This document shows, one piece after another, positions 1 through 64,000 of a DNA stretch of 64,000 bases. Under the pieces are notes generated by a model, which was not told where the DNA came from, ran no database searches, and worked only from the letters and a program-made list of their open reading frames with translations. The stretch spans positions 2,092,764 to 2,156,763 of the forward strand of contig NC_012997.1 in NCBI RefSeq assembly GCF_000023025.1, written 5' to 3'. Position numbers and translations under genes: made by a program. Origin of the DNA: Teredinibacter turnerae T7901 (GTDB lineage Bacteria; Pseudomonadota; Gammaproteobacteria; Pseudomonadales; Cellvibrionaceae). How positions within the stretch are numbered: the first letter of the stretch is position 1; each line of letters starts with the position of its first letter.

Positions 1-141
1 AAGAGCTTTGCTGCGATGCCCATGGGAATGCCTGCAAAAAATGTGTTTTATAATTTTCTGGTATTTCTTGGTGTTTTCGGCCAAATCCCTGAGAAACAGC
101 TTTTTCGCTACTATAGAAGTTACCTGAATTATATTTCCTAG
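1..141 (+). CDS. C-terminal end of an unrecognised protein (partial)
   Basis: Frame 1 is open from the first base and ends at a TAG at 139-141, giving a 46-residue tail that begins KSFAAMPMG and ends with an aromatic/basic stretch (FRYYRSYLNYIS). The composition looks like real protein, but the piece is too short to assign a family and an open stretch of this length can occur by chance. About 240 bases separate it from the convergent amidase gene. Confidence 0.4.
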   Translation, partial: KSFAAMPMGMPAKNVFYNFLVFLGVFGQIPEKQLFRYYRSYLNYIS

Positions 142-379
142 CCCCAATTTGGGTTGCTGCTAAAACTCCGGTGCTTTGAAACTTGGCTGAGCGGTGGTAC
201 TGAAAGAAAGGACGTTTGCAATATTGAGCAGGGCATGCAGCTTCGGTGGATGTGTCTTCGCGGACCGACATATGTCAGTTTTTTAGGGCAGGCCAAGTTT
301 TAGCCTTTTATGCTATTGATTGGATTAACCTGCCCCGGTTTGCTTCGGCTTGAGGGACCCCTGAGGGCTGTGCTGTGTT

Positions 380-1771
380 CTAGGCCGCTGATGAATACAA
401 AGGCGGTGGGACGAAGCAAAACCCTGCGTCTTCCAAGTAGGCTGCAACACGCAGGCAAATGTCCTCTCGCCAGGGCGCAGCTATGATTTGAATACCAATA
501 GGCATTCCGGTTTCGTCATCTTGTGTGGGTACAACAATACTAGGTAAGCCAATTGCTGAAAATGGCTGTGTAAAGTAACCAAGATTTGGCCGCAGCAGTT
601 GCTCTTCTCCAGCGATTTTCAGCGTTTTTTGACCTTGCTTTGGCGCTACACAGGGCGTTGCCGGCGCGATAAGTACTTCTACATTTTTGAACAACGCTAG
701 CATTTTCTCCTGGTACCAGCGGCGAACCTGTTGTGCTCGAATGTACCAGGCCGCGGGTAGCATTGCACCGGCGAGAAATCGGTCACGGGTGTCTGGGTCG
801 AATTCTTCCGCATTTTGCTGCAAGCGGGACAGGTGTAGGCTGCTGCCCTCGATATTGGTAATCAGGTAGGCTGCTGAGCGACCCTCTGTGACACCTTCTG
901 GTACTATCTCCTCCTGGACGTCCAGGGCTTTACATACTTTATCCATAGCGCTACGTGCCTGTGGAAAGTGCTCACAGTTAAAGTAGCCCTCCAGGCGTGC
1001 AAAGCGCAAATGTTGTATGCCCAGGTTTAACTGGCTTACGGTGTGGGAACTATGACGGTCTACGCATGCGTGATCACCTCCATCGTACCCTTGCAATACA
1101 TCGTATACGCGAGCGAGATCTTGAGTGCTGCGCGCCAGTGGGCCTAAGTGGTCGAGGCTATCGCTAAATGGGAATGTCCCGGTTCGAGGCAGTCGCCCGT
1201 AAGTCGGTTTGAGGCCAAATATTCCACAGAAGGATGCGGGTACTCGAATAGATCCGTTAGTGTCGGACCCTAATGAAAAGTCCACCAGGCCAGCGGCGAC
1301 CGCTGCAGCGGAGCCTGAAGAAGACCCTCCTGCCATATGATCGAGCTTGTACGGGTTGCCACAATTGCCGTGATGACAATTCTCACCGGTAAAGTCGTAC
1401 GCGTATTCGCCCATGTTAAGTGCACCCGTAAGAATTGCTCCCGCATTCTCCAGTCTTTCTATAAGTGTGGCATCCTGGCTCGCGGGACTATGGCGTTCGT
1501 TCAATTTGCTTCCCGCCAGGGTGACTTCCCCGGCAATGTCAAACAGGTTTTTCACCGCAAAGGTCGCCCCAGCGAGAGGCATTTCGGCGAGGTTTTGCTT
1601 TTCTGTGAGGCGTTCTGCGGCTTCGATCGCACGGCGTCGGGAGATCGACGTGAATGCATTCAAGCTCGGATTTATCTGGACTATAGTGTCGAGCTGTTGC
1701 TCTATGTTTTGTACAATATTGAGTGGATTTTCGGCGTAGAACGCCTGAATTTCATTTAAATGTCCCGTCAC
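380..1771 (-). CDS. hpxY: HpxY/AtzE-type amidase of the amidase-signature family
   Basis: A 463-residue amidase-signature hydrolase. The catalytic Ser-cisSer-Lys set is visible: Lys about residue 74 in FAVKNLFD, the glycine/serine loop GGSSSGS about 148-154, and the nucleophile Ser about 174 in GSDTNGS. Length and partner match AtzE (1-carboxybiuret hydrolase) and HpxY of the Klebsiella hpxWXYZ purine genes. The start is a GTG that overlaps the stop of the small upstream gene by four bases (GTGA), so the two are translationally coupled. In this purine context the substrate is more likely a ureide-type amide such as oxalurate than a triazine product. That substrate is inference; the family assignment is firm. 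Confidence 0.85.
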
Positions 1772-1989
1772 TTTTTACTGCCCTCTGATACGACAAGCCC
1801 ATCGGGCCGAAAAACATTGGCCAAAGCCAGGTCGTTGTTAGCTATGGGCGCTTGATAAAGAATATCCGCCATACGTTTGGCGTTTTGTAAGTGGGTGAGG
1901 ACACCAGCGGTCCATTCTTCCTTTATCTCTAATCCCATTTCAGTACTTAAAGCAAGCAGGTGTTGAAGCTGCGTTTCTTCGGTTTTCAT
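1768..1989 (-). CDS. hpxX: HpxX/AtzG-like small amidase subunit (DUF4089)
   Basis: A 73-residue protein made of an N-terminal helical part (METGLEIKEEW-like region) and a short tail containing NVFRPDG. Size, position and the FRP motif fit the AtzG/HpxX family, small subunits that form a heterotetramer with AtzE-type amidases and help shape the active site. It is the first gene of a two-gene operon and overlaps hpxY by four bases. Its likely role is stabilising and completing the HpxY amidase; no independent catalytic residues are seen. Confidence 0.75.
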   Translation of the reverse strand: MKTEETQLQHLLALSTEMGLEIKEEWTAGVLTHLQNAKRMADILYQAPIANNDLALANVFRPDGLVVSEGSKK

Positions 1990-2724
1990 CGGTCGTTATA
2001 TCTCTTGGGTACATCTTTCGCGGAGAATAAGCAGGTTAGTTCCGCTCCAGTTTAGGGTCCGAATTCTCTGCGATCGGCGATTGCAAATGTCCTATTTCAC
2101 AGCTGACTTGGTTTTCGCGCTACTAAAGCGGTTGATAATGTTGGCGATATTTAAGTTAAAAAATATACAAATCTGTCTTTTATCTTGATCCGACAGCCCG
2201 GTAATGCAAGCGTATATCAAGCGGCATTTCTGCACTGTATACACTTGCATGGCAAAACTTATACCGCGAAAAATAAAAAGGGTGTTTCTTTGTTTGCATA
2301 AATAGCAGTAGCTTTTGGGGTTGGCGCGTGTGTGATGTTAATGGCCTGAATAAAACGCGCTTTATCAACGGGCTTAGCCCCTTTATGGGGCAGTGTGTTT
2401 TTTCGTGACCGCATTTGGTTCGCTTCTTGTTGCGCCAGGGGTGTTTGTGAAACGAAAATTTTTTACCGCCTGGTCGTTCGAGTAGTTTGGCGCCGTTTTT
2501 ATCCTCGAGCGAATGAAAAAATTTTGCTCGTATTCGAAAAGGGGCGTTGTTTAGCGTATGTTTTTTGTGCTGAGTTGTTGAGTAATAGCGAATATGACCG
2601 TTGGTAACAAGCGGGCACCGAAATTGCTCTGTCTACAGAGCCGTCTAACCATGGCGCTTGCGCTTTATTTACATTTAGACACTTTTATTAAATCGACTCC
2701 CTAACTTGGGTGTATAGGTATTTC
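1990..2724. other. Intergenic region between divergent hpxXY and NCS2 permease genes
   Basis: About 735 bases separate the two divergent starts and should hold both promoters. Short open frames here have no family resemblance, good start or ribosome site. A GC-rich hairpin (GCCCC-TTTAT-GGGGC, 2377-2391) followed by a T-rich run is the only structured element I could see. No RutR-type box was found, unlike at the block 2 promoters. Confidence 0.5.
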
Positions 2725-4137
2725 ATGTCCGATTCTCGGTTGAATGTTCCCATGCTCGTGGGCCTCAACGATCGACCATCTGCAGGTAAAACGCTGCTTG
2801 CCTCGCTGCAGCATGTACTCGCTGTATTTGGCGGCATAGTCACGGCCCCCCTGATCATTGCGCTGGGGATGAAGCTCTCTCCGGTAGACACCGCCTATCT
2901 GGTAAGTTCTTCTCTGGTCATTTCAGGTGTCGCGACTTTAATTCAAGTGAGTAGGGTGGGCCCGATTGGTTCCGGGCTGCTGAGTATTCAGGGCACGAGT
3001 TTTACGTTCATTGGCCCGCTGATCTTCTCATACTACACGCTATTAAACGGCGCTAGCTCGGCAGAGGCGCTGGGTGCAGTGCTGGGAACCAGCGGTGTGT
3101 GCGCCTTGTGTATGCTTGTGTTAGTTCAGTTTGTCGAGCATTTGCGGCGCTGGATTACGAGCAATGTATCTGGAACTGCGGTGGCCCTCATAGGTATTTC
3201 ACTGGTATGGACCACGCTTAAGAATTTATATGGCGATTACACTCGAGTCGAGTTGTATCCAGGCTGGTGGGTGTTAGGTTTAGCGTTGCTCGTGTTTGTG
3301 ATTACGTTAATTCTGGTGCGAACTGGAAATGCGCTGTTGCGAATGACCAGCATCACGATAGGTCTGTTTGTTGGGTTTGGCGTTGCTTGGACATTGGGAA
3401 TGGTTGACACAGCACCACTCAATGCCATGCCGAATGTGTTCGTGCCGAGCGTAACGCAATTCCCGCTAAGTTTTGATTTGACCACCTTTCTGGTACTGAT
3501 GCCGGTGTATTTAATTTCTGCTACGGAATCCTTGGGCGACCTTACCGCAACCTCGAAGCTCTCCGGCCTGGCCATTAACAATCGCGCGTTCTGGCGCCGT
3601 GTGCGTGGCGGTTTAAGTGGCGACGCACTAAACTCCTTTATTGCTGCGATCTTCTGTACCTTTCCAAATACAACGTTTAGCCAAAATAACGGTGTTATTC
3701 GGCTGACCGGTGTCTGTAGTCCTTACGTGGGCCGTTTTGTTGCTGTCATGTTGGTCGTGCTCGGCCTATTTCCAATTGTCGGTGGGTTTTTCGTCATCAT
3801 GCCTGCGGCCGTGCTGTCTGGTGCGACGCTGCTGATGTTTATTATGGTTTTTATGTCCGGCTTGATGATTGTTAGCGGTGGTGATGGGAGAGTCCGCAAC
3901 TGGCCTCTGGTGACAGCAGCTGTTATTTTCGGTCTTGTTTGCTCAGTTGTAGTGCCACTCATCTCATTTTTACCGCAATGGCTCAAAAGCTTTTTGCAGT
4001 TTCCCATATCAACCGGTGCGATATGCGCGTTCGTTTTAGAGCTGTTCCGAACCAAACCGACACTCAGTGATACGGAGTCGTCTGGTAATCAGCACGCGGG
4101 CGAAGCACAAGATGTGTTGTCTGAGGGTGCGCAATAA
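2725..4137 (+). CDS. NCS2 nucleobase:cation symporter, xanthine/urate type
   Basis: A 470-residue polytopic inner-membrane symporter of the NCS2 (NAT) family, importing purine bases with a cation. Family landmarks: QGTSFTFIGP early in the protein, ATESLGD in the mid-protein substrate-site helix, and QNNGVIRLTG, which fits the NCS2 signature QNxGxxxxTG typical of xanthine/uric acid members such as XanQ. The ATG at 2725 is preferred over an in-frame GTG at 2710 because an AGG-type ribosome site precedes it and the extra five residues are unusual. It is divergent from hpxXY and convergent with the puuE operon, which favours xanthine, urate or a related ureide as substrate rather than uracil; the exact substrate cannot be read from sequence. 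Confidence 0.85.
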   Translation: MSDSRLNVPMLVGLNDRPSAGKTLLASLQHVLAVFGGIVTAPLIIALGMKLSPVDTAYLVSSSLVISGVATLIQVSRVGPIGSGLLSIQGTSFTFIGPLIFSYYTLLNGASSAEALGAVLGTSGVCALCMLVLVQFVEHLRRWITSNVSGTAVALIGISLVWTTLKNLYGDYTRVELYPGWWVLGLALLVFVITLILVRTGNALLRMTSITIGLFVGFGVAWTLGMVDTAPLNAMPNVFVPSVTQFPLSFDLTTFLVLMPVYLISATESLGDLTATSKLSGLAINNRAFWRRVRGGLSGDALNSFIAAIFCTFPNTTFSQNNGVIRLTGVCSPYVGRFVAVMLVVLGLFPIVGGFFVIMPAAVLSGATLLMFIMVFMSGLMIVSGGDGRVRNWPLVTAAVIFGLVCSVVVPLISFLPQWLKSFLQFPISTGAICAFVLELFRTKPTLSDTESSGNQHAGEAQDVLSEGAQ

Positions 4138-4321
4138 AAATTATTTATCTTTCGGGTTACGAGGCAATTATTTCCCGGCGCCTTAACTAAACCCCGGTAG
4201 CTGACCAAACCCTCGGCCTGCAAGCCCGAACGAGAATTGCAGTAATAATTAACGGCGCGGAGTAAGAGGGCGGGTCATTCCAAATCGGGAATAGTGTGTA
4301 CAATCTAAACAGGCATACTAT

Positions 4322-4618
4322 TCACCCAGGCACACCATCGCAGACGATCATATTGCAATAGTGAGCGTTGTCTCTGCGCATCTGGTGAATCGGGGCGAGC
4401 TCCGCCGCTTCCAGCCAGGCGACCGCGGTAGCCCGATCGGGATATTCCATAACGACCATACGCGAGCTTTGCCAGCTCCCATCCAGTGTTTCTGGATTGC
4501 CGCCCCGTACCAAATAACGCCCGCCGTACTGAGTCACAGATGGTGTAATTGCAGCGATATACTTTTTATATTCGGTTTCATTTTTAATAGCGATATCGAC
4601 AATAATGTACGCGCTCAT
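4322..4618 (-). CDS. DUF1330 family protein
   Basis: A 98-residue protein of the DUF1330 (ferredoxin-like alpha/beta barrel) family: it starts MSAYIIVDIAI and contains GGRYLVRGG and VMEYPDRATAVAWLEA, the usual family blocks. Its ATG shares one base with the puuE stop codon (TAATG), so it is the second gene of a puuE operon. The biochemical role of DUF1330 is unknown. The tight coupling suggests an accessory step in allantoin/allantoate metabolism, which is inference only. Confidence 0.8.
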   Translation of the reverse strand: MSAYIIVDIAIKNETEYKKYIAAITPSVTQYGGRYLVRGGNPETLDGSWQSSRMVVMEYPDRATAVAWLEAAELAPIHQMRRDNAHYCNMIVCDGVPG

Positions 4619-5601
4619 TAAGGGGTAATCTCTGGGTAGAAATGGGTATGCCAGTGCTGTGCGATATCAATACGGCGGCAAATCCATACATCGTCGTGCT
4701 GCAGTATATGTTCAATAAAACGTTGCAGCGATTTCATTCGCGCTGGGCGGCCGACAATTCTGCAGTGCAAACCCACGTTCAGCATCTTCGGAGCACTGGC
4801 ACCTTCCTCATAGAGTACGTCGAACGCATCCCTTAAATAGGTAAAAAACTGATCGCCTGAATTAAATCCCTGCGGTGCGGCAAAGCGCATATCGTTAGTA
4901 TCCAGCGTATAGGGAATTACCAGGTGAGGCTGGCTTTCGGTATTCACCCAGTAGGGTAGGTCGTCGGCATAGCTGTCGGAATCGTATAGAAATCCTCCTG
5001 CCTCCAGTACCAGAGCGCGCGTGTTCGGGCTGTCGCGACCGGTGTACCAGCCTTGCGGACGCTTTCCCGTGACTTCGGTGTGCAGTCTAATCGCTTCGGC
5101 TATTTGCTCGCGCTCCTCATCAATTGGCATGAATTGATGATCTATCCAGCGCAAACCATGACTGGCAATTTCCCACTCGGCGTCTTTCATCGCCGCTACG
5201 GCGTCGGGGTTGCGTGCAAGCGCCATCGCTACACCGTATACCGTAACGGGCAGTTGATACTCGGTAAACAAGCGGTGCAGCCGCCAAAATCCGGCGCGGC
5301 TGCCGTATTCGTAAAGGGATTCCATACTCATGTGACGCGCGGGGTAGGCCCGGGCTCCAATAATTTCTGACAAAAATGTTTCTGAATTTTCGTCGCCGTG
5401 GAGCACACAATTTTCCGCCCCTTCCTCATAATTTATGACAAACTGCACCGCAATCTTGGCATTGTTGGGCCAGGGATTGGTGGGGGTTTGCGCACCGTAG
5501 CCAATAAGGTCGCGTGGATAGGGTGTCTGTTCTTTTACTATCTGCTCTGTCACTAAAGGTGCCTCTGCGATTAGAAAAATATTTTCGGCTGTCTGTATCA
5601 T
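4618..5601 (-). CDS. puuE: Allantoinase PuuE (polysaccharide deacetylase-like)
   Basis: A 327-residue member of the PuuE allantoinases, metal-independent analogues recruited from the polysaccharide deacetylase fold that open allantoin to allantoate. Diagnostic blocks are YPRDLIGYG, FVINYEEGAE with the downstream HGD, MSMESLYEYGSRAGFWR, EIASHGLRW and GWYTGRDSPNTR. The annotated ATG gives about 24 residues ahead of the conserved YPRDLIGYG start seen in most homologues; no better start lies between, so the extension may be real. It leads an operon with the DUF1330 gene and is divergent from the exported adenosine deaminase. Confidence 0.92.
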   Translation of the reverse strand: MIQTAENIFLIAEAPLVTEQIVKEQTPYPRDLIGYGAQTPTNPWPNNAKIAVQFVINYEEGAENCVLHGDENSETFLSEIIGARAYPARHMSMESLYEYGSRAGFWRLHRLFTEYQLPVTVYGVAMALARNPDAVAAMKDAEWEIASHGLRWIDHQFMPIDEEREQIAEAIRLHTEVTGKRPQGWYTGRDSPNTRALVLEAGGFLYDSDSYADDLPYWVNTESQPHLVIPYTLDTNDMRFAAPQGFNSGDQFFTYLRDAFDVLYEEGASAPKMLNVGLHCRIVGRPARMKSLQRFIEHILQHDDVWICRRIDIAQHWHTHFYPEITP

Positions 5602-5680
5602 TTTTTCCTGAATCCTCAGCTGACAGTTTGCTATGGCAGTTTTAAAAATGAATCCAGTAGATCAGACGAGAACAAGAATT

Positions 5681-5696
5681 ATGCCAAAGTTGGCAT
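5681..5696. promoter_or_regulatory. Perfect palindrome between puuE and adenosine deaminase
   Basis: ATGCCAAAGTTGGCAT is a perfect 7-2-7 inverted repeat in the 206-base divergent intergenic region. Its position suggests an operator controlling one or both genes. It does not match the RutR-type boxes found elsewhere in the window. The cognate regulator is not evident. Confidence 0.45.
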
Positions 5697-5807
5697 TATG
5701 ATTGCGTCCGGCTAACTTTTTATACACTATTCACTCACGCAGTATTTTCACTTACGTATTACACTCACATATTAAGAGTTGCGAACATATATTTTCGAGA
5801 ACGCATT

Positions 5808-7217
5808 ATGTACAAATTTTTTATTATTGCTCTGTTATTGGTAGGCAGCAGTGTTCGTGCCGAGGGAGACTGGTTCGAAAGCTTTAAAAAGACGGCGACC
5901 GACAAAGATCTGTACCATTTCCTGTATGCCATGCCTAAAGGCGGCGATTTGCACAACCACCTCAGCGGTGCCGGGTTTCCCGAGTGGTGGCTGGAACTGG
6001 CACTCGCACAGGAGAAGCGAGGCTATATTTATTACACCAAGATCAAAATCAATAATTGCGCAGGTTACGGCGGCAATGAATTTGGTGGTAACCCCTACTT
6101 GTTGTATTTCAAAAACATTCAGGAATCCACGTACAAGAAACTCTCGGCCTGCGAGCAGTCAGAGTACGTTCGCCTGCAGGATATGAGCGCAGAGCAAAAG
6201 GCTGGATGGCTTAATAGCCTTAAGTTGGATTCTGCGCATGAAGGGCGCGACGAATTTTTCCAAACTCACTGGCAGCGCTTGAACGAGCTATACATGAACC
6301 ACTATGTACTGGCGGAGATTCTCGTGCGCAATATGCAGGCTTTTGGCCGTGAAGGATTAATGTACCTGGAAATCGACTGCTCACCGGTGGGTATGCGTCC
6401 GGACGGCAGTTTGATTGACGCTGAAGAAGTGTACCGCTATTACAAAGAACGTCTTCAGCAGAAAGATGCTGTGGAATCTGGTGTAACAGTGAAGTTCCAA
6501 TACGCATTGTTGCGGTTCGCCCCCAACGCTGAAGAGCGGCTTGCGCAGATGTACGCGTTCGTCGATGCGCACCGGGATATGTATGTAGCCATTGATATGG
6601 TTGGCCGGGAAGACAACGATAAGGGGCACCCGCTGCGGTTTTTGCCAACATTGCGAAAATTGCGGGCGCAATACCCGGGCATTGATCTGTCCATTCACGC
6701 GGGAGAGGTGGACGAGCCCAACAAGCATATTCGTAACACACTGTTACTCGGTGCAAACCGGATAGGCCACGGCGTCAATTTACTTACTGATCCGGACACC
6801 TATCTATTGATGCGGCATAGCAATTATATGGTCGAAGTGAATCTCATCAGTAATTTATTGTTGGAATATGTGGACGATTACAGCAAGCATCCCTTCCCAG
6901 AGTTATTGCGCACAGATGTGCCGGTTGCCCTATCAACAGACGATCGTGGGATGTGGGACTCGAACCTGACAGATGAATTTTTTGTGGCTGTCAAGGAGTT
7001 CAATTTGTCCTGGAGTGAATTGCAAACGCTAGGGCTAAACTCGCTCAAATACGGATTTATGAATGACGAGCTAAAGACGAAATTGGTGCACGACTATCAG
7101 AAAAAAATGGATAAATTCGCCCAGCAGTTCCAAAAAGGTAGTCAGCGGGTATTGTCAAGTAAGCCGCCAATGCGAGGATTTATCTGTAATCACTACGAAT
7201 TGTGCTCTACGCCGTAG
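5808..7217 (+). CDS. Exported adenosine deaminase-family protein
   Basis: A 469-residue metal-dependent deaminase converting adenosine (or deoxyadenosine) to inosine. Metal and catalytic motifs are clear: GDLHNHLSG (HxH), SIHAGE (His and Glu), GANRIGHG and LSTDDRGM. It begins with a typical signal peptide (MYKFFIIALLLVGSSVRA), so it should act in the periplasm or outside, unlike cytoplasmic Add. It is about 100 residues longer than classic Add and resembles the longer secreted ADGF-type enzymes in layout. Divergent to puuE and upstream of the TonB receptor, it fits periplasmic trimming of nucleosides before uptake. Confidence 0.85.
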   Translation: MYKFFIIALLLVGSSVRAEGDWFESFKKTATDKDLYHFLYAMPKGGDLHNHLSGAGFPEWWLELALAQEKRGYIYYTKIKINNCAGYGGNEFGGNPYLLYFKNIQESTYKKLSACEQSEYVRLQDMSAEQKAGWLNSLKLDSAHEGRDEFFQTHWQRLNELYMNHYVLAEILVRNMQAFGREGLMYLEIDCSPVGMRPDGSLIDAEEVYRYYKERLQQKDAVESGVTVKFQYALLRFAPNAEERLAQMYAFVDAHRDMYVAIDMVGREDNDKGHPLRFLPTLRKLRAQYPGIDLSIHAGEVDEPNKHIRNTLLLGANRIGHGVNLLTDPDTYLLMRHSNYMVEVNLISNLLLEYVDDYSKHPFPELLRTDVPVALSTDDRGMWDSNLTDEFFVAVKEFNLSWSELQTLGLNSLKYGFMNDELKTKLVHDYQKKMDKFAQQFQKGSQRVLSSKPPMRGFICNHYELCSTP

Positions 7218-7276
7218 CGGGGCTTTAATTAATTTGGTGCACACATAAACGCTTGTTTTTAAAAAGCACTAACTTT

Positions 7277-7296
7277 GGGCCTGCGGGCCCTTTTTT
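7277..7296 (+). terminator. Rho-independent terminator after adenosine deaminase
   Basis: A GC-only stem (GGGCC / GGCCC, loop TGCG) is followed directly by six T residues, 60 bases after the adenosine deaminase stop. It should separate that gene from the TonB receptor. Confidence 0.8.
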
Positions 7297-7316
7297 ATGG
7301 TCGCTAAAAACGGATT

Positions 7317-7332
7317 TTGACCATTAGGTCAA
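7317..7332. promoter_or_regulatory. RutR-type operator, distal box of the TonB receptor
   Basis: TTGACCATTAGGTCAA differs from the RutR consensus (TTGACCA-NN-TGGTCAA) at one informative position. It lies about 160 bases upstream of the TonB receptor start and is one of two boxes there. The predicted binder is the TetR/RutR-like protein at 54523-55254. Confidence 0.7.
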
Positions 7333-7388
7333 CCAAGATAATTTTTAACTTATTGAAAATAAAGGAACTATTCTCGTTTTTTGAAAAC

Positions 7389-7404
7389 CTGACCATTTGG
7401 ACAG
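7389..7404. promoter_or_regulatory. RutR-type operator, proximal box of the TonB receptor
   Basis: CTGACCATTTGGACAG is a near-palindromic RutR-type box 89 bases upstream of the receptor ATG. Together with the box at 7317-7332 it makes a tandem arrangement, placing the receptor in the same predicted regulon as xanthine dehydrogenase. Confidence 0.7.
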
Positions 7405-7493
7405 CTTGTTGGCACACCGATTGCTCAAGCCCTTCCGGCTATGTACAGAGCCCGTTTTTTGGGCCGATTTATTTGACTTGGGGATAGTTGGAT

Positions 7494-9863
7494 ATGCACC
7501 AATTTAAGAAGAATTTTTTGTCGTGCGCGGTTAGCGCATCTTTGGGCGTTTTTGCGGTTCAGGCGACCTGGGCGCAAGAAGATGAAGCGGTCGAACTGGA
7601 AACCTATACCGCTGAGGGTGAAGTCGAGGACGATCTGGGCCTACTGCCTACTGAGCCTGTAGACTCAGTATTCGGGTTCGGCAAAACACTGTTGGAAACG
7701 CCTCGCGCGGTAAGTTCTATCAGCTCGGAAATGATTGACGGTCTCAATATTTCTGATATCGATGATCTGGTAGTGGCGTCACCTGGTGCCTTTACCCAAT
7801 CGTTCTTTGGCGTCGCCGGTGCACTGGATGTACGTGGCACCGCTGGTGAAGTTTATTTCCGCGGTATGCGTCGCCTGGACAACCCAGGTAACTACCCTAC
7901 ACCTTTGGGTGCGACAGACCGCATCGATATCGTCCGCGGTCCATCAACTCCGATTATGGGGCCATCTAAAATTGGTGGTTATATCAACTTTGTGCCTAAG
8001 TCTGCACGTGCGGAAACTGGGCAATACCTCGAGTCGCCAACAGGCGAAATTAAAGTAGAGCGCGGCAGTTGGGATCAAAACGTTCTTACTACCGAAGTCG
8101 GTGGTCCAGGTAAGATCGCGGGTAAAGGTTTTGGATATTATGCACTTTTCCAGACCGAGAATTCCGGCAGCTATTACGATAATACGCAGACCGACCAGAA
8201 TATTTTTCAGGCGTCTTTCAACCTCGACATTAACAGCGCGCACCGCCTTGAGTTCGGTGGTATGTACCACGAGTACGATGGTAACCAGGTAGCCGGCTGG
8301 AACCGCCTGAGTCAGGATCTGATCGACAATGGCACTTATGTGACGGGTAGTCCACAACCACTGGACACCAACGGCGATGGTCGTATCTCTCCCGCAGAAT
8401 ACGATGCGGCAGCAGGTTGTTGTGGTTATGGTATAGACACCGTTTTCCCAAGTGAAGTTACCACAGCAGATATTCCGGAAGGCATGGCGCTGGTGAACCC
8501 GGGTACCGCCAAACTCAAGCACAACCAGGTGTTGGTGTCTGAAGAGGATCAGCTGACTAACATAGCGTCGACCTTTTATCTGGATTATATCTTCGACAAA
8601 GGCAATGGCTTCTCGGTTACCAATAAAATTTTCTACGACGCGTACGACAACCTCAATGAAAACGCCTACGGGTTTTCTCAGTTTCATGACTCGTTTGTTA
8701 TCGAAGAAAAATTGATCGTCGATTACAAATTTAATACCAGCAATATGGAAGCGGGCATTCAGATTTCGCCCTCGGTTCGCCATACTGACTTCAAACACGG
8801 TGACGACTTCTTCTACGAGTATTTTGACCGCCGCGACATCACCCAACCTTCAACGCCTGTTGATAAGCTCGCGCTTGCCACTAACAGCCCAGACGGCGTA
8901 TGGGCAACTTATGTTATGGGTAATTACACCGACTCTGGTTTGGGTGTAATGGGCGATTTTAACTTTGATTTTGGTCTGAGTTTGACTGGTGGTGTTCGCT
9001 ACGACTCCATTGATATGTACGTCCATACTCCATCCGGCGACCGTGCAGAATCGACCGAGTCCGGTACTTCCTGGACCGGCAGTATCTCTTACAAAATTCC
9101 GATGTTGAACATTACGCCTTACTACACCCAGTCATCACAAATGACAATGATCGTGGGGCAGGGCGCGGAACTGGATTTGGGTAATGTTGAGGAAGGTAGT
9201 GCAATTGACGATTCCACACTGCAGGAATTGGGGATCAAAGGCAGTTTCTTTGACAACCGTTTGTACGCAGCTATCGCGTATTTTGAGCAGGATCGTACGG
9301 ATTACAGTGCGCAGTCTGCGACGACTAACGAGTCAGTCGAAACATCCGGCACTGAGTTTGAAATGCGCTGGTTAGTATCCGATAGTTTCTCCCTGACTGC
9401 GAATTACACTCAGATTGAAGTTGTGAATATTAACACCGAAGCGAGCGGTGGTCGTTGGACATTCCTTGGTGCAGAAGACTTACCTAATGTCGATCCAGGT
9501 GCGTTCTACGGCGGTACTGTGAGTGGGTTCGTGCTTGGTCCAGCTGAAAAAGCGGGTATCCCGGAGAACAGCTACAGCCTGGTCGCGCAATACAGCTTCT
9601 ACGACAACTGGTCTGCGGTGGTGAGTTATTTCCATGCGGATGAAACTGCGTCTGGCTTTACCGGTTCGGTCACCCTGCCTTCGTACGACTTATTTAACGC
9701 GGGTATTTCTTACTCGAACGATACCTGGGAAGTCGGAGCTAACTTCAAAAATATCACAGATGAAAAGTACTACCGCTCCAACTTCCCGAACCTGTTCGGA
9801 AGCTCGGTCGTATTGCCCGAAAAACCCTTCAGCTGGGAACTTTCTGCCACGTATAAATTTTAA
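7494..9863 (+). CDS. TonB-dependent outer-membrane receptor, probably for a purine-pathway substrate
   Basis: A 789-residue TonB-dependent transporter with a signal peptide (ending ATWAQ), a plug domain (from about residue 50, including VYFRGMRRLD and DRIDIVRGPS), and a 22-strand-type barrel ending in the expected aromatic ATYKF. The ATG at 7494, with GGGGATAG upstream, is preferred over an in-frame TTG six bases earlier. An EF-hand-like loop, DTNGDGRISPAE, sits at about 291-302 in an early barrel loop and could bind calcium. Two RutR-type boxes precede the gene and a complete Ton motor set follows, between purine genes. Import of purines, nucleosides or ureides is therefore inferred; the transported ligand is not readable from the barrel. 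Confidence 0.88.
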   Translation: MHQFKKNFLSCAVSASLGVFAVQATWAQEDEAVELETYTAEGEVEDDLGLLPTEPVDSVFGFGKTLLETPRAVSSISSEMIDGLNISDIDDLVVASPGAFTQSFFGVAGALDVRGTAGEVYFRGMRRLDNPGNYPTPLGATDRIDIVRGPSTPIMGPSKIGGYINFVPKSARAETGQYLESPTGEIKVERGSWDQNVLTTEVGGPGKIAGKGFGYYALFQTENSGSYYDNTQTDQNIFQASFNLDINSAHRLEFGGMYHEYDGNQVAGWNRLSQDLIDNGTYVTGSPQPLDTNGDGRISPAEYDAAAGCCGYGIDTVFPSEVTTADIPEGMALVNPGTAKLKHNQVLVSEEDQLTNIASTFYLDYIFDKGNGFSVTNKIFYDAYDNLNENAYGFSQFHDSFVIEEKLIVDYKFNTSNMEAGIQISPSVRHTDFKHGDDFFYEYFDRRDITQPSTPVDKLALATNSPDGVWATYVMGNYTDSGLGVMGDFNFDFGLSLTGGVRYDSIDMYVHTPSGDRAESTESGTSWTGSISYKIPMLNITPYYTQSSQMTMIVGQGAELDLGNVEEGSAIDDSTLQELGIKGSFFDNRLYAAIAYFEQDRTDYSAQSATTNESVETSGTEFEMRWLVSDSFSLTANYTQIEVVNINTEASGGRWTFLGAEDLPNVDPGAFYGGTVSGFVLGPAEKAGIPENSYSLVAQYSFYDNWSAVVSYFHADETASGFTGSVTLPSYDLFNAGISYSNDTWEVGANFKNITDEKYYRSNFPNLFGSSVVLPEKPFSWELSATYKF

Positions 9864-9879
9864 TACGTGAAACACATGC

Positions 9880-9897
9880 GGCGGTCTTTCGACCGCC
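9880..9897 (+). terminator. Stable hairpin between receptor and Ton genes
   Basis: GGCGGTC-TTTC-GACCGCC forms a perfect seven-pair stem with a tetraloop 16 bases after the receptor stop. No T-run follows, so it is either a weak or Rho-assisted terminator or an mRNA-stabilising hairpin that lowers expression of the downstream Ton genes. Confidence 0.45.
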
Positions 9898-9972
9898 GTG
9901 CTTCCCCAAAACCGTTTCTAATTTCCCGACTCTGTGTTGGGGTAGTCGATTTATTTTTGATTCGGAGAGATC

Positions 9973-10734
9973 ATGCCTAACCCGAAATTTTCCTGGAAGG
10001 CTTTGTGTCTGGCACTCGCGGTGCCGATGGTGGCTCATGCGCAGCAAACTACCATCGACAAGCAGGTTGCTTCAGATAAAGCTGCCGCCGCAAGCCAAGA
10101 GCGTATCAACAATTTGGATGATAAAAAGCAGGAAGCTTTTCAACGTTACCGTGCTGCGCTAGCGCGAGCAGAAAGCCTGGAAATATACAACCGTCAGTTA
10201 GCTCGTCTGGTGGAGTCCCAGGAGGGCGAAATCTCTTCGATTAAGCGGCAAACAGAAGAAATTGAAACGATAGAAACCGGTGCGCTCCCGTTAATGATTG
10301 AAATGACGGACGTGCTTACCAAGCTGGTGGAAGCCGATGTACCGTTTTTAATTCAAGAACGCCTGGATAGAGTTGAGAATCTTAAGTCCATGATTGATCG
10401 TGCCGACGTGACTGTGGGTGAAAAATACCGTCGTATTATGGAGGCTTACATGGTTGAAGCGGAATACGGACGCACCATTGAAGCTTACAGTGGCGAACTG
10501 GCGGAAGATGGCTCCAGTCGCACAGTCAGCTTCTTGCGCTTCGGCCGCGTGGGACTGTTTTATCAAACATTAGATGGCAGTGAAACCGGCCGGTGGAACT
10601 CCGCTGAAAATCACTGGGAAAAGCTTTCCGGGTCTGGTTACCGTAAAACTGTGAGGGATGGACTGCGGGTTGCCCGTAAACAGGCTCCGCCCTCGCTTCT
10701 TACCTTGCCTTTTAACACGCCGGAGGCCAACTGA
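9973..10734 (+). CDS. DUF3450 family periplasmic protein of a Ton system
   Basis: A 253-residue protein with an N-terminal signal peptide (ending VAHAQ), a long coiled-coil region (about residues 25-100) and a globular C-terminal half containing FLRFGRVGLFYQ. This is the DUF3450 layout, a family routinely encoded at the head of TonB2-type operons in Vibrio and alteromonads. It is preceded by a GGAGAG ribosome site and its stop overlaps the next ATG by one base (TGATG). Likely role: a periplasmic partner of the TtpC-like protein; the mechanism is not established. Confidence 0.8.
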   Translation: MPNPKFSWKALCLALAVPMVAHAQQTTIDKQVASDKAAAASQERINNLDDKKQEAFQRYRAALARAESLEIYNRQLARLVESQEGEISSIKRQTEEIETIETGALPLMIEMTDVLTKLVEADVPFLIQERLDRVENLKSMIDRADVTVGEKYRRIMEAYMVEAEYGRTIEAYSGELAEDGSSRTVSFLRFGRVGLFYQTLDGSETGRWNSAENHWEKLSGSGYRKTVRDGLRVARKQAPPSLLTLPFNTPEAN

Positions 10735-12086
10735 TGTTTAGAGCAATATGTATCGCCTTGCTGGCCATTCTGCCTGTGGTAACCCATGCGCAAGGCACCC
10801 AGTCATTGAAAGACTTGATGGATGAAGTCACCGCCAACGCCAGCGCTGAAGCCAAGCGCAACAAAGAACGCGAAGCCAAGTTTCGTGCTGCAGCTGGTGA
10901 ACAGGAATCCCTGATGGCTTCTGCCGAAGCAGAGGTCAAAAAGCAGGAAGCGCTGCGCGATTCTCTGCGTAAAACCTTTGATGAAAATGAGACTGCACTT
11001 GCAGAACTGCAAGATTTGCTGGACCGCCGCTCGGGCGATCTCGGTGAGCTATTTGGTGTGTTTCGCCAAACAGCAGATGATGCTGAGTCTATTATTTTCG
11101 CGTCGTTAATCAGCGCGGAAAAGCCAGAACGCAAAGCGATTGTGTCCGAATTGGCAGAAAGCTCAGAGATTCCATCGATTGATCAGATCCGTAGCTTGTG
11201 GCAGTTGCTGATTCAGGAAACGGCACTTTCTGGTGACCTGAGTCGTTTCAAACACGAAGTGATTGACCCGGATGGTACAACCTACGATGCAGACATCGTG
11301 CGCGTTGGTGCGTTTAACGTGGTTACGGGTGATAAGTACCTTAATTACCTCTCCGAAGACGGTACCCTGGTCGAGCTGGCTCGCCAACCGGCTGGCTACG
11401 CACGCAGCAGCGCTGACAAACTCACCTCTGCGGCTCCAGGCGCGGTGGTGGATTTTACGATTGACCCGTCACGCGGCGCGCTACTCGGTTTGTTAGTGCA
11501 ATCGCCAAGTCTTATGGAGCGAATTGAGCAGGGCGGTACGGTGGGCTATGCAATTATTATTGTGGGCATTATCGGAATGTTAATTGTATTGGAGCGTATG
11601 CTGAGTTTGATGCGCACCCGCAGCAAAATGCAACGCCAGCTAAAAAACCTTGATCAGGTAGAGGAAGACAACCCTATAGGTCGGGTAATGCAGGCTTATT
11701 TCGAACACCGCCACCTGGATCTGGAAACTATTTCCAGAAAAATGCAGGAAGTCATTATCCACGATATGGCGGGCATTCGCCGTGGGCTTTCGATTGTTAA
11801 GGTGCTCGCAGCCGTCGCACCGCTAATGGGGCTGTTGGGTACGGTGGTCGGTATGATCGGCACATTCCAAGCCATCACCCTGTTTGGTACCGGTGATCCT
11901 AAACTGATGGCTGGCGGTATTTCGCAGGCGCTTATCACTACGGTGCTGGGTTTGTGCGCAGCGATTCCTTTGTTGCTGAGCCACAGTATGCTGGCTGCAC
12001 GAGCAACCCAAATCGGAAAAATGATTAGTGAACAAGCCGCTGGTTTGATGGCGAAAAAAGCGGAAGCCGACGCGAAAGGAGCCTGA
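10734..12086 (+). CDS. Large MotA/TolQ/ExbB proton-channel protein (TtpC-like)
   Basis: 450 residues: a signal peptide (ending VVTHAQ), a periplasmic alanine/glutamate-rich coiled coil to about residue 100, a globular segment, then the MotA/TolQ/ExbB domain from about residue 265, with a first membrane segment (VGYAIIIVGIIGMLIVLE), a cytoplasmic loop and two further membrane segments (VAPLMGLLGTVVGMIGTFQ; QALITTVLGLCAAIPLLL). This long architecture matches TtpC, the extra component required by TonB2 systems in Vibrio. It sits between DUF3450 and a short ExbB, as in those operons. It should help transduce proton-motive force to TonB. Confidence 0.88.
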   Translation: MFRAICIALLAILPVVTHAQGTQSLKDLMDEVTANASAEAKRNKEREAKFRAAAGEQESLMASAEAEVKKQEALRDSLRKTFDENETALAELQDLLDRRSGDLGELFGVFRQTADDAESIIFASLISAEKPERKAIVSELAESSEIPSIDQIRSLWQLLIQETALSGDLSRFKHEVIDPDGTTYDADIVRVGAFNVVTGDKYLNYLSEDGTLVELARQPAGYARSSADKLTSAAPGAVVDFTIDPSRGALLGLLVQSPSLMERIEQGGTVGYAIIIVGIIGMLIVLERMLSLMRTRSKMQRQLKNLDQVEEDNPIGRVMQAYFEHRHLDLETISRKMQEVIIHDMAGIRRGLSIVKVLAAVAPLMGLLGTVVGMIGTFQAITLFGTGDPKLMAGGISQALITTVLGLCAAIPLLLSHSMLAARATQIGKMISEQAAGLMAKKAEADAKGA

Positions 12087-12088
12087 TC

Positions 12089-12601
12089 ATGGGACTTCTG
12101 CCAATGTTTCAGGATTTTATGGATAAGGGTGGCAACGTATTGTGGGCCATCCTGTTCATGGCGATTTGGCTGTGGTGGATGATTCTAGAGCGCTACTGGT
12201 ATTTTTTTGCAGAGCATAAGCTTGGCAAAAAAGCGTGTATCAGTACCTGGGAAGCCAGAGACGAGTACACGTCCTGGTACGCCGACCGCGAACGTGCTCA
12301 GCTTATTTCCGAAGTTGATTGCTCAATGCTGAAAAACCTTAAGATGATACCGACGCTGATCGCGCTTCTGCCCATGTTTGGCCTATTGGGTACCGTAACC
12401 GGGATGATTCAGGTATTCGATGTTATGGCATTTATGGGTTCTGGTAACCCGCGAGCAATGGCGAATGGGGTGAGTGCTGCCACCATTCCTACCATGGCGG
12501 GCATGGTGGTTGCGCTTATTGCAATCCCGTTCGCCACGGGGTTGGATCGCCGCTACAAACGAGAACTACGTCTGTTAAAAACAGCGCTTAAACAACATTA
12601 G
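12089..12601 (+). CDS. exbB: ExbB-like proton channel subunit
   Basis: A 170-residue MotA/TolQ/ExbB protein of normal short length, with three membrane segments: VLWAILFMAIWLWWMILE, the conserved LLPMFGLLGTVTGMIQVF, and TIPTMAGMVVALIAIPFATG. It starts two bases after the upstream stop. It forms the inner-membrane motor with ExbD that energises TonB. Confidence 0.92.
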   Translation: MGLLPMFQDFMDKGGNVLWAILFMAIWLWWMILERYWYFFAEHKLGKKACISTWEARDEYTSWYADRERAQLISEVDCSMLKNLKMIPTLIALLPMFGLLGTVTGMIQVFDVMAFMGSGNPRAMANGVSAATIPTMAGMVVALIAIPFATGLDRRYKRELRLLKTALKQH

Positions 12602-12609
12602 GACTTTGT

Positions 12610-13020
12610 ATGTCTGATTCAGAATTTTTAATCGACGAAGAAGAAGAGAGCCAGATCGATTTGACGCCTATGCTCGATGTGGTTTTCATCATGCTCATCT
12701 TTTTTATTGTGACCTCCACATTCGTCAAAGAAGCCGGTGTTGATGTAAGCAGACCCAATGCAGAAACCGCGGTGGTTGCCAAGTCGAATGCCATCCAGAT
12801 AGGTATAACGGCGAATAACCAGATATTTATGGACAAGCGTCTGGTAGACAAGCGTGCAGTGCGAGCGAACGTCGAACGAGGTTTGGCGGAAAACCCGGGT
12901 GCCGCGGTGATTATTGTCGCGGATTCGGACTCCAAAACCGAAACTCTGATTGAAGTGATGGATCAGGCGCGAATGGCGGGCGCGGAAAGTGTGTCTGTCG
13001 CAGCCGAGGGAGGCCAGTAA
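12610..13020 (+). CDS. exbD: ExbD/TolR-like motor subunit
   Basis: A 136-residue ExbD/TolR protein with a short cytoplasmic N-terminus, the conserved DLTPMLDVVFIMLIFFIV membrane segment carrying the proton-relay Asp, and a periplasmic domain (VIIVADSDSKTETLIEVMDQARMAG). An AGGA ribosome site precedes the ATG. It works with the adjacent ExbB proteins. Confidence 0.93.
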   Translation: MSDSEFLIDEEEESQIDLTPMLDVVFIMLIFFIVTSTFVKEAGVDVSRPNAETAVVAKSNAIQIGITANNQIFMDKRLVDKRAVRANVERGLAENPGAAVIIVADSDSKTETLIEVMDQARMAGAESVSVAAEGGQ

Positions 13021-13023
13021 TTG

Positions 13024-13677
13024 ATGGCCACCACTGCTGCAAATCCCGCCCTTAAAGGGCTAAGTATTTCGGTTTTGGCAGTCGCCATTGGTCTGCTTAT
13101 TTTCCTGTTGATGCACGTATTAATCCGCCCGGGAAGCGAATTGGAAAAACTGGATGGCCAGCAAACGTATTTGAATTTCGTGCGTGTTGACAATAGCGAT
13201 GATGACTTGCAAACCAAAAAGCGCAAACCACCGAAGGAGCCACCACCACCGGAAACGCCACCAGAAACACCGGAAATGAACCAGCAGATGACGGATATTA
13301 ATCCGAATCTCAATATGAATATGCCCAGTATCGGAGTACCTATTAATTCTGGGGACGGGCCATTCTTAGGTGCCTTGAGTCAGGGTGATGGTCTCGCCGG
13401 GTTTGATACTGATGTGATTCCAGTCGTGCGAGTGCCGCCGACGTATCCGCGTGCGGCCAAGCAGGCGAAGATACAAGGCTACGTTACCATGGCGGTTACG
13501 ATTAACCCGGACGGAACCGTTTCTGATGCCGAAGTTCTGGAAGCTGAGCCTCCACGGTTGTTCGATCAGGCGGCCATAGCTGCAATCAAACGCTGGAAAT
13601 TTCGACCCAAAATTGTCGATGGTATGCCGAAGGCTCAACGGGCAAAGCAAACGATCGAATTTAAACTGAGCCGCTAA
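13024..13677 (+). CDS. tonB: TonB energy transducer
   Basis: A 217-residue TonB. It has a single N-terminal membrane anchor (about 12-36, SISVLAVAIGLLIFLLMHVL), a short Lys-Pro/Glu-Pro spacer (KKRKPPKEPPPPETPPETPE) and a C-terminal TonB domain (PPTYPRAAKQAKIQGYV... RWKFRP). The ATG at 13024, ten bases after GGAGG, is preferred over the in-frame TTG just before it. The short spacer is typical of TonB2-class proteins. It links the ExbBD/TtpC-like motor to outer-membrane receptors, most obviously the one encoded just upstream. Confidence 0.92.
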   Translation: MATTAANPALKGLSISVLAVAIGLLIFLLMHVLIRPGSELEKLDGQQTYLNFVRVDNSDDDLQTKKRKPPKEPPPPETPPETPEMNQQMTDINPNLNMNMPSIGVPINSGDGPFLGALSQGDGLAGFDTDVIPVVRVPPTYPRAAKQAKIQGYVTMAVTINPDGTVSDAEVLEAEPPRLFDQAAIAAIKRWKFRPKIVDGMPKAQRAKQTIEFKLSR

Positions 13678-13691
13678 CGAGGAGGAGAGCG

Positions 13692-14918
13692 ATGCGTGTA
13701 TTTCGAATTCTAGTCTCGCTGGTGATGCTGCTGTGTTGCAGCTACAGTTGGAGTGCGGGCTCGGTAAGCGGAAAAGTATTTAAAGAGCTGACCGATATTC
13801 AAACGGTGATGGGAGAGGGCAAGACTGAAGAAGCTTACACCCGATTACAAACTTTGTTGGCAGAGGTGGACGACAATTCCTTAGATAAAGCGCTAACTTT
13901 GCAAACCCTGGGGTATGTGGAAATGGCGCGAGAAAATTTTCAGCAAGCCATCGGTTACCTTAAGCAAAGTCTTGCGTTAAACCAGTTGCCCGAAAAAGTG
14001 GTTATTAACGTGGGGTACATGGTTGCGCAACTTCACGCGGCGCTTGGCGAGTATGATCAGGCGCTGGAATTTGCAGAGGACTGGTACACACAGCTTGAAA
14101 CACCGAAGCCGACGGAATCGATTTTCCTTGCCAATATATATGCGCAGATGAAGCGCTATGAAGAAGCGATTCCCTATGCGGAAAAGGCCATTGGCGATTC
14201 CGATAAACCCAAGGAAACCTGGTATCAGTTACTTACAGCAAGCTTTTTTGAGTTGAAGCGGTATCCCAAAGCTGCGAAGAGCTTACAGCAGATGGTCGAA
14301 CACTGGCCGGACAAGGCGACCTATTGGGAGCAGCTCGCCAGCGTATATGTGATGTTGGAAGATGAGCAGTCGGCGTTGGCGGTCTTGAAGCTCGCGTTTC
14401 AGCAAAAGCTACTCGATAAAGAATCCACGATTAAATCGCTGCTGCAATTAGCTGTGACCCGTGGAATTCCCGAGCACGCAGCGCGTATGTTGGAGCAGGC
14501 GTTTGCCGACGAGATGCTGGAGGAAAATGCGACCTTTTTGGAAATGCTGGCTGCCGCTTACGCAGCAGCAAGAGAGCGGGAAAAGGCAATTCTGGCGTAT
14601 GAGCGACTCGCTCCGATGAGTGAAACCGGCGATCCGTGGATTTCCATCTCAAATATTTACGTTGAAATGGGAGAGTGGAAACAGGCAGAAACCGCGCTAA
14701 AAAAAGCACTGGATGCAAAACTGGAATCGCCAGGCAAGGCGTGGTTGTTGTTAGGCATTGCGCAAATGGAACTGAAAAAATTCGATTCAGCCAAGAACTC
14801 GTTGCGTAAATCCGTTGCTTTCAAAGAAACCACTAAATCGGCGAATCGCTGGATGAAATATGTGGACGATATGAAACGGCAGGCTGACTGGATGGCGGAA
14901 GTTAAAGCCAATAGCTAG
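13692..14918 (+). CDS. Secreted TPR protein of the Ton operon
   Basis: A 408-residue protein with a signal peptide (ending SYSWSAG) followed by tetratricopeptide-type repeats across most of its length (for example YLKQSLALNQLP, ANIYAQMKRYEEAIPYAEKAI, ISNIYVEMGEWKQAETALKKAL). A strong GAGGAGG ribosome site precedes the ATG, 14 bases after tonB. TPR proteins close TonB2-type operons in marine gammaproteobacteria and probably scaffold the periplasmic side; the function is unproven. Confidence 0.85.
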   Translation: MRVFRILVSLVMLLCCSYSWSAGSVSGKVFKELTDIQTVMGEGKTEEAYTRLQTLLAEVDDNSLDKALTLQTLGYVEMARENFQQAIGYLKQSLALNQLPEKVVINVGYMVAQLHAALGEYDQALEFAEDWYTQLETPKPTESIFLANIYAQMKRYEEAIPYAEKAIGDSDKPKETWYQLLTASFFELKRYPKAAKSLQQMVEHWPDKATYWEQLASVYVMLEDEQSALAVLKLAFQQKLLDKESTIKSLLQLAVTRGIPEHAARMLEQAFADEMLEENATFLEMLAAAYAAAREREKAILAYERLAPMSETGDPWISISNIYVEMGEWKQAETALKKALDAKLESPGKAWLLLGIAQMELKKFDSAKNSLRKSVAFKETTKSANRWMKYVDDMKRQADWMAEVKANS

Positions 14919-15169
14919 CGTTTCCTGTTTGGAAGTTCTCTTTCAGCGCTCTGAACTAATGCTTTGGCTTTGCCCTGCTAACTGGTTCATTAAAAACTTT
15001 TGACTAGAGTCGTTAAATTAAATTAGAGCTTTGAAATTAAAGTAGGGCCGTTAACCTAAAAGGTTCGATAAACTAAAAGATTCGATGCGGCCCAGGCAAA
15101 AAATAATGAGCAGAGCCCTGAGCGGTTGCACGCAGGTTCTTCTCTTTCAATGACGATTAAGGTTAGACC

Positions 15170-16258
15170 ATGTTCAATAAAAGATTGATTGGCATATTTG
15201 CATTTTGTAGCTGGCTTTGCAGTTGCGCGTCTAGCCCGATGGACTCGGGTGTAACCATCACGCAGACGCCAATACCAGTTAAGGTGGTCGTTGTCTCGAT
15301 GTTCGAAATCGGTGACGACGAGGGCGATACTGCCGGCGAGTTTCAACTTTGGAAAGAGAGAATGGATCTGGATACCCGGTTCGCCTTTCCAAATTCACAC
15401 CACGATATTTACATGAATATGGACAAAGGTGTGATGGGGATTGTTACTGGTATGGGAACCGCCAAATCCACGTCAGCGATTATGGCGCTAGGGCTCGATC
15501 CACGGTTTGATTTCTCTAAAGCTTACTGGCTGGTAGCGGGGATTGCCGGTATCGACCCGGAAGATGCATCGATTGGTTCTGCGGCTTGGGCGGAGCACTT
15601 GATTGATGGCGATCTCGCCCACGAAATTGATTCGCGTGAGATGCCCAAAGACTGGAAACACGGGTATTTCCCGCTATTTAGCAAGAGCGCTACACCGATG
15701 ACGGCTTACCAGGAGCCGTTCAATGGCGAAATGTATACGCTGAATCTCTCGTTGGTCGACTGGGCCTACGAGTTGACCAAAGACACCGTTTTACCCGATA
15801 TGCCCTCGCTTGAGGAAACGCGCAAACTTTATGTGAACCACCCTAAGGCTCAGCAAAAGGCGGTGGTAATGAAAGGGGATCAATTGGCCGCGATGACATT
15901 TTGGCACGGCGCGATGATGAATGACTGGGCCAACGATTGGGTGAGTTATTGGACGAAAGGTCAGGGCGAGTTTGTGACATCGGCGATGGAAGATACAGGT
16001 ACCTATTTGTCGCTCAGCTATCTGGATAACATTGGTCGTGTGGATCTCGACCGTTACCTCGTATTGCGTACCGGGAGTAATTTCACCATGCCCCCTCCTG
16101 GTATCACCGCTGCGCAAAATCTGATGGCGGAGAATGAAGGTTATGCCGGGTTACAGGCTGCTCTTGAGTCCGCTTATTTGGTGGGAAGCAAAGTGGTGAA
16201 TGCGCTTCTGGCTGACTGGGGCACCTACGAAACTACATTGCCTGGTTCTGGCAATTAA
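15170..16258 (+). CDS. Exported purine nucleoside permease (NUP) family protein, copy 1
   Basis: A 362-residue NUP-family protein. The N-terminus has a hydrophobic signal ending in a lipobox-like LCSC (Cys 19), so it may be a lipoprotein; no further membrane segments are seen. Conserved blocks GIVTGMGTAKST, WLVAGIAGIDPEDASIGSAAW and TSAMEDTGTYLS recall the nucleoside phosphorylase/nucleosidase fold (glycine-rich GMG, AGIAG, and an MED motif where MTA/PNP enzymes have MEx). The family name comes from nucleoside transport, but an exported soluble protein is more easily a periplasmic nucleoside-cleaving or -binding protein. It lies alone between the Ton genes and hpxW and has a paralogue at 56645-57706. 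Confidence 0.8.
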   Translation: MFNKRLIGIFAFCSWLCSCASSPMDSGVTITQTPIPVKVVVVSMFEIGDDEGDTAGEFQLWKERMDLDTRFAFPNSHHDIYMNMDKGVMGIVTGMGTAKSTSAIMALGLDPRFDFSKAYWLVAGIAGIDPEDASIGSAAWAEHLIDGDLAHEIDSREMPKDWKHGYFPLFSKSATPMTAYQEPFNGEMYTLNLSLVDWAYELTKDTVLPDMPSLEETRKLYVNHPKAQQKAVVMKGDQLAAMTFWHGAMMNDWANDWVSYWTKGQGEFVTSAMEDTGTYLSLSYLDNIGRVDLDRYLVLRTGSNFTMPPPGITAAQNLMAENEGYAGLQAALESAYLVGSKVVNALLADWGTYETTLPGSGN

Positions 16259-16293
16259 TTTGTGCATGTTGTTCGTTCAGGTTCTTATTCCGC

Positions 16294-17895
16294 GTGACTG
16301 ATTACGCCTTTACTGCACCGCATGCAGTCGCTGCTGATGTCGGTTATAACATGCTTGCAAATGGGGCTAACGCAGTCGATGCCATGATTGCAGCAGCAGC
16401 GGCTATCACGGTTGCCTACCCACATATGAATTCAATCGGCGGCGATAGCTTCTGGTTGATCAGCCCTCCAGGAGCCAGCCCCATCGCCATCGATGGGGCT
16501 GGCGTGTGTTTGCAAAGTCTATCTTCAGAAACCTTCTCGGGTAAATTGCCCAGCCGCGGAGCGGGTGCATGTATCACTTTGCCGGGCACTGTTGCGGCCT
16601 GGCGATGCGCCCGTGAAGCTGTTGCACGCGTTTCCAGCAGAGCGCCCAGAGAGCTTCACGCGTTGTTAAAGCCTGCAGTATCGCTAGCCAGTGAAGGCGT
16701 TACAGTGACCGAATCTCTCAAAGCTGCGTGTGCAAAACTCGCAGGTGAATTGTTACCAAGTGAACGAACTTCAGATACCTATGGCGAGCTGGACCGCTTG
16801 TTTTTGCATCCGGTTCTGACACAGCGTGTTCAAACTATCTGTAACCCTGCTTTGGCGGCGACATTTTCCCAGCTGGCTGATGCCGGGCTCGATGACTTTT
16901 ATCGGGGAGATTTGGCAAAGACGATTTGCAGGGATGCCCAAGCGCTGGGTATTTCGGTCGTTGCAGACGATTTTTCCGGGTTTGCGGCCAACGAATGCCA
17001 AGTTCTCAATACAGCGTTACGTTCGGCACAGCTCTACAATTTGCCAGCGCCGACCCAGGGCGTAGCATCCCTGATGATCTTGGCCCTTTACGATCGCCTG
17101 TGCACTCCGGATTTAAGTGAGGAGGAATCGGTTCACCTGTTGGTGGAGGCCACAAAGCTGGCGTTTCGCTACCGAGATGCCGTGGTCGCTGACCCGAAAG
17201 TCGCAGCCGGTGCGGAGGCCAAGCTGCTGGCCCCCGAGTTTCTTGATGATCTTGCCCGCGGGATAAAAGAGACTGCGGCGCCTTGGCCTCACCCTGGCAA
17301 TCCAGGTGATACCGTTTGGATGGGCTGTGTAGACGCTGATGGTGTGATGGTGAGCTTTATTCAAAGCATCTATTGGGAGTTCGGTTCTGGTGTGGTGTTA
17401 CCGGGTTCCGGGATCGTCTGGAATAACCGCGGCTGCAGTTTTTCTCTGGATGCGACACACCCAAATGTTCTCGCACCGGGTAAAAAGCCTTTCCACACCC
17501 TTAACCCCGCTTACGCCGAATTTTCTGATGGTCGCCGTATGGTATACGGCACTATGGGGGGAGAGGGGCAGCCGCAAACACAAGCCGCGCTGTTTTCCCG
17601 CTACGCCTATGGCGGCGAGCCGCTGGTGAAGGCTATTGCAGACGACCGCTGGCTGCTGGGGCGCACCTGGGGTGAGAGCTCAACCGATCTGAAAATTGAG
17701 CCCGAACTGGGCGCCCGCATTGCCAGTTCGCTCACAAGTCGTGGCCACAAGGTAAACGTCTTATCCGCGAAATCGGAATCGATGGGGCATGCGGGTGCCA
17801 TAGTATTGCAGTCCGACGAGCAAGGCAGCGCATTGGCAGCGACGGACCCCCGTAGTGATGGTGCTGCGTATTCAAGCTCAACCACCGTAGACTGA
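16294..17895 (+). CDS. hpxW: Oxamate amidohydrolase, gamma-glutamyltranspeptidase-like (HpxW)
   Basis: A 533-residue Ntn-hydrolase of the gamma-glutamyltranspeptidase family without a signal peptide, so cytoplasmic. It starts GTG at 16294 with the family opening YAFTAPHAVAADVG and LANGANAVDA. The probable autoprocessing nucleophile is Thr about 340 in GDTVWMG. Family blocks SIGGDSFW, GSGIVWNNRG and TMGGEGQPQTQ are present. The cytoplasmic location, the GDTVWMG site and neighbours (ureidoglycine aminotransferase, allantoate amidohydrolase) match HpxW of Klebsiella, which hydrolyses oxamate to oxalate and ammonia. It probably forms an operon with the TauE, aminotransferase and amidohydrolase genes that follow (gaps 14-42 bases). 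Confidence 0.82.
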   Translation: MTDYAFTAPHAVAADVGYNMLANGANAVDAMIAAAAAITVAYPHMNSIGGDSFWLISPPGASPIAIDGAGVCLQSLSSETFSGKLPSRGAGACITLPGTVAAWRCAREAVARVSSRAPRELHALLKPAVSLASEGVTVTESLKAACAKLAGELLPSERTSDTYGELDRLFLHPVLTQRVQTICNPALAATFSQLADAGLDDFYRGDLAKTICRDAQALGISVVADDFSGFAANECQVLNTALRSAQLYNLPAPTQGVASLMILALYDRLCTPDLSEEESVHLLVEATKLAFRYRDAVVADPKVAAGAEAKLLAPEFLDDLARGIKETAAPWPHPGNPGDTVWMGCVDADGVMVSFIQSIYWEFGSGVVLPGSGIVWNNRGCSFSLDATHPNVLAPGKKPFHTLNPAYAEFSDGRRMVYGTMGGEGQPQTQAALFSRYAYGGEPLVKAIADDRWLLGRTWGESSTDLKIEPELGARIASSLTSRGHKVNVLSAKSESMGHAGAIVLQSDEQGSALAATDPRSDGAAYSSSTTVD

Positions 17896-17923
17896 ATTAT
17901 CGCTAAACAAAGCAGGAAATTGT

Positions 17924-18742
17924 GTGACTGAATGGCTTCCTATTATTGCCGCGTTGATTGCAACCGGTGCGTTGGCGGGTTTGCTCGCTGGGCTTTTGGG
18001 TGTAGGCGGGGGCATTGTTATCGTGCCAGTGCTTTACTTTATTTTTCAGTTAATTGGTATTTCCGCCGCTACCGCAATGACCGTCGCCACTGGCACCTCG
18101 CTGCTCATTATTATTCCCACGAGTGTTTCCTCCATTCGCGCCCACCACAAGCGCGGTAACATTGACAGCCAACTGGTAAGATTGTGGTGGCCGTTTATTG
18201 TTCTTGGGGTTGTCTTGGGTGTCGTTTTCGCGACTGAAGCGGGAGGCCAGGTTGCCGCAATTATTTTCGGTATCGTCGCGATTCTTGTCGCTGCCAATAT
18301 GATGTTCCGCGCAAATGCGCAGCCCCTGTTTTCCAGTCTGCCTGGCAAACTCTGGCAATCGGTGATCGCTGCAGTCATTGGCCTTGTGTCTGTGGTTATG
18401 GGGATAGGGGGCGGTACACTGGGTGTGCCCACCCTGTCTGCGTGTAATTTTCCAGCACATCGCGCTGTTGGCACCGCAGCAGTATTCGGTTTTATTATTG
18501 CCTTGCCCGGTGCTGCACTTTTATTAGTGTATGGCAGCACCCCACCAGACGCGCCGCTGGGAACAATCGGTGTCGTTAACCTGTTAGGCTTTGCGGTGAT
18601 AGTGCCCTTGACGGTACTCATGGCACCGGTAGGCGTGAAGCTGGGTGCGATGCTCAACGACGTTTTGTTAAAGCGGACTTTTGCTGTGTTTCTTTGTCTC
18701 AGCGGAGCGCGCATGGTTTATCAGGCCGTACTCGCCAGTTAA
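17924..18742 (+). CDS. TauE/SafE family membrane exporter in the ureide operon
   Basis: A 272-residue polytopic membrane protein of the TauE/SafE (sulfite exporter) family, with two half-repeats each carrying a glycine-rich turn (GLLGVGGGIVIVPVL near the start and MGIGGGTLGVPTL near residue 165). GTG start at 17924 preceded by AGGAAA. Members export organic or inorganic anions. Placed between oxamate amidohydrolase and the aminotransferase, it is a candidate exporter of a pathway anion such as oxalate; that substrate is inference. Confidence 0.85.
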   Translation: MTEWLPIIAALIATGALAGLLAGLLGVGGGIVIVPVLYFIFQLIGISAATAMTVATGTSLLIIIPTSVSSIRAHHKRGNIDSQLVRLWWPFIVLGVVLGVVFATEAGGQVAAIIFGIVAILVAANMMFRANAQPLFSSLPGKLWQSVIAAVIGLVSVVMGIGGGTLGVPTLSACNFPAHRAVGTAAVFGFIIALPGAALLLVYGSTPPDAPLGTIGVVNLLGFAVIVPLTVLMAPVGVKLGAMLNDVLLKRTFAVFLCLSGARMVYQAVLAS

Positions 18743-18756
18743 TTTTAGGGTTTGCT

Positions 18757-19983
18757 ATGTCGGATTATTTGCACGAAAGTTTTCTGCCTCCACCACGTTT
18801 GCTTATGGGCCCAGGCCCGATTAATTGTGATCCCCGCGTTTTGCGTGCAATGTCGTATCAACTGGTCGGTCAGTTTGATCCGGCAATGACTCGCTGCATG
18901 ACAGAAACCATGGCGCTTTATCGGGGAGTATTTAAAACCAAAAACCCCTGGACTTTTATTGTCGACAGTACGGCACGCGGTGGGATTGAGGCCGCGATGG
19001 TGTCCCTTTTGAATCCCGGCGATAAAGTGGTGGTTCCGGTCTTTGGGCGTTTCGGGCTGTTGCTTAAAGAGATCGCAGAGCGATGCGGAGCTTTAGTTCA
19101 TACGTTGGATCTTGAGTGGGGACAAGTGGCGCAGCCAGAACAAATCGAAGCGGCAATTCATAGGTTCAACCCCAAATTAGTTGCCCTGGTACAAGGCGAC
19201 ACTTCCACCACCATGTGCCAGCCCCTGGCCGATATTGGGCCGATGTGTTTTGACATGGGCGTACTGACGTATTGTGACGCTACTGCTTCGCTTGGTGGCA
19301 ACGACTTTCGTACCGATGAATGGAAAATATCAGCGGTTACAGCAGGGTTGCAGAAGTGTTTGTCAGGGCCTTCCGGTAGCGCCCCCATAACCTTGAGTTC
19401 ACAGGCAGTGGACGAAATTAATAAGCGCCGCCATGTGGAAGCGGGTATAAAAGCGGCACATCACACCGAGGCCACAGGTTCGCGGATAAGCTCGAACTAT
19501 TTTGATCTGGCGATGATCATGGATTATTGGGGGGAAGAACGGCTTAACCACCATACGGAGGCCACCAGCATGCTCTATGGAGCCCGCGAGTGCGCGCGTA
19601 TTTTGCTGGAGGAGGGGGTCGACAATACTGTCGCGCGTCACAAGCAAAATGGCGATGCCCTTGCTGCAGGATTGCGCGCGATGGGGTTAACCCTTTACGG
19701 TGAGCAATCCCAGCGGATGAATAATGTTGTTGGAGTCTATATTCCTGAACAGGTTAATGGTGACCGGGTACGCCAACAAATGCTGGAGGATTTCGGTATC
19801 GAAATTGGCACTTCTTTTGGTCCGCTACATGGTGTGATTTGGCGGATCGGCACAATGGGATACAACGCTCGGAGAAGCGCAGTGTTGCAAACACTGGCTT
19901 CCCTGGAGCAATGCCTGCTGCTCAACGGCCTTAAATTACCCGCCGGTGCTGCGGTGCGTCAGGCGCTATCGGTTTACCAATAA
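18757..19983 (+). CDS. pucG: (S)-ureidoglycine-glyoxylate aminotransferase
   Basis: A 408-residue class V PLP aminotransferase of the PucG/HpxJ group, transferring the amino group of ureidoglycine to glyoxylate and giving oxalurate and glycine. It opens with PPRLLMGPGP and has the Schiff-base lysine in GLQKCLSGPSGSAPIT and the cofactor Asp in YCDATASLGG. The ATG at 18757 with AGGG six bases upstream is preferred to an earlier in-frame ATG that would overlap the TauE gene by 49 bases. Its neighbours make the ureidoglycine role more likely than serine- or alanine-glyoxylate transamination. Confidence 0.87.
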   Translation: MSDYLHESFLPPPRLLMGPGPINCDPRVLRAMSYQLVGQFDPAMTRCMTETMALYRGVFKTKNPWTFIVDSTARGGIEAAMVSLLNPGDKVVVPVFGRFGLLLKEIAERCGALVHTLDLEWGQVAQPEQIEAAIHRFNPKLVALVQGDTSTTMCQPLADIGPMCFDMGVLTYCDATASLGGNDFRTDEWKISAVTAGLQKCLSGPSGSAPITLSSQAVDEINKRRHVEAGIKAAHHTEATGSRISSNYFDLAMIMDYWGEERLNHHTEATSMLYGARECARILLEEGVDNTVARHKQNGDALAAGLRAMGLTLYGEQSQRMNNVVGVYIPEQVNGDRVRQQMLEDFGIEIGTSFGPLHGVIWRIGTMGYNARRSAVLQTLASLEQCLLLNGLKLPAGAAVRQALSVYQ

Positions 19984-20025
19984 TGCAGCAGAGCTTCGTA
20001 TCTGTGGCTGGGGTAGTCAACAACA

Positions 20026-21282
20026 ATGAGTGAGCAAGAAGTGTTTCGCCGTCCAAGCGAGAGTGCGTTCCAGCAGGCGGCACTGCGCGTTTATGATCGC
20101 TGCGAATCGCTTGCGTCTGTCTCCTGTTTGCCTAATGGGGTCGGCCGTTATTACCTTACGCCTGAGCATGCCGCTTGTAATCAACGGGTTTTGGCTTGGA
20201 TGTCTGAAGCCGGAATGGAGACCTGGATTGACGCTGCTGGCAATTGCTGGGGGCGCTGGGCCTGTGATAACCCAGATGCGCAAACCGTTATTTTAGGTTC
20301 GCACCTGGATACGGTGGCAATGGCCGGAAAATACGATGGCATTCTCGGGGTTTTAAGTGCGATAGAGGTTGTCGAGCTTCTGAAGGCGGAGGGTGTTACG
20401 TTGCCTTATCACATAGACGTGGTGGGTTTTGGTGATGAGGAGGGCGTACGCTTTGGGACGACACTATTAGGTAGTGCTGCTGTGGCCGGGCGATGGCAGA
20501 ACGATTGGTTTAATCTGACCGATGAGAACGGTGTCACTTTGGCTGAAGCCTTTCGTCAATTTGGACTAACCCCGGAAGAGATAGGCTCGGCAAATCGCGC
20601 CAGAGACGACATCAAGGCATACCTCGAGCTACATATTGAGCAGGGCCCGGTGCTGGAGCAGTTGGGGTTGCCGCTGGGTATAGTTACTGCTATCGCAGGA
20701 GCAAGGCGGTTTCGTTTCACTCTGAAAGGGCTGGCGGGTCACGCGGGTACAGTTCCCATGTCGATGCGCCGTGACCCGCTCACTGCTGCGGCCAAAATTC
20801 TGACCGAAATAGAAAATCTGGCGATAGCTAACAGCGTGGTCGCAACGGTCGGCAAGCTGGAGGTGCGTCCCGCAGCCGTTAATGTGATTCCTGGCGAGTG
20901 TGTTTTTACCCTCGATATTCGCAGCAGTGAAGACGCGGTACGTGATAAAACCGTATCCGCCATTTTCGCTGTAGCGGAGGCGTTTTGCGAGTCCAGCGGA
21001 ATTCACTTGGACACGGAAGAATTTCATCACGCCGATGCCGTTGAGTGCGCGGCTTGGCTGCAAACTAAAATCGAACAGAGCCTGCGTGAGGTTGATTTGC
21101 CGGTTCACTCCCTGATGAGTGGAGCAGGTCACGATGCCATGATATTTGGCGGAGTGTTTGATATTGCCATGCTGTTTGTCCGCTGTGAAAAGGGCATAAG
21201 CCATAATCCCGCAGAGGCGGTCGATGTTGCCGACGTTAAAGCGGGTCTTCAGGGGTTTGCTCGCCTGTTGGGAAATATTTAA
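20026..21282 (+). CDS. allC: Allantoate amidohydrolase (M20-type)
   Basis: A 418-residue binuclear metal amidohydrolase of the M20/AllC family, converting allantoate to ureidoglycine, CO2 and ammonia. Metal-ligand motifs: GSHLDTV, YDGILGV, GDEEGVRFG, ELHIEQGPVLE and the C-terminal SHNPAE. GAGHDAMI is also typical of allantoate and ureidoglycolate amidohydrolases. It is the last gene of the hpxW-tauE-pucG-allC run and feeds the preceding aminotransferase. Ureidoglycolate or N-carbamoyl amino acid hydrolase are the alternatives; context favours allantoate. Confidence 0.87.
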   Translation: MSEQEVFRRPSESAFQQAALRVYDRCESLASVSCLPNGVGRYYLTPEHAACNQRVLAWMSEAGMETWIDAAGNCWGRWACDNPDAQTVILGSHLDTVAMAGKYDGILGVLSAIEVVELLKAEGVTLPYHIDVVGFGDEEGVRFGTTLLGSAAVAGRWQNDWFNLTDENGVTLAEAFRQFGLTPEEIGSANRARDDIKAYLELHIEQGPVLEQLGLPLGIVTAIAGARRFRFTLKGLAGHAGTVPMSMRRDPLTAAAKILTEIENLAIANSVVATVGKLEVRPAAVNVIPGECVFTLDIRSSEDAVRDKTVSAIFAVAEAFCESSGIHLDTEEFHHADAVECAAWLQTKIEQSLREVDLPVHSLMSGAGHDAMIFGGVFDIAMLFVRCEKGISHNPAEAVDVADVKAGLQGFARLLGNI

Positions 21283-21814
21283 TGAACCTGTACTGCAAAG
21301 AGTATTAATCCGAGCCGCTGCTCATTAATATTCATCCCGGACGAGACATGTCCCCGCTGTAGGTTTGATCGGGTAAATCGACGGGTATTTGCGACGATTT
21401 TTCAACGCGCAAAATGACCCAATCAAAAGCATGGGCTAGTTAAGTAAATCTCTCTAGATGATTACACTATGGCTGGATCGTGCTCGAACGGTGCATTGCG
21501 CGTGCATCTTTTGACTTTACAAAGGCGGCAAGGTACCTGGCTTGTCGCACCAATATACAAAGTGTCGCCATAATTTTTCTGTTTCTATCTGCTAGCAACT
21601 TTTTATTGTCGGAGGGTTTGCCAGCCTCCGCTTATTTTTACAGCGCTTAGCCCAAATCGTGGTGCTTTTTATCCGCTCTTCTATCCCTGTTCAACACTAA
21701 CGTTGTTCCTCTTCTATATCAGCAATGACGTTTGTGCTATTTTCGACATCTCCTCGTGATATACACGGTTTCGAGACCCAGCTAATTATAAACCTAGTGG
21801 TGTAAAGTGCTTCT
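21283..21814. other. Intergenic region closing the first purine block
   Basis: About 530 bases without a supported gene. A six-pair hairpin (CGGAGG at 21610-21615 with CCTCCG at 21625-21630) followed by a T-rich stretch may be a weak terminator for the allantoate operon. I see no RNA gene or operator. The region marks the change from the purine locus to accessory genes. Confidence 0.4.
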
Positions 21815-22567
21815 ATGAGCAGAAATAAAGTCGCAATAATTACTGGTGGTAGTCGCGGGATAGGAGCTGAAACTGCAAAACTGCTAGCGCTGAATGGATA
21901 TGCGGTCTGTGTGAATTATCTACAAGATGACGCTGCTGCACAGTCCCTAAAACGAGAGATTTCGGACATGGACGTAAAGTGCATCGCGGTTAAAGCCGAT
22001 GTTTCCCGTTTCAGCGATGTGTCCAGGCTGTTTGAAACAGTGGACAAGGAGTTGGGGAGTCTTTCTGTGCTGGTGAATAACGCTGGCATTCTCAGACAGC
22101 AATGCCGGTTGGACGAGATTTCGGAAGATCGGTTTAGTGAAGTGTTAAGGGTTAATGTAATGGGCTGCTTTCTTTGTTGTAAAGAAGCCGTTAAGCGCAT
22201 GTCGACAAAGTATGGTGGAGTAGGAGGTGCTATCGTCAATGTTTCCTCTCGTGCATCCGTCACAGGGTCTCCCAATGAATACGTCGACTATGCTGCGTCC
22301 AAAGGTGCGATAGATACGCTCACTCGTGGTCTGGCTCTGGAGGTTGCCGCAGAAGGTATACGTGTGAATGGTGTGAGGCCGGGCTTAATTTACACAGAGA
22401 TGCACGCGAGTGGCGGTGAGTCAAACAGAGTAAAGCGCTTGGAAAATAAAATACCCATGCAGCGTGGGGGAGAACCGAGTGAGGTTGCAGAAGCGATATA
22501 CTGGCTGGTATCGAATAAATCGGCCTTCGTTACCGGAAGTTTTATAGAGCCTTCTGGTGGCCTTTGA
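21815..22567 (+). CDS. SDR-family oxidoreductase
   Basis: A 250-residue classical short-chain dehydrogenase/reductase. It has the NAD(P)-binding TGGSRGIG at about 10-17, NNAG, a catalytic Ser in VSSRAS, YAASK about 158-162, and the closing SNKSAFVTGSFIEPSGG. The close match to the FabG/3-oxoacyl reductase pattern does not define the substrate. It stands alone, 530 bases from the purine operon, and starts the accessory region. Confidence 0.9.
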   Translation: MSRNKVAIITGGSRGIGAETAKLLALNGYAVCVNYLQDDAAAQSLKREISDMDVKCIAVKADVSRFSDVSRLFETVDKELGSLSVLVNNAGILRQQCRLDEISEDRFSEVLRVNVMGCFLCCKEAVKRMSTKYGGVGGAIVNVSSRASVTGSPNEYVDYAASKGAIDTLTRGLALEVAAEGIRVNGVRPGLIYTEMHASGGESNRVKRLENKIPMQRGGEPSEVAEAIYWLVSNKSAFVTGSFIEPSGGL

Positions 22568-22701
22568 GCGTTACGCATTTTTTTAGGGTGCGTTCGCTGT
22601 ATGTGTTAATGCCAAAAAGGCGGCTCCAGGGATGTGTGAACATAGGTGGGATTAGCGAAATGATTCTGCCATTTTTTTAGCGGATAAACAGGGAATCTCA
22701 A

Positions 22702-23106
22702 ATGAAACTATCGACATATTTACTGTTTGACGGAAGTTGCAAACCTGCAATGGAGTATTACGCTTCCGTTTTGGGCGGGGAGCTGAATATTTATTTGGTT
22801 GGCGAATCTCCGATGAAAGACATGTTTCCCGAATCAATGCACCATTTGGTTGTAAATTCGACCATCGTGTCTGATAGCTTCAAACTCTCAGCATCCGATT
22901 TTCTGCGAACTTCCGAGGAGTTCGTGCAAGGCAATAATTTGTCGCTGTATATTGACAGCGGAAGCGCTGAAGATATTAAAAAAATCTACTCCCGCTTGAC
23001 GGAAGACGCTCAGATAACTGATCCGCTCGCTGAGCACCCGTTTGGCTTATTCGGAGCGCTGCAGGATAAATTTGGTGTTTGTTGGAAGTTTCATGCTGTA
23101 CTATGA
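22702..23106 (+). CDS. VOC/PhnB-like glyoxalase-fold protein
   Basis: A 134-residue VOC-superfamily protein of the PhnB type: YLLFDGSCKPAMEYYASVLGGE at the N-terminus and FGLFGALQDKFGVCWKF at the C-terminus. Such proteins are small cytoplasmic metal-binding or bleomycin-resistance-like dimers with mostly unknown roles. A second VOC protein lies at 25638-26102. Confidence 0.8.
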   Translation: MKLSTYLLFDGSCKPAMEYYASVLGGELNIYLVGESPMKDMFPESMHHLVVNSTIVSDSFKLSASDFLRTSEEFVQGNNLSLYIDSGSAEDIKKIYSRLTEDAQITDPLAEHPFGLFGALQDKFGVCWKFHAVL

Positions 23107-23249
23107 GTAGTAGAGGGAACGAGCTGAGACAAGCATTATTTGAAAGCATATTTTAGGGGGTTCTCTGGCGCAGCTGTTGTTTTCTGATTAATGCGATATT
23201 TTGTATGAAGTTTAAATGTCTTTAACGAATCTTTTTTTGGGGAGAGGTG

Positions 23250-23597
23250 ATGATTACGGGTGGTGATTTCTGGTTTAGATTAATAGTAATTATTTCTGTG
23301 TGGTTGCTGCCAGCTATAAGTAGCGCAGATGAGTGGGATGGTGTGCAACGAGAAAAAATTGCCAGATTTGAAGTTGCAGGTGGGGAAAATTTCGGATTTA
23401 GGGTTTTTTTGTCGGGTGTTACAGATATGTGCTCCAGTTCAGGTGGAGCAAACTGGGCCTATATAAATGCTAGCGATAGTAATTATGATGTATTTGTTGC
23501 GGTTCTCCTAGCTTCGCGTGCGATGGATTCTGCTGTTACCCTTTATACCAAACGTGATTCTTCAGGTTTTTGCCATATTGGCTATTTGGGTGGGTAA
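23250..23597 (+). CDS. Small secreted hypothetical protein
   Basis: A 115-residue protein with a cleavable signal peptide (hydrophobic to ISSADEW) and two cysteines that could form a disulfide (MCSSS and FCHIG). A strong GGGGAGAGG site supports the ATG at 23250, just after an in-frame GTG. The mature part is small and probably all-beta, with motif NWAYIN...VAVLLASRAMDSAVTLY. The neighbour at 23765-24085 has the same general layout. No family recognised. Confidence 0.6.
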   Translation: MITGGDFWFRLIVIISVWLLPAISSADEWDGVQREKIARFEVAGGENFGFRVFLSGVTDMCSSSGGANWAYINASDSNYDVFVAVLLASRAMDSAVTLYTKRDSSGFCHIGYLGG

Positions 23598-23764
23598 GCT
23601 TATGTAATCGCAATACGCTCTCCATTTGGTGTTGTATTGCGAGGGGGTATGAGCACGGTTTTAATTTGTAGACGGTGTCTTATCGAGGAATCTTTGTGTC
23701 GAGAAGTCTAAATTTTGGCATTAGGTGTGGCGGTTCTGGTTAACTGAGGATGTAAGGAATATCT

Positions 23765-24085
23765 ATGCGTGTTATTTTATTCATATTGGTGAACATGTTT
23801 TCGTTAATTGCCAATGCAGCATCTACGAATACTCAGTTGATTAAACGAGTTCAATACAATGCGGCTAGCGGTCAACTTTTTTTTGTGGGTGAAGGGGATT
23901 GGCTTATTCCAGGCTGTGAGAATGCTATTTATGCATTGTTTAAGCCTGAGCTCGAAGGTGTGCAGGAAGCATTATCTATTGGTTTGGCAGCATATCTTGC
24001 GGGGAAAAAAGTTACTTTTTGGGGTGATTGCAATCCTTCTGGTCCTGAGTATTTCTTTGCGTCCTACATAATTATTCGGGATTAA
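23765..24085 (+). CDS. Small secreted hypothetical protein, similar in layout to its neighbour
   Basis: A 106-residue protein with a signal peptide (ending IANAAS) and two cysteines (GCENAI and GDCNPS). The core ENAIYALF...ALSIGLAAYLAGKKVTFWGDC parallels the neighbour's pattern of aromatic strand, helix, V-T-x-(F/L)-(W/Y) strand and cysteine. This suggests divergent paralogues. The arrangement is faintly reminiscent of small OB-like toxin B-subunit proteins, but that is speculation. An AAGGAATATCT stretch upstream may serve as the ribosome site. Confidence 0.55.
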   Translation: MRVILFILVNMFSLIANAASTNTQLIKRVQYNAASGQLFFVGEGDWLIPGCENAIYALFKPELEGVQEALSIGLAAYLAGKKVTFWGDCNPSGPEYFFASYIIIRD

Positions 24086-24487
24086 TAGTTTTTTCCGTTA
24101 GTCGATTTGCTTTTGGTTAACGGTTGTTTGTTTGCAGTTTGTTCGGCTATCTTGTTGTGTGGGGCGGCCTTGCTGATAATTTTTCGTTTAAATATTTGTT
24201 TGTGTTGCGAAAATACTGAAGCTCGGCGGGTCATTTAGTCTCTAAAATTTTGAATGGGATTAATGGCGCTTATATAGTAAAAAAGCTTGACTGAATTATA
24301 TGATTTTTTGCAGTTTGCTTGCGCGGCGATTTTACTCGTGCGTGTTTAGTGTAATTAATTGTAAACTGTCATCCTTTTTTTCATCTATTCGACACAAAAA
24401 TTATATAATTTATTTGCTGAGTTGCCGTATCTTTTGTGGCACGTTTTGCAGTAGTTGATTAATTGTTTGATATATAAGGAGTTATAT
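24086..24487. other. AT-rich intergenic region
   Basis: About 400 bases, clearly more AT-rich than the purine blocks, with no gene that I can support. It ends with a strong AAGGAG ribosome site at 24477-24482 for the outer-membrane protein gene. The base composition shift fits horizontally acquired DNA. Confidence 0.4.
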
Positions 24488-25009
24488 TTGAAAATTATCA
24501 ATGGATTTGCGTTGCTGGCTTCTGGTCTATTTTCCATGCATACTTTCGCGGCAGATGTGCGCGGGGTGTATGCCGGAGGCGGTTTCTTCGGCGCTAATAG
24601 TTCGGACTGTGAATATTCGGGGTGCAGCTATTCCGGGCAGCATGTCGAAGTCGGATATGACATAAACAAAATCGCCGGTTTCGAGGTGAAATATGGAAGT
24701 GGAGAGAGCTCGTACAACTATGGTGATGCCGACCTCACTATTTCCTATATGGGAGTGAATCTGGGCTCCAATGTGGGTACCACTTGGCTCAACATCTATG
24801 GAAAAGTGGGTTTAGGTAAAATCAGCGAAGAAGCATCACTGTTCTACGACGAATACACCGAGACAACCCCTACCGTGGGTGTTGGTGCGCGATTTTTCCT
24901 TACGGATGAGCTCAAAGGGCTATATGTAAAAATCGAATCACTCGGTGTTAGCTTCCAAAACGACAACACGGGTGCTGCCCATTTGGTGGGTGTGGGTTGT
25001 AAATTTTAA
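24488..25009 (+). CDS. Small outer-membrane beta-barrel protein (TTG start)
   Basis: A 173-residue protein with a signal peptide (ending MHTFAAD) and an eight-strand-type barrel: alternating aromatic/glycine strands such as VYAGGGFFG, VEVGYDI, GFEVKYGSGE, LNIYGKVGLG and a terminal VGVGCKF ending in Phe. It fits the outer membrane protein beta-barrel (OmpA/OmpX-like) class. The TTG at 24488, five bases after AAGGAG, is chosen over a TTG at 24455 because the latter has no ribosome site and would put eleven residues ahead of the signal peptide. Function unknown. Confidence 0.75.
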   Translation: MKIINGFALLASGLFSMHTFAADVRGVYAGGGFFGANSSDCEYSGCSYSGQHVEVGYDINKIAGFEVKYGSGESSYNYGDADLTISYMGVNLGSNVGTTWLNIYGKVGLGKISEEASLFYDEYTETTPTVGVGARFFLTDELKGLYVKIESLGVSFQNDNTGAAHLVGVGCKF

Positions 25010-25059
25010 GTTGTGATCTCACATTTAATTGCGCAATTTTTTCATTGCCAAGTTAATAG

Positions 25060-25293
25060 GTTGCCAAGGAAAAAGCGTGCAAGGCGAGTGGAAATGTCGT
25101 CAGTATTATTCCAATCGTTGATATCAATATGCCCGACTGGCTATGCGCAACACTTGTTCCGTGCGGTATGGGCGATGCGCGTAACGTGATGATGGCCCTG
25201 GCGGGGGACACGTGCCTGGTGATCGGCAGTCACGCGGGCACCAAAAGCGAAGTATGTTTGGTATGGCTGCATAAGCTCCGCTACTGCCTTTAG
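25060..25293 (+). pseudogene. Relic of a TIGR00725/LOG-type nucleotide-binding protein
   Basis: One frame reads AKEKACKASGNVVSIIPIVD..., then GMGDARNVMMALAGD, then IGSHAGTKSEV. This follows the pattern of the TIGR00725 (lysine-decarboxylase-like, LOG-type) family: A-x-GA..GG..GI(L)P, TGMG.ARN, and the GG..GT.SE PRPP/phosphate loop. The frame is closed by a TAG immediately upstream (25057-25059) and by a TAG at 25291-25293, and the conserved GGG of the loop is altered to GSH. The 5' third and 3' third are missing, so it is a decayed fragment. The remaining sequence to about 25637 holds nothing that I recognise. Confidence 0.6.
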
Positions 25294-25637
25294 TTGGGTG
25301 CGGAGGCTGGTCTGACGGCTTAGGAAGTAATCCGCCTGATGATCGAACAAGCTCTCGTATACCGCCTTGGGGTGCCTGCGGAGCGTTAAAATCAAAATTT
25401 TCCGAATTACGCTTTTTATAGCCTCTAACGTCAAAGACTGCGCGTTACAGTGTCAGTTTTTTTGATGCTATACCCGTTTAACATCTATGTCTCAATGTTA
25501 AATGTCGGTGCTGCGAATTATTATCTTTGCGTTCTACATTGATTAATGTGAAAGATGTTTCGCGATGCTTTTTAGCGACGGTTGAAAGCTTTTTAGTGAA
25601 TATTCAAAGGCGAATTTACTTTGGCTGGTACCTTAAT

Positions 25638-26102
25638 ATGATAACTGAAATAAGAACGTGTTTGTGGTTTGATAGTGGGCTGGGCCAAGAGGCTGCAAAG
25701 TTTTACTGTTCACTATTACCTAATAGTCGGGTAGATGCGGTGTATTTAGGTGAGCCGGGGCATGGCCATATTATCAATTTTACCCTCGCAGGCGCGCCTT
25801 ATCAGATTTTGGATGCTGGGCCACATTTTACTCTGACTGAGGCTGTATCGATTTCGGTTGAAACGGAAGATCAGGCGGAAACGGACAGGTTGTGGTCGGC
25901 ACTCACCGCGGATGGTGGCGAGGAGAGTCATTGCGGATGGTTAAAAGACCGTTACGGGTTGTCCTGGCAAGTATACCCTAAACGACTGACAGAGCTTACC
26001 TTTGGTGCGGATAGAGAAGTCGCAGCGAAAGCGATTGAAGTTATGATGAAACAGCGCAAAATTGATATTGCTGCCATTGAGGCGGCGGTTTTATCAAATT
26101 AA
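25638..26102 (+). CDS. VOC/PhnB-like protein
   Basis: A 154-residue PhnB/3-demethylubiquinone-like VOC protein: TEIRTCLWFDSGLGQEAAKFY at the start, GHIINFTLAGAPYQILDAG in the middle, CGWLKDRYGLSWQVYP and a C-terminal helix (KAIEVMMKQRKIDI) typical of this subgroup. The ATG at 25638 is chosen because homology begins there; the upstream open stretch of 37 codons is not conserved-looking. The serine hydrolase gene starts 20 bases after its stop. Confidence 0.82.
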   Translation: MITEIRTCLWFDSGLGQEAAKFYCSLLPNSRVDAVYLGEPGHGHIINFTLAGAPYQILDAGPHFTLTEAVSISVETEDQAETDRLWSALTADGGEESHCGWLKDRYGLSWQVYPKRLTELTFGADREVAAKAIEVMMKQRKIDIAAIEAAVLSN

Positions 26103-26121
26103 TGTACAGAAGATATTTTTT

Positions 26122-27249
26122 ATGAGAATCACCCCTTTAGTTGCAACTCTTTTTTCCCTTCTGCTTTCAATTAATCACTGCGTGATCGCGGCCCCCGGTC
26201 AATCCTCTGAAATTGACATGCTCAGGGGTTGGTCTATAACGGATGCGGCTGGAGCGGGATTGTCCAGTACCCGACTTCACCAAATGGAGGCTGCAGTGCA
26301 GTCAGGAGAGTTCACAAAAATTACAAGTATCTTGATTGCACGTGATGGTAAATTGGTTTACGAACATTACTTTGACGGTGATTTCGGAACATTGCACAAT
26401 ACGCGTTCGGCGACAAAAACTGTTGCGGGTATATTGGTGGGCCTGGCGATAGATCGGAAGTTCATCGGTGATGCGCAATCAACGGTGATGTCTTTTTTGC
26501 CCCATATTACTACGGTCAACCATGCCGACCCAAGAAAAGAAAAAATTACGATTGAAGATTTTCTGACGATGAGCTCTCTGCTTGAGTGTGATGATTGGAA
26601 CCAGTTTTCGAGCGGCAATGAAGAGCGTATGTACCTTGTTGAAGACTATGTTCAATTTACCTTGGGTTTGCCGATTAAAGGTTTTCCAGCATGGGCAACC
26701 AAACCGGAAGATTCACCTTATAAACGTAGTTTTAGCTATTGCACGGCGGGTGTAGTAACCCTGGGTGCTGTTCTGGAGCAGGCCACTAAAACGAAGGTGG
26801 CAGAGTTTGCGCAGCGAAATTTATTTGACCCGCTCGAAATAAAATCCGTCGAATGGCAATACACGCCCACAGGTCTCGCAATGACCGGCGGCGGATTAAA
26901 CATGCGAAGCGCGGATCTGCTCAAGTTGGCACAATTGTATCTGAATGCAGGGCAGTGGCAGGGTAAGCAGATTATTTCCTCGGAGTGGGTCAAAACATCC
27001 ACTAATGCACACGTTCAGATCGACGATGAAATGACCTACGGCTATTTGTGGTGGTTAAAATCTTTCTCTGATAATAAAAAAGACTACAACGCGTTCTACA
27101 TGAGTGGCAATGGCGGCAATAAGGTCGTCGCGCTACCTGATCTGAACATGGCTATTGTTATCACAAGTACAAACTATAATACTCGAGGGATGCACGAGCA
27201 AACAGACAGATTGATTACGGAATATATTTTGCCGTCGCGAGTAAACTAG
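26122..27249 (+). CDS. Exported serine hydrolase (beta-lactamase class C/PBP4* type)
   Basis: A 375-residue beta-lactamase-fold serine hydrolase with a signal peptide (MRITPLVATLFSLLL...ending VIAA). The catalytic SxxK is SATK (in TRSATKTVAG), the Tyr motif is in FSYCTAGV, and the third motif is in MSGNGGNK where class C enzymes have KTG. Also present are YEHYFDG and MSSLLECDDWN. The ATG at 26122 is preferred to an earlier in-frame start because it opens directly on the signal peptide and avoids overlap with the VOC gene. Probably an esterase or D-Ala-D-Ala-type hydrolase in the periplasm; the substrate is unknown. Confidence 0.85.
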   Translation: MRITPLVATLFSLLLSINHCVIAAPGQSSEIDMLRGWSITDAAGAGLSSTRLHQMEAAVQSGEFTKITSILIARDGKLVYEHYFDGDFGTLHNTRSATKTVAGILVGLAIDRKFIGDAQSTVMSFLPHITTVNHADPRKEKITIEDFLTMSSLLECDDWNQFSSGNEERMYLVEDYVQFTLGLPIKGFPAWATKPEDSPYKRSFSYCTAGVVTLGAVLEQATKTKVAEFAQRNLFDPLEIKSVEWQYTPTGLAMTGGGLNMRSADLLKLAQLYLNAGQWQGKQIISSEWVKTSTNAHVQIDDEMTYGYLWWLKSFSDNKKDYNAFYMSGNGGNKVVALPDLNMAIVITSTNYNTRGMHEQTDRLITEYILPSRVN

Positions 27250-27313
27250 TTACGCACCTCGGTAATCGCTTTAATAAGCCAAAAAGCTGATATGACATAC
27301 ACTGAGCGCAATT

Positions 27314-28142
27314 ATGATAGAGTCACATTTAGGTGAAACCGTGTTTAGCGAAGTGGACATCGCGTGTGGGGTGTCCAGGGAACCTCTGATTAACCTAGTG
27401 ATTCCTCTGGCTTACAGGAATTTAACGTGAGTAGGCGCGTGAGCGAGGCGTGCTGGTTGCCTACATGGACGTAGGTAAGTAGCGTGAGCAGGAGCGGAAG
27501 CTTTGCACGGCGAACGAGCGCAACACCCTCAGGTTAAATTCCTGAAAGCCCCGTAGGGCGTGGCCTGCGGCGATCATTTGTGGCGTTGCCTTTCTTGTTA
27601 AGGACTAAGGCCATTAACTGCGAAAGGCGCCTAACAACTAATCGCCGCAGGTCACGCAGAGAAATTACTAGGTTAATCAGATGTTCCCTAGCATCGCCAA
27701 CAGGTTGAATCGACGCTATCGCAGTGCTGTGATATTGACCGTTGTTCCGGGAGGTATTCTCTTTACTGCTGATTTGGTTCGGCAGCTTGATTTTGAAATT
27801 GAGATGGATGGCATTTCATGCCCTCACACCCCGGGGGATAGGCACAACAACTCTAACATCAGTTACCAACAAAATATAACCGTGTCGAACAAGGATGTCA
27901 TTATTGTGGATGACGCCATCGAATCTGGTGGCACAATGTCTCGTTTGGTTGCACACATTGCAGAATATTTTCCAGCGTCCATTGCTGTAGCAACATTGTT
28001 TGTGAAGCCGCACCGCATCGCTATTCCGACGGAGCAGTATTACGCATACGAGACGGCAACTGATGAATTGTTAGTTGGGTATGGTTTGCCCTGGCAAAAT
28101 AAATTCAGAAATCTTCCGTGTGTCAAACGGCTTATCAAATAG
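27314..28142 (+). pseudogene. Hypoxanthine phosphoribosyltransferase-like gene split by a MITE
   Basis: The gene starts at the ATG at 27314 with a HPRT-like N-terminus (LGETVFSEVDIACGVS). It is interrupted at 27377 by a 0.31-kb palindromic element and resumes at 27690 with SIANRLNRRYRSAVILTVVPGG...ADLVRQLD. The remainder carries the PRPP loop VIIVDDAIESGGT and the C-terminal VGYGLPW...FRNLPCV typical of HPRT. The net insertion is 313 bases, so removing it restores one continuous frame. As it stands, translation from 27314 ends within the element. A shorter product from the ATG at 27681, inside the element end, would lack the N-terminus. Salvage of hypoxanthine/guanine is the presumed original role. 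Confidence 0.75.
27377..27689. mobile_element. Palindromic MITE inserted in the HPRT-like gene
   Basis: A 313-base segment has terminal inverted repeats of about 27 bases (left AGGGAACCTCTGATTAACCT..., right the complement with two mismatches). Two nested inverted repeats lie inside: CAGGAATTTAAC near 27415 with GTTAAATTCCTG near 27533, and 27558-27585 with 27628-27657. It has no coding capacity. The terminal GGGAAC suggests mobilisation by a DDE transposase elsewhere. If the element proper is 27378-27688 with a TA target duplication (one copy mutated to CA), the net insertion equals 313. Part of the inner repeat recurs at 33885-33912. Confidence 0.75.
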
Positions 28143-28320
28143 TGTGTTGAAAGCAAATAGACATCAGCCTTTGCTAGGGCATGCAAGCGTTCTGCGTTGA
28201 GGGTTCTGTCAATTTTTTTGCCCGAATTTGGGCCTGACTGTAATACAGAGCCGTAAAAATCAGACTACCGAGTTTCGGTACTTTTTATTGTCTGCGCGAC
28301 CTTAATATGGAGCTTGAGTT

Positions 28321-28743
28321 ATGACTGTAAAATATACTTTCAGTAAAAAGCCATTGGTTGACGAGATAAAGGTGATGCCCATACACAAAGGGCAATGCCA
28401 CTGTGGTGGCGTGAAGTTTACCGTTAATTTGCCTAACGGGTTGATAGAGCCGCGCCGCTGCAACTGTTCAATGTGTCGGCGCAGGGGGGCGGTGGTTGCT
28501 TCGGTTGCGTTAAATGATCTAACGATTGTTGAGGGCGAATCCCTATTGAGTTTATATCAGTTTAACACCAATACGGCGAAGCATTACTTCTGTGCCCGCT
28601 GCGGTATATATACGCATCACCAGCGCCGCTCTAATCCTGAGCTCTACGCTTTTAATATTGCCTGCTTAGATGGAATTGATCCGTTTGTCCTAAAAAATGT
28701 TCCTGTGCTCGATGGTGAAGATCACCCAGCTGATAGGCCCTAG
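28321..28743 (+). CDS. GFA-family zinc protein (glutathione-dependent formaldehyde-activating type)
   Basis: A 140-residue GFA-fold protein. Zinc-binding motifs: GQCHCGGV, CNCSMCRRRG and FCARCGIYTHHQRRSNP. A GGAG site precedes the ATG. The family includes formaldehyde-activating enzyme but most members are of unknown function; sequence does not decide. It is the last intact gene before the IS1380 relic. Confidence 0.88.
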   Translation: MTVKYTFSKKPLVDEIKVMPIHKGQCHCGGVKFTVNLPNGLIEPRRCNCSMCRRRGAVVASVALNDLTIVEGESLLSLYQFNTNTAKHYFCARCGIYTHHQRRSNPELYAFNIACLDGIDPFVLKNVPVLDGEDHPADRP

Positions 28744-28810
28744 CTCCCTGGTACTTGCGAATGAATATAGGAATCTTTGATCAACCTATTGACTCCTATA
28801 AGCCCGTTAG

Positions 28811-29815
28811 CCCGGATATTTCATAAAAACCGCCCACCCGGGCACTCCTACTGATTCAAAATAAAATGGGACAAAAATAGCGAGCATCGCGATCAAATAC
28901 TAACTTATTGAGCAATACCCCATTTCTGAGCACAGCAAACCCAAACCCCCATTATTTTTCAATATGCTGGGGCAGTATTCGAAAAAGGTTAGCTTGAATT
29001 AAGTGTTTTCGCGACGACGGCAAAAATTTCTTGGTGTGGATACGCGTTCGTCAGCTTGATTTTTATCCGACGCCTTTTGCGAATAACAACTCCGCCAATT
29101 TTTAGCAGATTTACTCGCAGGGTATCCACTTGACTATTGGCGGATTTTGTGTCAACCAATGCCACTCGTCGGAGCACATCCAGCAATACATAAGAGAATC
29201 CAGAAAATAACAGTCGCAATTGGTTGGGCCAACAGCGGTGGCTGGAGGTTCTGTCTGAAAACAGTAGCTTCTGCTCTTTTATCCGGTTTTCCATATCTCC
29301 ACGAGTGCAGTATTTTTTTTCGTAAAGGTGTTTAGCGCTTTGCCTAAAGCTGGTGACAACATACCAAGTGTTTTCACCCGTTCGTTATATTCGGCTTTTA
29401 CGATAACGCGTTGTTCTTTGGTCCATTTTCGGACTTTATAAAAAATTCACTATAGTGCTTTTGCCGTTTATTTTCTAACCTGCACAATGCCTCAGAAACG
29501 GATCGTATAACCTCGGATTTCTCCATCAGCACGTTGTTTTTGCCGAGACCAATGATAAACTCGACTTATCCCTATCACATCAATACAACAACAGGGGCTT
29601 ACAAAGCCGGCATCCCCGCGAAAAACGATCGTCACTTTTAGCCATTCCTGACGAAGCCGCTTGACGATCAGCTTTAGAACCGCTCCTGCCTTGTGCGCCG
29701 CTCCACGGCTCGATGGGCGCAAATAGCTGACCAGCAACTGTTTGCCACAAAAGACCTAAATTGGAAGGAAGCAGTAGTCATCATAAAACACATTAAGGAC
29801 TCTTTTTAGGTATCG
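28811..29815 (-). mobile_element. Decayed IS1380-family element, copy 1
   Basis: Minus-strand remnants read FYDDYCFLPI, VFCGKQLLVSYLRPSS, LIVKRLRQEWLKVTIVFRGDAGF, and near the end ENRIKEQKLLFSDRTSSHRCWPNQLRLL...LLKIGGVV...AYPHQEIF, the order of an IS1380 transposase from mid-protein to C-terminus, with stops and frameshifts. The transposase 3' side ends at a terminal repeat CCCGGATATTTCATAAAAAC at 28811. The 5' half is missing beyond about 29815. About 650 bases (28811-29465) are nearly identical, in inverted orientation, to 33224-33879. Confidence 0.8.
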
Positions 29816-29862
29816 CAATTCAAGGTGTGTACGATGGCCGTTACACACTTGTAACCCGAGGA

Positions 29863-30099
29863 CTACACTTCGTAAATGGCGTAGCTGACAGCCATTAAAA
29901 CCACCAATCCACCAAAAAATATCATACCCATATTGTGGTTTTGTCGCTACGTTTCTGTCTGTACTATATGGATATCGATTAAATCCAGTGCATTTTTTCC
30001 GTGACATCGTGGGCAGTCAGCGACGTCCCTTGAGTAAGTGGTGAGGGTTCCACAACGTTCGCATTTTTTATTACCTAATTGATTTATTAATCGTTCTTC
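29863..30099 (-). pseudogene. Relic of a zinc-ribbon membrane protein
   Basis: On the minus strand one frame gives RLINQLGNKKCERCGTLTTY...VADCPRCHG, a four-cysteine zinc ribbon. An in-frame TAG (29947-29949) follows, and then a hydrophobic segment MGMIFFGGLVVLMAVSYAIY ending in TAG. The frame has no start codon upstream and is closed by a TAG at 30100-30102, so it is a fragment. It lies just beyond the broken end of IS1380 copy 1. Family not identified. Confidence 0.45.
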
Positions 30100-30102
30100 C
30101 TA

Positions 30103-30950
30103 CCAATTTAATTGGGGCATAAGGGCAAACCGCTTTTTATCAGAATGATGATGTGAATGCACGTTTACCTGCACTATCTACAGAATCGCGTTTATGGCTT
30201 CTGATATTAATCCAGTAAGCTAAATTTTGGGATCAGTAAATCGATACCAGGTGTTATCGTTATCATCAGTAAATTTCGAGATGTCTGTCAGGTATTCGGC
30301 TGCATGCTGACCGATGATGAGACGAACGCCTGTATTGCCGGGGGTAACGGTATCCTTGTTAATGCTGAATCTCAATGGATCGCTATTCCTCTTTCCGCGG
30401 TGGTGTCATATAGCGGCAGCGGGCGGTTGATGATTTCGGCAAGCGGCGTTTTAATGTCGCTTTTTTTACCGCGACAGATGGGTTGTTTGTTTTTTAATGC
30501 CAGCGCGTGTGTTCAATATTCGGATTTTGATGTGATTTTTTTGGTTGGGGTTGCCTATATGGGTGACCATCTCACGGGTGGATGACCTACAACGACCGGT
30601 TGGGATTTAATTGACCGTTCGGCTTGTTGCGGCTCAAGAAATTGAGTGAATGAATTGTGCGCCGATACCGATTTTCTGAAGAGAATAGCTATAAATGCAA
30701 TAAAGATATTTATATGTATTTCAATGAGGCGAGCAATCATTGTTGAGCAACGCCGCTCGTACGGTATCCGTCTGGCTTTTTCGCCAGCCCTGTTGGTTAA
30801 AGCGCAAATGCCTGTTCAGGTTTCTGGCTTCCACCGAAGGAACCCCTCGAAACCCTGATCTGATCGCACCAACATTTTTCATTGTTTTACCCGCTCTTAT
30901 TTAACATAGAAAGTTTCAATTTCAAGGTTCATGAAAGGGAGTAGTCAGTC
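30103..30950. other. Unassigned stretch between IS relic and secreted protein gene
   Basis: About 850 bases with several short open frames (for example 30304-30585) lacking ribosome sites, family motifs or convincing composition. It may be decayed DNA of older insertions. The promoter of the downstream secreted protein gene probably lies in the last 100 bases; a GAAAGGGAG ribosome site is at about 30934-30942. Confidence 0.4.
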
Positions 30951-32939
30951 ATGCCTAGTAAGTTTTACTTGAAACTCACGTCGATTCTCATATCTGTTGT
31001 TACCCTGTTTTGTTCCTTTGCATTAGCGGACGATAAAATAGAGGTTAACCTTGTCAAATTCACTGAGCAGGTCGCTATTTCTGTCGGAGAAACGCCACCT
31101 GTTTTTCTTCGGCCCGATCAGATCGGTAAAAAAGTTGACATTTCATCATTATTTTCACTTGGCTCGAATCCGCTAAGGGTACGTGCATTCACCAGTATTT
31201 CAGGATTGCAGGAATTTGAGCTGGAATTCTGGAAAAATGGGGTACTGCTGGGCAAGGTGAGCTGTGATACCCAGCGTTCGCCTTGTGCCGGCAAAGCCGT
31301 GGTTGTGCCAGAGCAGAGAGCGCCAGTGGCTGATGCTCAGGATAATTTGATCCGTAGAGATATGTACTTTGATCAGACCTATGGGATTACGCTGAATGAT
31401 CGCCCGCCAAGGCAGACCCTAAGCATTGCCGATGTCGGTCTGGCGGAGGGCGAAACCGGGTATATCTACATTAACAATGCATACACGGGTTACACCTTGG
31501 CGGATGCCCATACATTTTCCCTGCCGCAGGGAGGATACACGATTGGGCTTGGCGTTTTCAGGGAAACCCATGAGCTGGTAGAGGGCTTTCGATGGTTGGC
31601 GGCACCCGAGGCGATTACGATAAAAAAGCCAAAGTACGAAGGGCGTTACTATGAAGACCACGTTGTACTTTCGAATACGGCGATCGAGGTTAATTTCTCC
31701 GGTCAGGTACCGCTGCCGGAACAGCACAATACTCGAATTCTGATCCTGCCCGTTAAATACACCGACGGCCATGATTTGAATAATCAGTTTGTAGACCAAT
31801 TTACCTTGGATGAAAGCTACACACAGCGGTTGTATAACATTATGGAGGCCGTGAACGAGGCGTATATCAAGCCAATTTCCTACGGGTTAAACAGTTGGTC
31901 GATCGATGTACATGACACCTTCGAGTCCGCTCCGGTTCGCACGAAGGGGCTGGATATAGAGCAACCCACGGAGTTCTTTAATCATCCTGAGCTTGCAGCC
32001 CTAAAAGCCGACTACGATGTGGTTGTGTTGCTGTACCACGTGGAGATGTTGAACTATTTACAAATGAGCGCACTAGATGGTTTTGTCATGGTTCAGCAGT
32101 CGTTTCTAACGACCGCTCTCACCGAGTCAGATCCCGGCGGCGTGCCCATTATTACGGCAGGTTCCAGTTTTCCCCGGCCCGAGCGTGAAATGCCCAATAC
32201 CTCGGCGTTCCATGAGATGCTGCATCTGCTGGAAGAGTGGAAGCGTGAGCGCTACTTTTCCTGGAATGGGGTGCAGCAATTGCACGGCTTTTTTGCCCAT
32301 GGTTACGATAGCGAAGTTGATGAGGAACAAAACATCTATACTGATTTTATGACCTATTATGTGCGCTATATGCAGGGCCGCGTTGCGGAGACGCCGGAGA
32401 TGCATGAGCAACGCACACCCAACGCACCGCCGGAGTGTGTCGACAATTGTGATTATGTCGGTGTTTTTAAAACGGTGCGGGAGGGGTTGGGAAATCTACA
32501 ACTGCCGATTTCGGTGGGTGAGTATCACGTGGAAAGTAGCTATAGTACTGAATCGTGGCTGGATGGTGATGGCCGAATATATCGGGGAGCCGAAGGCGGT
32601 CAGAACGCATCCGTCTGGGTTGTCGAAAAATACCCAGGTAAAACAGCCGTCTATTACACGCTGCGACTGAAGGGAACGCCTTTGTATCTGCAGGTGAACC
32701 CCGAAGATATCAGCCTGGTGAATCTGGCGGCTGACGTCGGTGTGGCACCTGGCGCGCAGTGGGTGATCGAGCAGGGATCTATGCGGTCGAACACATTTCG
32801 TATCAAAAATAGGCAGACTGGGGGCTTTCTTAATCTGAGTGATGGAGCCAACGCCCCCCGGTTGACTTCTGGCCTCGATCTGAGCGTCCAAGGCTCCTTT
32901 GATTCTAGCCTTTGGTGGATAAGGCCGGCCGAGCTGTGA
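30951..32939 (+). CDS. Secreted protein with HExxH motif and C-terminal beta-trefoil-like region (putative metallopeptidase)
   Basis: A 662-residue exported protein (signal peptide ending FALAD) after a strong GAAAGGGAG site. The first 250 residues are beta-rich and may be an adhesion or accessory domain. The middle holds HEMLH at 421-425, followed by candidate third ligands His 445 or His 450 in LHGFFAHGYDSE, which looks like a zincin active site. The last 135 residues show repeated W/L-rich segments with Q-W, SLWW and FRIKNRQTGGFLNL, resembling ricin/fascin-type beta-trefoil carbohydrate- or ligand-binding modules. I do not recognise a named family. It lies between two inverted IS1380 relics, suggesting acquired cargo. 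Confidence 0.7.
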   Translation: MPSKFYLKLTSILISVVTLFCSFALADDKIEVNLVKFTEQVAISVGETPPVFLRPDQIGKKVDISSLFSLGSNPLRVRAFTSISGLQEFELEFWKNGVLLGKVSCDTQRSPCAGKAVVVPEQRAPVADAQDNLIRRDMYFDQTYGITLNDRPPRQTLSIADVGLAEGETGYIYINNAYTGYTLADAHTFSLPQGGYTIGLGVFRETHELVEGFRWLAAPEAITIKKPKYEGRYYEDHVVLSNTAIEVNFSGQVPLPEQHNTRILILPVKYTDGHDLNNQFVDQFTLDESYTQRLYNIMEAVNEAYIKPISYGLNSWSIDVHDTFESAPVRTKGLDIEQPTEFFNHPELAALKADYDVVVLLYHVEMLNYLQMSALDGFVMVQQSFLTTALTESDPGGVPIITAGSSFPRPEREMPNTSAFHEMLHLLEEWKRERYFSWNGVQQLHGFFAHGYDSEVDEEQNIYTDFMTYYVRYMQGRVAETPEMHEQRTPNAPPECVDNCDYVGVFKTVREGLGNLQLPISVGEYHVESSYSTESWLDGDGRIYRGAEGGQNASVWVVEKYPGKTAVYYTLRLKGTPLYLQVNPEDISLVNLAADVGVAPGAQWVIEQGSMRSNTFRIKNRQTGGFLNLSDGANAPRLTSGLDLSVQGSFDSSLWWIRPAEL

Positions 32940-33017
32940 ACAGAATTTCGCAGATTTTGCCTGACTATCCCCAACGCTTTGCCGGGCATGCGTACATCTA
33001 ATTCGGTATCCCTTTAA

Positions 33018-33879
33018 CCTGGATATTTCACAAATAATGGACGGCAAGGCCGTAAACCTCTTAAAATTAAGTCGCCAAACACAATATTAAGAGAGACCTT
33101 GCCGTGATAACGGCCTATGATAAAACAAGCCGTTTTACCCCACTAAAATGACGTAAATTCGATGTTAATTTTGAGGGCGGTGCTGTTACCGCCGATGGTG
33201 AAGTCCTACTCCTGTGAGAAACGGCAAAAGCACTAAAGTGAATTTTTTTATAAACCCCGGAAATGGACCAAAGAACAACGCGTAATCGTAAAAGCCGAAT
33301 ATAACGAACGGGTGAAAACACTCGGTATGTTGTCACCAGCCTTAGGCAAAGCGCTAAACACCTTTACGAAAAAGAATACTGCATTTGTGGAGATATAGAA
33401 AACCGGATAAAAGAGCAGAAGCTACTGTTTTCAGGCAGAACCTCCTGCCACCGCCGGTGGCCCAACCAATTGCGACTGTTACTTTCTGGATTCTCTTATG
33501 TATTGCTGGATGCGCTCTGACGAGTGGCTTTGGTTGATACAAAATTAGCCAATAGTTGAGTGGATACCCTGCGAGTAAAGCTGCTAAAAATTGGCGGAGT
33601 TGTTATTCGCAATAGGCGTCGGATAAAAATCAAGCTGACGAACGCGTATCCACACCAAGAAATTTTTGCCGTCGTCGCGAAAACACTTAATTCAAGCTAA
33701 CCTTTTTCGAATACTGCCCCAGCATATTGAAGAATAATGGGGCTTTGGGTTTGCTGTGCTCAGAAATGGGGTATTGCTCAATAAGTTAGCATTTGATCGC
33801 GATGTTCGCTATTTTTGTCCCATTTTTATTTTGAATCAGTAGGAGTGCCAGGGTGGGTGGTTTTTATGAAATATCCGGG
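33018..33879 (+). mobile_element. Internally deleted IS1380-family element, copy 2
   Basis: Both ends are visible: CCTGGATATTTCA at 33018 and its complement TGAAATATCCGGG ending at 33879. The plus strand reads TSRFTPLK, a stop, then RKFDVNFEGGAVTADGEVLL, the IS1380 transposase N-terminus. It then jumps directly to KWTKEQRVIVKAEYNERVKTLG and the C-terminal part (ENRIKEQKLLF...WPNQLRLL...AYPHQEIF). The centre is deleted and several stops are present, so it is a non-autonomous relic (862 bases against an expected 1.6-1.7 kb). It is inverted relative to copy 1 at 28811. Confidence 0.82.
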
Positions 33880-34265
33880 TTCGGGCGCGGCCTGCGGCGA
33901 TTATTTGTGGCGCTGCGACCGTACTGCTGGGGCTGAGCGCCGGCGAAGCAACTAAACAATTATTCGTAAACATCGCATTTGTATTGACCGCTTTGGTTAC
34001 TATTTTAAATTCTCTTGAATCGTTCCTGAGTAACCGTTCCTTGTGGGTCGCTCATGAAAATGCGGTAGCGTCGTTCAGTAATTTGTATGACTCTTTGCGT
34101 TTTTATCTTGAAGGAAAACAGCCTGACAGTATCGAGCTTGCCCGTCTGGAGCACTATTTTAGTGACTACGAGAATATTTGGAATGCGCTCAACGAAACCT
34201 GGCAGAAAGAGCGGCGAAGCTCTCGAGTGCGGTCCCTCGAACAGAAAAGAAGCGTCGAGAGTTAA
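33880..34265 (+). pseudogene. 5'-truncated SLATT-domain membrane protein
   Basis: Reading from the IS edge, one frame gives AAIICGAATVLLGLSAGEATKQL, then FVNIAFVLTALVTILNSLESF, then a helical soluble tail ending QKRSVES. This is the second half of a SLATT (DUF4231-like) protein: two membrane segments followed by a helical domain, a family tied to predicted pore-forming effectors in bacterial conflict systems. The N-terminus is lost at the IS1380 end. The first bases (33885-33912) match the inner repeat of the MITE at 27558-27585, so the join is composite. A TTG at 33984 could start only a soluble remnant. Confidence 0.6.
33885..33912. repeat. Fragment of the MITE inner repeat
   Basis: GCGCGGCCTGCGGCGATTAT and the following TTGTGGCG differ only at two positions from 27558-27585 inside the MITE. 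It directly abuts IS1380 copy 2, indicating that another copy of the palindromic element once stood here. Confidence 0.6.
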
Positions 34266-34467
34266 TCGGCGTCTTATGTGTTAATCGCTGGCCTTGGCGA
34301 TCCCCTCTTAGAGGGAGTAAAGATTATTTTTTGCTTTACAAAATTTTTACGGTGTTGTGTTGTTATCTGAACATCTGGAGCAGACACAGGGTGTTTTTTA
34401 GTGTAAAAAAGAGTAATGTGTAGAGCTACTGCTATACATGCTTAAGATATTTTCAGGACGCTGCTAT

Positions 34468-35181
34468 ATGGATGTTATTGGGGTAGGCTTCCCCCGCACC
34501 GGCACTATGTCAACATGTTCTGCATTGGACCTGCTCGGCTACAATTGCCACCACATGCTCAAGTTGTGTGAGAGTACATTTCATACCAAATTGCTAGTCT
34601 CTCACTTCAACGAGGGGCGAGATATTAACTGGAAAGTTTTTTATCGAGGTTATAGGGCAACTGTCGATGCGCCAGGCGCCTTCTTCTACCCAGAGATAAT
34701 CGCCAGTTTTCCGCAGGCGCTGGTTCTACTGAATGTTCGCGACGCTGATTCCTGGTACCGAAGTTTTGAGACTTTGCTGGGTTTAGTTCGTGAGGCAAAA
34801 GCGTTTCAGGGGATTTCCGCGAGATTGGATAACTGGTTGTTTGTGGTTGAGTCTTGCTTGTTAAAAACCTTCGGTAGCAATTTTGCGCGTAAACACTGTG
34901 AAAAAGTCTATTTTGACCATATCGCTGAGGTGAAGGCTTCAGTCGATCGGGAGCGGTTGGTGATTTTTGATCCTCGCGCTGGGTGGCCTCCGCTGTGCGA
35001 GAGGCTGGCACAGCCCATTCCATCGGAACCCTTTCCTCAAGTCAACCAAGGCCAACAGATGTTACGTCAATACCTGGTAGGGCTGTGGCTGAAAGATAGC
35101 AGGGCCAAAAAATGCTCTCGGAAACTTTCACAGCGCGAAACCAGTAGTCCTTGGGTTGGTGTCCAAGGTGCGCTTACCTAA
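34468..35181 (+). CDS. Sulfotransferase-family protein
   Basis: A 237-residue protein opening MDVIGVGFPRTGTMST, the 5'-phosphosulfate-binding loop of PAPS-dependent sulfotransferases, followed by SALDLLGYNCHHM and NVRDADSWYRSF (the RDxxxWxxS-type block). It fits the sulfotransferase family related to PF17784. The ATG at 34468 is chosen because the P-loop-like motif normally lies at the very N-terminus; an in-frame ATG ten codons earlier is possible. The acceptor is unknown. Upstream DNA to 34266 is AT-rich with no other gene. Confidence 0.8.
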   Translation: MDVIGVGFPRTGTMSTCSALDLLGYNCHHMLKLCESTFHTKLLVSHFNEGRDINWKVFYRGYRATVDAPGAFFYPEIIASFPQALVLLNVRDADSWYRSFETLLGLVREAKAFQGISARLDNWLFVVESCLLKTFGSNFARKHCEKVYFDHIAEVKASVDRERLVIFDPRAGWPPLCERLAQPIPSEPFPQVNQGQQMLRQYLVGLWLKDSRAKKCSRKLSQRETSSPWVGVQGALT

Positions 35182-35607
35182 CGCTTAACTAAGAATTTCT
35201 CACGCTTAACCCGATTCCTGCTTTAATTCCCGTCGATAATCTCACTCGCCATCAACTTGGCGGCATATATTTCTGGTTGACACACTTAGAAGTGCCGATT
35301 CATAATGATACGGTATATCATAGCGGTATCGCTTGAAGCATTGGCTCAAAGTCGTCAGCAGAGGTGGCAACACTTGCTGCTAACGTTCGCTATGGTGGTT
35401 GTATTGCTCAGGCCAGGCGCTTGGGTATTCTGCGGAGCAAGCTTTGGTTGCCGCGCTTTTTGATGCACTTCACTTGTAAGCTCAAGCCTGCACGCGCTTT
35501 CTGAATCTATGTGGATCTCCGCTGGTTTCACAATATTGAGTAATGCGTCGATGAGCCCTTAACTGGTGCGTTCATTGACGCTCTGTTAAACGATTTTGGA
35601 GTACCGA
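35182..35607. promoter_or_regulatory. Regulatory region of the histidine-rich TonB receptor, with a 17-base palindrome
   Basis: This 426-base gap has no supported gene. It contains ATGATACGGTATATCAT at 35305-35321, a 6-5-6 inverted repeat. AT-rich dyads of this size are typical of Fur-superfamily sites such as Zur, and the downstream receptor looks zinc-related. The match to a Zur consensus is only general and the site is nearly 290 bases from the start codon. GGAG at 35598-35601 is the ribosome site. Confidence 0.35.
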
Positions 35608-38019
35608 ATGAAAAAATGCCTTCTGGCTAGTGCTATTGCAGCAATATCAACAAACGCGTTCGCGCTTTCTGGAACCGTAGTTGACCTGGATGGCAATCCT
35701 GTGCCCAACGCCCGTATTGAGGTTGTCGGCAGTAAAACTGTGGCCTCCTCCGATGCTAACGGGGCGTTTAACGTAGATGAGGGCACGTCGCACGAAATTC
35801 ACGTTACCGCTGCGGGCTTTAGTCATGAGGTACTCCACTTGGACGAGGGGGTACCTGCAAATTTAACGGTTAGGCTCCGGCGCTCAGCAATTGAGCAGGT
35901 AGATGTTATTGGGCTGCCAATCCATGCGTCGGCGATTGAGTCTGCGCAGCCCATTACCGTGCTTAGCGGCGAGGAATTGCGCAATAGCCAGGCGGCTACA
36001 CTTGGCGATACCTTGGAAAACGAAGTGGGCGTCCATACCAGCTTTCACGGCAATGTTGCTTCAACACCGATTATTCGGGGTTTGAGTGGCCCGCGTGTGC
36101 TAGTTACCCAAAACAGCCTGGATGTGAGCGACGTTTCTCGGGTTGGGCCGGACCATGCAGTTTCTTCTGAGGTGTCCACCGCCGAGCAAGTAGAAGTGCT
36201 GCGCGGCCCAGCAACGCTGTTCTACGGCAGTGGTGCGATCGGTGGGGTTGTTAACGTGGTTGATAAACGCGTGCCGACCGATTCCGATACTTACGGTGAA
36301 TATTTTGTTTCCCATGAGACGGTTAACGACCAGGATCTGGCTTCGGTCAATTTGAACACCGGTGTCGATAAGTTCGCGGTGCACCTGGATGGCTTTTGGC
36401 GCGAATCCGACAACTACAAAACGCCCGTTGCACCAGACAATGAGCCGGGTGAAGATCACAGCCACGATGCCTTGGAAGTCGCAAATAGTGACGATGAATC
36501 AAACGGCTACACCTTGGGTTCCAGCTTCCTGCTGGATAACGGTTATGTCGGTATTTCGGTTGGAAAATTAAACCGGCAGTACGGTATTCCTGGCCATGCG
36601 CACGACCATGGTGAAGAGGAAGGTGCAGCAGCAGAACCGGAATCGCCTGAGCGGGTATTCGCAGACCTGGAGCAGGACCGGTATCAGCTTATTAGTGAAA
36701 TACAGCTCGACAATAAGTGGCTTAGCGCAATTAATACGCGCATTGGTTACACCGATTACACCCACTCAGAAATTGAGAATGGTGAACCATCCACAACCTT
36801 TAACAATAAAACCACAGAGTTTAAGCTGGATGTAATGCACCAACCGGTGGCCCATTGGAAAGGCGGTGTGGTATTACAATACAAATCCAGCGATGCACAA
36901 GCCAGTGGTGAAGAAGCCTTTACGCCACCCTCCGATTCGGACTCATTAGGGCTCGCAATTGTAGAGGAGCGCCATTTTAACAATCTGTTGGTACAGCTCG
37001 GCGCGCGTGTTGAGCAGGTTAATGTGAGTGCTGACGAAGTGCGTTTGCCTGCGCTTGAGTTCCACGTACACGAAGAGGGCGAACACGAGGAGGAAGAGCA
37101 TGAACATGACGGTACTGATGTTTTATTCGCAGAGGATTTAACGTTCAACCCGGTGAGTTTATCTGCCGGTCTGGTATGGGAGTTTACACCGGGCTATAAC
37201 GCGGCAATTGCCATTTCACATGCCGAGCGGGCGCCTTCTGCTGCAGAATTGTTCTCTTTCGGCGCGCATATGGGGACCCGTAGTTACGAAGTTGGTGCGT
37301 TGTTTGAGTTGCACGATGAAGGCGAAGAGGGGCATTTTGATGTATCGGGTGCCGATCCCGAGCTGGAAACGTCGAATAACATCGATCTTACCTTCCGCAA
37401 GCATGAAGGGGACTTCGGGGTTATTTTAAATGCGTTTTATAACCAGGTTGATAACTACTACTACCAAACCGCGACGGGCTTTTTCGCCGAGGGTGAGCAC
37501 GAGCATGAGCACGACGCTGGTGACGGCGACGACGAGGCTGAAGAAGAGCACGAACACGGCGGTGATCTTCCCGTTTATGCCTTCACCATGAAGGATGCCG
37601 AGTTGTATGGCTTCGAGGCGCAGGGTATTTGGCAGGTAACACCTGCATTCAAAGCGACTGTGTTTTCCGATTATGTTCATGCGCAATTGGCGGATAGCCA
37701 CACTTATATTCCGCGTACTCCGCCAATGCGCTTTGGCACCCGGTTTGAGTATCAGGTTGGCAACGTGCAGAGTCAGATCGGTTGGTCTCATTACAGTAAT
37801 CAGGATGATGTGGCTCCGATGGAAACGTCTACTGAAGGTTATGACTGGGTAGATGCCTCTATTAATTGGACGCTGCCACTGGCCAGCACTGATTTAACGG
37901 TGTTTTTGAAAGTTGATAACCTGACAGACACAGAAGCGCGGGTACACACTTCGTTTCTTAAAGATTTGGCGCCGAAGCCAGGACGTAATTTCCGTCTAGG
38001 TTTGCGCGGCACCTTCTAG
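35608..38019 (+). CDS. Histidine-rich TonB-dependent receptor, probably for zinc
   Basis: An 803-residue TonB-dependent receptor. It has a signal peptide (ending NAFAL), an N-terminal carboxypeptidase-regulatory-like beta-sandwich (about 20-95, SGTVVDLDGNPVPNARIEV), a plug (QPITVLSGEEL...VEVLRGPATLFYGSGAIGGVVNVV) and a barrel ending LRLGLRGTF-like. Several extracellular loops are rich in His/Glu/Asp (HAHDHGEEEG, HEEGEHEEEEHEHD, GEHEHEHDAGDGDD, EEEHEHGG). This matches zinc receptors of the ZnuD type. The COG0523 GTPase downstream supports metal, most likely zinc, uptake. It is independent of the purine theme. Confidence 0.85.
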   Translation: MKKCLLASAIAAISTNAFALSGTVVDLDGNPVPNARIEVVGSKTVASSDANGAFNVDEGTSHEIHVTAAGFSHEVLHLDEGVPANLTVRLRRSAIEQVDVIGLPIHASAIESAQPITVLSGEELRNSQAATLGDTLENEVGVHTSFHGNVASTPIIRGLSGPRVLVTQNSLDVSDVSRVGPDHAVSSEVSTAEQVEVLRGPATLFYGSGAIGGVVNVVDKRVPTDSDTYGEYFVSHETVNDQDLASVNLNTGVDKFAVHLDGFWRESDNYKTPVAPDNEPGEDHSHDALEVANSDDESNGYTLGSSFLLDNGYVGISVGKLNRQYGIPGHAHDHGEEEGAAAEPESPERVFADLEQDRYQLISEIQLDNKWLSAINTRIGYTDYTHSEIENGEPSTTFNNKTTEFKLDVMHQPVAHWKGGVVLQYKSSDAQASGEEAFTPPSDSDSLGLAIVEERHFNNLLVQLGARVEQVNVSADEVRLPALEFHVHEEGEHEEEEHEHDGTDVLFAEDLTFNPVSLSAGLVWEFTPGYNAAIAISHAERAPSAAELFSFGAHMGTRSYEVGALFELHDEGEEGHFDVSGADPELETSNNIDLTFRKHEGDFGVILNAFYNQVDNYYYQTATGFFAEGEHEHEHDAGDGDDEAEEEHEHGGDLPVYAFTMKDAELYGFEAQGIWQVTPAFKATVFSDYVHAQLADSHTYIPRTPPMRFGTRFEYQVGNVQSQIGWSHYSNQDDVAPMETSTEGYDWVDASINWTLPLASTDLTVFLKVDNLTDTEARVHTSFLKDLAPKPGRNFRLGLRGTF

Positions 38020-38080
38020 TCAGGTGCGTAGTCAGGTTCAGAGCGGAGAGCGGTAACTCGCCGCGCTTTGTTTGATAAAA

Positions 38081-38112
38081 ACGCGCGATCAATTGGTGAT
38101 TGCGCGTTTTTT
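38081..38112 (+). terminator. Rho-independent terminator after the zinc receptor
   Basis: An eleven-pair stem (ACGCGCGATCA with TGATTGCGCGT, five-base loop) is followed by a run of T residues (38107-38112). It ends the receptor transcript, so the GTPase gene downstream likely has its own promoter. Confidence 0.85.
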
Positions 38113-38274
38113 ACTTTCCGCATACCGTTTTACCTTGCGCGTTGGAACTCGCTTGGGTCGGTATTCCAGAGTGCAGTTGGCGGTTTTGCTCACGCAGGTT
38201 AGCGTAGTATCAGGCCCGCTATTATTTCCGCTGTCAGCTCACAAATTTAACCCCCGGAATGCGTAAAATTATCA

Positions 38275-39348
38275 ATGAATACTCCTACCGTTGCTAACTT
38301 GCCGCCAGTCGCACCGACTCAGCCTATACACTCAGTACCTACCAACATCATCACAGGTTTTCTTGGTGCAGGAAAAACCACGGTTATACTTAATTTGTTA
38401 AAGAATAAGCCTGCTGCCGAACGTTGGGCGGTTTTGGTGAACGAGTTCGGTGAGATAGGTGTGGATGGCGCTCTGATTGAGGGGCAGCAGGCGAATGACG
38501 CAGATGTATTTGTGCGTGAAGTCCCCGGGGGCTGTATGTGTTGTGCCGCCGGTTTGCCCATGCAAATTGCGCTTACCCAACTGCTGCGCAAAGCAAAGCC
38601 GGACCGTCTTTTGATTGAGCCCACCGGGCTTGGGCACCCGAAGGAAGTGTTACAGGTACTAATGGCAAACCACAACAAAGACCTGCTCGCCGTGCAAAAA
38701 TGTATTACGCTGGTGGACGCTAGAAAAATTGCCGATAGGCGCTACACCGAGCACGATATATTTAATCAACAAATCGATATTGCTGACGTTGTCGTTGCTA
38801 GTAAGCAGGATCAATACGCTGGTGGCGAGCTGGAAGGGCTAAAAGATTACGTTGTGAGCCGCAATCGCGCGAGCGTGCCCGTTCTCGGTGTTGCGCATGG
38901 GAATCTTAACCTGGCGTTATTGTCGGGTGAATCCCTCTCAGCTCGATTTATCGCGGCAGCCGCAGGCGAGGGTCACCATCACGGGGGCGAGAATTTTGAA
39001 CCTATGCCGCTGCCAGAGTCTGGTGTACTCAGGGCTGACAATTCTGGCGTTGGGCATAGAAGTGTTGGTTGGCGTTTTGCGGCTGAAAAAGTCTTCGATT
39101 ACGCCAGGCTATACAGCTGGTTGTGCGGGTTGGAGGTCGAGCGCTTAAAGGGTGTGTTTATCACATCTAAAGGTGTATTTGGTTACAATTTTAGTGGTGA
39201 TGCATTAACCGAAATGGTGTTGGACGATTGCCTTGAAAGTCGTGTTGAAGTCATTCTCGCGAATCGTGATGCTGCCAATAGTGAGGCGAACGATATTGTC
39301 CCGCAATGGGAAGCTGATCTGCTCGCATGTTTGCGTAGCTCAGGTTAA
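38275..39348 (+). CDS. COG0523/CobW-family GTPase, putative zinc metallochaperone
   Basis: A 357-residue P-loop GTPase of the COG0523 family. Walker A is GFLGAGKTT about 29-37, the metal-binding CxCC is GGCMCCAAG about 85-92, and EPTGLGHP and the base-recognition motif VASKQDQ follow. A short His patch (EGHHHGG) is near residue 233, and the CobW C-terminal domain closes the protein. Members move zinc or other metals into client proteins and are often induced in zinc limitation. Position after a His-rich TonB receptor supports a zinc role. Confidence 0.87.
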   Translation: MNTPTVANLPPVAPTQPIHSVPTNIITGFLGAGKTTVILNLLKNKPAAERWAVLVNEFGEIGVDGALIEGQQANDADVFVREVPGGCMCCAAGLPMQIALTQLLRKAKPDRLLIEPTGLGHPKEVLQVLMANHNKDLLAVQKCITLVDARKIADRRYTEHDIFNQQIDIADVVVASKQDQYAGGELEGLKDYVVSRNRASVPVLGVAHGNLNLALLSGESLSARFIAAAAGEGHHHGGENFEPMPLPESGVLRADNSGVGHRSVGWRFAAEKVFDYARLYSWLCGLEVERLKGVFITSKGVFGYNFSGDALTEMVLDDCLESRVEVILANRDAANSEANDIVPQWEADLLACLRSSG

Positions 39349-39388
39349 ACGTACGGCGGTTTTCAACACGCACGTAAGAGGAGGGCAC

Positions 39389-39419
39389 TTGACTTAAACC
39401 TGACTTGAATTGCTACTCT
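39389..39419 (+). promoter_or_regulatory. MerR-type promoter of the MOSC gene
   Basis: A -35 TTGACT (39389-39394) and a -10 TACTCT (39414-39419) are separated by 19 bases, the overlong spacer typical of MerR-activated promoters. The 22 bases from 39389 match 18 of 22 in the site at 40532-40553 next to the merR-family gene. Transcription would start about 100 bases before the MOSC GTG. Confidence 0.6.
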
Positions 39420-39522
39420 GTTCTTGCCGTCTCGGTCTGGCACATCGAATGTTCTTTTGTTGTGTATCTGTTCGTGTAGCCAGTCTCTACTTTCCAGCCT
39501 GCCAACCTGAGGAATAATCGCC

Positions 39523-40059
39523 GTGAAGATACTTGCGCTCTGTAAGTCAGCGCAGCATTCTTTCTCCAAAGAATGCTGCGACTCTCTAACTTTCCTTGCT
39601 GGATTGGGTGTGGAGGGTGACGCCCACTGCGGTACTACGGTAAAGCACCGCTCGCGGGTGCGTGTGGACCCTACTCAGCCAAACCTGCGCCAGGTACATT
39701 TGATTCACAGTGAACTCTTAGACGAACTGTGCTCCGTCGGATTTGCGGTTGCTCCGGGAACACTTGGCGAGAATGTGTTAACCCGCGGCATTGAACTTTT
39801 AGATTTGCCTGCAGACACAGTGCTCGCCCTAGGCGATACGGTGCGTGTTCGCATAACTGGGCTGCGCAATCCATGCGCGCAATTGGATAACTACCAACAA
39901 GGGCTCACCGCAGCAGTGCTGGATCGTGCTGAAGACGGCACGCTGATTCGTAAAGCGGGTGTGATGGCGGTTGTCGAAAACGGTGGTTGTGTCAGAGTTG
40001 GAGATTCAATCGCAGTCAAACTGCCGGATTTGCCTCATCGAAAACTTGAGCGGGTTTAG
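39523..40059 (+). CDS. MOSC-domain protein
   Basis: A 178-residue MOSC protein. Recognisable blocks are VEGDAHCG, RQVHLIHSELLDEL, PGTLGENVLTRGIELLDLP, the conserved Cys in GLRNPCAQLD and a C-terminal VENGGCVRVGDSI. MOSC domains carry sulfur or bind molybdenum cofactor in sulfurases and N-hydroxylated-base reductases. It starts with GTG, preceded by GAGG about ten bases upstream. Shared MerR-type promoter architecture links it to the methyltransferase gene at 40613, pointing to thiol or xenobiotic detoxification rather than xanthine dehydrogenase maturation; that is inference. Confidence 0.85.
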   Translation: MKILALCKSAQHSFSKECCDSLTFLAGLGVEGDAHCGTTVKHRSRVRVDPTQPNLRQVHLIHSELLDELCSVGFAVAPGTLGENVLTRGIELLDLPADTVLALGDTVRVRITGLRNPCAQLDNYQQGLTAAVLDRAEDGTLIRKAGVMAVVENGGCVRVGDSIAVKLPDLPHRKLERV

Positions 40060-40108
40060 TCCCGGTTAATGCTTTTTGCCCCACGCCGGTCGCGCTGGTA
40101 CATCACCT

Positions 40109-40513
40109 TTAACTTCGTCCTCGCGTTTTTTGTTGCTGCTTGGTTGCTAACTTGAGTAGCCGTTGAAACGTATTGCATTCGCTGTGACTTGGTGCCTTAC
40201 AGGCCGCGGCATGCCTTAATCCATCGCGAATAGCGCAGAGCTCTTTAATGGAAGCGTCGATTTCCGCAGCTTTCTGTAGAAGGCGTTCCCGATCTATGCC
40301 GCCTTCTGAGTTGGTTTGCATTTCTGCGATTTCATCGAGCGAAAATCCTGCGCGCCGCCCAAGGGTGATTAGCGCCAATTTGTCTAACACCGACCGTTGG
40401 TAAACGCGGCGCAGACCATTGCGGCCACAGGGTTGGATCAAACCTCTTTCCTCGTAATAGCGCAGTGTGGAGGGCGGCAAGCCGGTAGCTTTTGCGACTT
40501 CACCAATGTCCAT
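40109..40513 (-). CDS. MerR-family transcriptional regulator
   Basis: A 134-residue MerR-type activator. It has an N-terminal winged HTH (MDIGEVAKATGLPPSTLRYYEERGLI), a second helix pair and a dimerisation coiled coil (RLLQKAAEIDASIKELCAIRDGL). The C-terminal part has cysteines at LCA, AACKAP and SECNTF that could sense a thiol-reactive or metal ligand; they do not match the SoxR cluster. It is divergent from the methyltransferase and convergent with the MOSC gene, and both of those have 19-base-spacer promoters with matching dyads. Confidence 0.87.
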   Translation of the reverse strand: MDIGEVAKATGLPPSTLRYYEERGLIQPCGRNGLRRVYQRSVLDKLALITLGRRAGFSLDEIAEMQTNSEGGIDRERLLQKAAEIDASIKELCAIRDGLRHAAACKAPSHSECNTFQRLLKLATKQQQKTRGRS

Positions 40514-40531
40514 AAATTGTCACACCTTTAC

Positions 40532-40562
40532 TTGACTTAAAGCTCGCTTTAATTTGTAAGCT
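40532..40562 (+). promoter_or_regulatory. MerR-type promoter of the methyltransferase operon
   Basis: TTGACT (40532-40537) and TAAGCT (40557-40562) are separated by 19 bases and overlap the dyad TTAAAGCTCGCTTTAA. The site lies between the divergent merR-family gene and the methyltransferase, 51 bases before the latter's ATG. The overlong spacer and central dyad are the hallmark of MerR regulation. Confidence 0.7.
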
Positions 40563-40612
40563 ATCTGAAGATTTTTTGCAATAACCTGTGACTAACCTTG
40601 GGTGGGAAGAAT

Positions 40613-41257
40613 ATGAAAGCGAGTTTTTGGCATGAGAAATGGAAAAAACGTGAAATCGGTTTTCACGAATCAGTGGTTAATCCGGCGCTCACCGATCATT
40701 GGCATGCACTCTCGGCCGCGGGTGGTAGCGTATTTGTACCTCTTTGCGGCAAATCGTTGGATTTGGGGTGGCTGCTATCACAGGGTGTGAGTGTGATTGG
40801 TGTCGAGCTGAGTGAGATCGCAGTACAGGAGCTTTTTGTTTCGCTCGATATTGAACCGTCAGTGAGCGATGTGGAAAATTTTAAGCTTTACAGTGCGGAA
40901 AATATTGCGATTTGGGTGGGCGATATTTTTAACTTAAATAAAGCGTGGCTGGGAGTAATTACCGCAATTTATGATCGTGCAGCGCTAGTGGCACTGCCAG
41001 AGTCTATGCGCCTCGAGTATGCAGGCAAGCTGATCGAACTAAGTAATTGTGCCACGCAGTTACTTGTCACCTTTGAATATGATCAAAGCCTTCATCAAGG
41101 GCCACCGTTTTCCGTTCCTGAATCAGCGGTACAGAAATGTTATGGCACTCGCTATCAATTGCAATGTTTGGAGCGCAAAGCTGTTGCAGGTGGTTTAAAA
41201 GGGCGTATTGCGGCAACGGAATCAGTCTGGAAGCTCAGCCGGAACATCAATTCGTGA
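40613..41257 (+). CDS. tpm: Thiopurine S-methyltransferase family protein
   Basis: A 214-residue SAM-dependent methyltransferase of the TPMT family: FWHEKWKKREIGFHE at the N-terminus, VFVPLCGKSLDLGWL in the SAM-binding loop, GVELSEIAVQELF, and IYDRAALVALPESMR. Bacterial members methylate thiols and chalcogen oxyanions (tellurite, selenite). The ATG at 40613 follows GGTGGGAAGA; a TTG 15 bases earlier is less likely. Its stop overlaps the GTG of the TauE gene (GTGA), so the two are coupled and presumably MerR-controlled. Confidence 0.9.
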   Translation: MKASFWHEKWKKREIGFHESVVNPALTDHWHALSAAGGSVFVPLCGKSLDLGWLLSQGVSVIGVELSEIAVQELFVSLDIEPSVSDVENFKLYSAENIAIWVGDIFNLNKAWLGVITAIYDRAALVALPESMRLEYAGKLIELSNCATQLLVTFEYDQSLHQGPPFSVPESAVQKCYGTRYQLQCLERKAVAGGLKGRIAATESVWKLSRNINS

Positions 41258-42066
41258 GCGGGGAGTGGCTGCTCAGCTACGCCCTGTTAGGCGCTTCGGT
41301 AGGTTATCTGGCGGGGTTGCTGGGTGTTGCGGGTGGCGGTCTGATTGTGCCGGTATTAAGTAGCCTGTTTAACGCACAAGGTATCGCTCCGGGTGCAGAG
41401 GTGCACCTGGCGCTCGCAACTGCTTTTCCGTGTATGTTGGTAACGTCTGCAGTGAGCACCTTTAATCACCACCGCCAGGGCGCTGTGCGTTGGAGAGTTG
41501 TAAAATGGCTACTGATTGGCTTATTTCCTGCGACTTACCTTGTTGCTCACTCGGTAGTGAATTGGAACCCGGTCTACATCAGTATTTTCTTTGCGCTATT
41601 TATGCTGTTGGCTGCATTACAGACATTTGTAGGTTGGCAGCCTACATCAGCACAGCCAGAGATTGGTAAAAAAACGTTAGTGGTTGCCGGGGCCGCTATT
41701 GGAGGGGTTTCTGCTGTGGCGGCGGTGGGGGGCGGGTTTCTCGCAATTTTATTTTTAACCTACCGCAAAATCCCTCTAAAAATGGCGATAGGATCTTCTG
41801 CAGCGATGGGTTTGTGTATTGCCATTTCTGGTACCTGGGGCTACGCCACCGCGAGCGAGCAACGCTTTACTGACGTTAGCGGGGTTCTGGGTTATGTATA
41901 CTTGCCTGCATTCGTTATGGTCTCGGTTTTTAGTATCCTCCTGACGACCGTGGGCGTGCGACATGCTCATAAATTGCCAAATAAAATCCTTAAAAAAATA
42001 TTTTCCGTTGTATGCGTTTGTCTGAGTATTAAAATGCTCGCGACTGCACTAAGCGGCGGTGTGTGA
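41254..42066 (+). CDS. TauE/SafE family membrane exporter, copy 2
   Basis: A 270-residue polytopic TauE/SafE protein with the paired glycine-rich turns GLLGVAGGGLIVPVL and AVAAVGGGFLAILFL and the loop NHHRQGAVRW. Homology begins at the GTG at 41254, which overlaps the methyltransferase stop by four bases; longer in-frame starts lie inside the upstream gene. Coupling to a thiol methyltransferase suggests export of a sulfur- or selenium-containing anion. It is only distantly similar to the exporter at 17924. Confidence 0.85.
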   Translation: MSGEWLLSYALLGASVGYLAGLLGVAGGGLIVPVLSSLFNAQGIAPGAEVHLALATAFPCMLVTSAVSTFNHHRQGAVRWRVVKWLLIGLFPATYLVAHSVVNWNPVYISIFFALFMLLAALQTFVGWQPTSAQPEIGKKTLVVAGAAIGGVSAVAAVGGGFLAILFLTYRKIPLKMAIGSSAAMGLCIAISGTWGYATASEQRFTDVSGVLGYVYLPAFVMVSVFSILLTTVGVRHAHKLPNKILKKIFSVVCVCLSIKMLATALSGGV

Positions 42067-42277
42067 TATACCAATTGGTATAAGTGAATTGCATAGTGAG
42101 TCATGTTCCAGCGTGACCGCGTTCGACGCAAAGTGCTTTATAAGTTAAGCGTTATCCGGAGTGGATGCCCATTAAAAACTTGGTTTTCGGCACTAATACT
42201 CCGGTTAAACATTTGGCGCATTGTATGTTTCCATATCGTCAGTTATGGTAGTAATAAATTTGTTACTGGCGAAAAAT

Positions 42278-43708
42278 ATGAAAGCCTTTTTGTTGAAAGC
42301 TCTTGTTGTATACATCCTGATTAACATTGTTCTTGGCGCAATTTTTTTGTCGGGTGGCGGCATGCAAATGCTGGAAAGCCCAAAAGTGCCTCCTCTGCCC
42401 AGCTCACCTTCGCTCACATCGGATCTCGACTATTTTCAAAAAGTTGTTTTAGATAACGAAAAGGACGCGACTACCGCTCAGATAAGCGGCTTCAAAAATG
42501 TGATAAGAGAATTTCCGGCACCGCAAACAATTGATGACCTTTCTGTTATCGCATTAGCTGCATTGGCGCAGTTTGACAATGCCCACACCACAGTGTTGAA
42601 GCCGAAGTTGTACCGACTTCCTGTGCGATTTCATTGGCTCGGGGAGGATTTGATTATTGTTAAGGCGACCACGGAATACGCGTCGCTTCTGGGCCAGAAA
42701 GTTGTCGAACTGGGAGGTGTAAGCCCAGATAAGCTGGTGCCTCGTGCCCGCAAATTTGTCGGCGGGGGTACGGAATCATGGCTTAAATACCGTAGTGAAA
42801 CCCTATTTACTTCACCGAGCATATTGGCAGTTTTGGGCGCGACGGTAGATGTAGAAGCAGAGGAACCACTGGATTCTGGAGAAGAGCGGTCGCAATCAGT
42901 GGCGCTCGTAACTGCAACTTTGGCTGGGCAGGAGATGAGATCAAGCGTTACAGCGAGTGCGAGTTCAATGCCCAGTGATCCGTTCTGGGATTTTCGGGAT
43001 GCGTTTCCCGATAACACCAGTTTTGATACCGAAGGTTGGCTCACCTTGCTGCACAAAGGTACAGATCTACCGCTTTATCTCCAAAAAAGTGACCAATATC
43101 ATTTGTTGCATTCACTGCCGTCGCAGAACGCCGTTTATTTAAGAATGAACGCAAGTTTTGCAGATAGAACCGAAACCCTGGATGAGCTGCAACAGCGTTT
43201 GGAACGCATGCTCGCTGAGGAGGCGCCGAATAATCTTATTGTCGACTTCCGCTACAATCGTGGGGGCGACTACACCAAGGTATTGCCAATTGTAAAAGCT
43301 GTAGTTGCAGGAGTTCCCGAAAATGGCCGTTTGTTTTTAATTGTTGGGCCTAACACGTTTTCAGCGGGGTTAATCTCGGCAACACAGTTTAAGCGCTATT
43401 TGCCATCTCAATTAACCGTTGTGGGCAGTGAGGTAGGGGACAAGCTTCGATTCCGTGCAGAAGGGTACTACCCGACTTTGCCGTACAGCGGAATTCAGCT
43501 ATATCTCACCAAAGCGTGGACAGACCTGGAAAAAGGCTGCGGCTGGCTAGATGACTGTTGGCCCCCAAACAAGGTGCTTCTTCGGAAAGTAGGCTCATTT
43601 CCAATCGATATAAAAGTTGAAAACACTTGGGCGTCCTATATGGCCGGCGAGGATAAAATAATGGATTGGATAAGCGCTAACATTCAGCACGCAAATGCCG
43701 ATCGCTAG
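42278..43708 (+). CDS. Membrane-anchored S41-like peptidase
   Basis: A 476-residue protein with one N-terminal membrane segment (KALVVYILINIVLGAIFL), a long middle region, and a C-terminal part with S41/tail-specific protease features: AVYLRMNASF, NLIVDFRYNRGGD and the nucleophile-type loop GPNTFSAGLISATQFK. Placing the catalytic Ser in TFSAG follows the family pattern. The ATG at 42278 is favoured because it leads straight into the membrane segment. It probably acts in the periplasm; the substrate is unknown. Confidence 0.7.
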   Translation: MKAFLLKALVVYILINIVLGAIFLSGGGMQMLESPKVPPLPSSPSLTSDLDYFQKVVLDNEKDATTAQISGFKNVIREFPAPQTIDDLSVIALAALAQFDNAHTTVLKPKLYRLPVRFHWLGEDLIIVKATTEYASLLGQKVVELGGVSPDKLVPRARKFVGGGTESWLKYRSETLFTSPSILAVLGATVDVEAEEPLDSGEERSQSVALVTATLAGQEMRSSVTASASSMPSDPFWDFRDAFPDNTSFDTEGWLTLLHKGTDLPLYLQKSDQYHLLHSLPSQNAVYLRMNASFADRTETLDELQQRLERMLAEEAPNNLIVDFRYNRGGDYTKVLPIVKAVVAGVPENGRLFLIVGPNTFSAGLISATQFKRYLPSQLTVVGSEVGDKLRFRAEGYYPTLPYSGIQLYLTKAWTDLEKGCGWLDDCWPPNKVLLRKVGSFPIDIKVENTWASYMAGEDKIMDWISANIQHANADR

Positions 43709-44142
43709 CTAAATTCATGATAATAATGTTGTATGGGTCAATATGTGGCAAGCAGACTAAACTGTTAGCACGATGTTCATTATTTCTCTTTTTGTATATG
43801 TTTTAATCAATTGCAATTTATGGTTCAATCGAAGAAATACCAACCTTATATGGCTTAAGTGTTTTAGCATGTTCCTTGTTTGGTCTAGGCTATTGCTGCA
43901 TGTGGTTATTCTTGTATTTATGGCGCTCAATATCGACAATTAAAGAGACTAACACAAAGTAAGTTTTTGGATCAGACTAAATCTGGTTGACAATTTAATA
44001 TCTGTGCTTACCAGTCGGGCCAGCTCGCGAAAAGACGTTGCGGGTTCAAACGCTCAATATATCTCTATGTTGTTTCGGATGCCGTGATTAAACACCAGAC
44101 CTGGGTCTTATACTAATCCCACCTCGTTTAGCGGACTCACTT
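43709..44142. other. AT-rich intergenic region
   Basis: About 430 bases with no supported gene. A short GCGGGTTCAAACGC stretch at about 44039-44053 looks like a tRNA T-arm but no acceptor, D-arm or anticodon arm can be built around it. The low GC content continues into the next gene and suggests foreign origin. Confidence 0.4.
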
Positions 44143-45174
44143 ATGCTTAATTTTGGCTTACAACCTAAAGTACCATTGTCTAAGAACCCCTTATTTATTT
44201 TAGCGGGAACGGTGACCGTGATTATTCCGCTTCTGCTTTTAGTTCTAGTGCTTAAAAGTACTGAAGTTCGCTATTCTTTCGAGGCAACCGAGATAAATTA
44301 TTTATTATTTACTGTTTTAAAGGCGCCTCTGGCAGTGCTAGCTGCCTTGCTGTCAGCTTTAGCTATTATTGCCACGCTTCATAGGAGCGCACAAACTGCC
44401 CATCAAATCTCGCTCACAGAAAAGCAAAATACTTTCGCGAATTATTTTGAGCATAAAAAATGGATTATGGGTGAAATAGAGCGTCGTGTTAATCTTCCGA
44501 GGAAATCATTCGAGACTGTTTACCGATTTCTATATCCAAATAATAATATTAATTATGTTGAATATGAAGGCTCATTGTCCTGGCTTGCCGATATTGATGA
44601 CAGACTTATAGAGGTTGCAGTTCATCTAAACTGGATAAAAGAGAATTCAAACAGTCCTCATGTGCTAACTGTATATATTCGCGCTTTAACTGCGGAGGTG
44701 GTTTTTGTAATGCATTTCGTGGGTGGTTATTACTTTCACGTAAATACCAATAAGTGGGAGTTTATCCATAACTATTTTGTAGAGTTGGAGGAAAGGTATC
44801 GCGCCGAAGCTATGATTAACCATGAAAGCTTGTTCTCGAGCATGGCTAGCCGTATAAAGCGATACAATGAAATAATAGATAGGCTTATCTCTATTAGTGG
44901 TTCTGGGAGTGCGGAAATGCCTAAATGTGCAAGCTCTATAGCGGGAAAGGGAGTTATAAACTCTACATCCAAAAAAAGCAGTTCTGAATGCGAGCTAGAT
45001 GCGTTGCTTTCTGCTTGGGTCAGAAAACAAACTGTTGCGCAAGAATTCGACTTATATGATGAATTAGAATCGCTGGTAGAAAAGAATATTGTTAGTGCAG
45101 GCAATCCTTTCCACACTCTTTTGCCCAAGGGTAATTTGCTCGACGCTAAGGAGCTAGTAAAAAGCAATTTGTAA
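44143..45174 (+). CDS. Hypothetical membrane protein with two N-terminal membrane segments
   Basis: A 343-residue protein of low GC content with two strong membrane segments (about 18-40, LFILAGTVTVIIPLLLLVLVL, and about 55-78, LKAPLAVLAALLSALAIIATL). A short coiled-coil-like linker (HRSAQTAHQISLTEKQNTFANYFEHKKWI) and a large helical cytoplasmic domain follow. I do not recognise the family. The layout of a two-helix anchor plus cytoplasmic domain is common in anti-phage or abortive-infection effectors, but no partner gene is adjacent. No clear ribosome site. Confidence 0.6.
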   Translation: MLNFGLQPKVPLSKNPLFILAGTVTVIIPLLLLVLVLKSTEVRYSFEATEINYLLFTVLKAPLAVLAALLSALAIIATLHRSAQTAHQISLTEKQNTFANYFEHKKWIMGEIERRVNLPRKSFETVYRFLYPNNNINYVEYEGSLSWLADIDDRLIEVAVHLNWIKENSNSPHVLTVYIRALTAEVVFVMHFVGGYYFHVNTNKWEFIHNYFVELEERYRAEAMINHESLFSSMASRIKRYNEIIDRLISISGSGSAEMPKCASSIAGKGVINSTSKKSSSECELDALLSAWVRKQTVAQEFDLYDELESLVEKNIVSAGNPFHTLLPKGNLLDAKELVKSNL

Positions 45175-45391
45175 ATGAGCAAAGAAAAAACTACGACTAC
45201 ACAGTCGCGCAACGAATGAGTAACCGTGACCAGCGAATTAAATATGCTGGCCTCTCTAATCTAAAAGTCGTTATGCATAAATATGGCGCCAATGGGGCGC
45301 CCCACCGATTTATTGGCCATGAATCGCGTAAAAGCACGCTGATTAGAAATAAAAAATAAATTTATTATATGGTATAGCCACGCATGACTAC

Positions 45392-46063
45392 ATGGACATC
45401 GGTTTTAACCCAAAGCACGTTGAAAAGCTCGGCGTCAGCATTCATTCTCGTGGGCTATTACCTCTAGCACCGGGCGAAATTGCCTATGACAATATTGTTG
45501 TCGGCTTGGGGAATGTGCAGAATTTACCTGAGGACAGTGGCCTGGTTGATTTTATGCTCGATTCGGCCCGCTGGAGTAGTGTTATTGGAAATGTTATTTC
45601 TGCTTCTTGGAACGGTGTTTCGAGCAATGTGCGTACGAGTTATAGCAACGCCAATACTGGCGGTAGGAGCGAGGCGATTGAGCACCAGTTTGAATGGTTT
45701 CCCAATCTCGTGGGCGGGCGTGTGAGTTTTTGCTACTCGCTGCCAGCAGATTTTGAGGGTATGGCAGTCGCCGTGAAAGTGCAGTTGGTTGACAACCGTG
45801 ACCGGGTGGTTGATCTTCGCAGTATAGACACGGCAAATTTGGCTTTCGACCGCCCCATGGAGTTTAGTTACCGGTTCCGACGGCATGGTGTAGGTTCAAA
45901 TAGCGATCCGGCTTTCAATATTGAACATGTTAAAGCTTTACGTATAGTCGTAGAGCTGCCTGACGAGCCATACACGGTATCCAGTGAATTTTCTCTGTCA
46001 GAGGTTCGCGTGCAGGCGCGTACCCGATTTGTTAAAAACCTAGAGAATCCTCGCGCAGAATGA
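45392..46063 (+). CDS. Hypothetical beta-rich protein, possibly a C-terminal fragment
   Basis: A 223-residue protein without signal peptide or membrane segment. It is beta-rich with motifs EIAYDNIVVGLGN, RVSFCYSLPADFEGMAVAVKVQL and EFSLSEVRVQAR, a pattern like the jelly-roll ligand-binding modules attached to glycoside hydrolases. There is no ribosome site before the ATG, so it may be the remaining C-terminal part of a larger protein. No family assigned. It is convergent with puuD. Confidence 0.5.
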   Translation: MDIGFNPKHVEKLGVSIHSRGLLPLAPGEIAYDNIVVGLGNVQNLPEDSGLVDFMLDSARWSSVIGNVISASWNGVSSNVRTSYSNANTGGRSEAIEHQFEWFPNLVGGRVSFCYSLPADFEGMAVAVKVQLVDNRDRVVDLRSIDTANLAFDRPMEFSYRFRRHGVGSNSDPAFNIEHVKALRIVVELPDEPYTVSSEFSLSEVRVQARTRFVKNLENPRAE

Positions 46064-46129
46064 CATTTTGAGTATTAGTTTTATTCACTCGAGAGTCGAT
46101 TTTGTCTTTCACTCAAGTTGCGATGATAC

Positions 46130-47425
46130 CTACTGAGTTTGAGCCAGCCACTCTAACAGTGTCTCTCGCTCCTTTTGGGTCATGCCAGTCATATTTCCTA
46201 GAGGCATATAGCCGGACTGGACTGCAGGTATAATTTTCTGTTTGCTCGTCAACAGTTGATCCGTCGTTTCCAGAAGTATTCCCGCAGGTGCTGCAGCGAA
46301 CGCAGGGTTGGACGGATGTATGGCGTGGCAGCCACTGCAGTGTTGGTTTGTAAGTTCTGTTATTTGCTCGTTGGTAACAGGTTCTCGCGCTTTGGTCGAT
46401 TCGGCCTGTTCGCGTTTTGCTTGAATTTGATCTGTCTCGACTTGATCAGCGACGCTTGGTAAAACGATTGTCTCTGAAGGCTGGCCATTTTCTCCGCCGG
46501 ACTGTTTTAGTTTCTGGTTTTTTCCAATTTGCATTGCCGCAGCGACGGCCAAGGTGGCGACTATAGCGAGAATTAAAATGCTTGGCTTGATGATACCCCG
46601 ATGGCGTAAATTGAAGAAATGCCGCGCATAAGCAGTAATCGTAAGAAGTGCGATCAGGATCAACCAGTTGTAGGGGTGCCCATAGAGAAACGCGTAGTGA
46701 TTGCTGATCATGCAAAAAATGACCGGCAGAGTGAAATAATTGTTGTGAATCGAGCGGGTTTTAGCTGCGAGCATGGGCGCTTTATCGGGTGTTTTACCTG
46801 CGTCCACCGCGCGCATAAATCCACGCTGTGCGGGCATGATGCCCAAGAACACGTTGGCCGCCATGATCGTTGCCAGCAGAGCTCCGACATGAATAAATGC
46901 AGCTCTATCCGAAAATAATTGTGGTGCAAGCCAACAACTGAATACCACATAGCTGTAGAGCAGCGCGATGAAGAGCCGGGTATTTTTCGGGGCAATCCAA
47001 CGTACCAGTAATTCGTAAACAGCTAACCCTGATACAAGGTAAAGCACACTAGCTGAGATCGCCAGGGCAGGGCTGGCGACTAGATTGTTTGGCCCAACCA
47101 GATAGTACTCTGCTCTGAAATAGTAAACCGCAATCAGCAGTAGGGTTCCCGTCAGCCAAGTGGAATATGCTTCCCATTTAAACCAGTGCAATGTTGTTGG
47201 CATCGTCGGCGGCGCCAGAGAATACTTTGCGACTTCGTAAATTCCTCCACCATGGAATGCCCAGAGATCTCCGGAAACGCCTTTTTCTTTCTTCCATTCC
47301 GGCGGCGTTTCCAGGCTGTTGTCCAGCCAGACAAAATAAAAAGATGCACCGATCCAGGCGATGGCCGTTATCACATGCAGCCAGCGCAACAGCAAGCTGA
47401 GCCAGTCTAGTAAAAGTGCGTCCAC
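46130..47425 (-). CDS. puuD: Membrane-bound urate oxidase/hydroxylase PuuD with cytochrome c domain
   Basis: A 431-residue PuuD protein, converting urate to 5-hydroxyisourate with electrons passed to the respiratory chain rather than to H2O2. The N-terminal 300 residues have about eight membrane segments and the family blocks WLHVITAIAWIGASFYFVWLD, AFHGGGIYEVAKY and MPTTLHWFKWEAY. The C-terminal region carries the c-type heme motif CSGCH and a distal Met in YMPLGNMTG. It is the last gene of the xdhABC-uraD-uraH-guaD-puuD run, 15 bases after guaD. Confidence 0.93.
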   Translation of the reverse strand: MDALLLDWLSLLLRWLHVITAIAWIGASFYFVWLDNSLETPPEWKKEKGVSGDLWAFHGGGIYEVAKYSLAPPTMPTTLHWFKWEAYSTWLTGTLLLIAVYYFRAEYYLVGPNNLVASPALAISASVLYLVSGLAVYELLVRWIAPKNTRLFIALLYSYVVFSCWLAPQLFSDRAAFIHVGALLATIMAANVFLGIMPAQRGFMRAVDAGKTPDKAPMLAAKTRSIHNNYFTLPVIFCMISNHYAFLYGHPYNWLILIALLTITAYARHFFNLRHRGIIKPSILILAIVATLAVAAAMQIGKNQKLKQSGGENGQPSETIVLPSVADQVETDQIQAKREQAESTKAREPVTNEQITELTNQHCSGCHAIHPSNPAFAAAPAGILLETTDQLLTSKQKIIPAVQSGYMPLGNMTGMTQKERETLLEWLAQTQ

Positions 47426-47440
47426 AGAAACTCCGAATAT

Positions 47441-48739
47441 TTATTGCTGGGTGTAAATGGGCTGGCCTGCAATATACGTACGCTCGATAAGACGATCGTC
47501 GCCACAGGTCATATAGACAAAAAGTTCTTCTTCTATGCTTTTACAACTGGCGATACGTTGATGAATATAGGGGTGGCCTTCACTATTAATCAAAATAAAA
47601 TCCGCCTCAAAACCCGCATCAACACTACCAATTTTGTCGCCAAGATGGAGTGTTCTCGCTGCCCCCAAGCTGGCAAGGTAAAATGCTTCGAGTGCGGTGA
47701 GTGGGTAATTCTGCAGCTGGCATACTTTGTAAGCATCGCCCATGGTGACGAAAGGGGAAAGGCTTGTACCTGCACCAATATCTGAGCACAGGGCAACCGG
47801 AATCTGGTGCGCTTTGATGCTCGAATAATTCATTAAACCGCTACCCAGAAACAGGTTTGATGATGGGCAAAAAGCGATGCCGGCACCGGAGGCTGCGATT
47901 CGATCCGTTTCACTGGGTGTCAGGTGAATGCAATGCGCGAAAAGTGTTTTTTCCGTTACCAGATTAAATTGCTCGTAGGTGTGTAAATAATCTTTTGCTT
48001 CTGGGAATAATGTTTTGGTCCATTCGACTTCCGCCTGGTTTTCACTCAGGTGGGTTTGAATCCACACGTCAGGATAGGCTGCTACTAATTCCTTTGCAGA
48101 GCGCAATTGTTGTGGTGTCGATGTACCTGCAAAGCGCGGTGTGAGTACATAACCCAACCTTTGGAAACCGTGCCATTTATCGATGAGGTTACGGCTATCG
48201 TTAAACGCCGATTCCGCAGTATCCAGTAGCGCTGTTGGAGCGTTGCGGTCCATCCACACTTTACCCGCTAATAACCGCATATTGCACTCGGCTGCCTGCT
48301 GGAACAAATGCTCTGTGGAATGCGCAAAGCTGGTAGTGTAGACCATTGCTGTGGTAGTGCCGTGGGCATGCAGTTGGGCGAGAAAACGCGCAGTTTGCTG
48401 TGCGGAATAGTCTGGCTCTGCGAATTTGAGTTCCGCCGGAAATGTGTACTTGTCGAGCCAGTCGAGTAGCTGCTCGCCGTAGGCTCCCATCACATCCAAT
48501 TGCGGCGCGTGAACATGCGCATCAATAAATCCTGCCATGAGCAAGCGGTTTGGCAGGTGCTCACACCGGCTTAAATCGTAACCTTGCTCTGCGAGAATTT
48601 GGGCACTTTCAACTTGCGTAATCTTGCCGTTTGCAACCTCAACCACCGCATCATCAAGATAGTCGAAGCAAGTGTTGGGATTTGCACCAGCGTCAGATTT
48701 AAAGCGCGCAACCCGGGTACGTAATATTAGCGAGGCCAT
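47441..48739 (-). CDS. guaD: Guanine deaminase
   Basis: A 432-residue amidohydrolase-superfamily guanine deaminase, converting guanine to xanthine. Metal ligands and signatures: GFIDAHVHAPQ, QTHLSENQAEV, FAHCIHLTPSE, CPSSNLFLGSG and SDIGAGTSLS. The ATG at 48739 shares one base with the uraH stop (TGATG). Being in the xanthine dehydrogenase operon, it supplies xanthine to XdhAB. Confidence 0.93.
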   Translation of the reverse strand: MASLILRTRVARFKSDAGANPNTCFDYLDDAVVEVANGKITQVESAQILAEQGYDLSRCEHLPNRLLMAGFIDAHVHAPQLDVMGAYGEQLLDWLDKYTFPAELKFAEPDYSAQQTARFLAQLHAHGTTTAMVYTTSFAHSTEHLFQQAAECNMRLLAGKVWMDRNAPTALLDTAESAFNDSRNLIDKWHGFQRLGYVLTPRFAGTSTPQQLRSAKELVAAYPDVWIQTHLSENQAEVEWTKTLFPEAKDYLHTYEQFNLVTEKTLFAHCIHLTPSETDRIAASGAGIAFCPSSNLFLGSGLMNYSSIKAHQIPVALCSDIGAGTSLSPFVTMGDAYKVCQLQNYPLTALEAFYLASLGAARTLHLGDKIGSVDAGFEADFILINSEGHPYIHQRIASCKSIEEELFVYMTCGDDRLIERTYIAGQPIYTQQ

Positions 48740-49083
48740 CAAGAACCTCGGTAGGTGCTATAGCCAAATGCGTTCAGCAGCAATGGGACGTGATAGTGGG
48801 GCTGGGATGCGTCGACATTAAATGCCAATGTCACCTCACTAAAGAAACTCGATTTGTTTTCGCGATCGAACCAGGCTTTGGTATTGAATTTGAGTTGCCA
48901 GATCCCGTCACTCAGTGCAAATGCGTCCGGCCACAGCATGATTCTGCCATCCTTGTCGGTTTCGCCCTGTGTCGTCGTTTCTCCTGCGGGATTGATAAGC
49001 ATAACGCCGACACCCTCTGCAGGTGTACCTGTGTCCAGGTTGAGAATGTGTGTAGTAATCGGCGCTCTTTGAGGCGAGGTCAT
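48739..49083 (-). CDS. uraH: 5-hydroxyisourate hydrolase
   Basis: A 114-residue transthyretin-related protein hydrolysing 5-hydroxyisourate to OHCU. The family hallmarks are ITTHILNLDTGTPAEGV at the N-terminus, HYHVPLLLNAFGYSTYRGS at the C-terminus with the invariant YRGS tail, and the catalytic His/Arg sets. It overlaps uraD by four bases and guaD by one. No signal peptide, so cytoplasmic. Confidence 0.95.
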   Translation of the reverse strand: MTSPQRAPITTHILNLDTGTPAEGVGVMLINPAGETTTQGETDKDGRIMLWPDAFALSDGIWQLKFNTKAWFDRENKSSFFSEVTLAFNVDASQPHYHVPLLLNAFGYSTYRGS

Positions 49084-49571
49084 ACGATATCCAAAAGTTT
49101 TTTTAAGCGAATTTGAGTGATTTTTGCCTGCTCTGCGGCACCTTTACGAAGTTCGGTCTCTCGCGCATTCGGCAGGCGCGCCTTTAGCAGAGCAAGCATT
49201 TCATCTGCGGGCTTGCCGGTTGCACAGACAATAAATATAAACCCGAACTTTGCCTTATATTCACGATTTTTTAATTGTAGCTGGCGTAGTGTTTCGTCAC
49301 TGGCAACGCTTACCTGGCCCTGTTCAGCAGCTGCGAATTTGTTGCGCAGCGCGTGAAGATCACCAATTTCCGCATGACCCGCAAACGCTTCCAGCACGTC
49401 AGACTCCTCTGCCTGACGCCACAGGCTTTCCGCGGTGTCCAGCACATCCCGCTGCGACGAAAATGGCCGCGCTGCCGCCATATGGTGCGCCCAAAAACGT
49501 GCGTGGCATTGCAGAAGAAAAAGGTCGCGTGCAGCATTTTCCGGCAATGCGTTTAGTTCATCCAGCGTCAT
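49080..49571 (-). CDS. uraD: OHCU decarboxylase
   Basis: A 163-residue OHCU decarboxylase producing S-allantoin. It begins MTLDELNALP, has the ARPFSSQRDVLDTAE catalytic block, KFGFIFIVCATGKPADEMLALLKARLPN and the terminal QIRLKKLL. It overlaps uraH by four bases and follows xdhC by three. With uraH and puuD it completes stereospecific urate-to-allantoin conversion. Confidence 0.95.
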   Translation of the reverse strand: MTLDELNALPENAARDLFLLQCHARFWAHHMAAARPFSSQRDVLDTAESLWRQAEESDVLEAFAGHAEIGDLHALRNKFAAAEQGQVSVASDETLRQLQLKNREYKAKFGFIFIVCATGKPADEMLALLKARLPNARETELRKGAAEQAKITQIRLKKLLDIV

Positions 49572-49574
49572 GAC

Positions 49575-50417
49575 TTACTCCGCAAGTTCGTCGACCAATT
49601 GTTGCCAGCTTACGCGGTTGTTCTTTTTCGTTGCCGGCTCCGGCAAACAGTACAGCTGCTGAATAATTTGGCCAGCAATAGACACCGCAACTTCCATCGG
49701 CTGCTTACCCGGCACAGAATCAAGCCCTACCGGGCAGTTGAGCGCATTTATGGCATCTGTGCTAAATGCATCACTTTGGAGTCGCTTTTTAAAGCGAAGG
49801 GATTTAGTGCGCGAACCAATTAAGCCGATATAGCGGCAGTCTCCTCTGTCCAGGAGTGCTGTGCAAAGCTGATAATCCAGGCTGTGATCATGGGTGAGTA
49901 CCAGGGCCATGGCCTGGGGTTGCATTATCTCGATATGTTGCACTGGGTTCGGATACACATGACTTTGCGTATTTATTGGTAACACAGAAGGAAACTGTTC
50001 TGGTCGATTGTCGATCCAATGAACTCGAAGGTCCAGTTCGCCCACTATTTTTAGAAGCGCATGTGCTACATGACCGGCTCCAAAAATATGGAGCGTATTT
50101 TTTGCCGGGATAAAGGTTTCCAGCAAAAGCGTAACCGCGCCACCGCAGCATTGTTGCGTGTTTTGGCCGAGGACGAGTTGTTCTGTGTGTTGCTCAGGTT
50201 TACCGGTGCCGAACAGTTCGCGAGCTTTGTTAATGATGAGCCATTCGAGTTTGCCGCCGCCGACCGTATCATAGGTTTCTGTGGCGGTAATAACCATTTT
50301 AGTACCCGCGTCACGCGGGGTGGACCCGCGTACTCCCAGCACCGTGGCGATTGCCCAGGGTTGGTTCGCGCGTTCACACAGGGGAATTGCCTGGTGCCAT
50401 TGCAAGTGCGTCGTCAT
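49575..50417 (-). CDS. xdhC: Xanthine dehydrogenase accessory protein XdhC
   Basis: A 280-residue XdhC, which binds molybdenum cofactor and promotes its sulfuration and insertion into XdhB. It has the N-terminal VLGVRGSTPRDAGTKMV, the cysteine-containing QCCGGAVTLLLE and the Rossmann motif HIFGAGHVAHAL, then GLIGSRTKSLRFKKRL and CPVGLDSVPGKQPMEVAVSIAGQII. It overlaps xdhB by one base. Confidence 0.95.
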   Translation of the reverse strand: MTTHLQWHQAIPLCERANQPWAIATVLGVRGSTPRDAGTKMVITATETYDTVGGGKLEWLIINKARELFGTGKPEQHTEQLVLGQNTQQCCGGAVTLLLETFIPAKNTLHIFGAGHVAHALLKIVGELDLRVHWIDNRPEQFPSVLPINTQSHVYPNPVQHIEIMQPQAMALVLTHDHSLDYQLCTALLDRGDCRYIGLIGSRTKSLRFKKRLQSDAFSTDAINALNCPVGLDSVPGKQPMEVAVSIAGQIIQQLYCLPEPATKKNNRVSWQQLVDELAE

Positions 50418-52771
50418 TAGCAGCTTTCCTCGGTATTCGCCGATTGCTCAGCGTTATAGGCCTGCGCTGCTTGAATTGCGTTTAGTACCTGTTCTGGTGT
50501 CGCCGGTGCGTTCAGATCTGGTGTAAACGCGTACTCGCTCACGCTTGCACAGGCGTCGAGTAGCGCGCACCAAACCGAGATCGCCAGCATAAGAGGGGGT
50601 TCGCCAACAGCTTTCGAGTGGTATGCCGTCTCTTCGGTATTGGGACGGTCGAAGAGGGCAACATTGAAAATTTCCGGTACATCGTGCGCAGTCGGGATTT
50701 TGTAATTCGCCGGACTGTTGGAAATAATACGGCCATGCTCGTCCCACAGCAGTTCCTCGGTAGTCAGCCAGCCCATTCCCTGAATAAAGCCACCCTCGAT
50801 CTGGCCGATATCAATCGCCGGGTTTAACGAGTGACCAACGTCGTGCAGTATGTCGACGCGAATAACTTTGTATTCGCCAGTAAGCATATCAACAACAACT
50901 TCTGATACGGCGGCCCCGTTGGAGAAATAATAGAACGGGCGGCCTTTACCTGTGCTGCGGTCGTAACCAATTTTGGGGGTCTTATAAAATCCGCTCGACC
51001 ACAGGGGGATGCGGTTCATATAGGCTATTTTGACCAGTTCCTCAAAGGGGATTGTGCGGTCTTTTAACCAAAGGCAATCGTCTTTTAGCGATATGTCGGC
51101 AACGGGGACGCGGTAATGCTCACCGGCAAATTCAAACAGCGCGCTTTTAATTTTGTTCACCGCGTCCAGGGCCGCCATGCCGTTCATATCGGTACCTGCC
51201 GATGCTGCCGTCGGCGCGGTGTTGGGAACTTTGTCCGTGCGCGTCGCACTGGGGCGAATTCGGCTGACAGAGATGCCCAGGCCTCGTGCGACAATTTGGG
51301 CCACTTTGGTAAATAGTCCTTGGCCCATTTCAGTGCCGCCATGGTTCACCATTACGCTGCCGTCCAGAAAAATATGAACCAGCGCACCAGCCTGATTTAG
51401 ATGCTTCGACGTAAACGAAATACCGAATTTAACCGGGGTTAGGGCCAGGCCCTTCTTTTGCCAGCGACAGGCATTATTGAATTGCTTAACAGCTTGCCGG
51501 CGAGCGCGGTAATCCGATTGGGATTCCAACTGCTCGATCAGTTCTGGTAACACATGTTGCTCGACTTTTTGCCCGTAGGGGGTTTCGTCCTGTTCCGCGC
51601 AGTAGAGGTTGCGTTTGCGTACATCCAGGGCGTCCAAACCCAGGCGATGGGCGATGGTTTCTATAGTCGCTTCAGTGGTGACCATGGATTTTGGGCCGCC
51701 GAACCCGCGAAACGCCGTGTTGGAGACGGTGTTGGTGCGACAACGATATCCGGTAATTTCCGCAGCGTTGAGGCTGTAGGCGTTGTCCGCATGAAACATG
51801 GCGCGATCAACAATGCCATCGGACAAGTCGGCGGTGCATCCGCACTTGCCTGCGAGAATCATGCGAGCGCCGAGAATACGACCATCTTCGCTGAAGCCCA
51901 CATCATACTGGTTCCAAAAATCGTGGCGCTTTCCCGTTTGTACCATGTCGTCTTTGCGGGGCATACGGTATTTCACCGGGCGCTGGTTGCGTGCGGCAAA
52001 CACCGCTGCCATGCATGCTAAGGCAGCAGATTGTGATTCTTTACCGCCGAAGCCGCCCCCCATGCGCCTGACCTCGGCGGTAACCAAATTCAGTGGTACA
52101 CCCAATACGTGTGCGACCAGCTTTTGCACTTCGGACGGATGTTGCGACGACGAAAAAACGTGCATACCGCCGTCTTCCTGCGGCACCGCCAGAGATATTT
52201 GTCCCTCCAGATAAAAATGTTCCTGACCGCGAATCGACATGGATTTTTGCAGGCGGTTCGGAGCATTTGCCAGCGCGGCCTCGACGTCTCCCATCGCAAT
52301 ACTATGCGTGGCCAACACAAAATCTTCGTGGGCCAGTGCATCCTCGGCAGTAAGCCTCGGTTGGAGTGGTTCGAGCTCAATCTCCGCCAGCGCTACGGCC
52401 TGTTGCGCTGCGCGAAAGCTGGTTGCCGCAACAGCAAATATTGGCTGGCCTATATAATTAACCTGTTCACCAGCTAACAGCAGATCTCCGGTGAACACCG
52501 GAGAAATATCGGGGTCGCCGGGGATATCCTGTTGCACAATTACATCCACAACCCCTGGCGCGCTGCGCACGGCACTTAGGTCTATGCGGCGAATATTGCC
52601 ATGGGCAATGGTCGACTGCCCGGTTGCCACATGCAGCTGGTTCGGCCATTCAGGTATGTCATCGACGTAAACCGCTTCCCCGGTCACTTGCTTTTGAGCG
52701 GATTCGTGGGCGATGGCAGCTTTACTTGTTGTGGCCTGGTCGGCTGGCCAGCTTTTAGGAAGTTTACGCAT
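50417..52771 (-). CDS. xdhB: Xanthine dehydrogenase molybdenum-binding subunit
   Basis: The 784-residue molybdopterin subunit of xanthine dehydrogenase, oxidising hypoxanthine and xanthine to urate. Diagnostic segments: VTGEAVYVDDIPEWPNQLH, RMGGGFGGKESQ, NTAFRGFGGPKSMV, VNHGGTEMGQGLFTKV and the catalytic Glu in KAVGEPPLML. The ATG at 52771 is chosen because AGGGGAAG precedes it by nine bases and it overlaps the xdhA stop by eight; an in-frame GTG 51 bases earlier gives a non-conserved extension. Confidence 0.95.
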   Translation of the reverse strand: MRKLPKSWPADQATTSKAAIAHESAQKQVTGEAVYVDDIPEWPNQLHVATGQSTIAHGNIRRIDLSAVRSAPGVVDVIVQQDIPGDPDISPVFTGDLLLAGEQVNYIGQPIFAVAATSFRAAQQAVALAEIELEPLQPRLTAEDALAHEDFVLATHSIAMGDVEAALANAPNRLQKSMSIRGQEHFYLEGQISLAVPQEDGGMHVFSSSQHPSEVQKLVAHVLGVPLNLVTAEVRRMGGGFGGKESQSAALACMAAVFAARNQRPVKYRMPRKDDMVQTGKRHDFWNQYDVGFSEDGRILGARMILAGKCGCTADLSDGIVDRAMFHADNAYSLNAAEITGYRCRTNTVSNTAFRGFGGPKSMVTTEATIETIAHRLGLDALDVRKRNLYCAEQDETPYGQKVEQHVLPELIEQLESQSDYRARRQAVKQFNNACRWQKKGLALTPVKFGISFTSKHLNQAGALVHIFLDGSVMVNHGGTEMGQGLFTKVAQIVARGLGISVSRIRPSATRTDKVPNTAPTAASAGTDMNGMAALDAVNKIKSALFEFAGEHYRVPVADISLKDDCLWLKDRTIPFEELVKIAYMNRIPLWSSGFYKTPKIGYDRSTGKGRPFYYFSNGAAVSEVVVDMLTGEYKVIRVDILHDVGHSLNPAIDIGQIEGGFIQGMGWLTTEELLWDEHGRIISNSPANYKIPTAHDVPEIFNVALFDRPNTEETAYHSKAVGEPPLMLAISVWCALLDACASVSEYAFTPDLNAPATPEQVLNAIQAAQAYNAEQSANTEESC

Positions 52772-54218
52772 AGCCAACTTCCCCTGAATACGCGGTGGTG
52801 TGGAGGTCTGGGAGGTGTTCACCGTTGGCCTCGAGCCAGGCTTTGCGCAATAAATTCATCGCGATGGTAAGCCGGTAGCCCGCTGATGCACGCACGTCAG
52901 AAAGGGGTTCCAATGTGTCGGCGAGGTTCTGGAGCGCGTTCGCCAGCGCGTTTTCGTTATCCATTGTCTGATCAATCAACGCAGCTTCTGCGGATTTTAC
53001 CCGCAGAGGCGTAGCCGCCACGCCGCCGTACGCAATACGCGCTTCTTTGAATACACCATTTTCGATGTGAAATCGAAACGCTCCCATCACCGCAGAAATA
53101 TCGTCTTCATAGCGTTTACTGACTTTATAAAAGCGATGAAAGTGGGTGAGTGCGGCGACCGGTATTCTGACACTTACCAGTAGTTCATTCTTAGCTAGCT
53201 GTGTTTGTTTATAGCCAAGATAGAATTCGTCCAGCGGCAAGGTCCTGCGTTGATAGGCGGCATTATTGAGTTCAATAGTCGCATCCATCGCAAGTAATAT
53301 GGGCGGTGTGTCAGCGATTGGGGAGGCGTTGGCAATATTGCCGCCCAGGGTTCCGCGATTGCGAATTTGCGGAGAAGCCAGCCGTGGCATAAATGCCGTG
53401 AGTGCCGGGAATACAGACGAACAACGTTCGGCCAACTGGGTATAGCTCAACCCTGCGCCAAGTACGAGTTTTTTATCGGTGAGGTCAAAAACCCGCAGTT
53501 CGCGTATCTGGGTAACGTCGATAAGTTGTGGAATATCGCGGTAGTGCTGTGTCACTTCAAGCATAAGATCCGTTCCGCCAGCGATGGCTCGCGCTGCAGG
53601 AAAGGCGCTTTTTAACTCGCTCCACTCAGCAAGCGTCTGTGGCGCGTAGTAGGGTGTATCGTCCAGGGCATCGAGGTTTTCTAGCCAGTGTCGGACTTCG
53701 CTGTTGTGCAGTTGAGGCGCCGGTGATTGGCAAGCGGCCATGCCGGCATCCAAAATAGGGCGGTAGCCAGTGCAGCGGCAGAGATTACCTGCAACTGCGC
53801 TACTGACGTCCTCTCGTGTCGGCTGCTGGTGAGTGATGTCGGCATTGGTGAACAACGCATTGTGAAACGCGGTAAGCGACATGACAAAACCGGGCGTACA
53901 AAAGCCGCACTGTGAACCATGGTATTTAACCATCGCGGCCTGTACTGGATGAATCTGCTCTTGCGCTAGATGCTCGACTGTGACCAGATGTTTGCCAGCG
54001 ATTGCGCCCAGCGGGGTAATACAACTGTTGATGGTGTGGTAGTTCACCGTGTCTTTTTCCAATTCGCCAACAAGGCAGGTGCAGGCACCACAGTCACCCG
54101 ATGCGCAGCCTTCTTTGGTGCCGACACTGCGCTTTTGTGTGCGCAGGTAGCTTAAAACAGTGGTCGAAGCATCTTCTAATTCGACAGTAACCAACTCTTG
54201 GTTCAACACAAACTTCAC
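52764..54218 (-). CDS. xdhA: Xanthine dehydrogenase iron-sulfur/FAD subunit
   Basis: A 484-residue XdhA. The N-terminal ferredoxin-like [2Fe-2S] domain has GCASGDCGACTCLVGE, the second [2Fe-2S] domain has QCGFCTPGF and NLCRCTGYRPI, then the FAD domain has AIAGGTDLMLEV and GGNIANASPIADTPP, and a CO dehydrogenase flavoprotein C-terminal domain closes it. GTG start at 54218 with GAGGAA six bases upstream. It leads the 8-kb operon running to puuD. A RutR-type box lies 72-87 bases upstream. Confidence 0.95.
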   Translation of the reverse strand: MKFVLNQELVTVELEDASTTVLSYLRTQKRSVGTKEGCASGDCGACTCLVGELEKDTVNYHTINSCITPLGAIAGKHLVTVEHLAQEQIHPVQAAMVKYHGSQCGFCTPGFVMSLTAFHNALFTNADITHQQPTREDVSSAVAGNLCRCTGYRPILDAGMAACQSPAPQLHNSEVRHWLENLDALDDTPYYAPQTLAEWSELKSAFPAARAIAGGTDLMLEVTQHYRDIPQLIDVTQIRELRVFDLTDKKLVLGAGLSYTQLAERCSSVFPALTAFMPRLASPQIRNRGTLGGNIANASPIADTPPILLAMDATIELNNAAYQRRTLPLDEFYLGYKQTQLAKNELLVSVRIPVAALTHFHRFYKVSKRYEDDISAVMGAFRFHIENGVFKEARIAYGGVAATPLRVKSAEAALIDQTMDNENALANALQNLADTLEPLSDVRASAGYRLTIAMNLLRKAWLEANGEHLPDLHTTAYSGEVGYA

Positions 54219-54270
54219 AGAGGTTCCTCAATCATTCCCGCCACACCTGAACATGAGTCGGGCTAGTGTG

Positions 54271-54286
54271 TTGGCCATTTTGCAAA
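54271..54286. promoter_or_regulatory. Possible degenerate RutR-type half-site upstream of xdhA
   Basis: TTGGCCATTTTGCAAA keeps the left half (one mismatch to TTGACCA) but the right half is poor. It lies three bases from the clearer box at 54290 and between that box and xdhA, so it could be a weak second site or chance. Confidence 0.3.
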
Positions 54287-54289
54287 AAG

Positions 54290-54305
54290 CTGGCCATTCG
54301 GTCAG
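54290..54305. promoter_or_regulatory. RutR-type operator of the xdh operon
   Basis: CTGGCCATTCGGTCAG keeps the palindromic core of the RutR consensus and is 72 bases upstream of the xdhA GTG. It is the obvious control site for the seven-gene xdhA-puuD operon. Confidence 0.65.
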
Positions 54306-54452
54306 GTTCTTGCAAAGGAGTGCTATGGCGCTACTTTTGGGGGCGTCTCTAAGCGGCGACAGTGTGTTTGATTTACTGTTATTTGTGCTTAAAACAGAAC
54401 ATGCTTGAAGAAAATCGGCGATTTGCGTACAGAATCCGCGGCTGACATTTAT

Positions 54453-54468
54453 TTGTCCTAGTGGTCAA
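54453..54468. promoter_or_regulatory. RutR-type operator of the tetR gene
   Basis: TTGTCCTAGTGGTCAA has a perfect right half (TGGTCAA) and a left half with two mismatches. It lies 55 bases before the regulator's ATG, suggesting autoregulation. Confidence 0.6.
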
Positions 54469-54522
54469 ATCTGGTGAAAAGGTGAGTTGGATGCGCACAC
54501 ATTTGGAGTTAAAGGGTCGAGA

Positions 54523-55254
54523 ATGAAAGAAAATGGTTCAGAGCTGTTACAGGGTGCGATCGTCGACGCGAGTGTCGATGCTTCCGCGAACACTACCGTG
54601 GATGCCCGCAAATATAAGCGCGGCAGTATTCGCGACAATAATCTGGAGAAGATATTGGACGCAGCGCATGACGAATTTGTGCTTCAGGGCTATTCGGGAG
54701 CGAGTATTCAAGCTATAGCGGATCGTGCAGGTTTGCCCAAGGCGAATATTCACTATTACTTCAAGCGTAAAACCAATTTATATGTAGCGGTACTGGATAA
54801 TATTCTAAGTTTGTGGAATGACTATTTGGACGAGATTGACGTAGATGACGATCCCGCAGAAGTGTTGGATAACCTTATACGCAGTAAGGTCGCATTTTCC
54901 TACAGCAACCCTAAAGCGTCGAAACTCTTCGCCATGGAGATTATTCAGGGGGCGCCGCACCTAAAGGATTATCTGCGCAACGAGTTACGGCCCTGGGTGC
55001 GCAGTAAAATGAAAGTGTTGGACACTTGGATTGCACAGGGAAAAATGGCAGCCATTGACCCGGTGTATCTGATTTTTTTAATCTGGTCTTCCACCCAGCA
55101 CTACGCCGATTTCGACACCCAGGTGCTTACGGTCATGAACCGCGCCGAATACGAACAGGAAATGATAGACGATATTGCCAGCTTTCTCAGTGGTGTGATT
55201 TTGCGCGGAATCGGTCTCGAGCCGCCTGCGCGCAAAGAGCGAAAAATTAATTAA
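54523..55254 (+). CDS. RutR-like TetR-family regulator of purine catabolism
   Basis: A 243-residue TetR protein. The N-terminal HTH is at about 40-80 (GYSGASIQAIADRAGLPKANIHYYFKRK). The C-terminal domain has LFAMEIIQGAPHLKDYL and AIDPVYLIFLIWSSTQHYADF, nearly superimposable on E. coli RutR (LFCMEMLAGAP; PQHLIFMIWASTQHYADF). The ATG at 54523, after AAAGGG, is chosen over a TTG at 54487. RutR binds TTGACCA-NN-TGGTCAA, and such boxes lie before this gene, xdhA, the TonB receptor, the phosphoribosyltransferase and a permease. E. coli RutR responds to uracil; here a purine or urate-type effector is more plausible (inference). It is followed 18 bases later by the 8-oxoguanine deaminase gene. Confidence 0.9.
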   Translation: MKENGSELLQGAIVDASVDASANTTVDARKYKRGSIRDNNLEKILDAAHDEFVLQGYSGASIQAIADRAGLPKANIHYYFKRKTNLYVAVLDNILSLWNDYLDEIDVDDDPAEVLDNLIRSKVAFSYSNPKASKLFAMEIIQGAPHLKDYLRNELRPWVRSKMKVLDTWIAQGKMAAIDPVYLIFLIWSSTQHYADFDTQVLTVMNRAEYEQEMIDDIASFLSGVILRGIGLEPPARKERKIN

Positions 55255-55272
55255 CAGGCTTAGCAAGTAGTT

Positions 55273-56622
55273 ATGACGATCTGGATAAAAGACCCGATCG
55301 CTGTTTGGACGGGCAACGATAAAGACGCAAGGGGAGGCGTTGTTGTTTCTGGAGACACGATTGTAGAACTGATACCCGCTGGTAAGCAGCCCCAGCAAGC
55401 GTACGATGAAATTTTCGATGCGCGAACCCTGGTTCTGGTTCCCGGGCTGGTCAATTGCCATCATCACTTTTACCAAACCCTTACGAGGGCCTTTCCGGCT
55501 GCACTGAACAAAGAGTTGTTTAGCTGGCTGCGCGCGCTCTATCCGGTGTGGGCTGGGCTCGACGAGGCTGCGGTGACCGTTTCGACGAGGCTGGCCTTGG
55601 CCGAGCTGATGCTCTCGGGTTGTACACTGGTGTCCGACCACCATTATTTGTTTAACCAGCATATTCAAACCGCGATAGACATCCAGATAGCGGAATGTGA
55701 ACGCGCAGGTATGCGCGCCGTGCTTACTCGTGGCTCTATGAGTTTGGGAAAATCTGCCGGGGGGCTTCCACCGGATACGGTAGTGCAAACCGACACCGAT
55801 ATTCTTAACGAAAGTGAACGGCTGTTGTGCAAGGTTCGTGATCGGGGGAATACTATGATTCAGGTCGCGCTGGCCCCATGTTCGCCTTTTTCAGTTACTC
55901 CGGAGTTGATGGAGTCCAGTGCGGCACTGGCTCGTTCCTATGGGGCCTTGCTGCACACACATTTGGCGGAAACCGAGGACGAAAACGATTTTTGTATCAA
56001 ACGATTTGGTCTGCGCCCGGTCGATTATCTCGAAAAAGTTGGCTGGTTGGCTGGTGATGTGTGGCTTGCGCACGGAATATTTTTTAACGAAAACGAAATT
56101 CAGCGGCTTGGGCGTGCGGGCATTGGGGTTAGCCACTGCCCCAGCTCCAATATGGTCCTGGCGTCAGGTATCTGTGAGGTTAACGCGCTGGAAGCGGCGG
56201 GTGTTGCGGTAGGCTTGGGTGTTGACGGCTCGGCTTCCAATGACGGCTCCAACATGATTCAGGAGGTGCGACAAGGTTTTCTGTTGCAGCGATTAAAATA
56301 TGGAGCGGCGGCAGTGACACACGAGGATGCATTGCGTTGGGCGACAATTGGCGGTGCCCGTGTGGTGGGGCAGGATCAGAGCACTGGGAGTATCGAGGTG
56401 GGCAAAAAAGCAGACTTGGCTCTGTTTGCTTTGGATGACCTTCGTTTTTCCGGTGCGGGAGATGCGTTGGCTGCGTTGGTTTTGTGTGGCGCGCACCAGG
56501 TTTCGCACTTAATGGTAAATGGTGATTGGCGAGTACGTAACGGCGAAATTCCCGGCCTCGATATCCACCGCTTGCGTGCAGAGCATCAACAAGCGGCGGA
56601 TCGCCTCGCCGCGCGAGCTTGA
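55273..56622 (+). CDS. 8-oxoguanine deaminase (AtzB/TrzN-like amidohydrolase)
   Basis: A 449-residue amidohydrolase of the 8-oxoguanine deaminase/ATZ-TRZ group, deaminating 8-oxoguanine to urate. Metal and substrate motifs: GLVNCHHHFYQTLTRAFP, HTHLAETEDEN, WLAHGIFFNENEI, SHCPSSNMVLASG and LGVDGSASND. It probably forms an operon with the upstream tetR (18-base gap). Hydroxyatrazine-type hydrolases share this pattern, but the purine context and the RAFP/SASND motifs favour oxidised guanine. Confidence 0.82.
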   Translation: MTIWIKDPIAVWTGNDKDARGGVVVSGDTIVELIPAGKQPQQAYDEIFDARTLVLVPGLVNCHHHFYQTLTRAFPAALNKELFSWLRALYPVWAGLDEAAVTVSTRLALAELMLSGCTLVSDHHYLFNQHIQTAIDIQIAECERAGMRAVLTRGSMSLGKSAGGLPPDTVVQTDTDILNESERLLCKVRDRGNTMIQVALAPCSPFSVTPELMESSAALARSYGALLHTHLAETEDENDFCIKRFGLRPVDYLEKVGWLAGDVWLAHGIFFNENEIQRLGRAGIGVSHCPSSNMVLASGICEVNALEAAGVAVGLGVDGSASNDGSNMIQEVRQGFLLQRLKYGAAAVTHEDALRWATIGGARVVGQDQSTGSIEVGKKADLALFALDDLRFSGAGDALAALVLCGAHQVSHLMVNGDWRVRNGEIPGLDIHRLRAEHQQAADRLAARA

Positions 56623-56644
56623 ACGTTGAATCGACGGCGACGTT

Positions 56645-57706
56645 CTACGGTTTGGGCGTCGCCACCTTGTATTTATCCCAATCGGTGACCAGCGCGTTCA
56701 CGACCTGACTGCCGACGCGATAGGCGGTTTCCAATGCGGGCTTGCCATCGTCTGGATAGTCGGCGGTAATGCTCCAGCTGGTCGCCTTATCTGCTGGTGG
56801 CATGGAGTAGTTGCTGACGGTGCGCAGGACCATAACGCGATCTGTGTCGACTAAGCCTGTCCGTGCGAGGCGATGTAGCGCAGTCATCGTGCCGCTGTCT
56901 TCCATATTGGTCGTCATAAAATTCGCTTTGCCGTTGGTGTACAGTTTCATCCAGTCATTAGCCCACTTATTGAGGTGGCGGCCGTGCCAGTAGGTGCTGG
57001 AACTCAGTGTATCGCCAACAGTAACGAAGGGTTCGCGTTTCGCGTTTGGATAGGTGCTGTATTGCTCGCGAAATTCTTTTACCGCTTTAGTGGACTGCAG
57101 CGGTGTATTTTTTGTGAGTTGATACGCCCACTGAGTCAGCTCCGGGTTAAGTGTGAAAGCGATGGTGTTGAGGGTCCAGCCGGTGTAAATATCCTTGGGT
57201 GTTTCTGCCGGTTTCTTCGCGCCGAGTGGAATTAGGCCGTAAGGCCAGTCCTCGGGCATTTCCCGCGCATCCAGCTCATAGACCAGGTCGCCATCCACAA
57301 CATAGTTGGCCCAGGCCGCCGAGCCGAGCGAAATGTCTTCCGGGTCGCCTCCAGCAATACCGGCGACTAGCCAGTAGGCTTGACTTAAGTCGAATCGTGG
57401 GTCCAAGCCTAACGCCATGATCGATGCGGTCGCGTTGGGAATACCTCCGCCCACACAAATGCCCAGTACACCATCCGCGTTCATCCGCAGAGCGTGCTCG
57501 CCCAGAGGAAAAGGCAACTCTTTATCCAGCTTGCTGCGTTCGACCCAAAACTGAAATTCGCCGGGATTGTCTCCGGTGACTTCACCGTTTTCAAACATGG
57601 TCACAACTACGACTTTTACCGCAATTTTTTCCACCGCTGGCACCTCTGCATTGACGGCGATACTCAAGAATGCTGCGACACATAGCAGCACGCGTTTATA
57701 CATCAT
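56645..57706 (-). CDS. Exported purine nucleoside permease (NUP) family protein, copy 2
   Basis: A 353-residue paralogue of the protein at 15170. The chosen ATG (57706) opens MMYKRVLLCVAAFLSIAVNAE, a clean signal peptide; an in-frame start 20 codons earlier would hide it. No other membrane segments. It shares IMALGLDPRFD, YWLVAGIAGGDPEDISLGSAAW, SSTYWHGRHLNKWANDW and TNMEDSGTMTAL with copy 1, the same phosphorylase-like pattern. It follows the phosphoribosyltransferase gene by 16 bases, suggesting a two-gene operon under the RutR-type box at 58377. Confidence 0.8.
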   Translation of the reverse strand: MMYKRVLLCVAAFLSIAVNAEVPAVEKIAVKVVVVTMFENGEVTGDNPGEFQFWVERSKLDKELPFPLGEHALRMNADGVLGICVGGGIPNATASIMALGLDPRFDLSQAYWLVAGIAGGDPEDISLGSAAWANYVVDGDLVYELDAREMPEDWPYGLIPLGAKKPAETPKDIYTGWTLNTIAFTLNPELTQWAYQLTKNTPLQSTKAVKEFREQYSTYPNAKREPFVTVGDTLSSSTYWHGRHLNKWANDWMKLYTNGKANFMTTNMEDSGTMTALHRLARTGLVDTDRVMVLRTVSNYSMPPADKATSWSITADYPDDGKPALETAYRVGSQVVNALVTDWDKYKVATPKP

Positions 57707-57722
57707 TCTAGTTTCTCGTTTA

Positions 57723-58298
57723 TCAGGAGTCGGACGAGGAGGGCGTGCGCGACAGAGTGTCCGCAATTTCGCTGCCTTTACCCTGGAGAATTTCCTCCTC
57801 GGTTAAGCCACAGAGTTCATGCGGAAAGACCAGCCACTGGTCGGTAGCACGCACGTAGAAATCGGGAGTGATGTTGGTGACATTCCTGGAGGGTTTGTAC
57901 CAAGGGCACGCAATTTTTATCGTGTGTGGCGTATTGCGGCGGCATTTGGCTTTGATGGTGTCGAGTATGGCTGCAATAGAACGGCCCGAATCGAATACAT
58001 CGTCGACAATTAAGAGCTCCTGCTCAGCTTCAACGTTCTTTATTACGTAGTCCATTCCGTGTACCCGGATATGTTTATCCTGTTGATCTATTCCCGTGTA
58101 CGAGGACGTACGAATCGCAATGTGGTCGGTGGAAACGCCTTTGTACTCGAGGTACTCCTGTACCGCGATACCGACTGGAGAGCCGCCTCGCCAGACGCCG
58201 ATGATAAAGTGCGGTCGAAAGCCGCGGACGAAAATTTGCTCGGCAAGTTTAAATGAGTCCAACAGTAGTTCGTTGGCGGTGATGAATCGTTTTTCCAT
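57723..58298 (-). CDS. Purine phosphoribosyltransferase (hypoxanthine/xanthine-type)
   Basis: A 191-residue type I PRTase with the PRPP loop LLIVDDVFDSGRSI at about 94-107 and an N-terminal FIIGVWRGGSPVGI (PPi loop). The base-binding hood region ends WLVFPHELCGLTEEE, like the xanthine/hypoxanthine PRTases where the equivalent is FPWE. It would salvage hypoxanthine, xanthine or guanine to nucleotides. GAGGAA precedes the ATG and a perfect RutR-type palindrome lies 79 bases upstream. The short serine-rich tail is unusual. Confidence 0.85.
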   Translation of the reverse strand: MEKRFITANELLLDSFKLAEQIFVRGFRPHFIIGVWRGGSPVGIAVQEYLEYKGVSTDHIAIRTSSYTGIDQQDKHIRVHGMDYVIKNVEAEQELLIVDDVFDSGRSIAAILDTIKAKCRRNTPHTIKIACPWYKPSRNVTNITPDFYVRATDQWLVFPHELCGLTEEEILQGKGSEIADTLSRTPSSSDS

Positions 58299-58376
58299 CG
58301 AGTTCCTCGTATAGGCAATTCGCCCCAGAGGTACAGCTGGGGCGAGAGTGGTTCGTATGCAAGCATTATACTCAAG

Positions 58377-58392
58377 CTGACCATTTGGTCAG
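58377..58392. promoter_or_regulatory. RutR-type operator, perfect palindrome
   Basis: CTGACCATTTGGTCAG is a near-exact RutR consensus and perfectly symmetric. It lies 79 bases upstream of the phosphoribosyltransferase ATG (minus strand) and 330 bases from the permease start (plus strand). Confidence 0.75.
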
Positions 58393-58721
58393 AAAAACAT
58401 GTGTTCAGTGGTGTCTGGCGCTCGGCTGCACGCTCCCCGAGCGCTTGCGTTGGTAGATTTCAAGCGAAATTTCAGCAAACAGCGTTGATTATATTCCAGC
58501 GTCTGTGCACACATTTGACGCTTTATTTGTTATTCGCACCGTTTTAATAGTGTATCAGAGGCTCTAGTCTTGCCAAGTCCGGTCTGTTTTTAAACAAATG
58601 TAAGCCGCGGCAGACGGTTTGCGCGAGGCGCGGCGGTTTTGTCTGCATCAAACAAAAAGCTGACCATTTGGTTTAGTATTTGCTAAGCACAATTTATTAA
58701 TAAACGAGAGACGACGAATTA
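58393..58721. promoter_or_regulatory. Upstream region of the permease gene with a second RutR-type box and a hairpin
   Basis: CTGACCATTTGGTTTA at 58660-58675 keeps the left half and spacer of the RutR box and is 46 bases before the permease ATG. An eight-pair GC hairpin (GCGCTCGG at 58418-58425 with CCGAGCGC at 58437-58444) lacks a T-run. I could not fit a purine riboswitch to this leader. Confidence 0.5.
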
Positions 58722-60017
58722 ATGAAGAGCCTTGCCCAATATTTTGAATTCAGCAAAGCGGGAACCAATTTTAAAACGGAAACCCTTGCTGGGGTGACCA
58801 CCTTCTTGGCAATGGCCTATATCACTATAGTCAACCCGGTAATTTTATCTGATGCCGGAATGGATTTTGGCGCGGTGTTTGTCGCGACCTGCCTGGCCGC
58901 AGCTTTTGGCTCCATCGCTATGGGATTGCTGGGTAATTACCCCATCGCCCAGGCACCGGGTATGGGGCAAAATGCTTTTTTTACCTACGGTGTCGTGTTA
59001 GGTATGGGGCACCCGTGGCCAGTCGCGTTGGGCGCGGTGTTTTTCTCCGGTGTTATCTTCCTGATTCTTAGCGCCTTGCCTGTGCGCGAGTGGTTGATCA
59101 ACTCTATTCCGAGAAATCTGAAGTTAGGTATATCCGGCGGTATTGGTTTGTTTCTCGGTATTATCGCCCTGGAAAACGCGAAAATCGTGGTAGATAGTCC
59201 TGCTACGTTGGTGAAACTCGGTGATCTAAGCCAGTGGGAACCGCTGTTGTGTTTGGCTGGGTTCGCAATTATTACGGCACTGGCCTATCGCAAGCTCATG
59301 GGCGCGGTCGTTATTGGTATGTTGAGCGTCACTGTTATTGGCTGGATTACGGGTATCGCAGAGTTTAAAGGCGTAATGAGTTTACCTCCTTCGCCTGCGC
59401 CGGTGTTGTTCAAGCTTGATTTCGCGGGCGCATTGGAAGTTGGCATGGTAACGGTGATCATAACCATGTTAATTGTTGATGTGTTCGATACCGCAGGAAC
59501 GATGGTCGGTGTTGCAAATCGCGCAGGTTTAATTCAGAAAGACGGTTCCTTGCCTCGCCTCGGTAAGGCGCTCTTGTCGGACTCTGGAGCGACAACCTTT
59601 GGTGCGCTAATGGGTACATCGTCGACCACCAGTTACATCGAGAGCGCTGCTGGCGTGGAGGCGGGGGGCCGTACGGGATTCACTGCGGTAGTAACCGGCA
59701 TAATTTTTCTGCTTTGCTTGTTCTTCTCGCCGATCGCGCAAAGTGTGCCTGCATATGCCACCGCAGCGGCGCTATTGTTTGTTGCCTGTTTGATGACTCG
59801 AAGCCTGGCTGATCTCAATTGGGACGACCACACCGAAAGCGCGCCTGCGATTATTGCCGCTATCGCTATGCCGTTGGGCTACTCCATTGCCGATGGTATT
59901 GGTTTGGGATTTATCTCGTACGCAGTCATTAAGGTGTTAAGTGGACGAATTACCCAATGTCCGCCAGTAGTTTTTGTTGTTGCCGGTATTTTCGCACTGA
60001 AATTTTTTTTCCTTTAG
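58722..60017 (+). CDS. AzgA/GhxP-type guanine-hypoxanthine permease
   Basis: A 431-residue polytopic symporter of the AzgA-like NCS2 branch (PbuG/GhxP): FKTETLAGVTTFLAMAYITIVNP, YPIAQAPGMGQNAFFTYGV, DVFDTAGTMVGVANRAGL and the closing-domain motif ALMGTSSTTSYIESAAGVEAGGRTGFTAV. These are diagnostic for adenine or guanine/hypoxanthine importers in the inner membrane. A RutR-type box is 46 bases upstream and a terminator follows. It complements the xanthine/urate-type permease at 2725. Confidence 0.92.
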   Translation: MKSLAQYFEFSKAGTNFKTETLAGVTTFLAMAYITIVNPVILSDAGMDFGAVFVATCLAAAFGSIAMGLLGNYPIAQAPGMGQNAFFTYGVVLGMGHPWPVALGAVFFSGVIFLILSALPVREWLINSIPRNLKLGISGGIGLFLGIIALENAKIVVDSPATLVKLGDLSQWEPLLCLAGFAIITALAYRKLMGAVVIGMLSVTVIGWITGIAEFKGVMSLPPSPAPVLFKLDFAGALEVGMVTVIITMLIVDVFDTAGTMVGVANRAGLIQKDGSLPRLGKALLSDSGATTFGALMGTSSTTSYIESAAGVEAGGRTGFTAVVTGIIFLLCLFFSPIAQSVPAYATAAALLFVACLMTRSLADLNWDDHTESAPAIIAAIAMPLGYSIADGIGLGFISYAVIKVLSGRITQCPPVVFVVAGIFALKFFFL

Positions 60018-60047
60018 TTCACTCTTAGATCTCCTCCTAAGTATTTT

Positions 60048-60080
60048 CGCCCGTCCACAGTTGTAGATGGGCGTTTTTTT
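60048..60080 (+). terminator. Rho-independent terminator after the guanine-hypoxanthine permease
   Basis: An eight-pair stem (CGCCCGTC with GATGGGCG, one G-T pair, ten-base loop) is followed by seven T residues at 60074-60080. It closes the second purine block. Confidence 0.88.
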
Positions 60081-60208
60081 GATTCCTCGCAGAGCCGTGC
60101 GGCGCGCCAACTATTTGACCAACTATTTTGCAGGGCGATTTCCCGAGTTGTTTCGACGTGCGACCTAAACGAGCGGTCTGAATTACTTGTGAAACAAGGT
60201 ATGTTTAC

Positions 60209-61075
60209 ATGCGACAACTCTCTATTCTCATTTTTTCGTTGTTTTGTTTTAACAGTGTTAGCGCAAACGCTGGCGAAGCCGCTATTGTGAAACTCGACCA
60301 GAATCTCTTTGTCGTGGAGGGAGGCGGAGGGAAGGGTTCGAACGTTGGTGTACTAATCACCGATTCGGGCATGGTATTAGTCGACTCAATGGTTGCAGAG
60401 TCCAAAGAGTATTTGCTTACTCAGTTAAAGTCGATTTCCTCTAAGCCCGTGCGATATCTGCTGGCGACACACGATCATTTTGACCATATTGGCAACGCAC
60501 CACATTTTTTAGGGGAGGGGGCTAGCCTGGTTGGTGGTTCACGTTTCGAGCCGGATTCTCAGCTTGAATTTCTTAGTGTGAAAGGTGTGTTTGGGTTAGA
60601 GTTTGCTGACGCTGAAGTTAAAGGCTATACGATCAATTCACATTCCCCCAGTGATGTTCTCTATTATCTTCCAAAGCAGAACGTTATCTTCTTGGGGGAT
60701 GTTTATACCGATGGCTGGTATCCCTCTTTCTTCTCTGGCGGTATTGGCGGGCAGGTGCAGGCAATTGAGTTGGCCCTGGCGGTGGGAGATGCAAAAACAC
60801 GGTTTGTTCCGGGCCACGGGCAAGTGGCGGGCGCACAACAGTTGCGCCAATATCTGGAACATACCATGCACTGGGCCAAGCGCATTATGCAGCTGCACGC
60901 GAGGGGAGAGTCGCCGCAGCAAATGCTGGGCGATGCTGAGTTGGTTTCCATAAAGGCATCGTTCGCAAACGACAGAACCAATATGACTTTTTTTGATGAG
61001 CGCTTTGTGTATTTGGTCAAGCACACTATCGAAGCGGAAGAGGCGCTTCGCAACGCGGCTGAGGCGAGTGATTAA
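60209..61075 (+). CDS. Exported metallo-beta-lactamase-fold hydrolase
   Basis: A 288-residue MBL-fold protein with a signal peptide (MRQLSILIFSLFCFNSVSANA). Metal ligands: THDHFDHIG, the GDVYTDG Asp, and the His in FVPGHGQ. The block NLFVVEGGGGKGSNVGVLITDSGMVLVDSM is the usual opening strand pair. Similar periplasmic proteins (quinoprotein relay or SoxH-like) are of uncertain function. No operator box links it to the purine regulon. Confidence 0.85.
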   Translation: MRQLSILIFSLFCFNSVSANAGEAAIVKLDQNLFVVEGGGGKGSNVGVLITDSGMVLVDSMVAESKEYLLTQLKSISSKPVRYLLATHDHFDHIGNAPHFLGEGASLVGGSRFEPDSQLEFLSVKGVFGLEFADAEVKGYTINSHSPSDVLYYLPKQNVIFLGDVYTDGWYPSFFSGGIGGQVQAIELALAVGDAKTRFVPGHGQVAGAQQLRQYLEHTMHWAKRIMQLHARGESPQQMLGDAELVSIKASFANDRTNMTFFDERFVYLVKHTIEAEEALRNAAEASD

Positions 61076-61083
61076 CGGCTAGT

Positions 61084-62013
61084 TCAATGGTGAATCAGTC
61101 TGCCCAGTGCGCGATTACTGTCCGCTGTATCCTTGCGAATGGCTGCGTAGTCTGTGGTATTTTCAATCTGGGCCTCGCAGGGAAGCAAGTAGGTTGCCCA
61201 AGGGGTTTTTTTTATCCCGTACAGATTGTAGCCGTGTGGGACGATGAGCTTCCTGATTTCGTCGAATGCGGCGGTCTCACGCTTATGGTTTTCGAACACC
61301 AATACTTTGCAGTGGCCCTGGCTAAAGCAGGGAGCCAAAGCACGAATAACCTGTGGTTCATAGCCTTCCACATCGAGTTTTATCAGGCTGGGCCATCCGT
61401 ATTTCGATTGTGAGGCGATGTTTTTAGCGGTTTTAATTTTTATTTTTTCTGTTACATCGGTAGGGCGTTTGTTGCGCAGGTTCAAACTGGCTCTACCTTT
61501 GTTGTTCTCTGGAATGGTGAGTTCCAGCTCGGTTTCTGATTCACCAATACCTGCTTGCACGTATTCATAGCCCGTTGAGCAAAGGGTTTGTAAATTATGT
61601 AGATTAGTTGGGGCAAGCGAAGCCTGTGGTTCGATAGCGACCACGCGCACGTTATTACGTTTTGCCGCGAGCCCGCAAAAACACGATCCTTTATTCGCCC
61701 CGATATCCCAGAACACTTCTCCGTTGCTACCTTCGCAGGCGGCATTCAAAATCTCAACCACTTCGGGGTCGAAGGATTTTAAAATTGCAAAATGCCAGCC
61801 TACCAGATCTGATGGGTCGACGATAATATGCTTTCCATTCAGCGCTATTTCGACCAGCATTCCGTCCTGAGTAAACGCCCTGGGTGCGATGTAATCGAGG
61901 AGTCTGTGTCGACCGTGTTTAATCGGTAGTGCGCGCAGGAATATTGAAAGTAACTGTTCTGCGAGGGTGAGGGGGCGCACCGTATCCTGTGCGTGAACTG
62001 CCACGTTGTCCAT
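61084..62013 (-). CDS. FkbM-family methyltransferase
   Basis: A 309-residue SAM-dependent methyltransferase of the FkbM type: DIGANKGSCFCGLAAKRNNVRVVAIEPQASLA as the SAM-binding segment, and IKLDVEGYEPQVIRAL with FENHKRET as the conserved C-terminal blocks. Such enzymes O-methylate sugars or secondary metabolites. It is convergent with the MBL gene (eight bases apart) and not evidently connected to purine metabolism. Confidence 0.87.
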   Translation of the reverse strand: MDNVAVHAQDTVRPLTLAEQLLSIFLRALPIKHGRHRLLDYIAPRAFTQDGMLVEIALNGKHIIVDPSDLVGWHFAILKSFDPEVVEILNAACEGSNGEVFWDIGANKGSCFCGLAAKRNNVRVVAIEPQASLAPTNLHNLQTLCSTGYEYVQAGIGESETELELTIPENNKGRASLNLRNKRPTDVTEKIKIKTAKNIASQSKYGWPSLIKLDVEGYEPQVIRALAPCFSQGHCKVLVFENHKRETAAFDEIRKLIVPHGYNLYGIKKTPWATYLLPCEAQIENTTDYAAIRKDTADSNRALGRLIHH

Positions 62014-62352
62014 ACTGGTATCCTTGCAATCATTGCGTTTACGCGGTTAAGGCTCGTTTGCAAGTTTCTTCGATCAACTAGTGCGATCTGTTTTTCACTA
62101 CTGTCGCAGTTATTTATTATTTGCCGCACACACTATCATCTAGTAAAAAAATGTAAACAGCAAAAACACATTGAGCGACAAAATTGGCGTTTCAATTGAA
62201 GGTTTTTTTCGATGGGGTTTGGTTTGGGTGTCGGTAAGATTGTATTGCTCTATACAGTATTGTATTTATTTCTTTATTTGTTTTTATCGCGACGGCCCTA
62301 AATGCTAGGAGCCTAAAAGCCGCCGCGGCAAATACACGGATGAATCTATGCG
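62014..62352. other. Intergenic region between katG and the FkbM gene
   Basis: About 340 bases with no supported gene. The 3' end of the katG transcript and the promoter of the FkbM gene should fall here. No convincing Rho-independent terminator was found on the minus strand. Confidence 0.4.

Positions 62353-64000
<1,648 letters not shown>

Follow-up and report, generated by a model that had tools for sequence, protein, structure and literature searches.

Our results suggest that Teredinibacter turnerae T7901 probably carries a TonB-dependent purine scavenging system, most likely for nucleosides, with a dedicated Ton motor. The locus lies in a window (the whole 64-kb stretch of DNA analysed here) that covers positions 2,092,764-2,156,763 of a single 5,193,164-bp contig. 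The purine linkage of the receptor is well supported, both by conserved linkage and by co-occurrence. A preliminary description of this DNA had proposed TonB-dependent import of purines or ureides; its purine linkage and co-regulation held, but the motor proved to lie outside the conserved core, and the closest neighbours speak for nucleosides more than for ureides.

A TonB-dependent receptor in a purine island

Pfam scans and a box search recovered every element of the preliminary description in its place (Table 1). Gene by gene, the Pfam domains gave the reported order receptor-DUF3450-TtpC-ExbB-ExbD-TonB-TPR, flanked by an exported adenosine deaminase (ADA) family protein and an exported NUP-family protein (Pfam; export-like starts) and followed by ureide genes. 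The rest of the purine pathway and the regulator, at 46-60 kb of the same window, had been absent from that description.

Table 1. Features of the window, numbered from its first nucleotide
Feature	Position	Strand	Basis or remark
AtzE-family amidase	380-1771		exceeds NCBIfam cut-off
Xan_ur permease 1	2710..4137	+	Pfam
PuuE-like protein, polysaccharide deacetylase fold	4618..5601	-	Pfam
Exported adenosine-deaminase/ADGF-family protein	5808..7217	+	Pfam A_deaminase; signal-peptide-like start
RutR-type box 1 upstream of receptor	7317..7332	+	TTGACCATTAGGTCAA; 0 mismatches to TTGACCANNNGGTCAA, 1 mismatch to YTGACCANNTGGTCAR
RutR-type box 2 upstream of receptor	7389..7404	+	CTGACCATTTGGACAG; form CTGACCANNTGGACAR
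TonB-dependent receptor	7494..9863	+	Pfam plug and barrel; putative divergent TonB box VELETYTAEG near N-terminus
G+C-rich hairpin between receptor and motor genes	9879..9898	+	
DUF3450 protein (TtpB type)	9973..10734	+	Pfam, 1.1e-91
TtpC-type protein, ExbB-like domain and long N-part	10734..12086	+	MotA_ExbB and weak DUF3450 part
ExbB	12089..12601	+	Pfam MotA_ExbB
ExbD	12610..13020	+	Pfam
TonB	13021..13677	+	Pfam TonB_C
TPR protein (TtpD type)	13692..14918	+	Pfam TPRs
NUP-family protein (NUP1), exported, lipoprotein-like	15170..16258	+	Pfam, 5.8e-116
GGT-like, TauE, aminotransferase V and M20 allantoate-hydrolase-like genes	16294..21282	+	Pfam
Urate oxidase, guanine deaminase, OHCU decarboxylase, XdhC, XdhB, XdhA	46130..54218	-	Pfam/NCBIfam; guanine deaminase exceeds NCBIfam cut-off
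Box before xdhA	54290		YTGACCANNTGGTCAR, up to 2 mismatches
Box before RutR-family regulator	54453		YTGACCANNTGGTCAR, up to 2 mismatches
RutR-family (TetR_C_3) regulator	54487..55254	+	sole one in genome
8-oxoguanine deaminase	55273..56622	+	exceeds curated cut-off
Second NUP (NUP2) and phosphoribosyltransferase (PRT)	56645..58298	-	box 58377-58392 upstream
Box before PRT-NUP2	58377-58392		0 mismatches to YTGACCANNTGGTCAR
Box before permease 2	58660-58675		YTGACCANNTGGTCAR, up to 2 mismatches
Xan_ur permease 2	58722..60017	+	box 58660-58675 upstream

The receptor is encoded by the ORF at 7488-9863, in which the ATG at 7494 is the likelier start. It belongs to the TonB-dependent transporters (TBDTs) by its plug and beta-barrel domains (Pfam Plug and TonB_dep_Rec) and by the TBDT structures that it matched. 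A conserved VELETYTAEG-type stretch, a putative TonB box, occupies the place at which relatives carry a canonical one. Since the AF2 model has a mean pLDDT of only 74 (moderate) and a poor plug, we used it for the general fold and not for a ligand pocket. Foldseek assigned the model to the TBDT fold, and the nearest solved relatives among the 50 structure matches listed were siderophore receptors; the barrel-plug fold is common to FpvA, PiuA, FptA, FhuA and the window receptor, but the latter is only 9-15% identical to them and has purine neighbours. A siderophore-receptor-like fold, as predicted here, does not decide the ligand. Fur control of the receptor was considered and rejected: the best match in 7218-7500 agreed at 12 of 19 positions, a score that 15% of 300 randomly drawn window pieces also reached. 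A sigma-70 scan of 7218-7520 returned no promoter-like site.

The ADA-family protein matches both adenosine deaminases and ADGF but scores under the curated NCBIfam cut-offs, so we can only infer its substrate. NUP1 is a probable purine nucleoside-splitting enzyme, judging from its family; a sequence search found no solved relative of NUP. The gene at 4618..5601 is presumably PuuE-like, and the GGT-like gene in the 16294..21282 stretch is one that we take to be HpxW-like.

Receptor relatives are linked to purine genes

In a family sample of 100 genomes, own included, a receptor orthologue (about 50% identity or more) was present in 13. We read 20 kb around each of the 12 other orthologues, and 10 of them were purine-linked. 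PuuE, ADA, motor genes and NUP surround the receptor in seven genomes (G023, G012, G084, G064, G060, G033 and G020), and PuuE, ADA and NUP do so in G090, which is without the motor; near the receptor G042 has a permease, and G018 a permease and an amidohydrolase. No purine genes were found in the 20 kb read in G015 and G006, although in G006 the remnant of a NUP gene lies some 1.7 kb away from the receptor. Moreover, NUP occurs in 13/13 receptor-positive versus 6/87 receptor-negative genomes of the family, and full-length Urate_ox_N (E <1e-100) in 13/13 versus 16/87, with short weak matches only in 22 more family genomes. Note that Fisher values for such comparisons ignore phylogeny.

A scan of GTDB species genomes gave 323 receptor relatives, the best 80 of which yielded 79 loci, several ending at contig ends. 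Five of the 79 stem from family-sample genomes, so the two sets overlap. The loci come from Alteromonadaceae, Colwelliaceae, Pseudoalteromonadaceae, Echinimonadaceae, Cellvibrionaceae, Microbulbiferaceae, Oceanospirillaceae, Nevskiaceae, Ectothiorhodospiraceae and unclassified genomes. We labelled the neighbours by blastp against the window proteins, and only families present in the window were counted. On this basis at least one core purine family (at least 30% identity, within about 10 kb) was found in 72 of these best 79 loci, and at least three in 58. NUP1 was the most frequent (63 loci), followed by ADA-like proteins (52, counting weak matches), permease 2 (42), permease 1 (40), PuuE (27), the regulator (20), XdhA (11) and the motor (7). 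The gene directly after the receptor on the same strand was NUP in 54/79 and TtpB in 7/79. Core purine genes were absent from seven loci (L073, L078, L081, L086, L113, L123 and L132), although L132 has late-pathway genes. As a control, we examined 20 loci that hold other receptors of T. turnerae T7901, and none had a core purine match; these loci were drawn from 34 other receptor places and cover 23 of them.

Co-occurrence of orthologues with purine genes, which the preliminary description had put forward as a check, was therefore found in both sets (72/79 best loci; NUP 13/13 versus 6/87). The consistent linkage to iron or carbohydrate genes that would have spoken against it was not seen among neighbours labelled by their match to window proteins. 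Class-wide the receptor is rare: at 1e-40 it was detected in 2/368 other genomes, of which G447 has a purine locus (L203) and G184 a partial match.

A RutR-family regulator and its predicted boxes

A pattern search recovered both RutR-type boxes reported upstream of the receptor (7317-7332 and 7389-7404), the second of which has the form CTGACCANNTGGACAR, the same as that of the box preceding many receptor relatives. With up to one mismatch, YTGACCANNTGGTCAR occurs at five places in the 5.19-Mb genome, three of them in the 64-kb window (58377, 7317 and 7389). With up to two mismatches there are 79 matches, eight of them in the window, where an even spread would give 0.97. Over the whole genome such matches are not in excess (79 forward, against 112 for the reversed control pattern), and the enrichment is therefore one of place. 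Six of the eight window boxes precede a purine gene, the regulator gene or the receptor gene; the matches at 51030 and 60480 are intragenic.

The regulator is the genome's sole TetR_C_3 protein. Its matches to RutR structures reach 5.9e-38, but it falls under both RutR equivalog cut-offs (181.3 bits versus 368 for TIGR03613; 157.8 versus 230). By these scores it is a RutR-family paralogue, not RutR. No RutA over the cut-off was found in the genome, which has three weak matches only; a role of the regulator in the Rut pathway is therefore unlikely. It shares with E. coli RutR the family and the box type TTGACCANNTGGTCAA, which we take to be the E. coli consensus, but differs from it in the scores just given, in the lack of a RutA over the cut-off and in its predicted targets, which are purine genes and a TonB-dependent receptor.

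The upstream box is conserved. In the relatives' loci, scanned with up to two mismatches over a stretch that starts 250 bp before each gene and ends 30 bp into it, a box precedes 39 of 81 receptors (27 with at most one mismatch), compared with a mean of 0.4 and a maximum of 2 in 30 shuffles; the other 42 upstream regions have none at this threshold. Boxes were also found before 10/11 xdhA, 22/42 permease 2, 20/44 ADA, 10/40 permease 1, 8/20 regulator and 3/27 PuuE genes, and before none of 66 NUP1, 25 GGT, 16 Amidohyd2, 11 NUP2 and 3 PRT genes. Some Colwellia-type receptors have a different palindrome, of the TTGACACTTGAGTCAA type, at about the same place. Together, the window boxes and the conserved upstream box lend good support, as predicted sites, to the earlier claim that the receptor is co-regulated with purine genes. 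From these sites, the RutR-family regulator, probably responding to a purine intermediate, would control the receptor together with the xdh, PRT-NUP and permease genes.

The adjacent motor has a TonB3-type gene order

The window motor follows the receptor in the order ttpB-ttpC-exbB-exbD-tonB-ttpD, the receptor gene coming first. The same gene order is described, in the accessible text of the two papers, for V. vulnificus TonB3 and for T. turnerae TonB2 and TonB3 (PMC6957404, PMC10734418); the first of these texts adds that the V. vulnificus TonB3 operon, unlike TonB2, starts with a receptor gene, a feature common to it and the window cluster, and that the TonB3 type occurs in Teredinibacter (PMC6957404). 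DUF3450 clusters occur at three places in the T. turnerae T7901 genome: two are strong, and the third, at 3.58 Mb, is weaker. Because the receptor is first here, and no receptor is first in the other strong cluster (L036), which lies after lgt-thyA-folA, we took the window cluster as T. turnerae TonB3; by this analogy it is probably the published tonB3 cluster. According to the accessible text of PMC10734418, a T. turnerae tonB3 mutant grows on cellulose medium and when iron is limiting, tonB3 is unable to replace tonB1b or tonB2, no T. turnerae tonB gene is clearly iron-regulated, and the function of the TonB3 type is unknown; the word 'purine' is absent from its main text. If the motor is tonB3, these phenotypes would fit a dedicated role outside iron and cellulose. 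The accessible text of both papers assigns no ligand or nutrient to TonB3 (PMC6957404, PMC10734418), whereas the window receptor and its neighbours point to purines. The preliminary description had spoken of a TonB2-type complex in a new kind of locus; the Ttp motor is there, but the module is an already known one, of the TonB3/Ttp type (PMC6957404, accessible text).

The conserved receptor-purine core does not include the motor, which is present in 7 of the best 79 loci and beside 7 of the 12 family orthologues. TtpB, TtpC and TtpD were listed in all seven family motor loci; the simple gene picker, which kept an overlapping frame, was without ExbB/ExbD in L040 and without TonB in L042 and L044, and no TonB was detected in L063. 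Moreover, no box precedes ttpB, and the receptor is parted from it by 109 bp with a hairpin, so co-transcription of the motor is at best putative. A strong hairpin, judged by eye, is present in 9/14 motor loci.

Ttp motors are common: TtpC was detected at 1e-30 in 76/368 other genomes of the class, and in other genomes the Ttp motor adjoins unrelated receptors. We rejected a general link of Ttp motors to purines, since 0/19 class-sample TtpC stretches match window purine proteins (the 19 exclude L203, a 20th stretch taken for its receptor).

The TonB box follows the presence of the motor

We compared TonB box and motor in 90 rows, which are related by descent, with box patterns written after the sequences had been inspected. 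All 14 motor-linked receptors have a VELETYTAEG-like box and none a canonical one; of the 76 receptors without a motor in the locus, 72 are canonical and none has the motor form. Four match neither form. L113 has a wrong start, L121 is truncated and L129 is near-canonical; the fourth, L054, is an outgroup paralogue with ELEDFVVED, a stretch similar to the motor form, and its genome (G012) contains the motor. On the tree (quick method, SH-aLRT only) the motor label needs 4 changes, compared with a shuffled mean of 13.2, and 0/500 shuffles were as low. Two receptors that branch from within the motor receptors, L072 and L131 of Cellvibrio, come from loci without a motor and carry the canonical form (VEETLVVGD or VEETLVIGD). 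This lineage seems to have lost the motor, and its switch is the one clear independent event in the correlation.

The motor-form box was found in 0/23 other receptors examined in the own genome. In the class sample, receptors beside TtpB (L188, L190, L195, L197 and L202) or one gene away (L201) look canonical, with L193 excluded, and the divergent box is therefore not a general mark of Ttp coupling. The split between box and motor suggests a private recognition code between TonB and receptor. We can extend this, tentatively and with rather less confidence than the purine assignment, to a private energy circuit: the TonB3-type TonB and its receptor may use their own VELETYTAEG-type code apart from the general TonBs, the Cellvibrio receptor may have reverted after motor loss, and the NUP lipoprotein may be a nucleoside-cleaving partner at the outer membrane.

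Nucleosides as the most likely ligand

The preliminary description had proposed import of purines or ureides, with nucleosides, urate, guanine, xanthine or nucleic-acid fragments as possible ligands. Nucleosides are preferred because the closest neighbours of the receptor are the exported ADA-family and NUP proteins; ureides, urate and free bases are less indicated. In a crude test, export-like starts were found in 40/43 ADA-family proteins, 61/64 NUP1 (39 with a lipobox-like motif) and 11/11 NUP2, versus 1/27 PuuE, 1/10 XdhA and 0/22 M20 proteins, although the test is not specific, being also positive for 11/21 aminotransferases and 14/24 GGT-like proteins. A PNP_UDP_1 protein lies between the receptor or motor and NUP in L072 and L040. 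From this gene content nucleosides are most likely the first-choice ligand, with bases, nucleotides and oligonucleotides less favoured. We propose a mechanism in which the receptor at the cell surface would bind purine nucleosides (adenosine, inosine, guanosine) or, less likely, free bases, and would pass them to the periplasm, with energy from the adjacent TonB3-type motor (TtpB, TtpC, ExbB, ExbD, TonB, TtpD), whose TonB would match the unusual TonB box of the receptor. In the periplasm the exported ADA-family enzyme would deaminate nucleosides and the exported NUP enzyme split them; the resulting bases would enter through the Xan_ur permeases for breakdown by XDH, urate oxidase and the products of the ureide genes.

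The usual view is that purines and nucleosides pass the outer membrane via porins or Tsx-type channels, and nucleosides are small enough for porins, which is a point against an energised receptor. The ligands for which TonB-dependent receptors are best known are scarce or bulky, and a larger purine-bearing molecule (a nucleotide, NAD, an oligonucleotide or a nucleic-acid fragment), cut by the exported enzymes after or during entry, would suit this class; the nucleoside-acting enzymes beside the receptor would finish such degradation. We nevertheless consider such a ligand unlikely, as the Pfam scan of window genes near the receptor turned up neither a nuclease nor a nucleotidase. Import of a metal chelate (iron, molybdate or haem-like) to supply xanthine dehydrogenase or urate oxidase, with this supply as the ground for co-regulation of the receptor, appears more improbable still: the nearest structures are siderophore receptors and XDH needs molybdenum and iron-sulphur clusters, but no Fur-like site stands above chance and the conserved neighbours are NUP and ADA, not metal genes. 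Moreover, if the motor is tonB3, its loss is without an iron phenotype in the accessible text of PMC10734418.

The receptor of an unrelated nutrient might also merely lie within a purine island, as the seven of the best 79 loci without a core purine gene and the pairing of Ttp motors with other receptors elsewhere could suggest. Linkage in several bacterial families, the shared upstream box and the co-occurrence make this very improbable, and one of the apparently unlinked genomes, G006, has the NUP remnant near its receptor. Import of purines, most likely nucleosides, is thus the reading that we retain.

Relation to known systems and significance

TonB-linked ribose/nucleoside loci exist in Bacteroides. 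Like these and like polysaccharide utilisation loci, the window brings together an energised receptor, exported enzymes, an inner-membrane permease and a regulator. It differs from them in that no SusD Pfam match was found among the scanned window proteins, those near the receptor included, the NUP lipoprotein not being a SusD, in that its receptor is siderophore-receptor-like, and in that purine catabolism follows. With the clusters known as hpx, puc and puu it has in common xdh, OHCU decarboxylase, allantoate and AtzE-type amidohydrolases and deaminases, but joins these purine genes to a TonB-dependent receptor with a Ton motor. Our search of the open-licence PMC literature (subscription journals being outside its scope, and much of the yield off-topic) found no report of a TonB-dependent purine receptor; in the main text of PMC2699552 the words 'TonB', 'purine', 'uric' and 'xanthine' do not occur.

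The locus offers a testable ligand for a TonB3-type system, and the split between box and motor is a natural experiment on the choice of receptors by TonB. If the private circuit is true, TonB3 systems of obscure function would be dedicated nutrient motors. Finally, if the purine assignment is true, an energised receptor lets a group of Gammaproteobacteria, most of them marine, capture dissolved nucleosides, which would bear on marine nitrogen cycling and, in this symbiont of wood-eating shipworms, on the recycling of host purines.

Features of the proposed purine receptor and its flanking DNA

The gap between the TonB-dependent receptor, the proposed purine importer, and ttpB, the first gene of the adjoining TonB3/Ttp-type motor, contains a strong G+C-rich hairpin (z -2.25). 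As judged by eye, a strong hairpin is found in 9 of the 14 motor loci, and this structure may set the ratio of receptor to motor. Upstream of the receptor, five loci (L074, L079, L093, L124 and L125) carry a TTGACACTTGAGTCAA-type palindrome instead of the RutR-type box; a diverged regulator is perhaps involved.

The receptor itself has an EF-hand-like loop, D-x-N-G-D-G-x-x-S-x-x-E, at residues about 291-302. In the alignments of 13 and of 41 receptors, the majority of the loop positions are invariant or nearly so. Calcium may be involved in ligand binding.

Coordinates of the features
Source	Positions	Feature
Window	7494-9863 (+)	Proposed purine receptor
Window	9864-9972	Receptor-ttpB gap, hairpin
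Window	35596-38019	Second TonB-dependent receptor
L054 (G012)	8784-11432	Receptor paralogue
L074	8730-9701	Exported-looking protein
L079	7252-8271	Exported-looking protein
L037, own genome	3,573,001-3,588,000	Third motor-like cluster
L144, own genome	2,824,501-2,844,500	Further receptor

Other receptors and motor-like clusters

The N-terminal domain of the second receptor in the window is carboxypeptidase-regulatory-like, and no kinship of this protein to the purine receptor was seen in any comparison made in the present analysis. Elsewhere in the same genome, the third cluster has DUF3450, TtpC-like and ExbD genes with an adenosine deaminase gene adjoining; TonB was not found in it. The further receptor has an unusual N-terminus, with TtpC- and ExbD-like matches nearby.

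Distant relatives of the receptor occur in pairs in L051, L052 and L053, adjoining runs of tandem amidases, and in L051 and L052 the pairs also adjoin ExbB, ExbD, TonB and TtpD genes. The two exported-looking proteins of the Colwellia-type loci (320-340 aa), which have no Pfam match, are encoded close to receptor and ADA or permease genes.

Finally, the paralogue in G012, 31% identical to the receptor, has a motor-like TonB box and adjoins genes for a RutR-like regulator, NUP2, PRT and permease 2. This paralogue may share the motor in trans.
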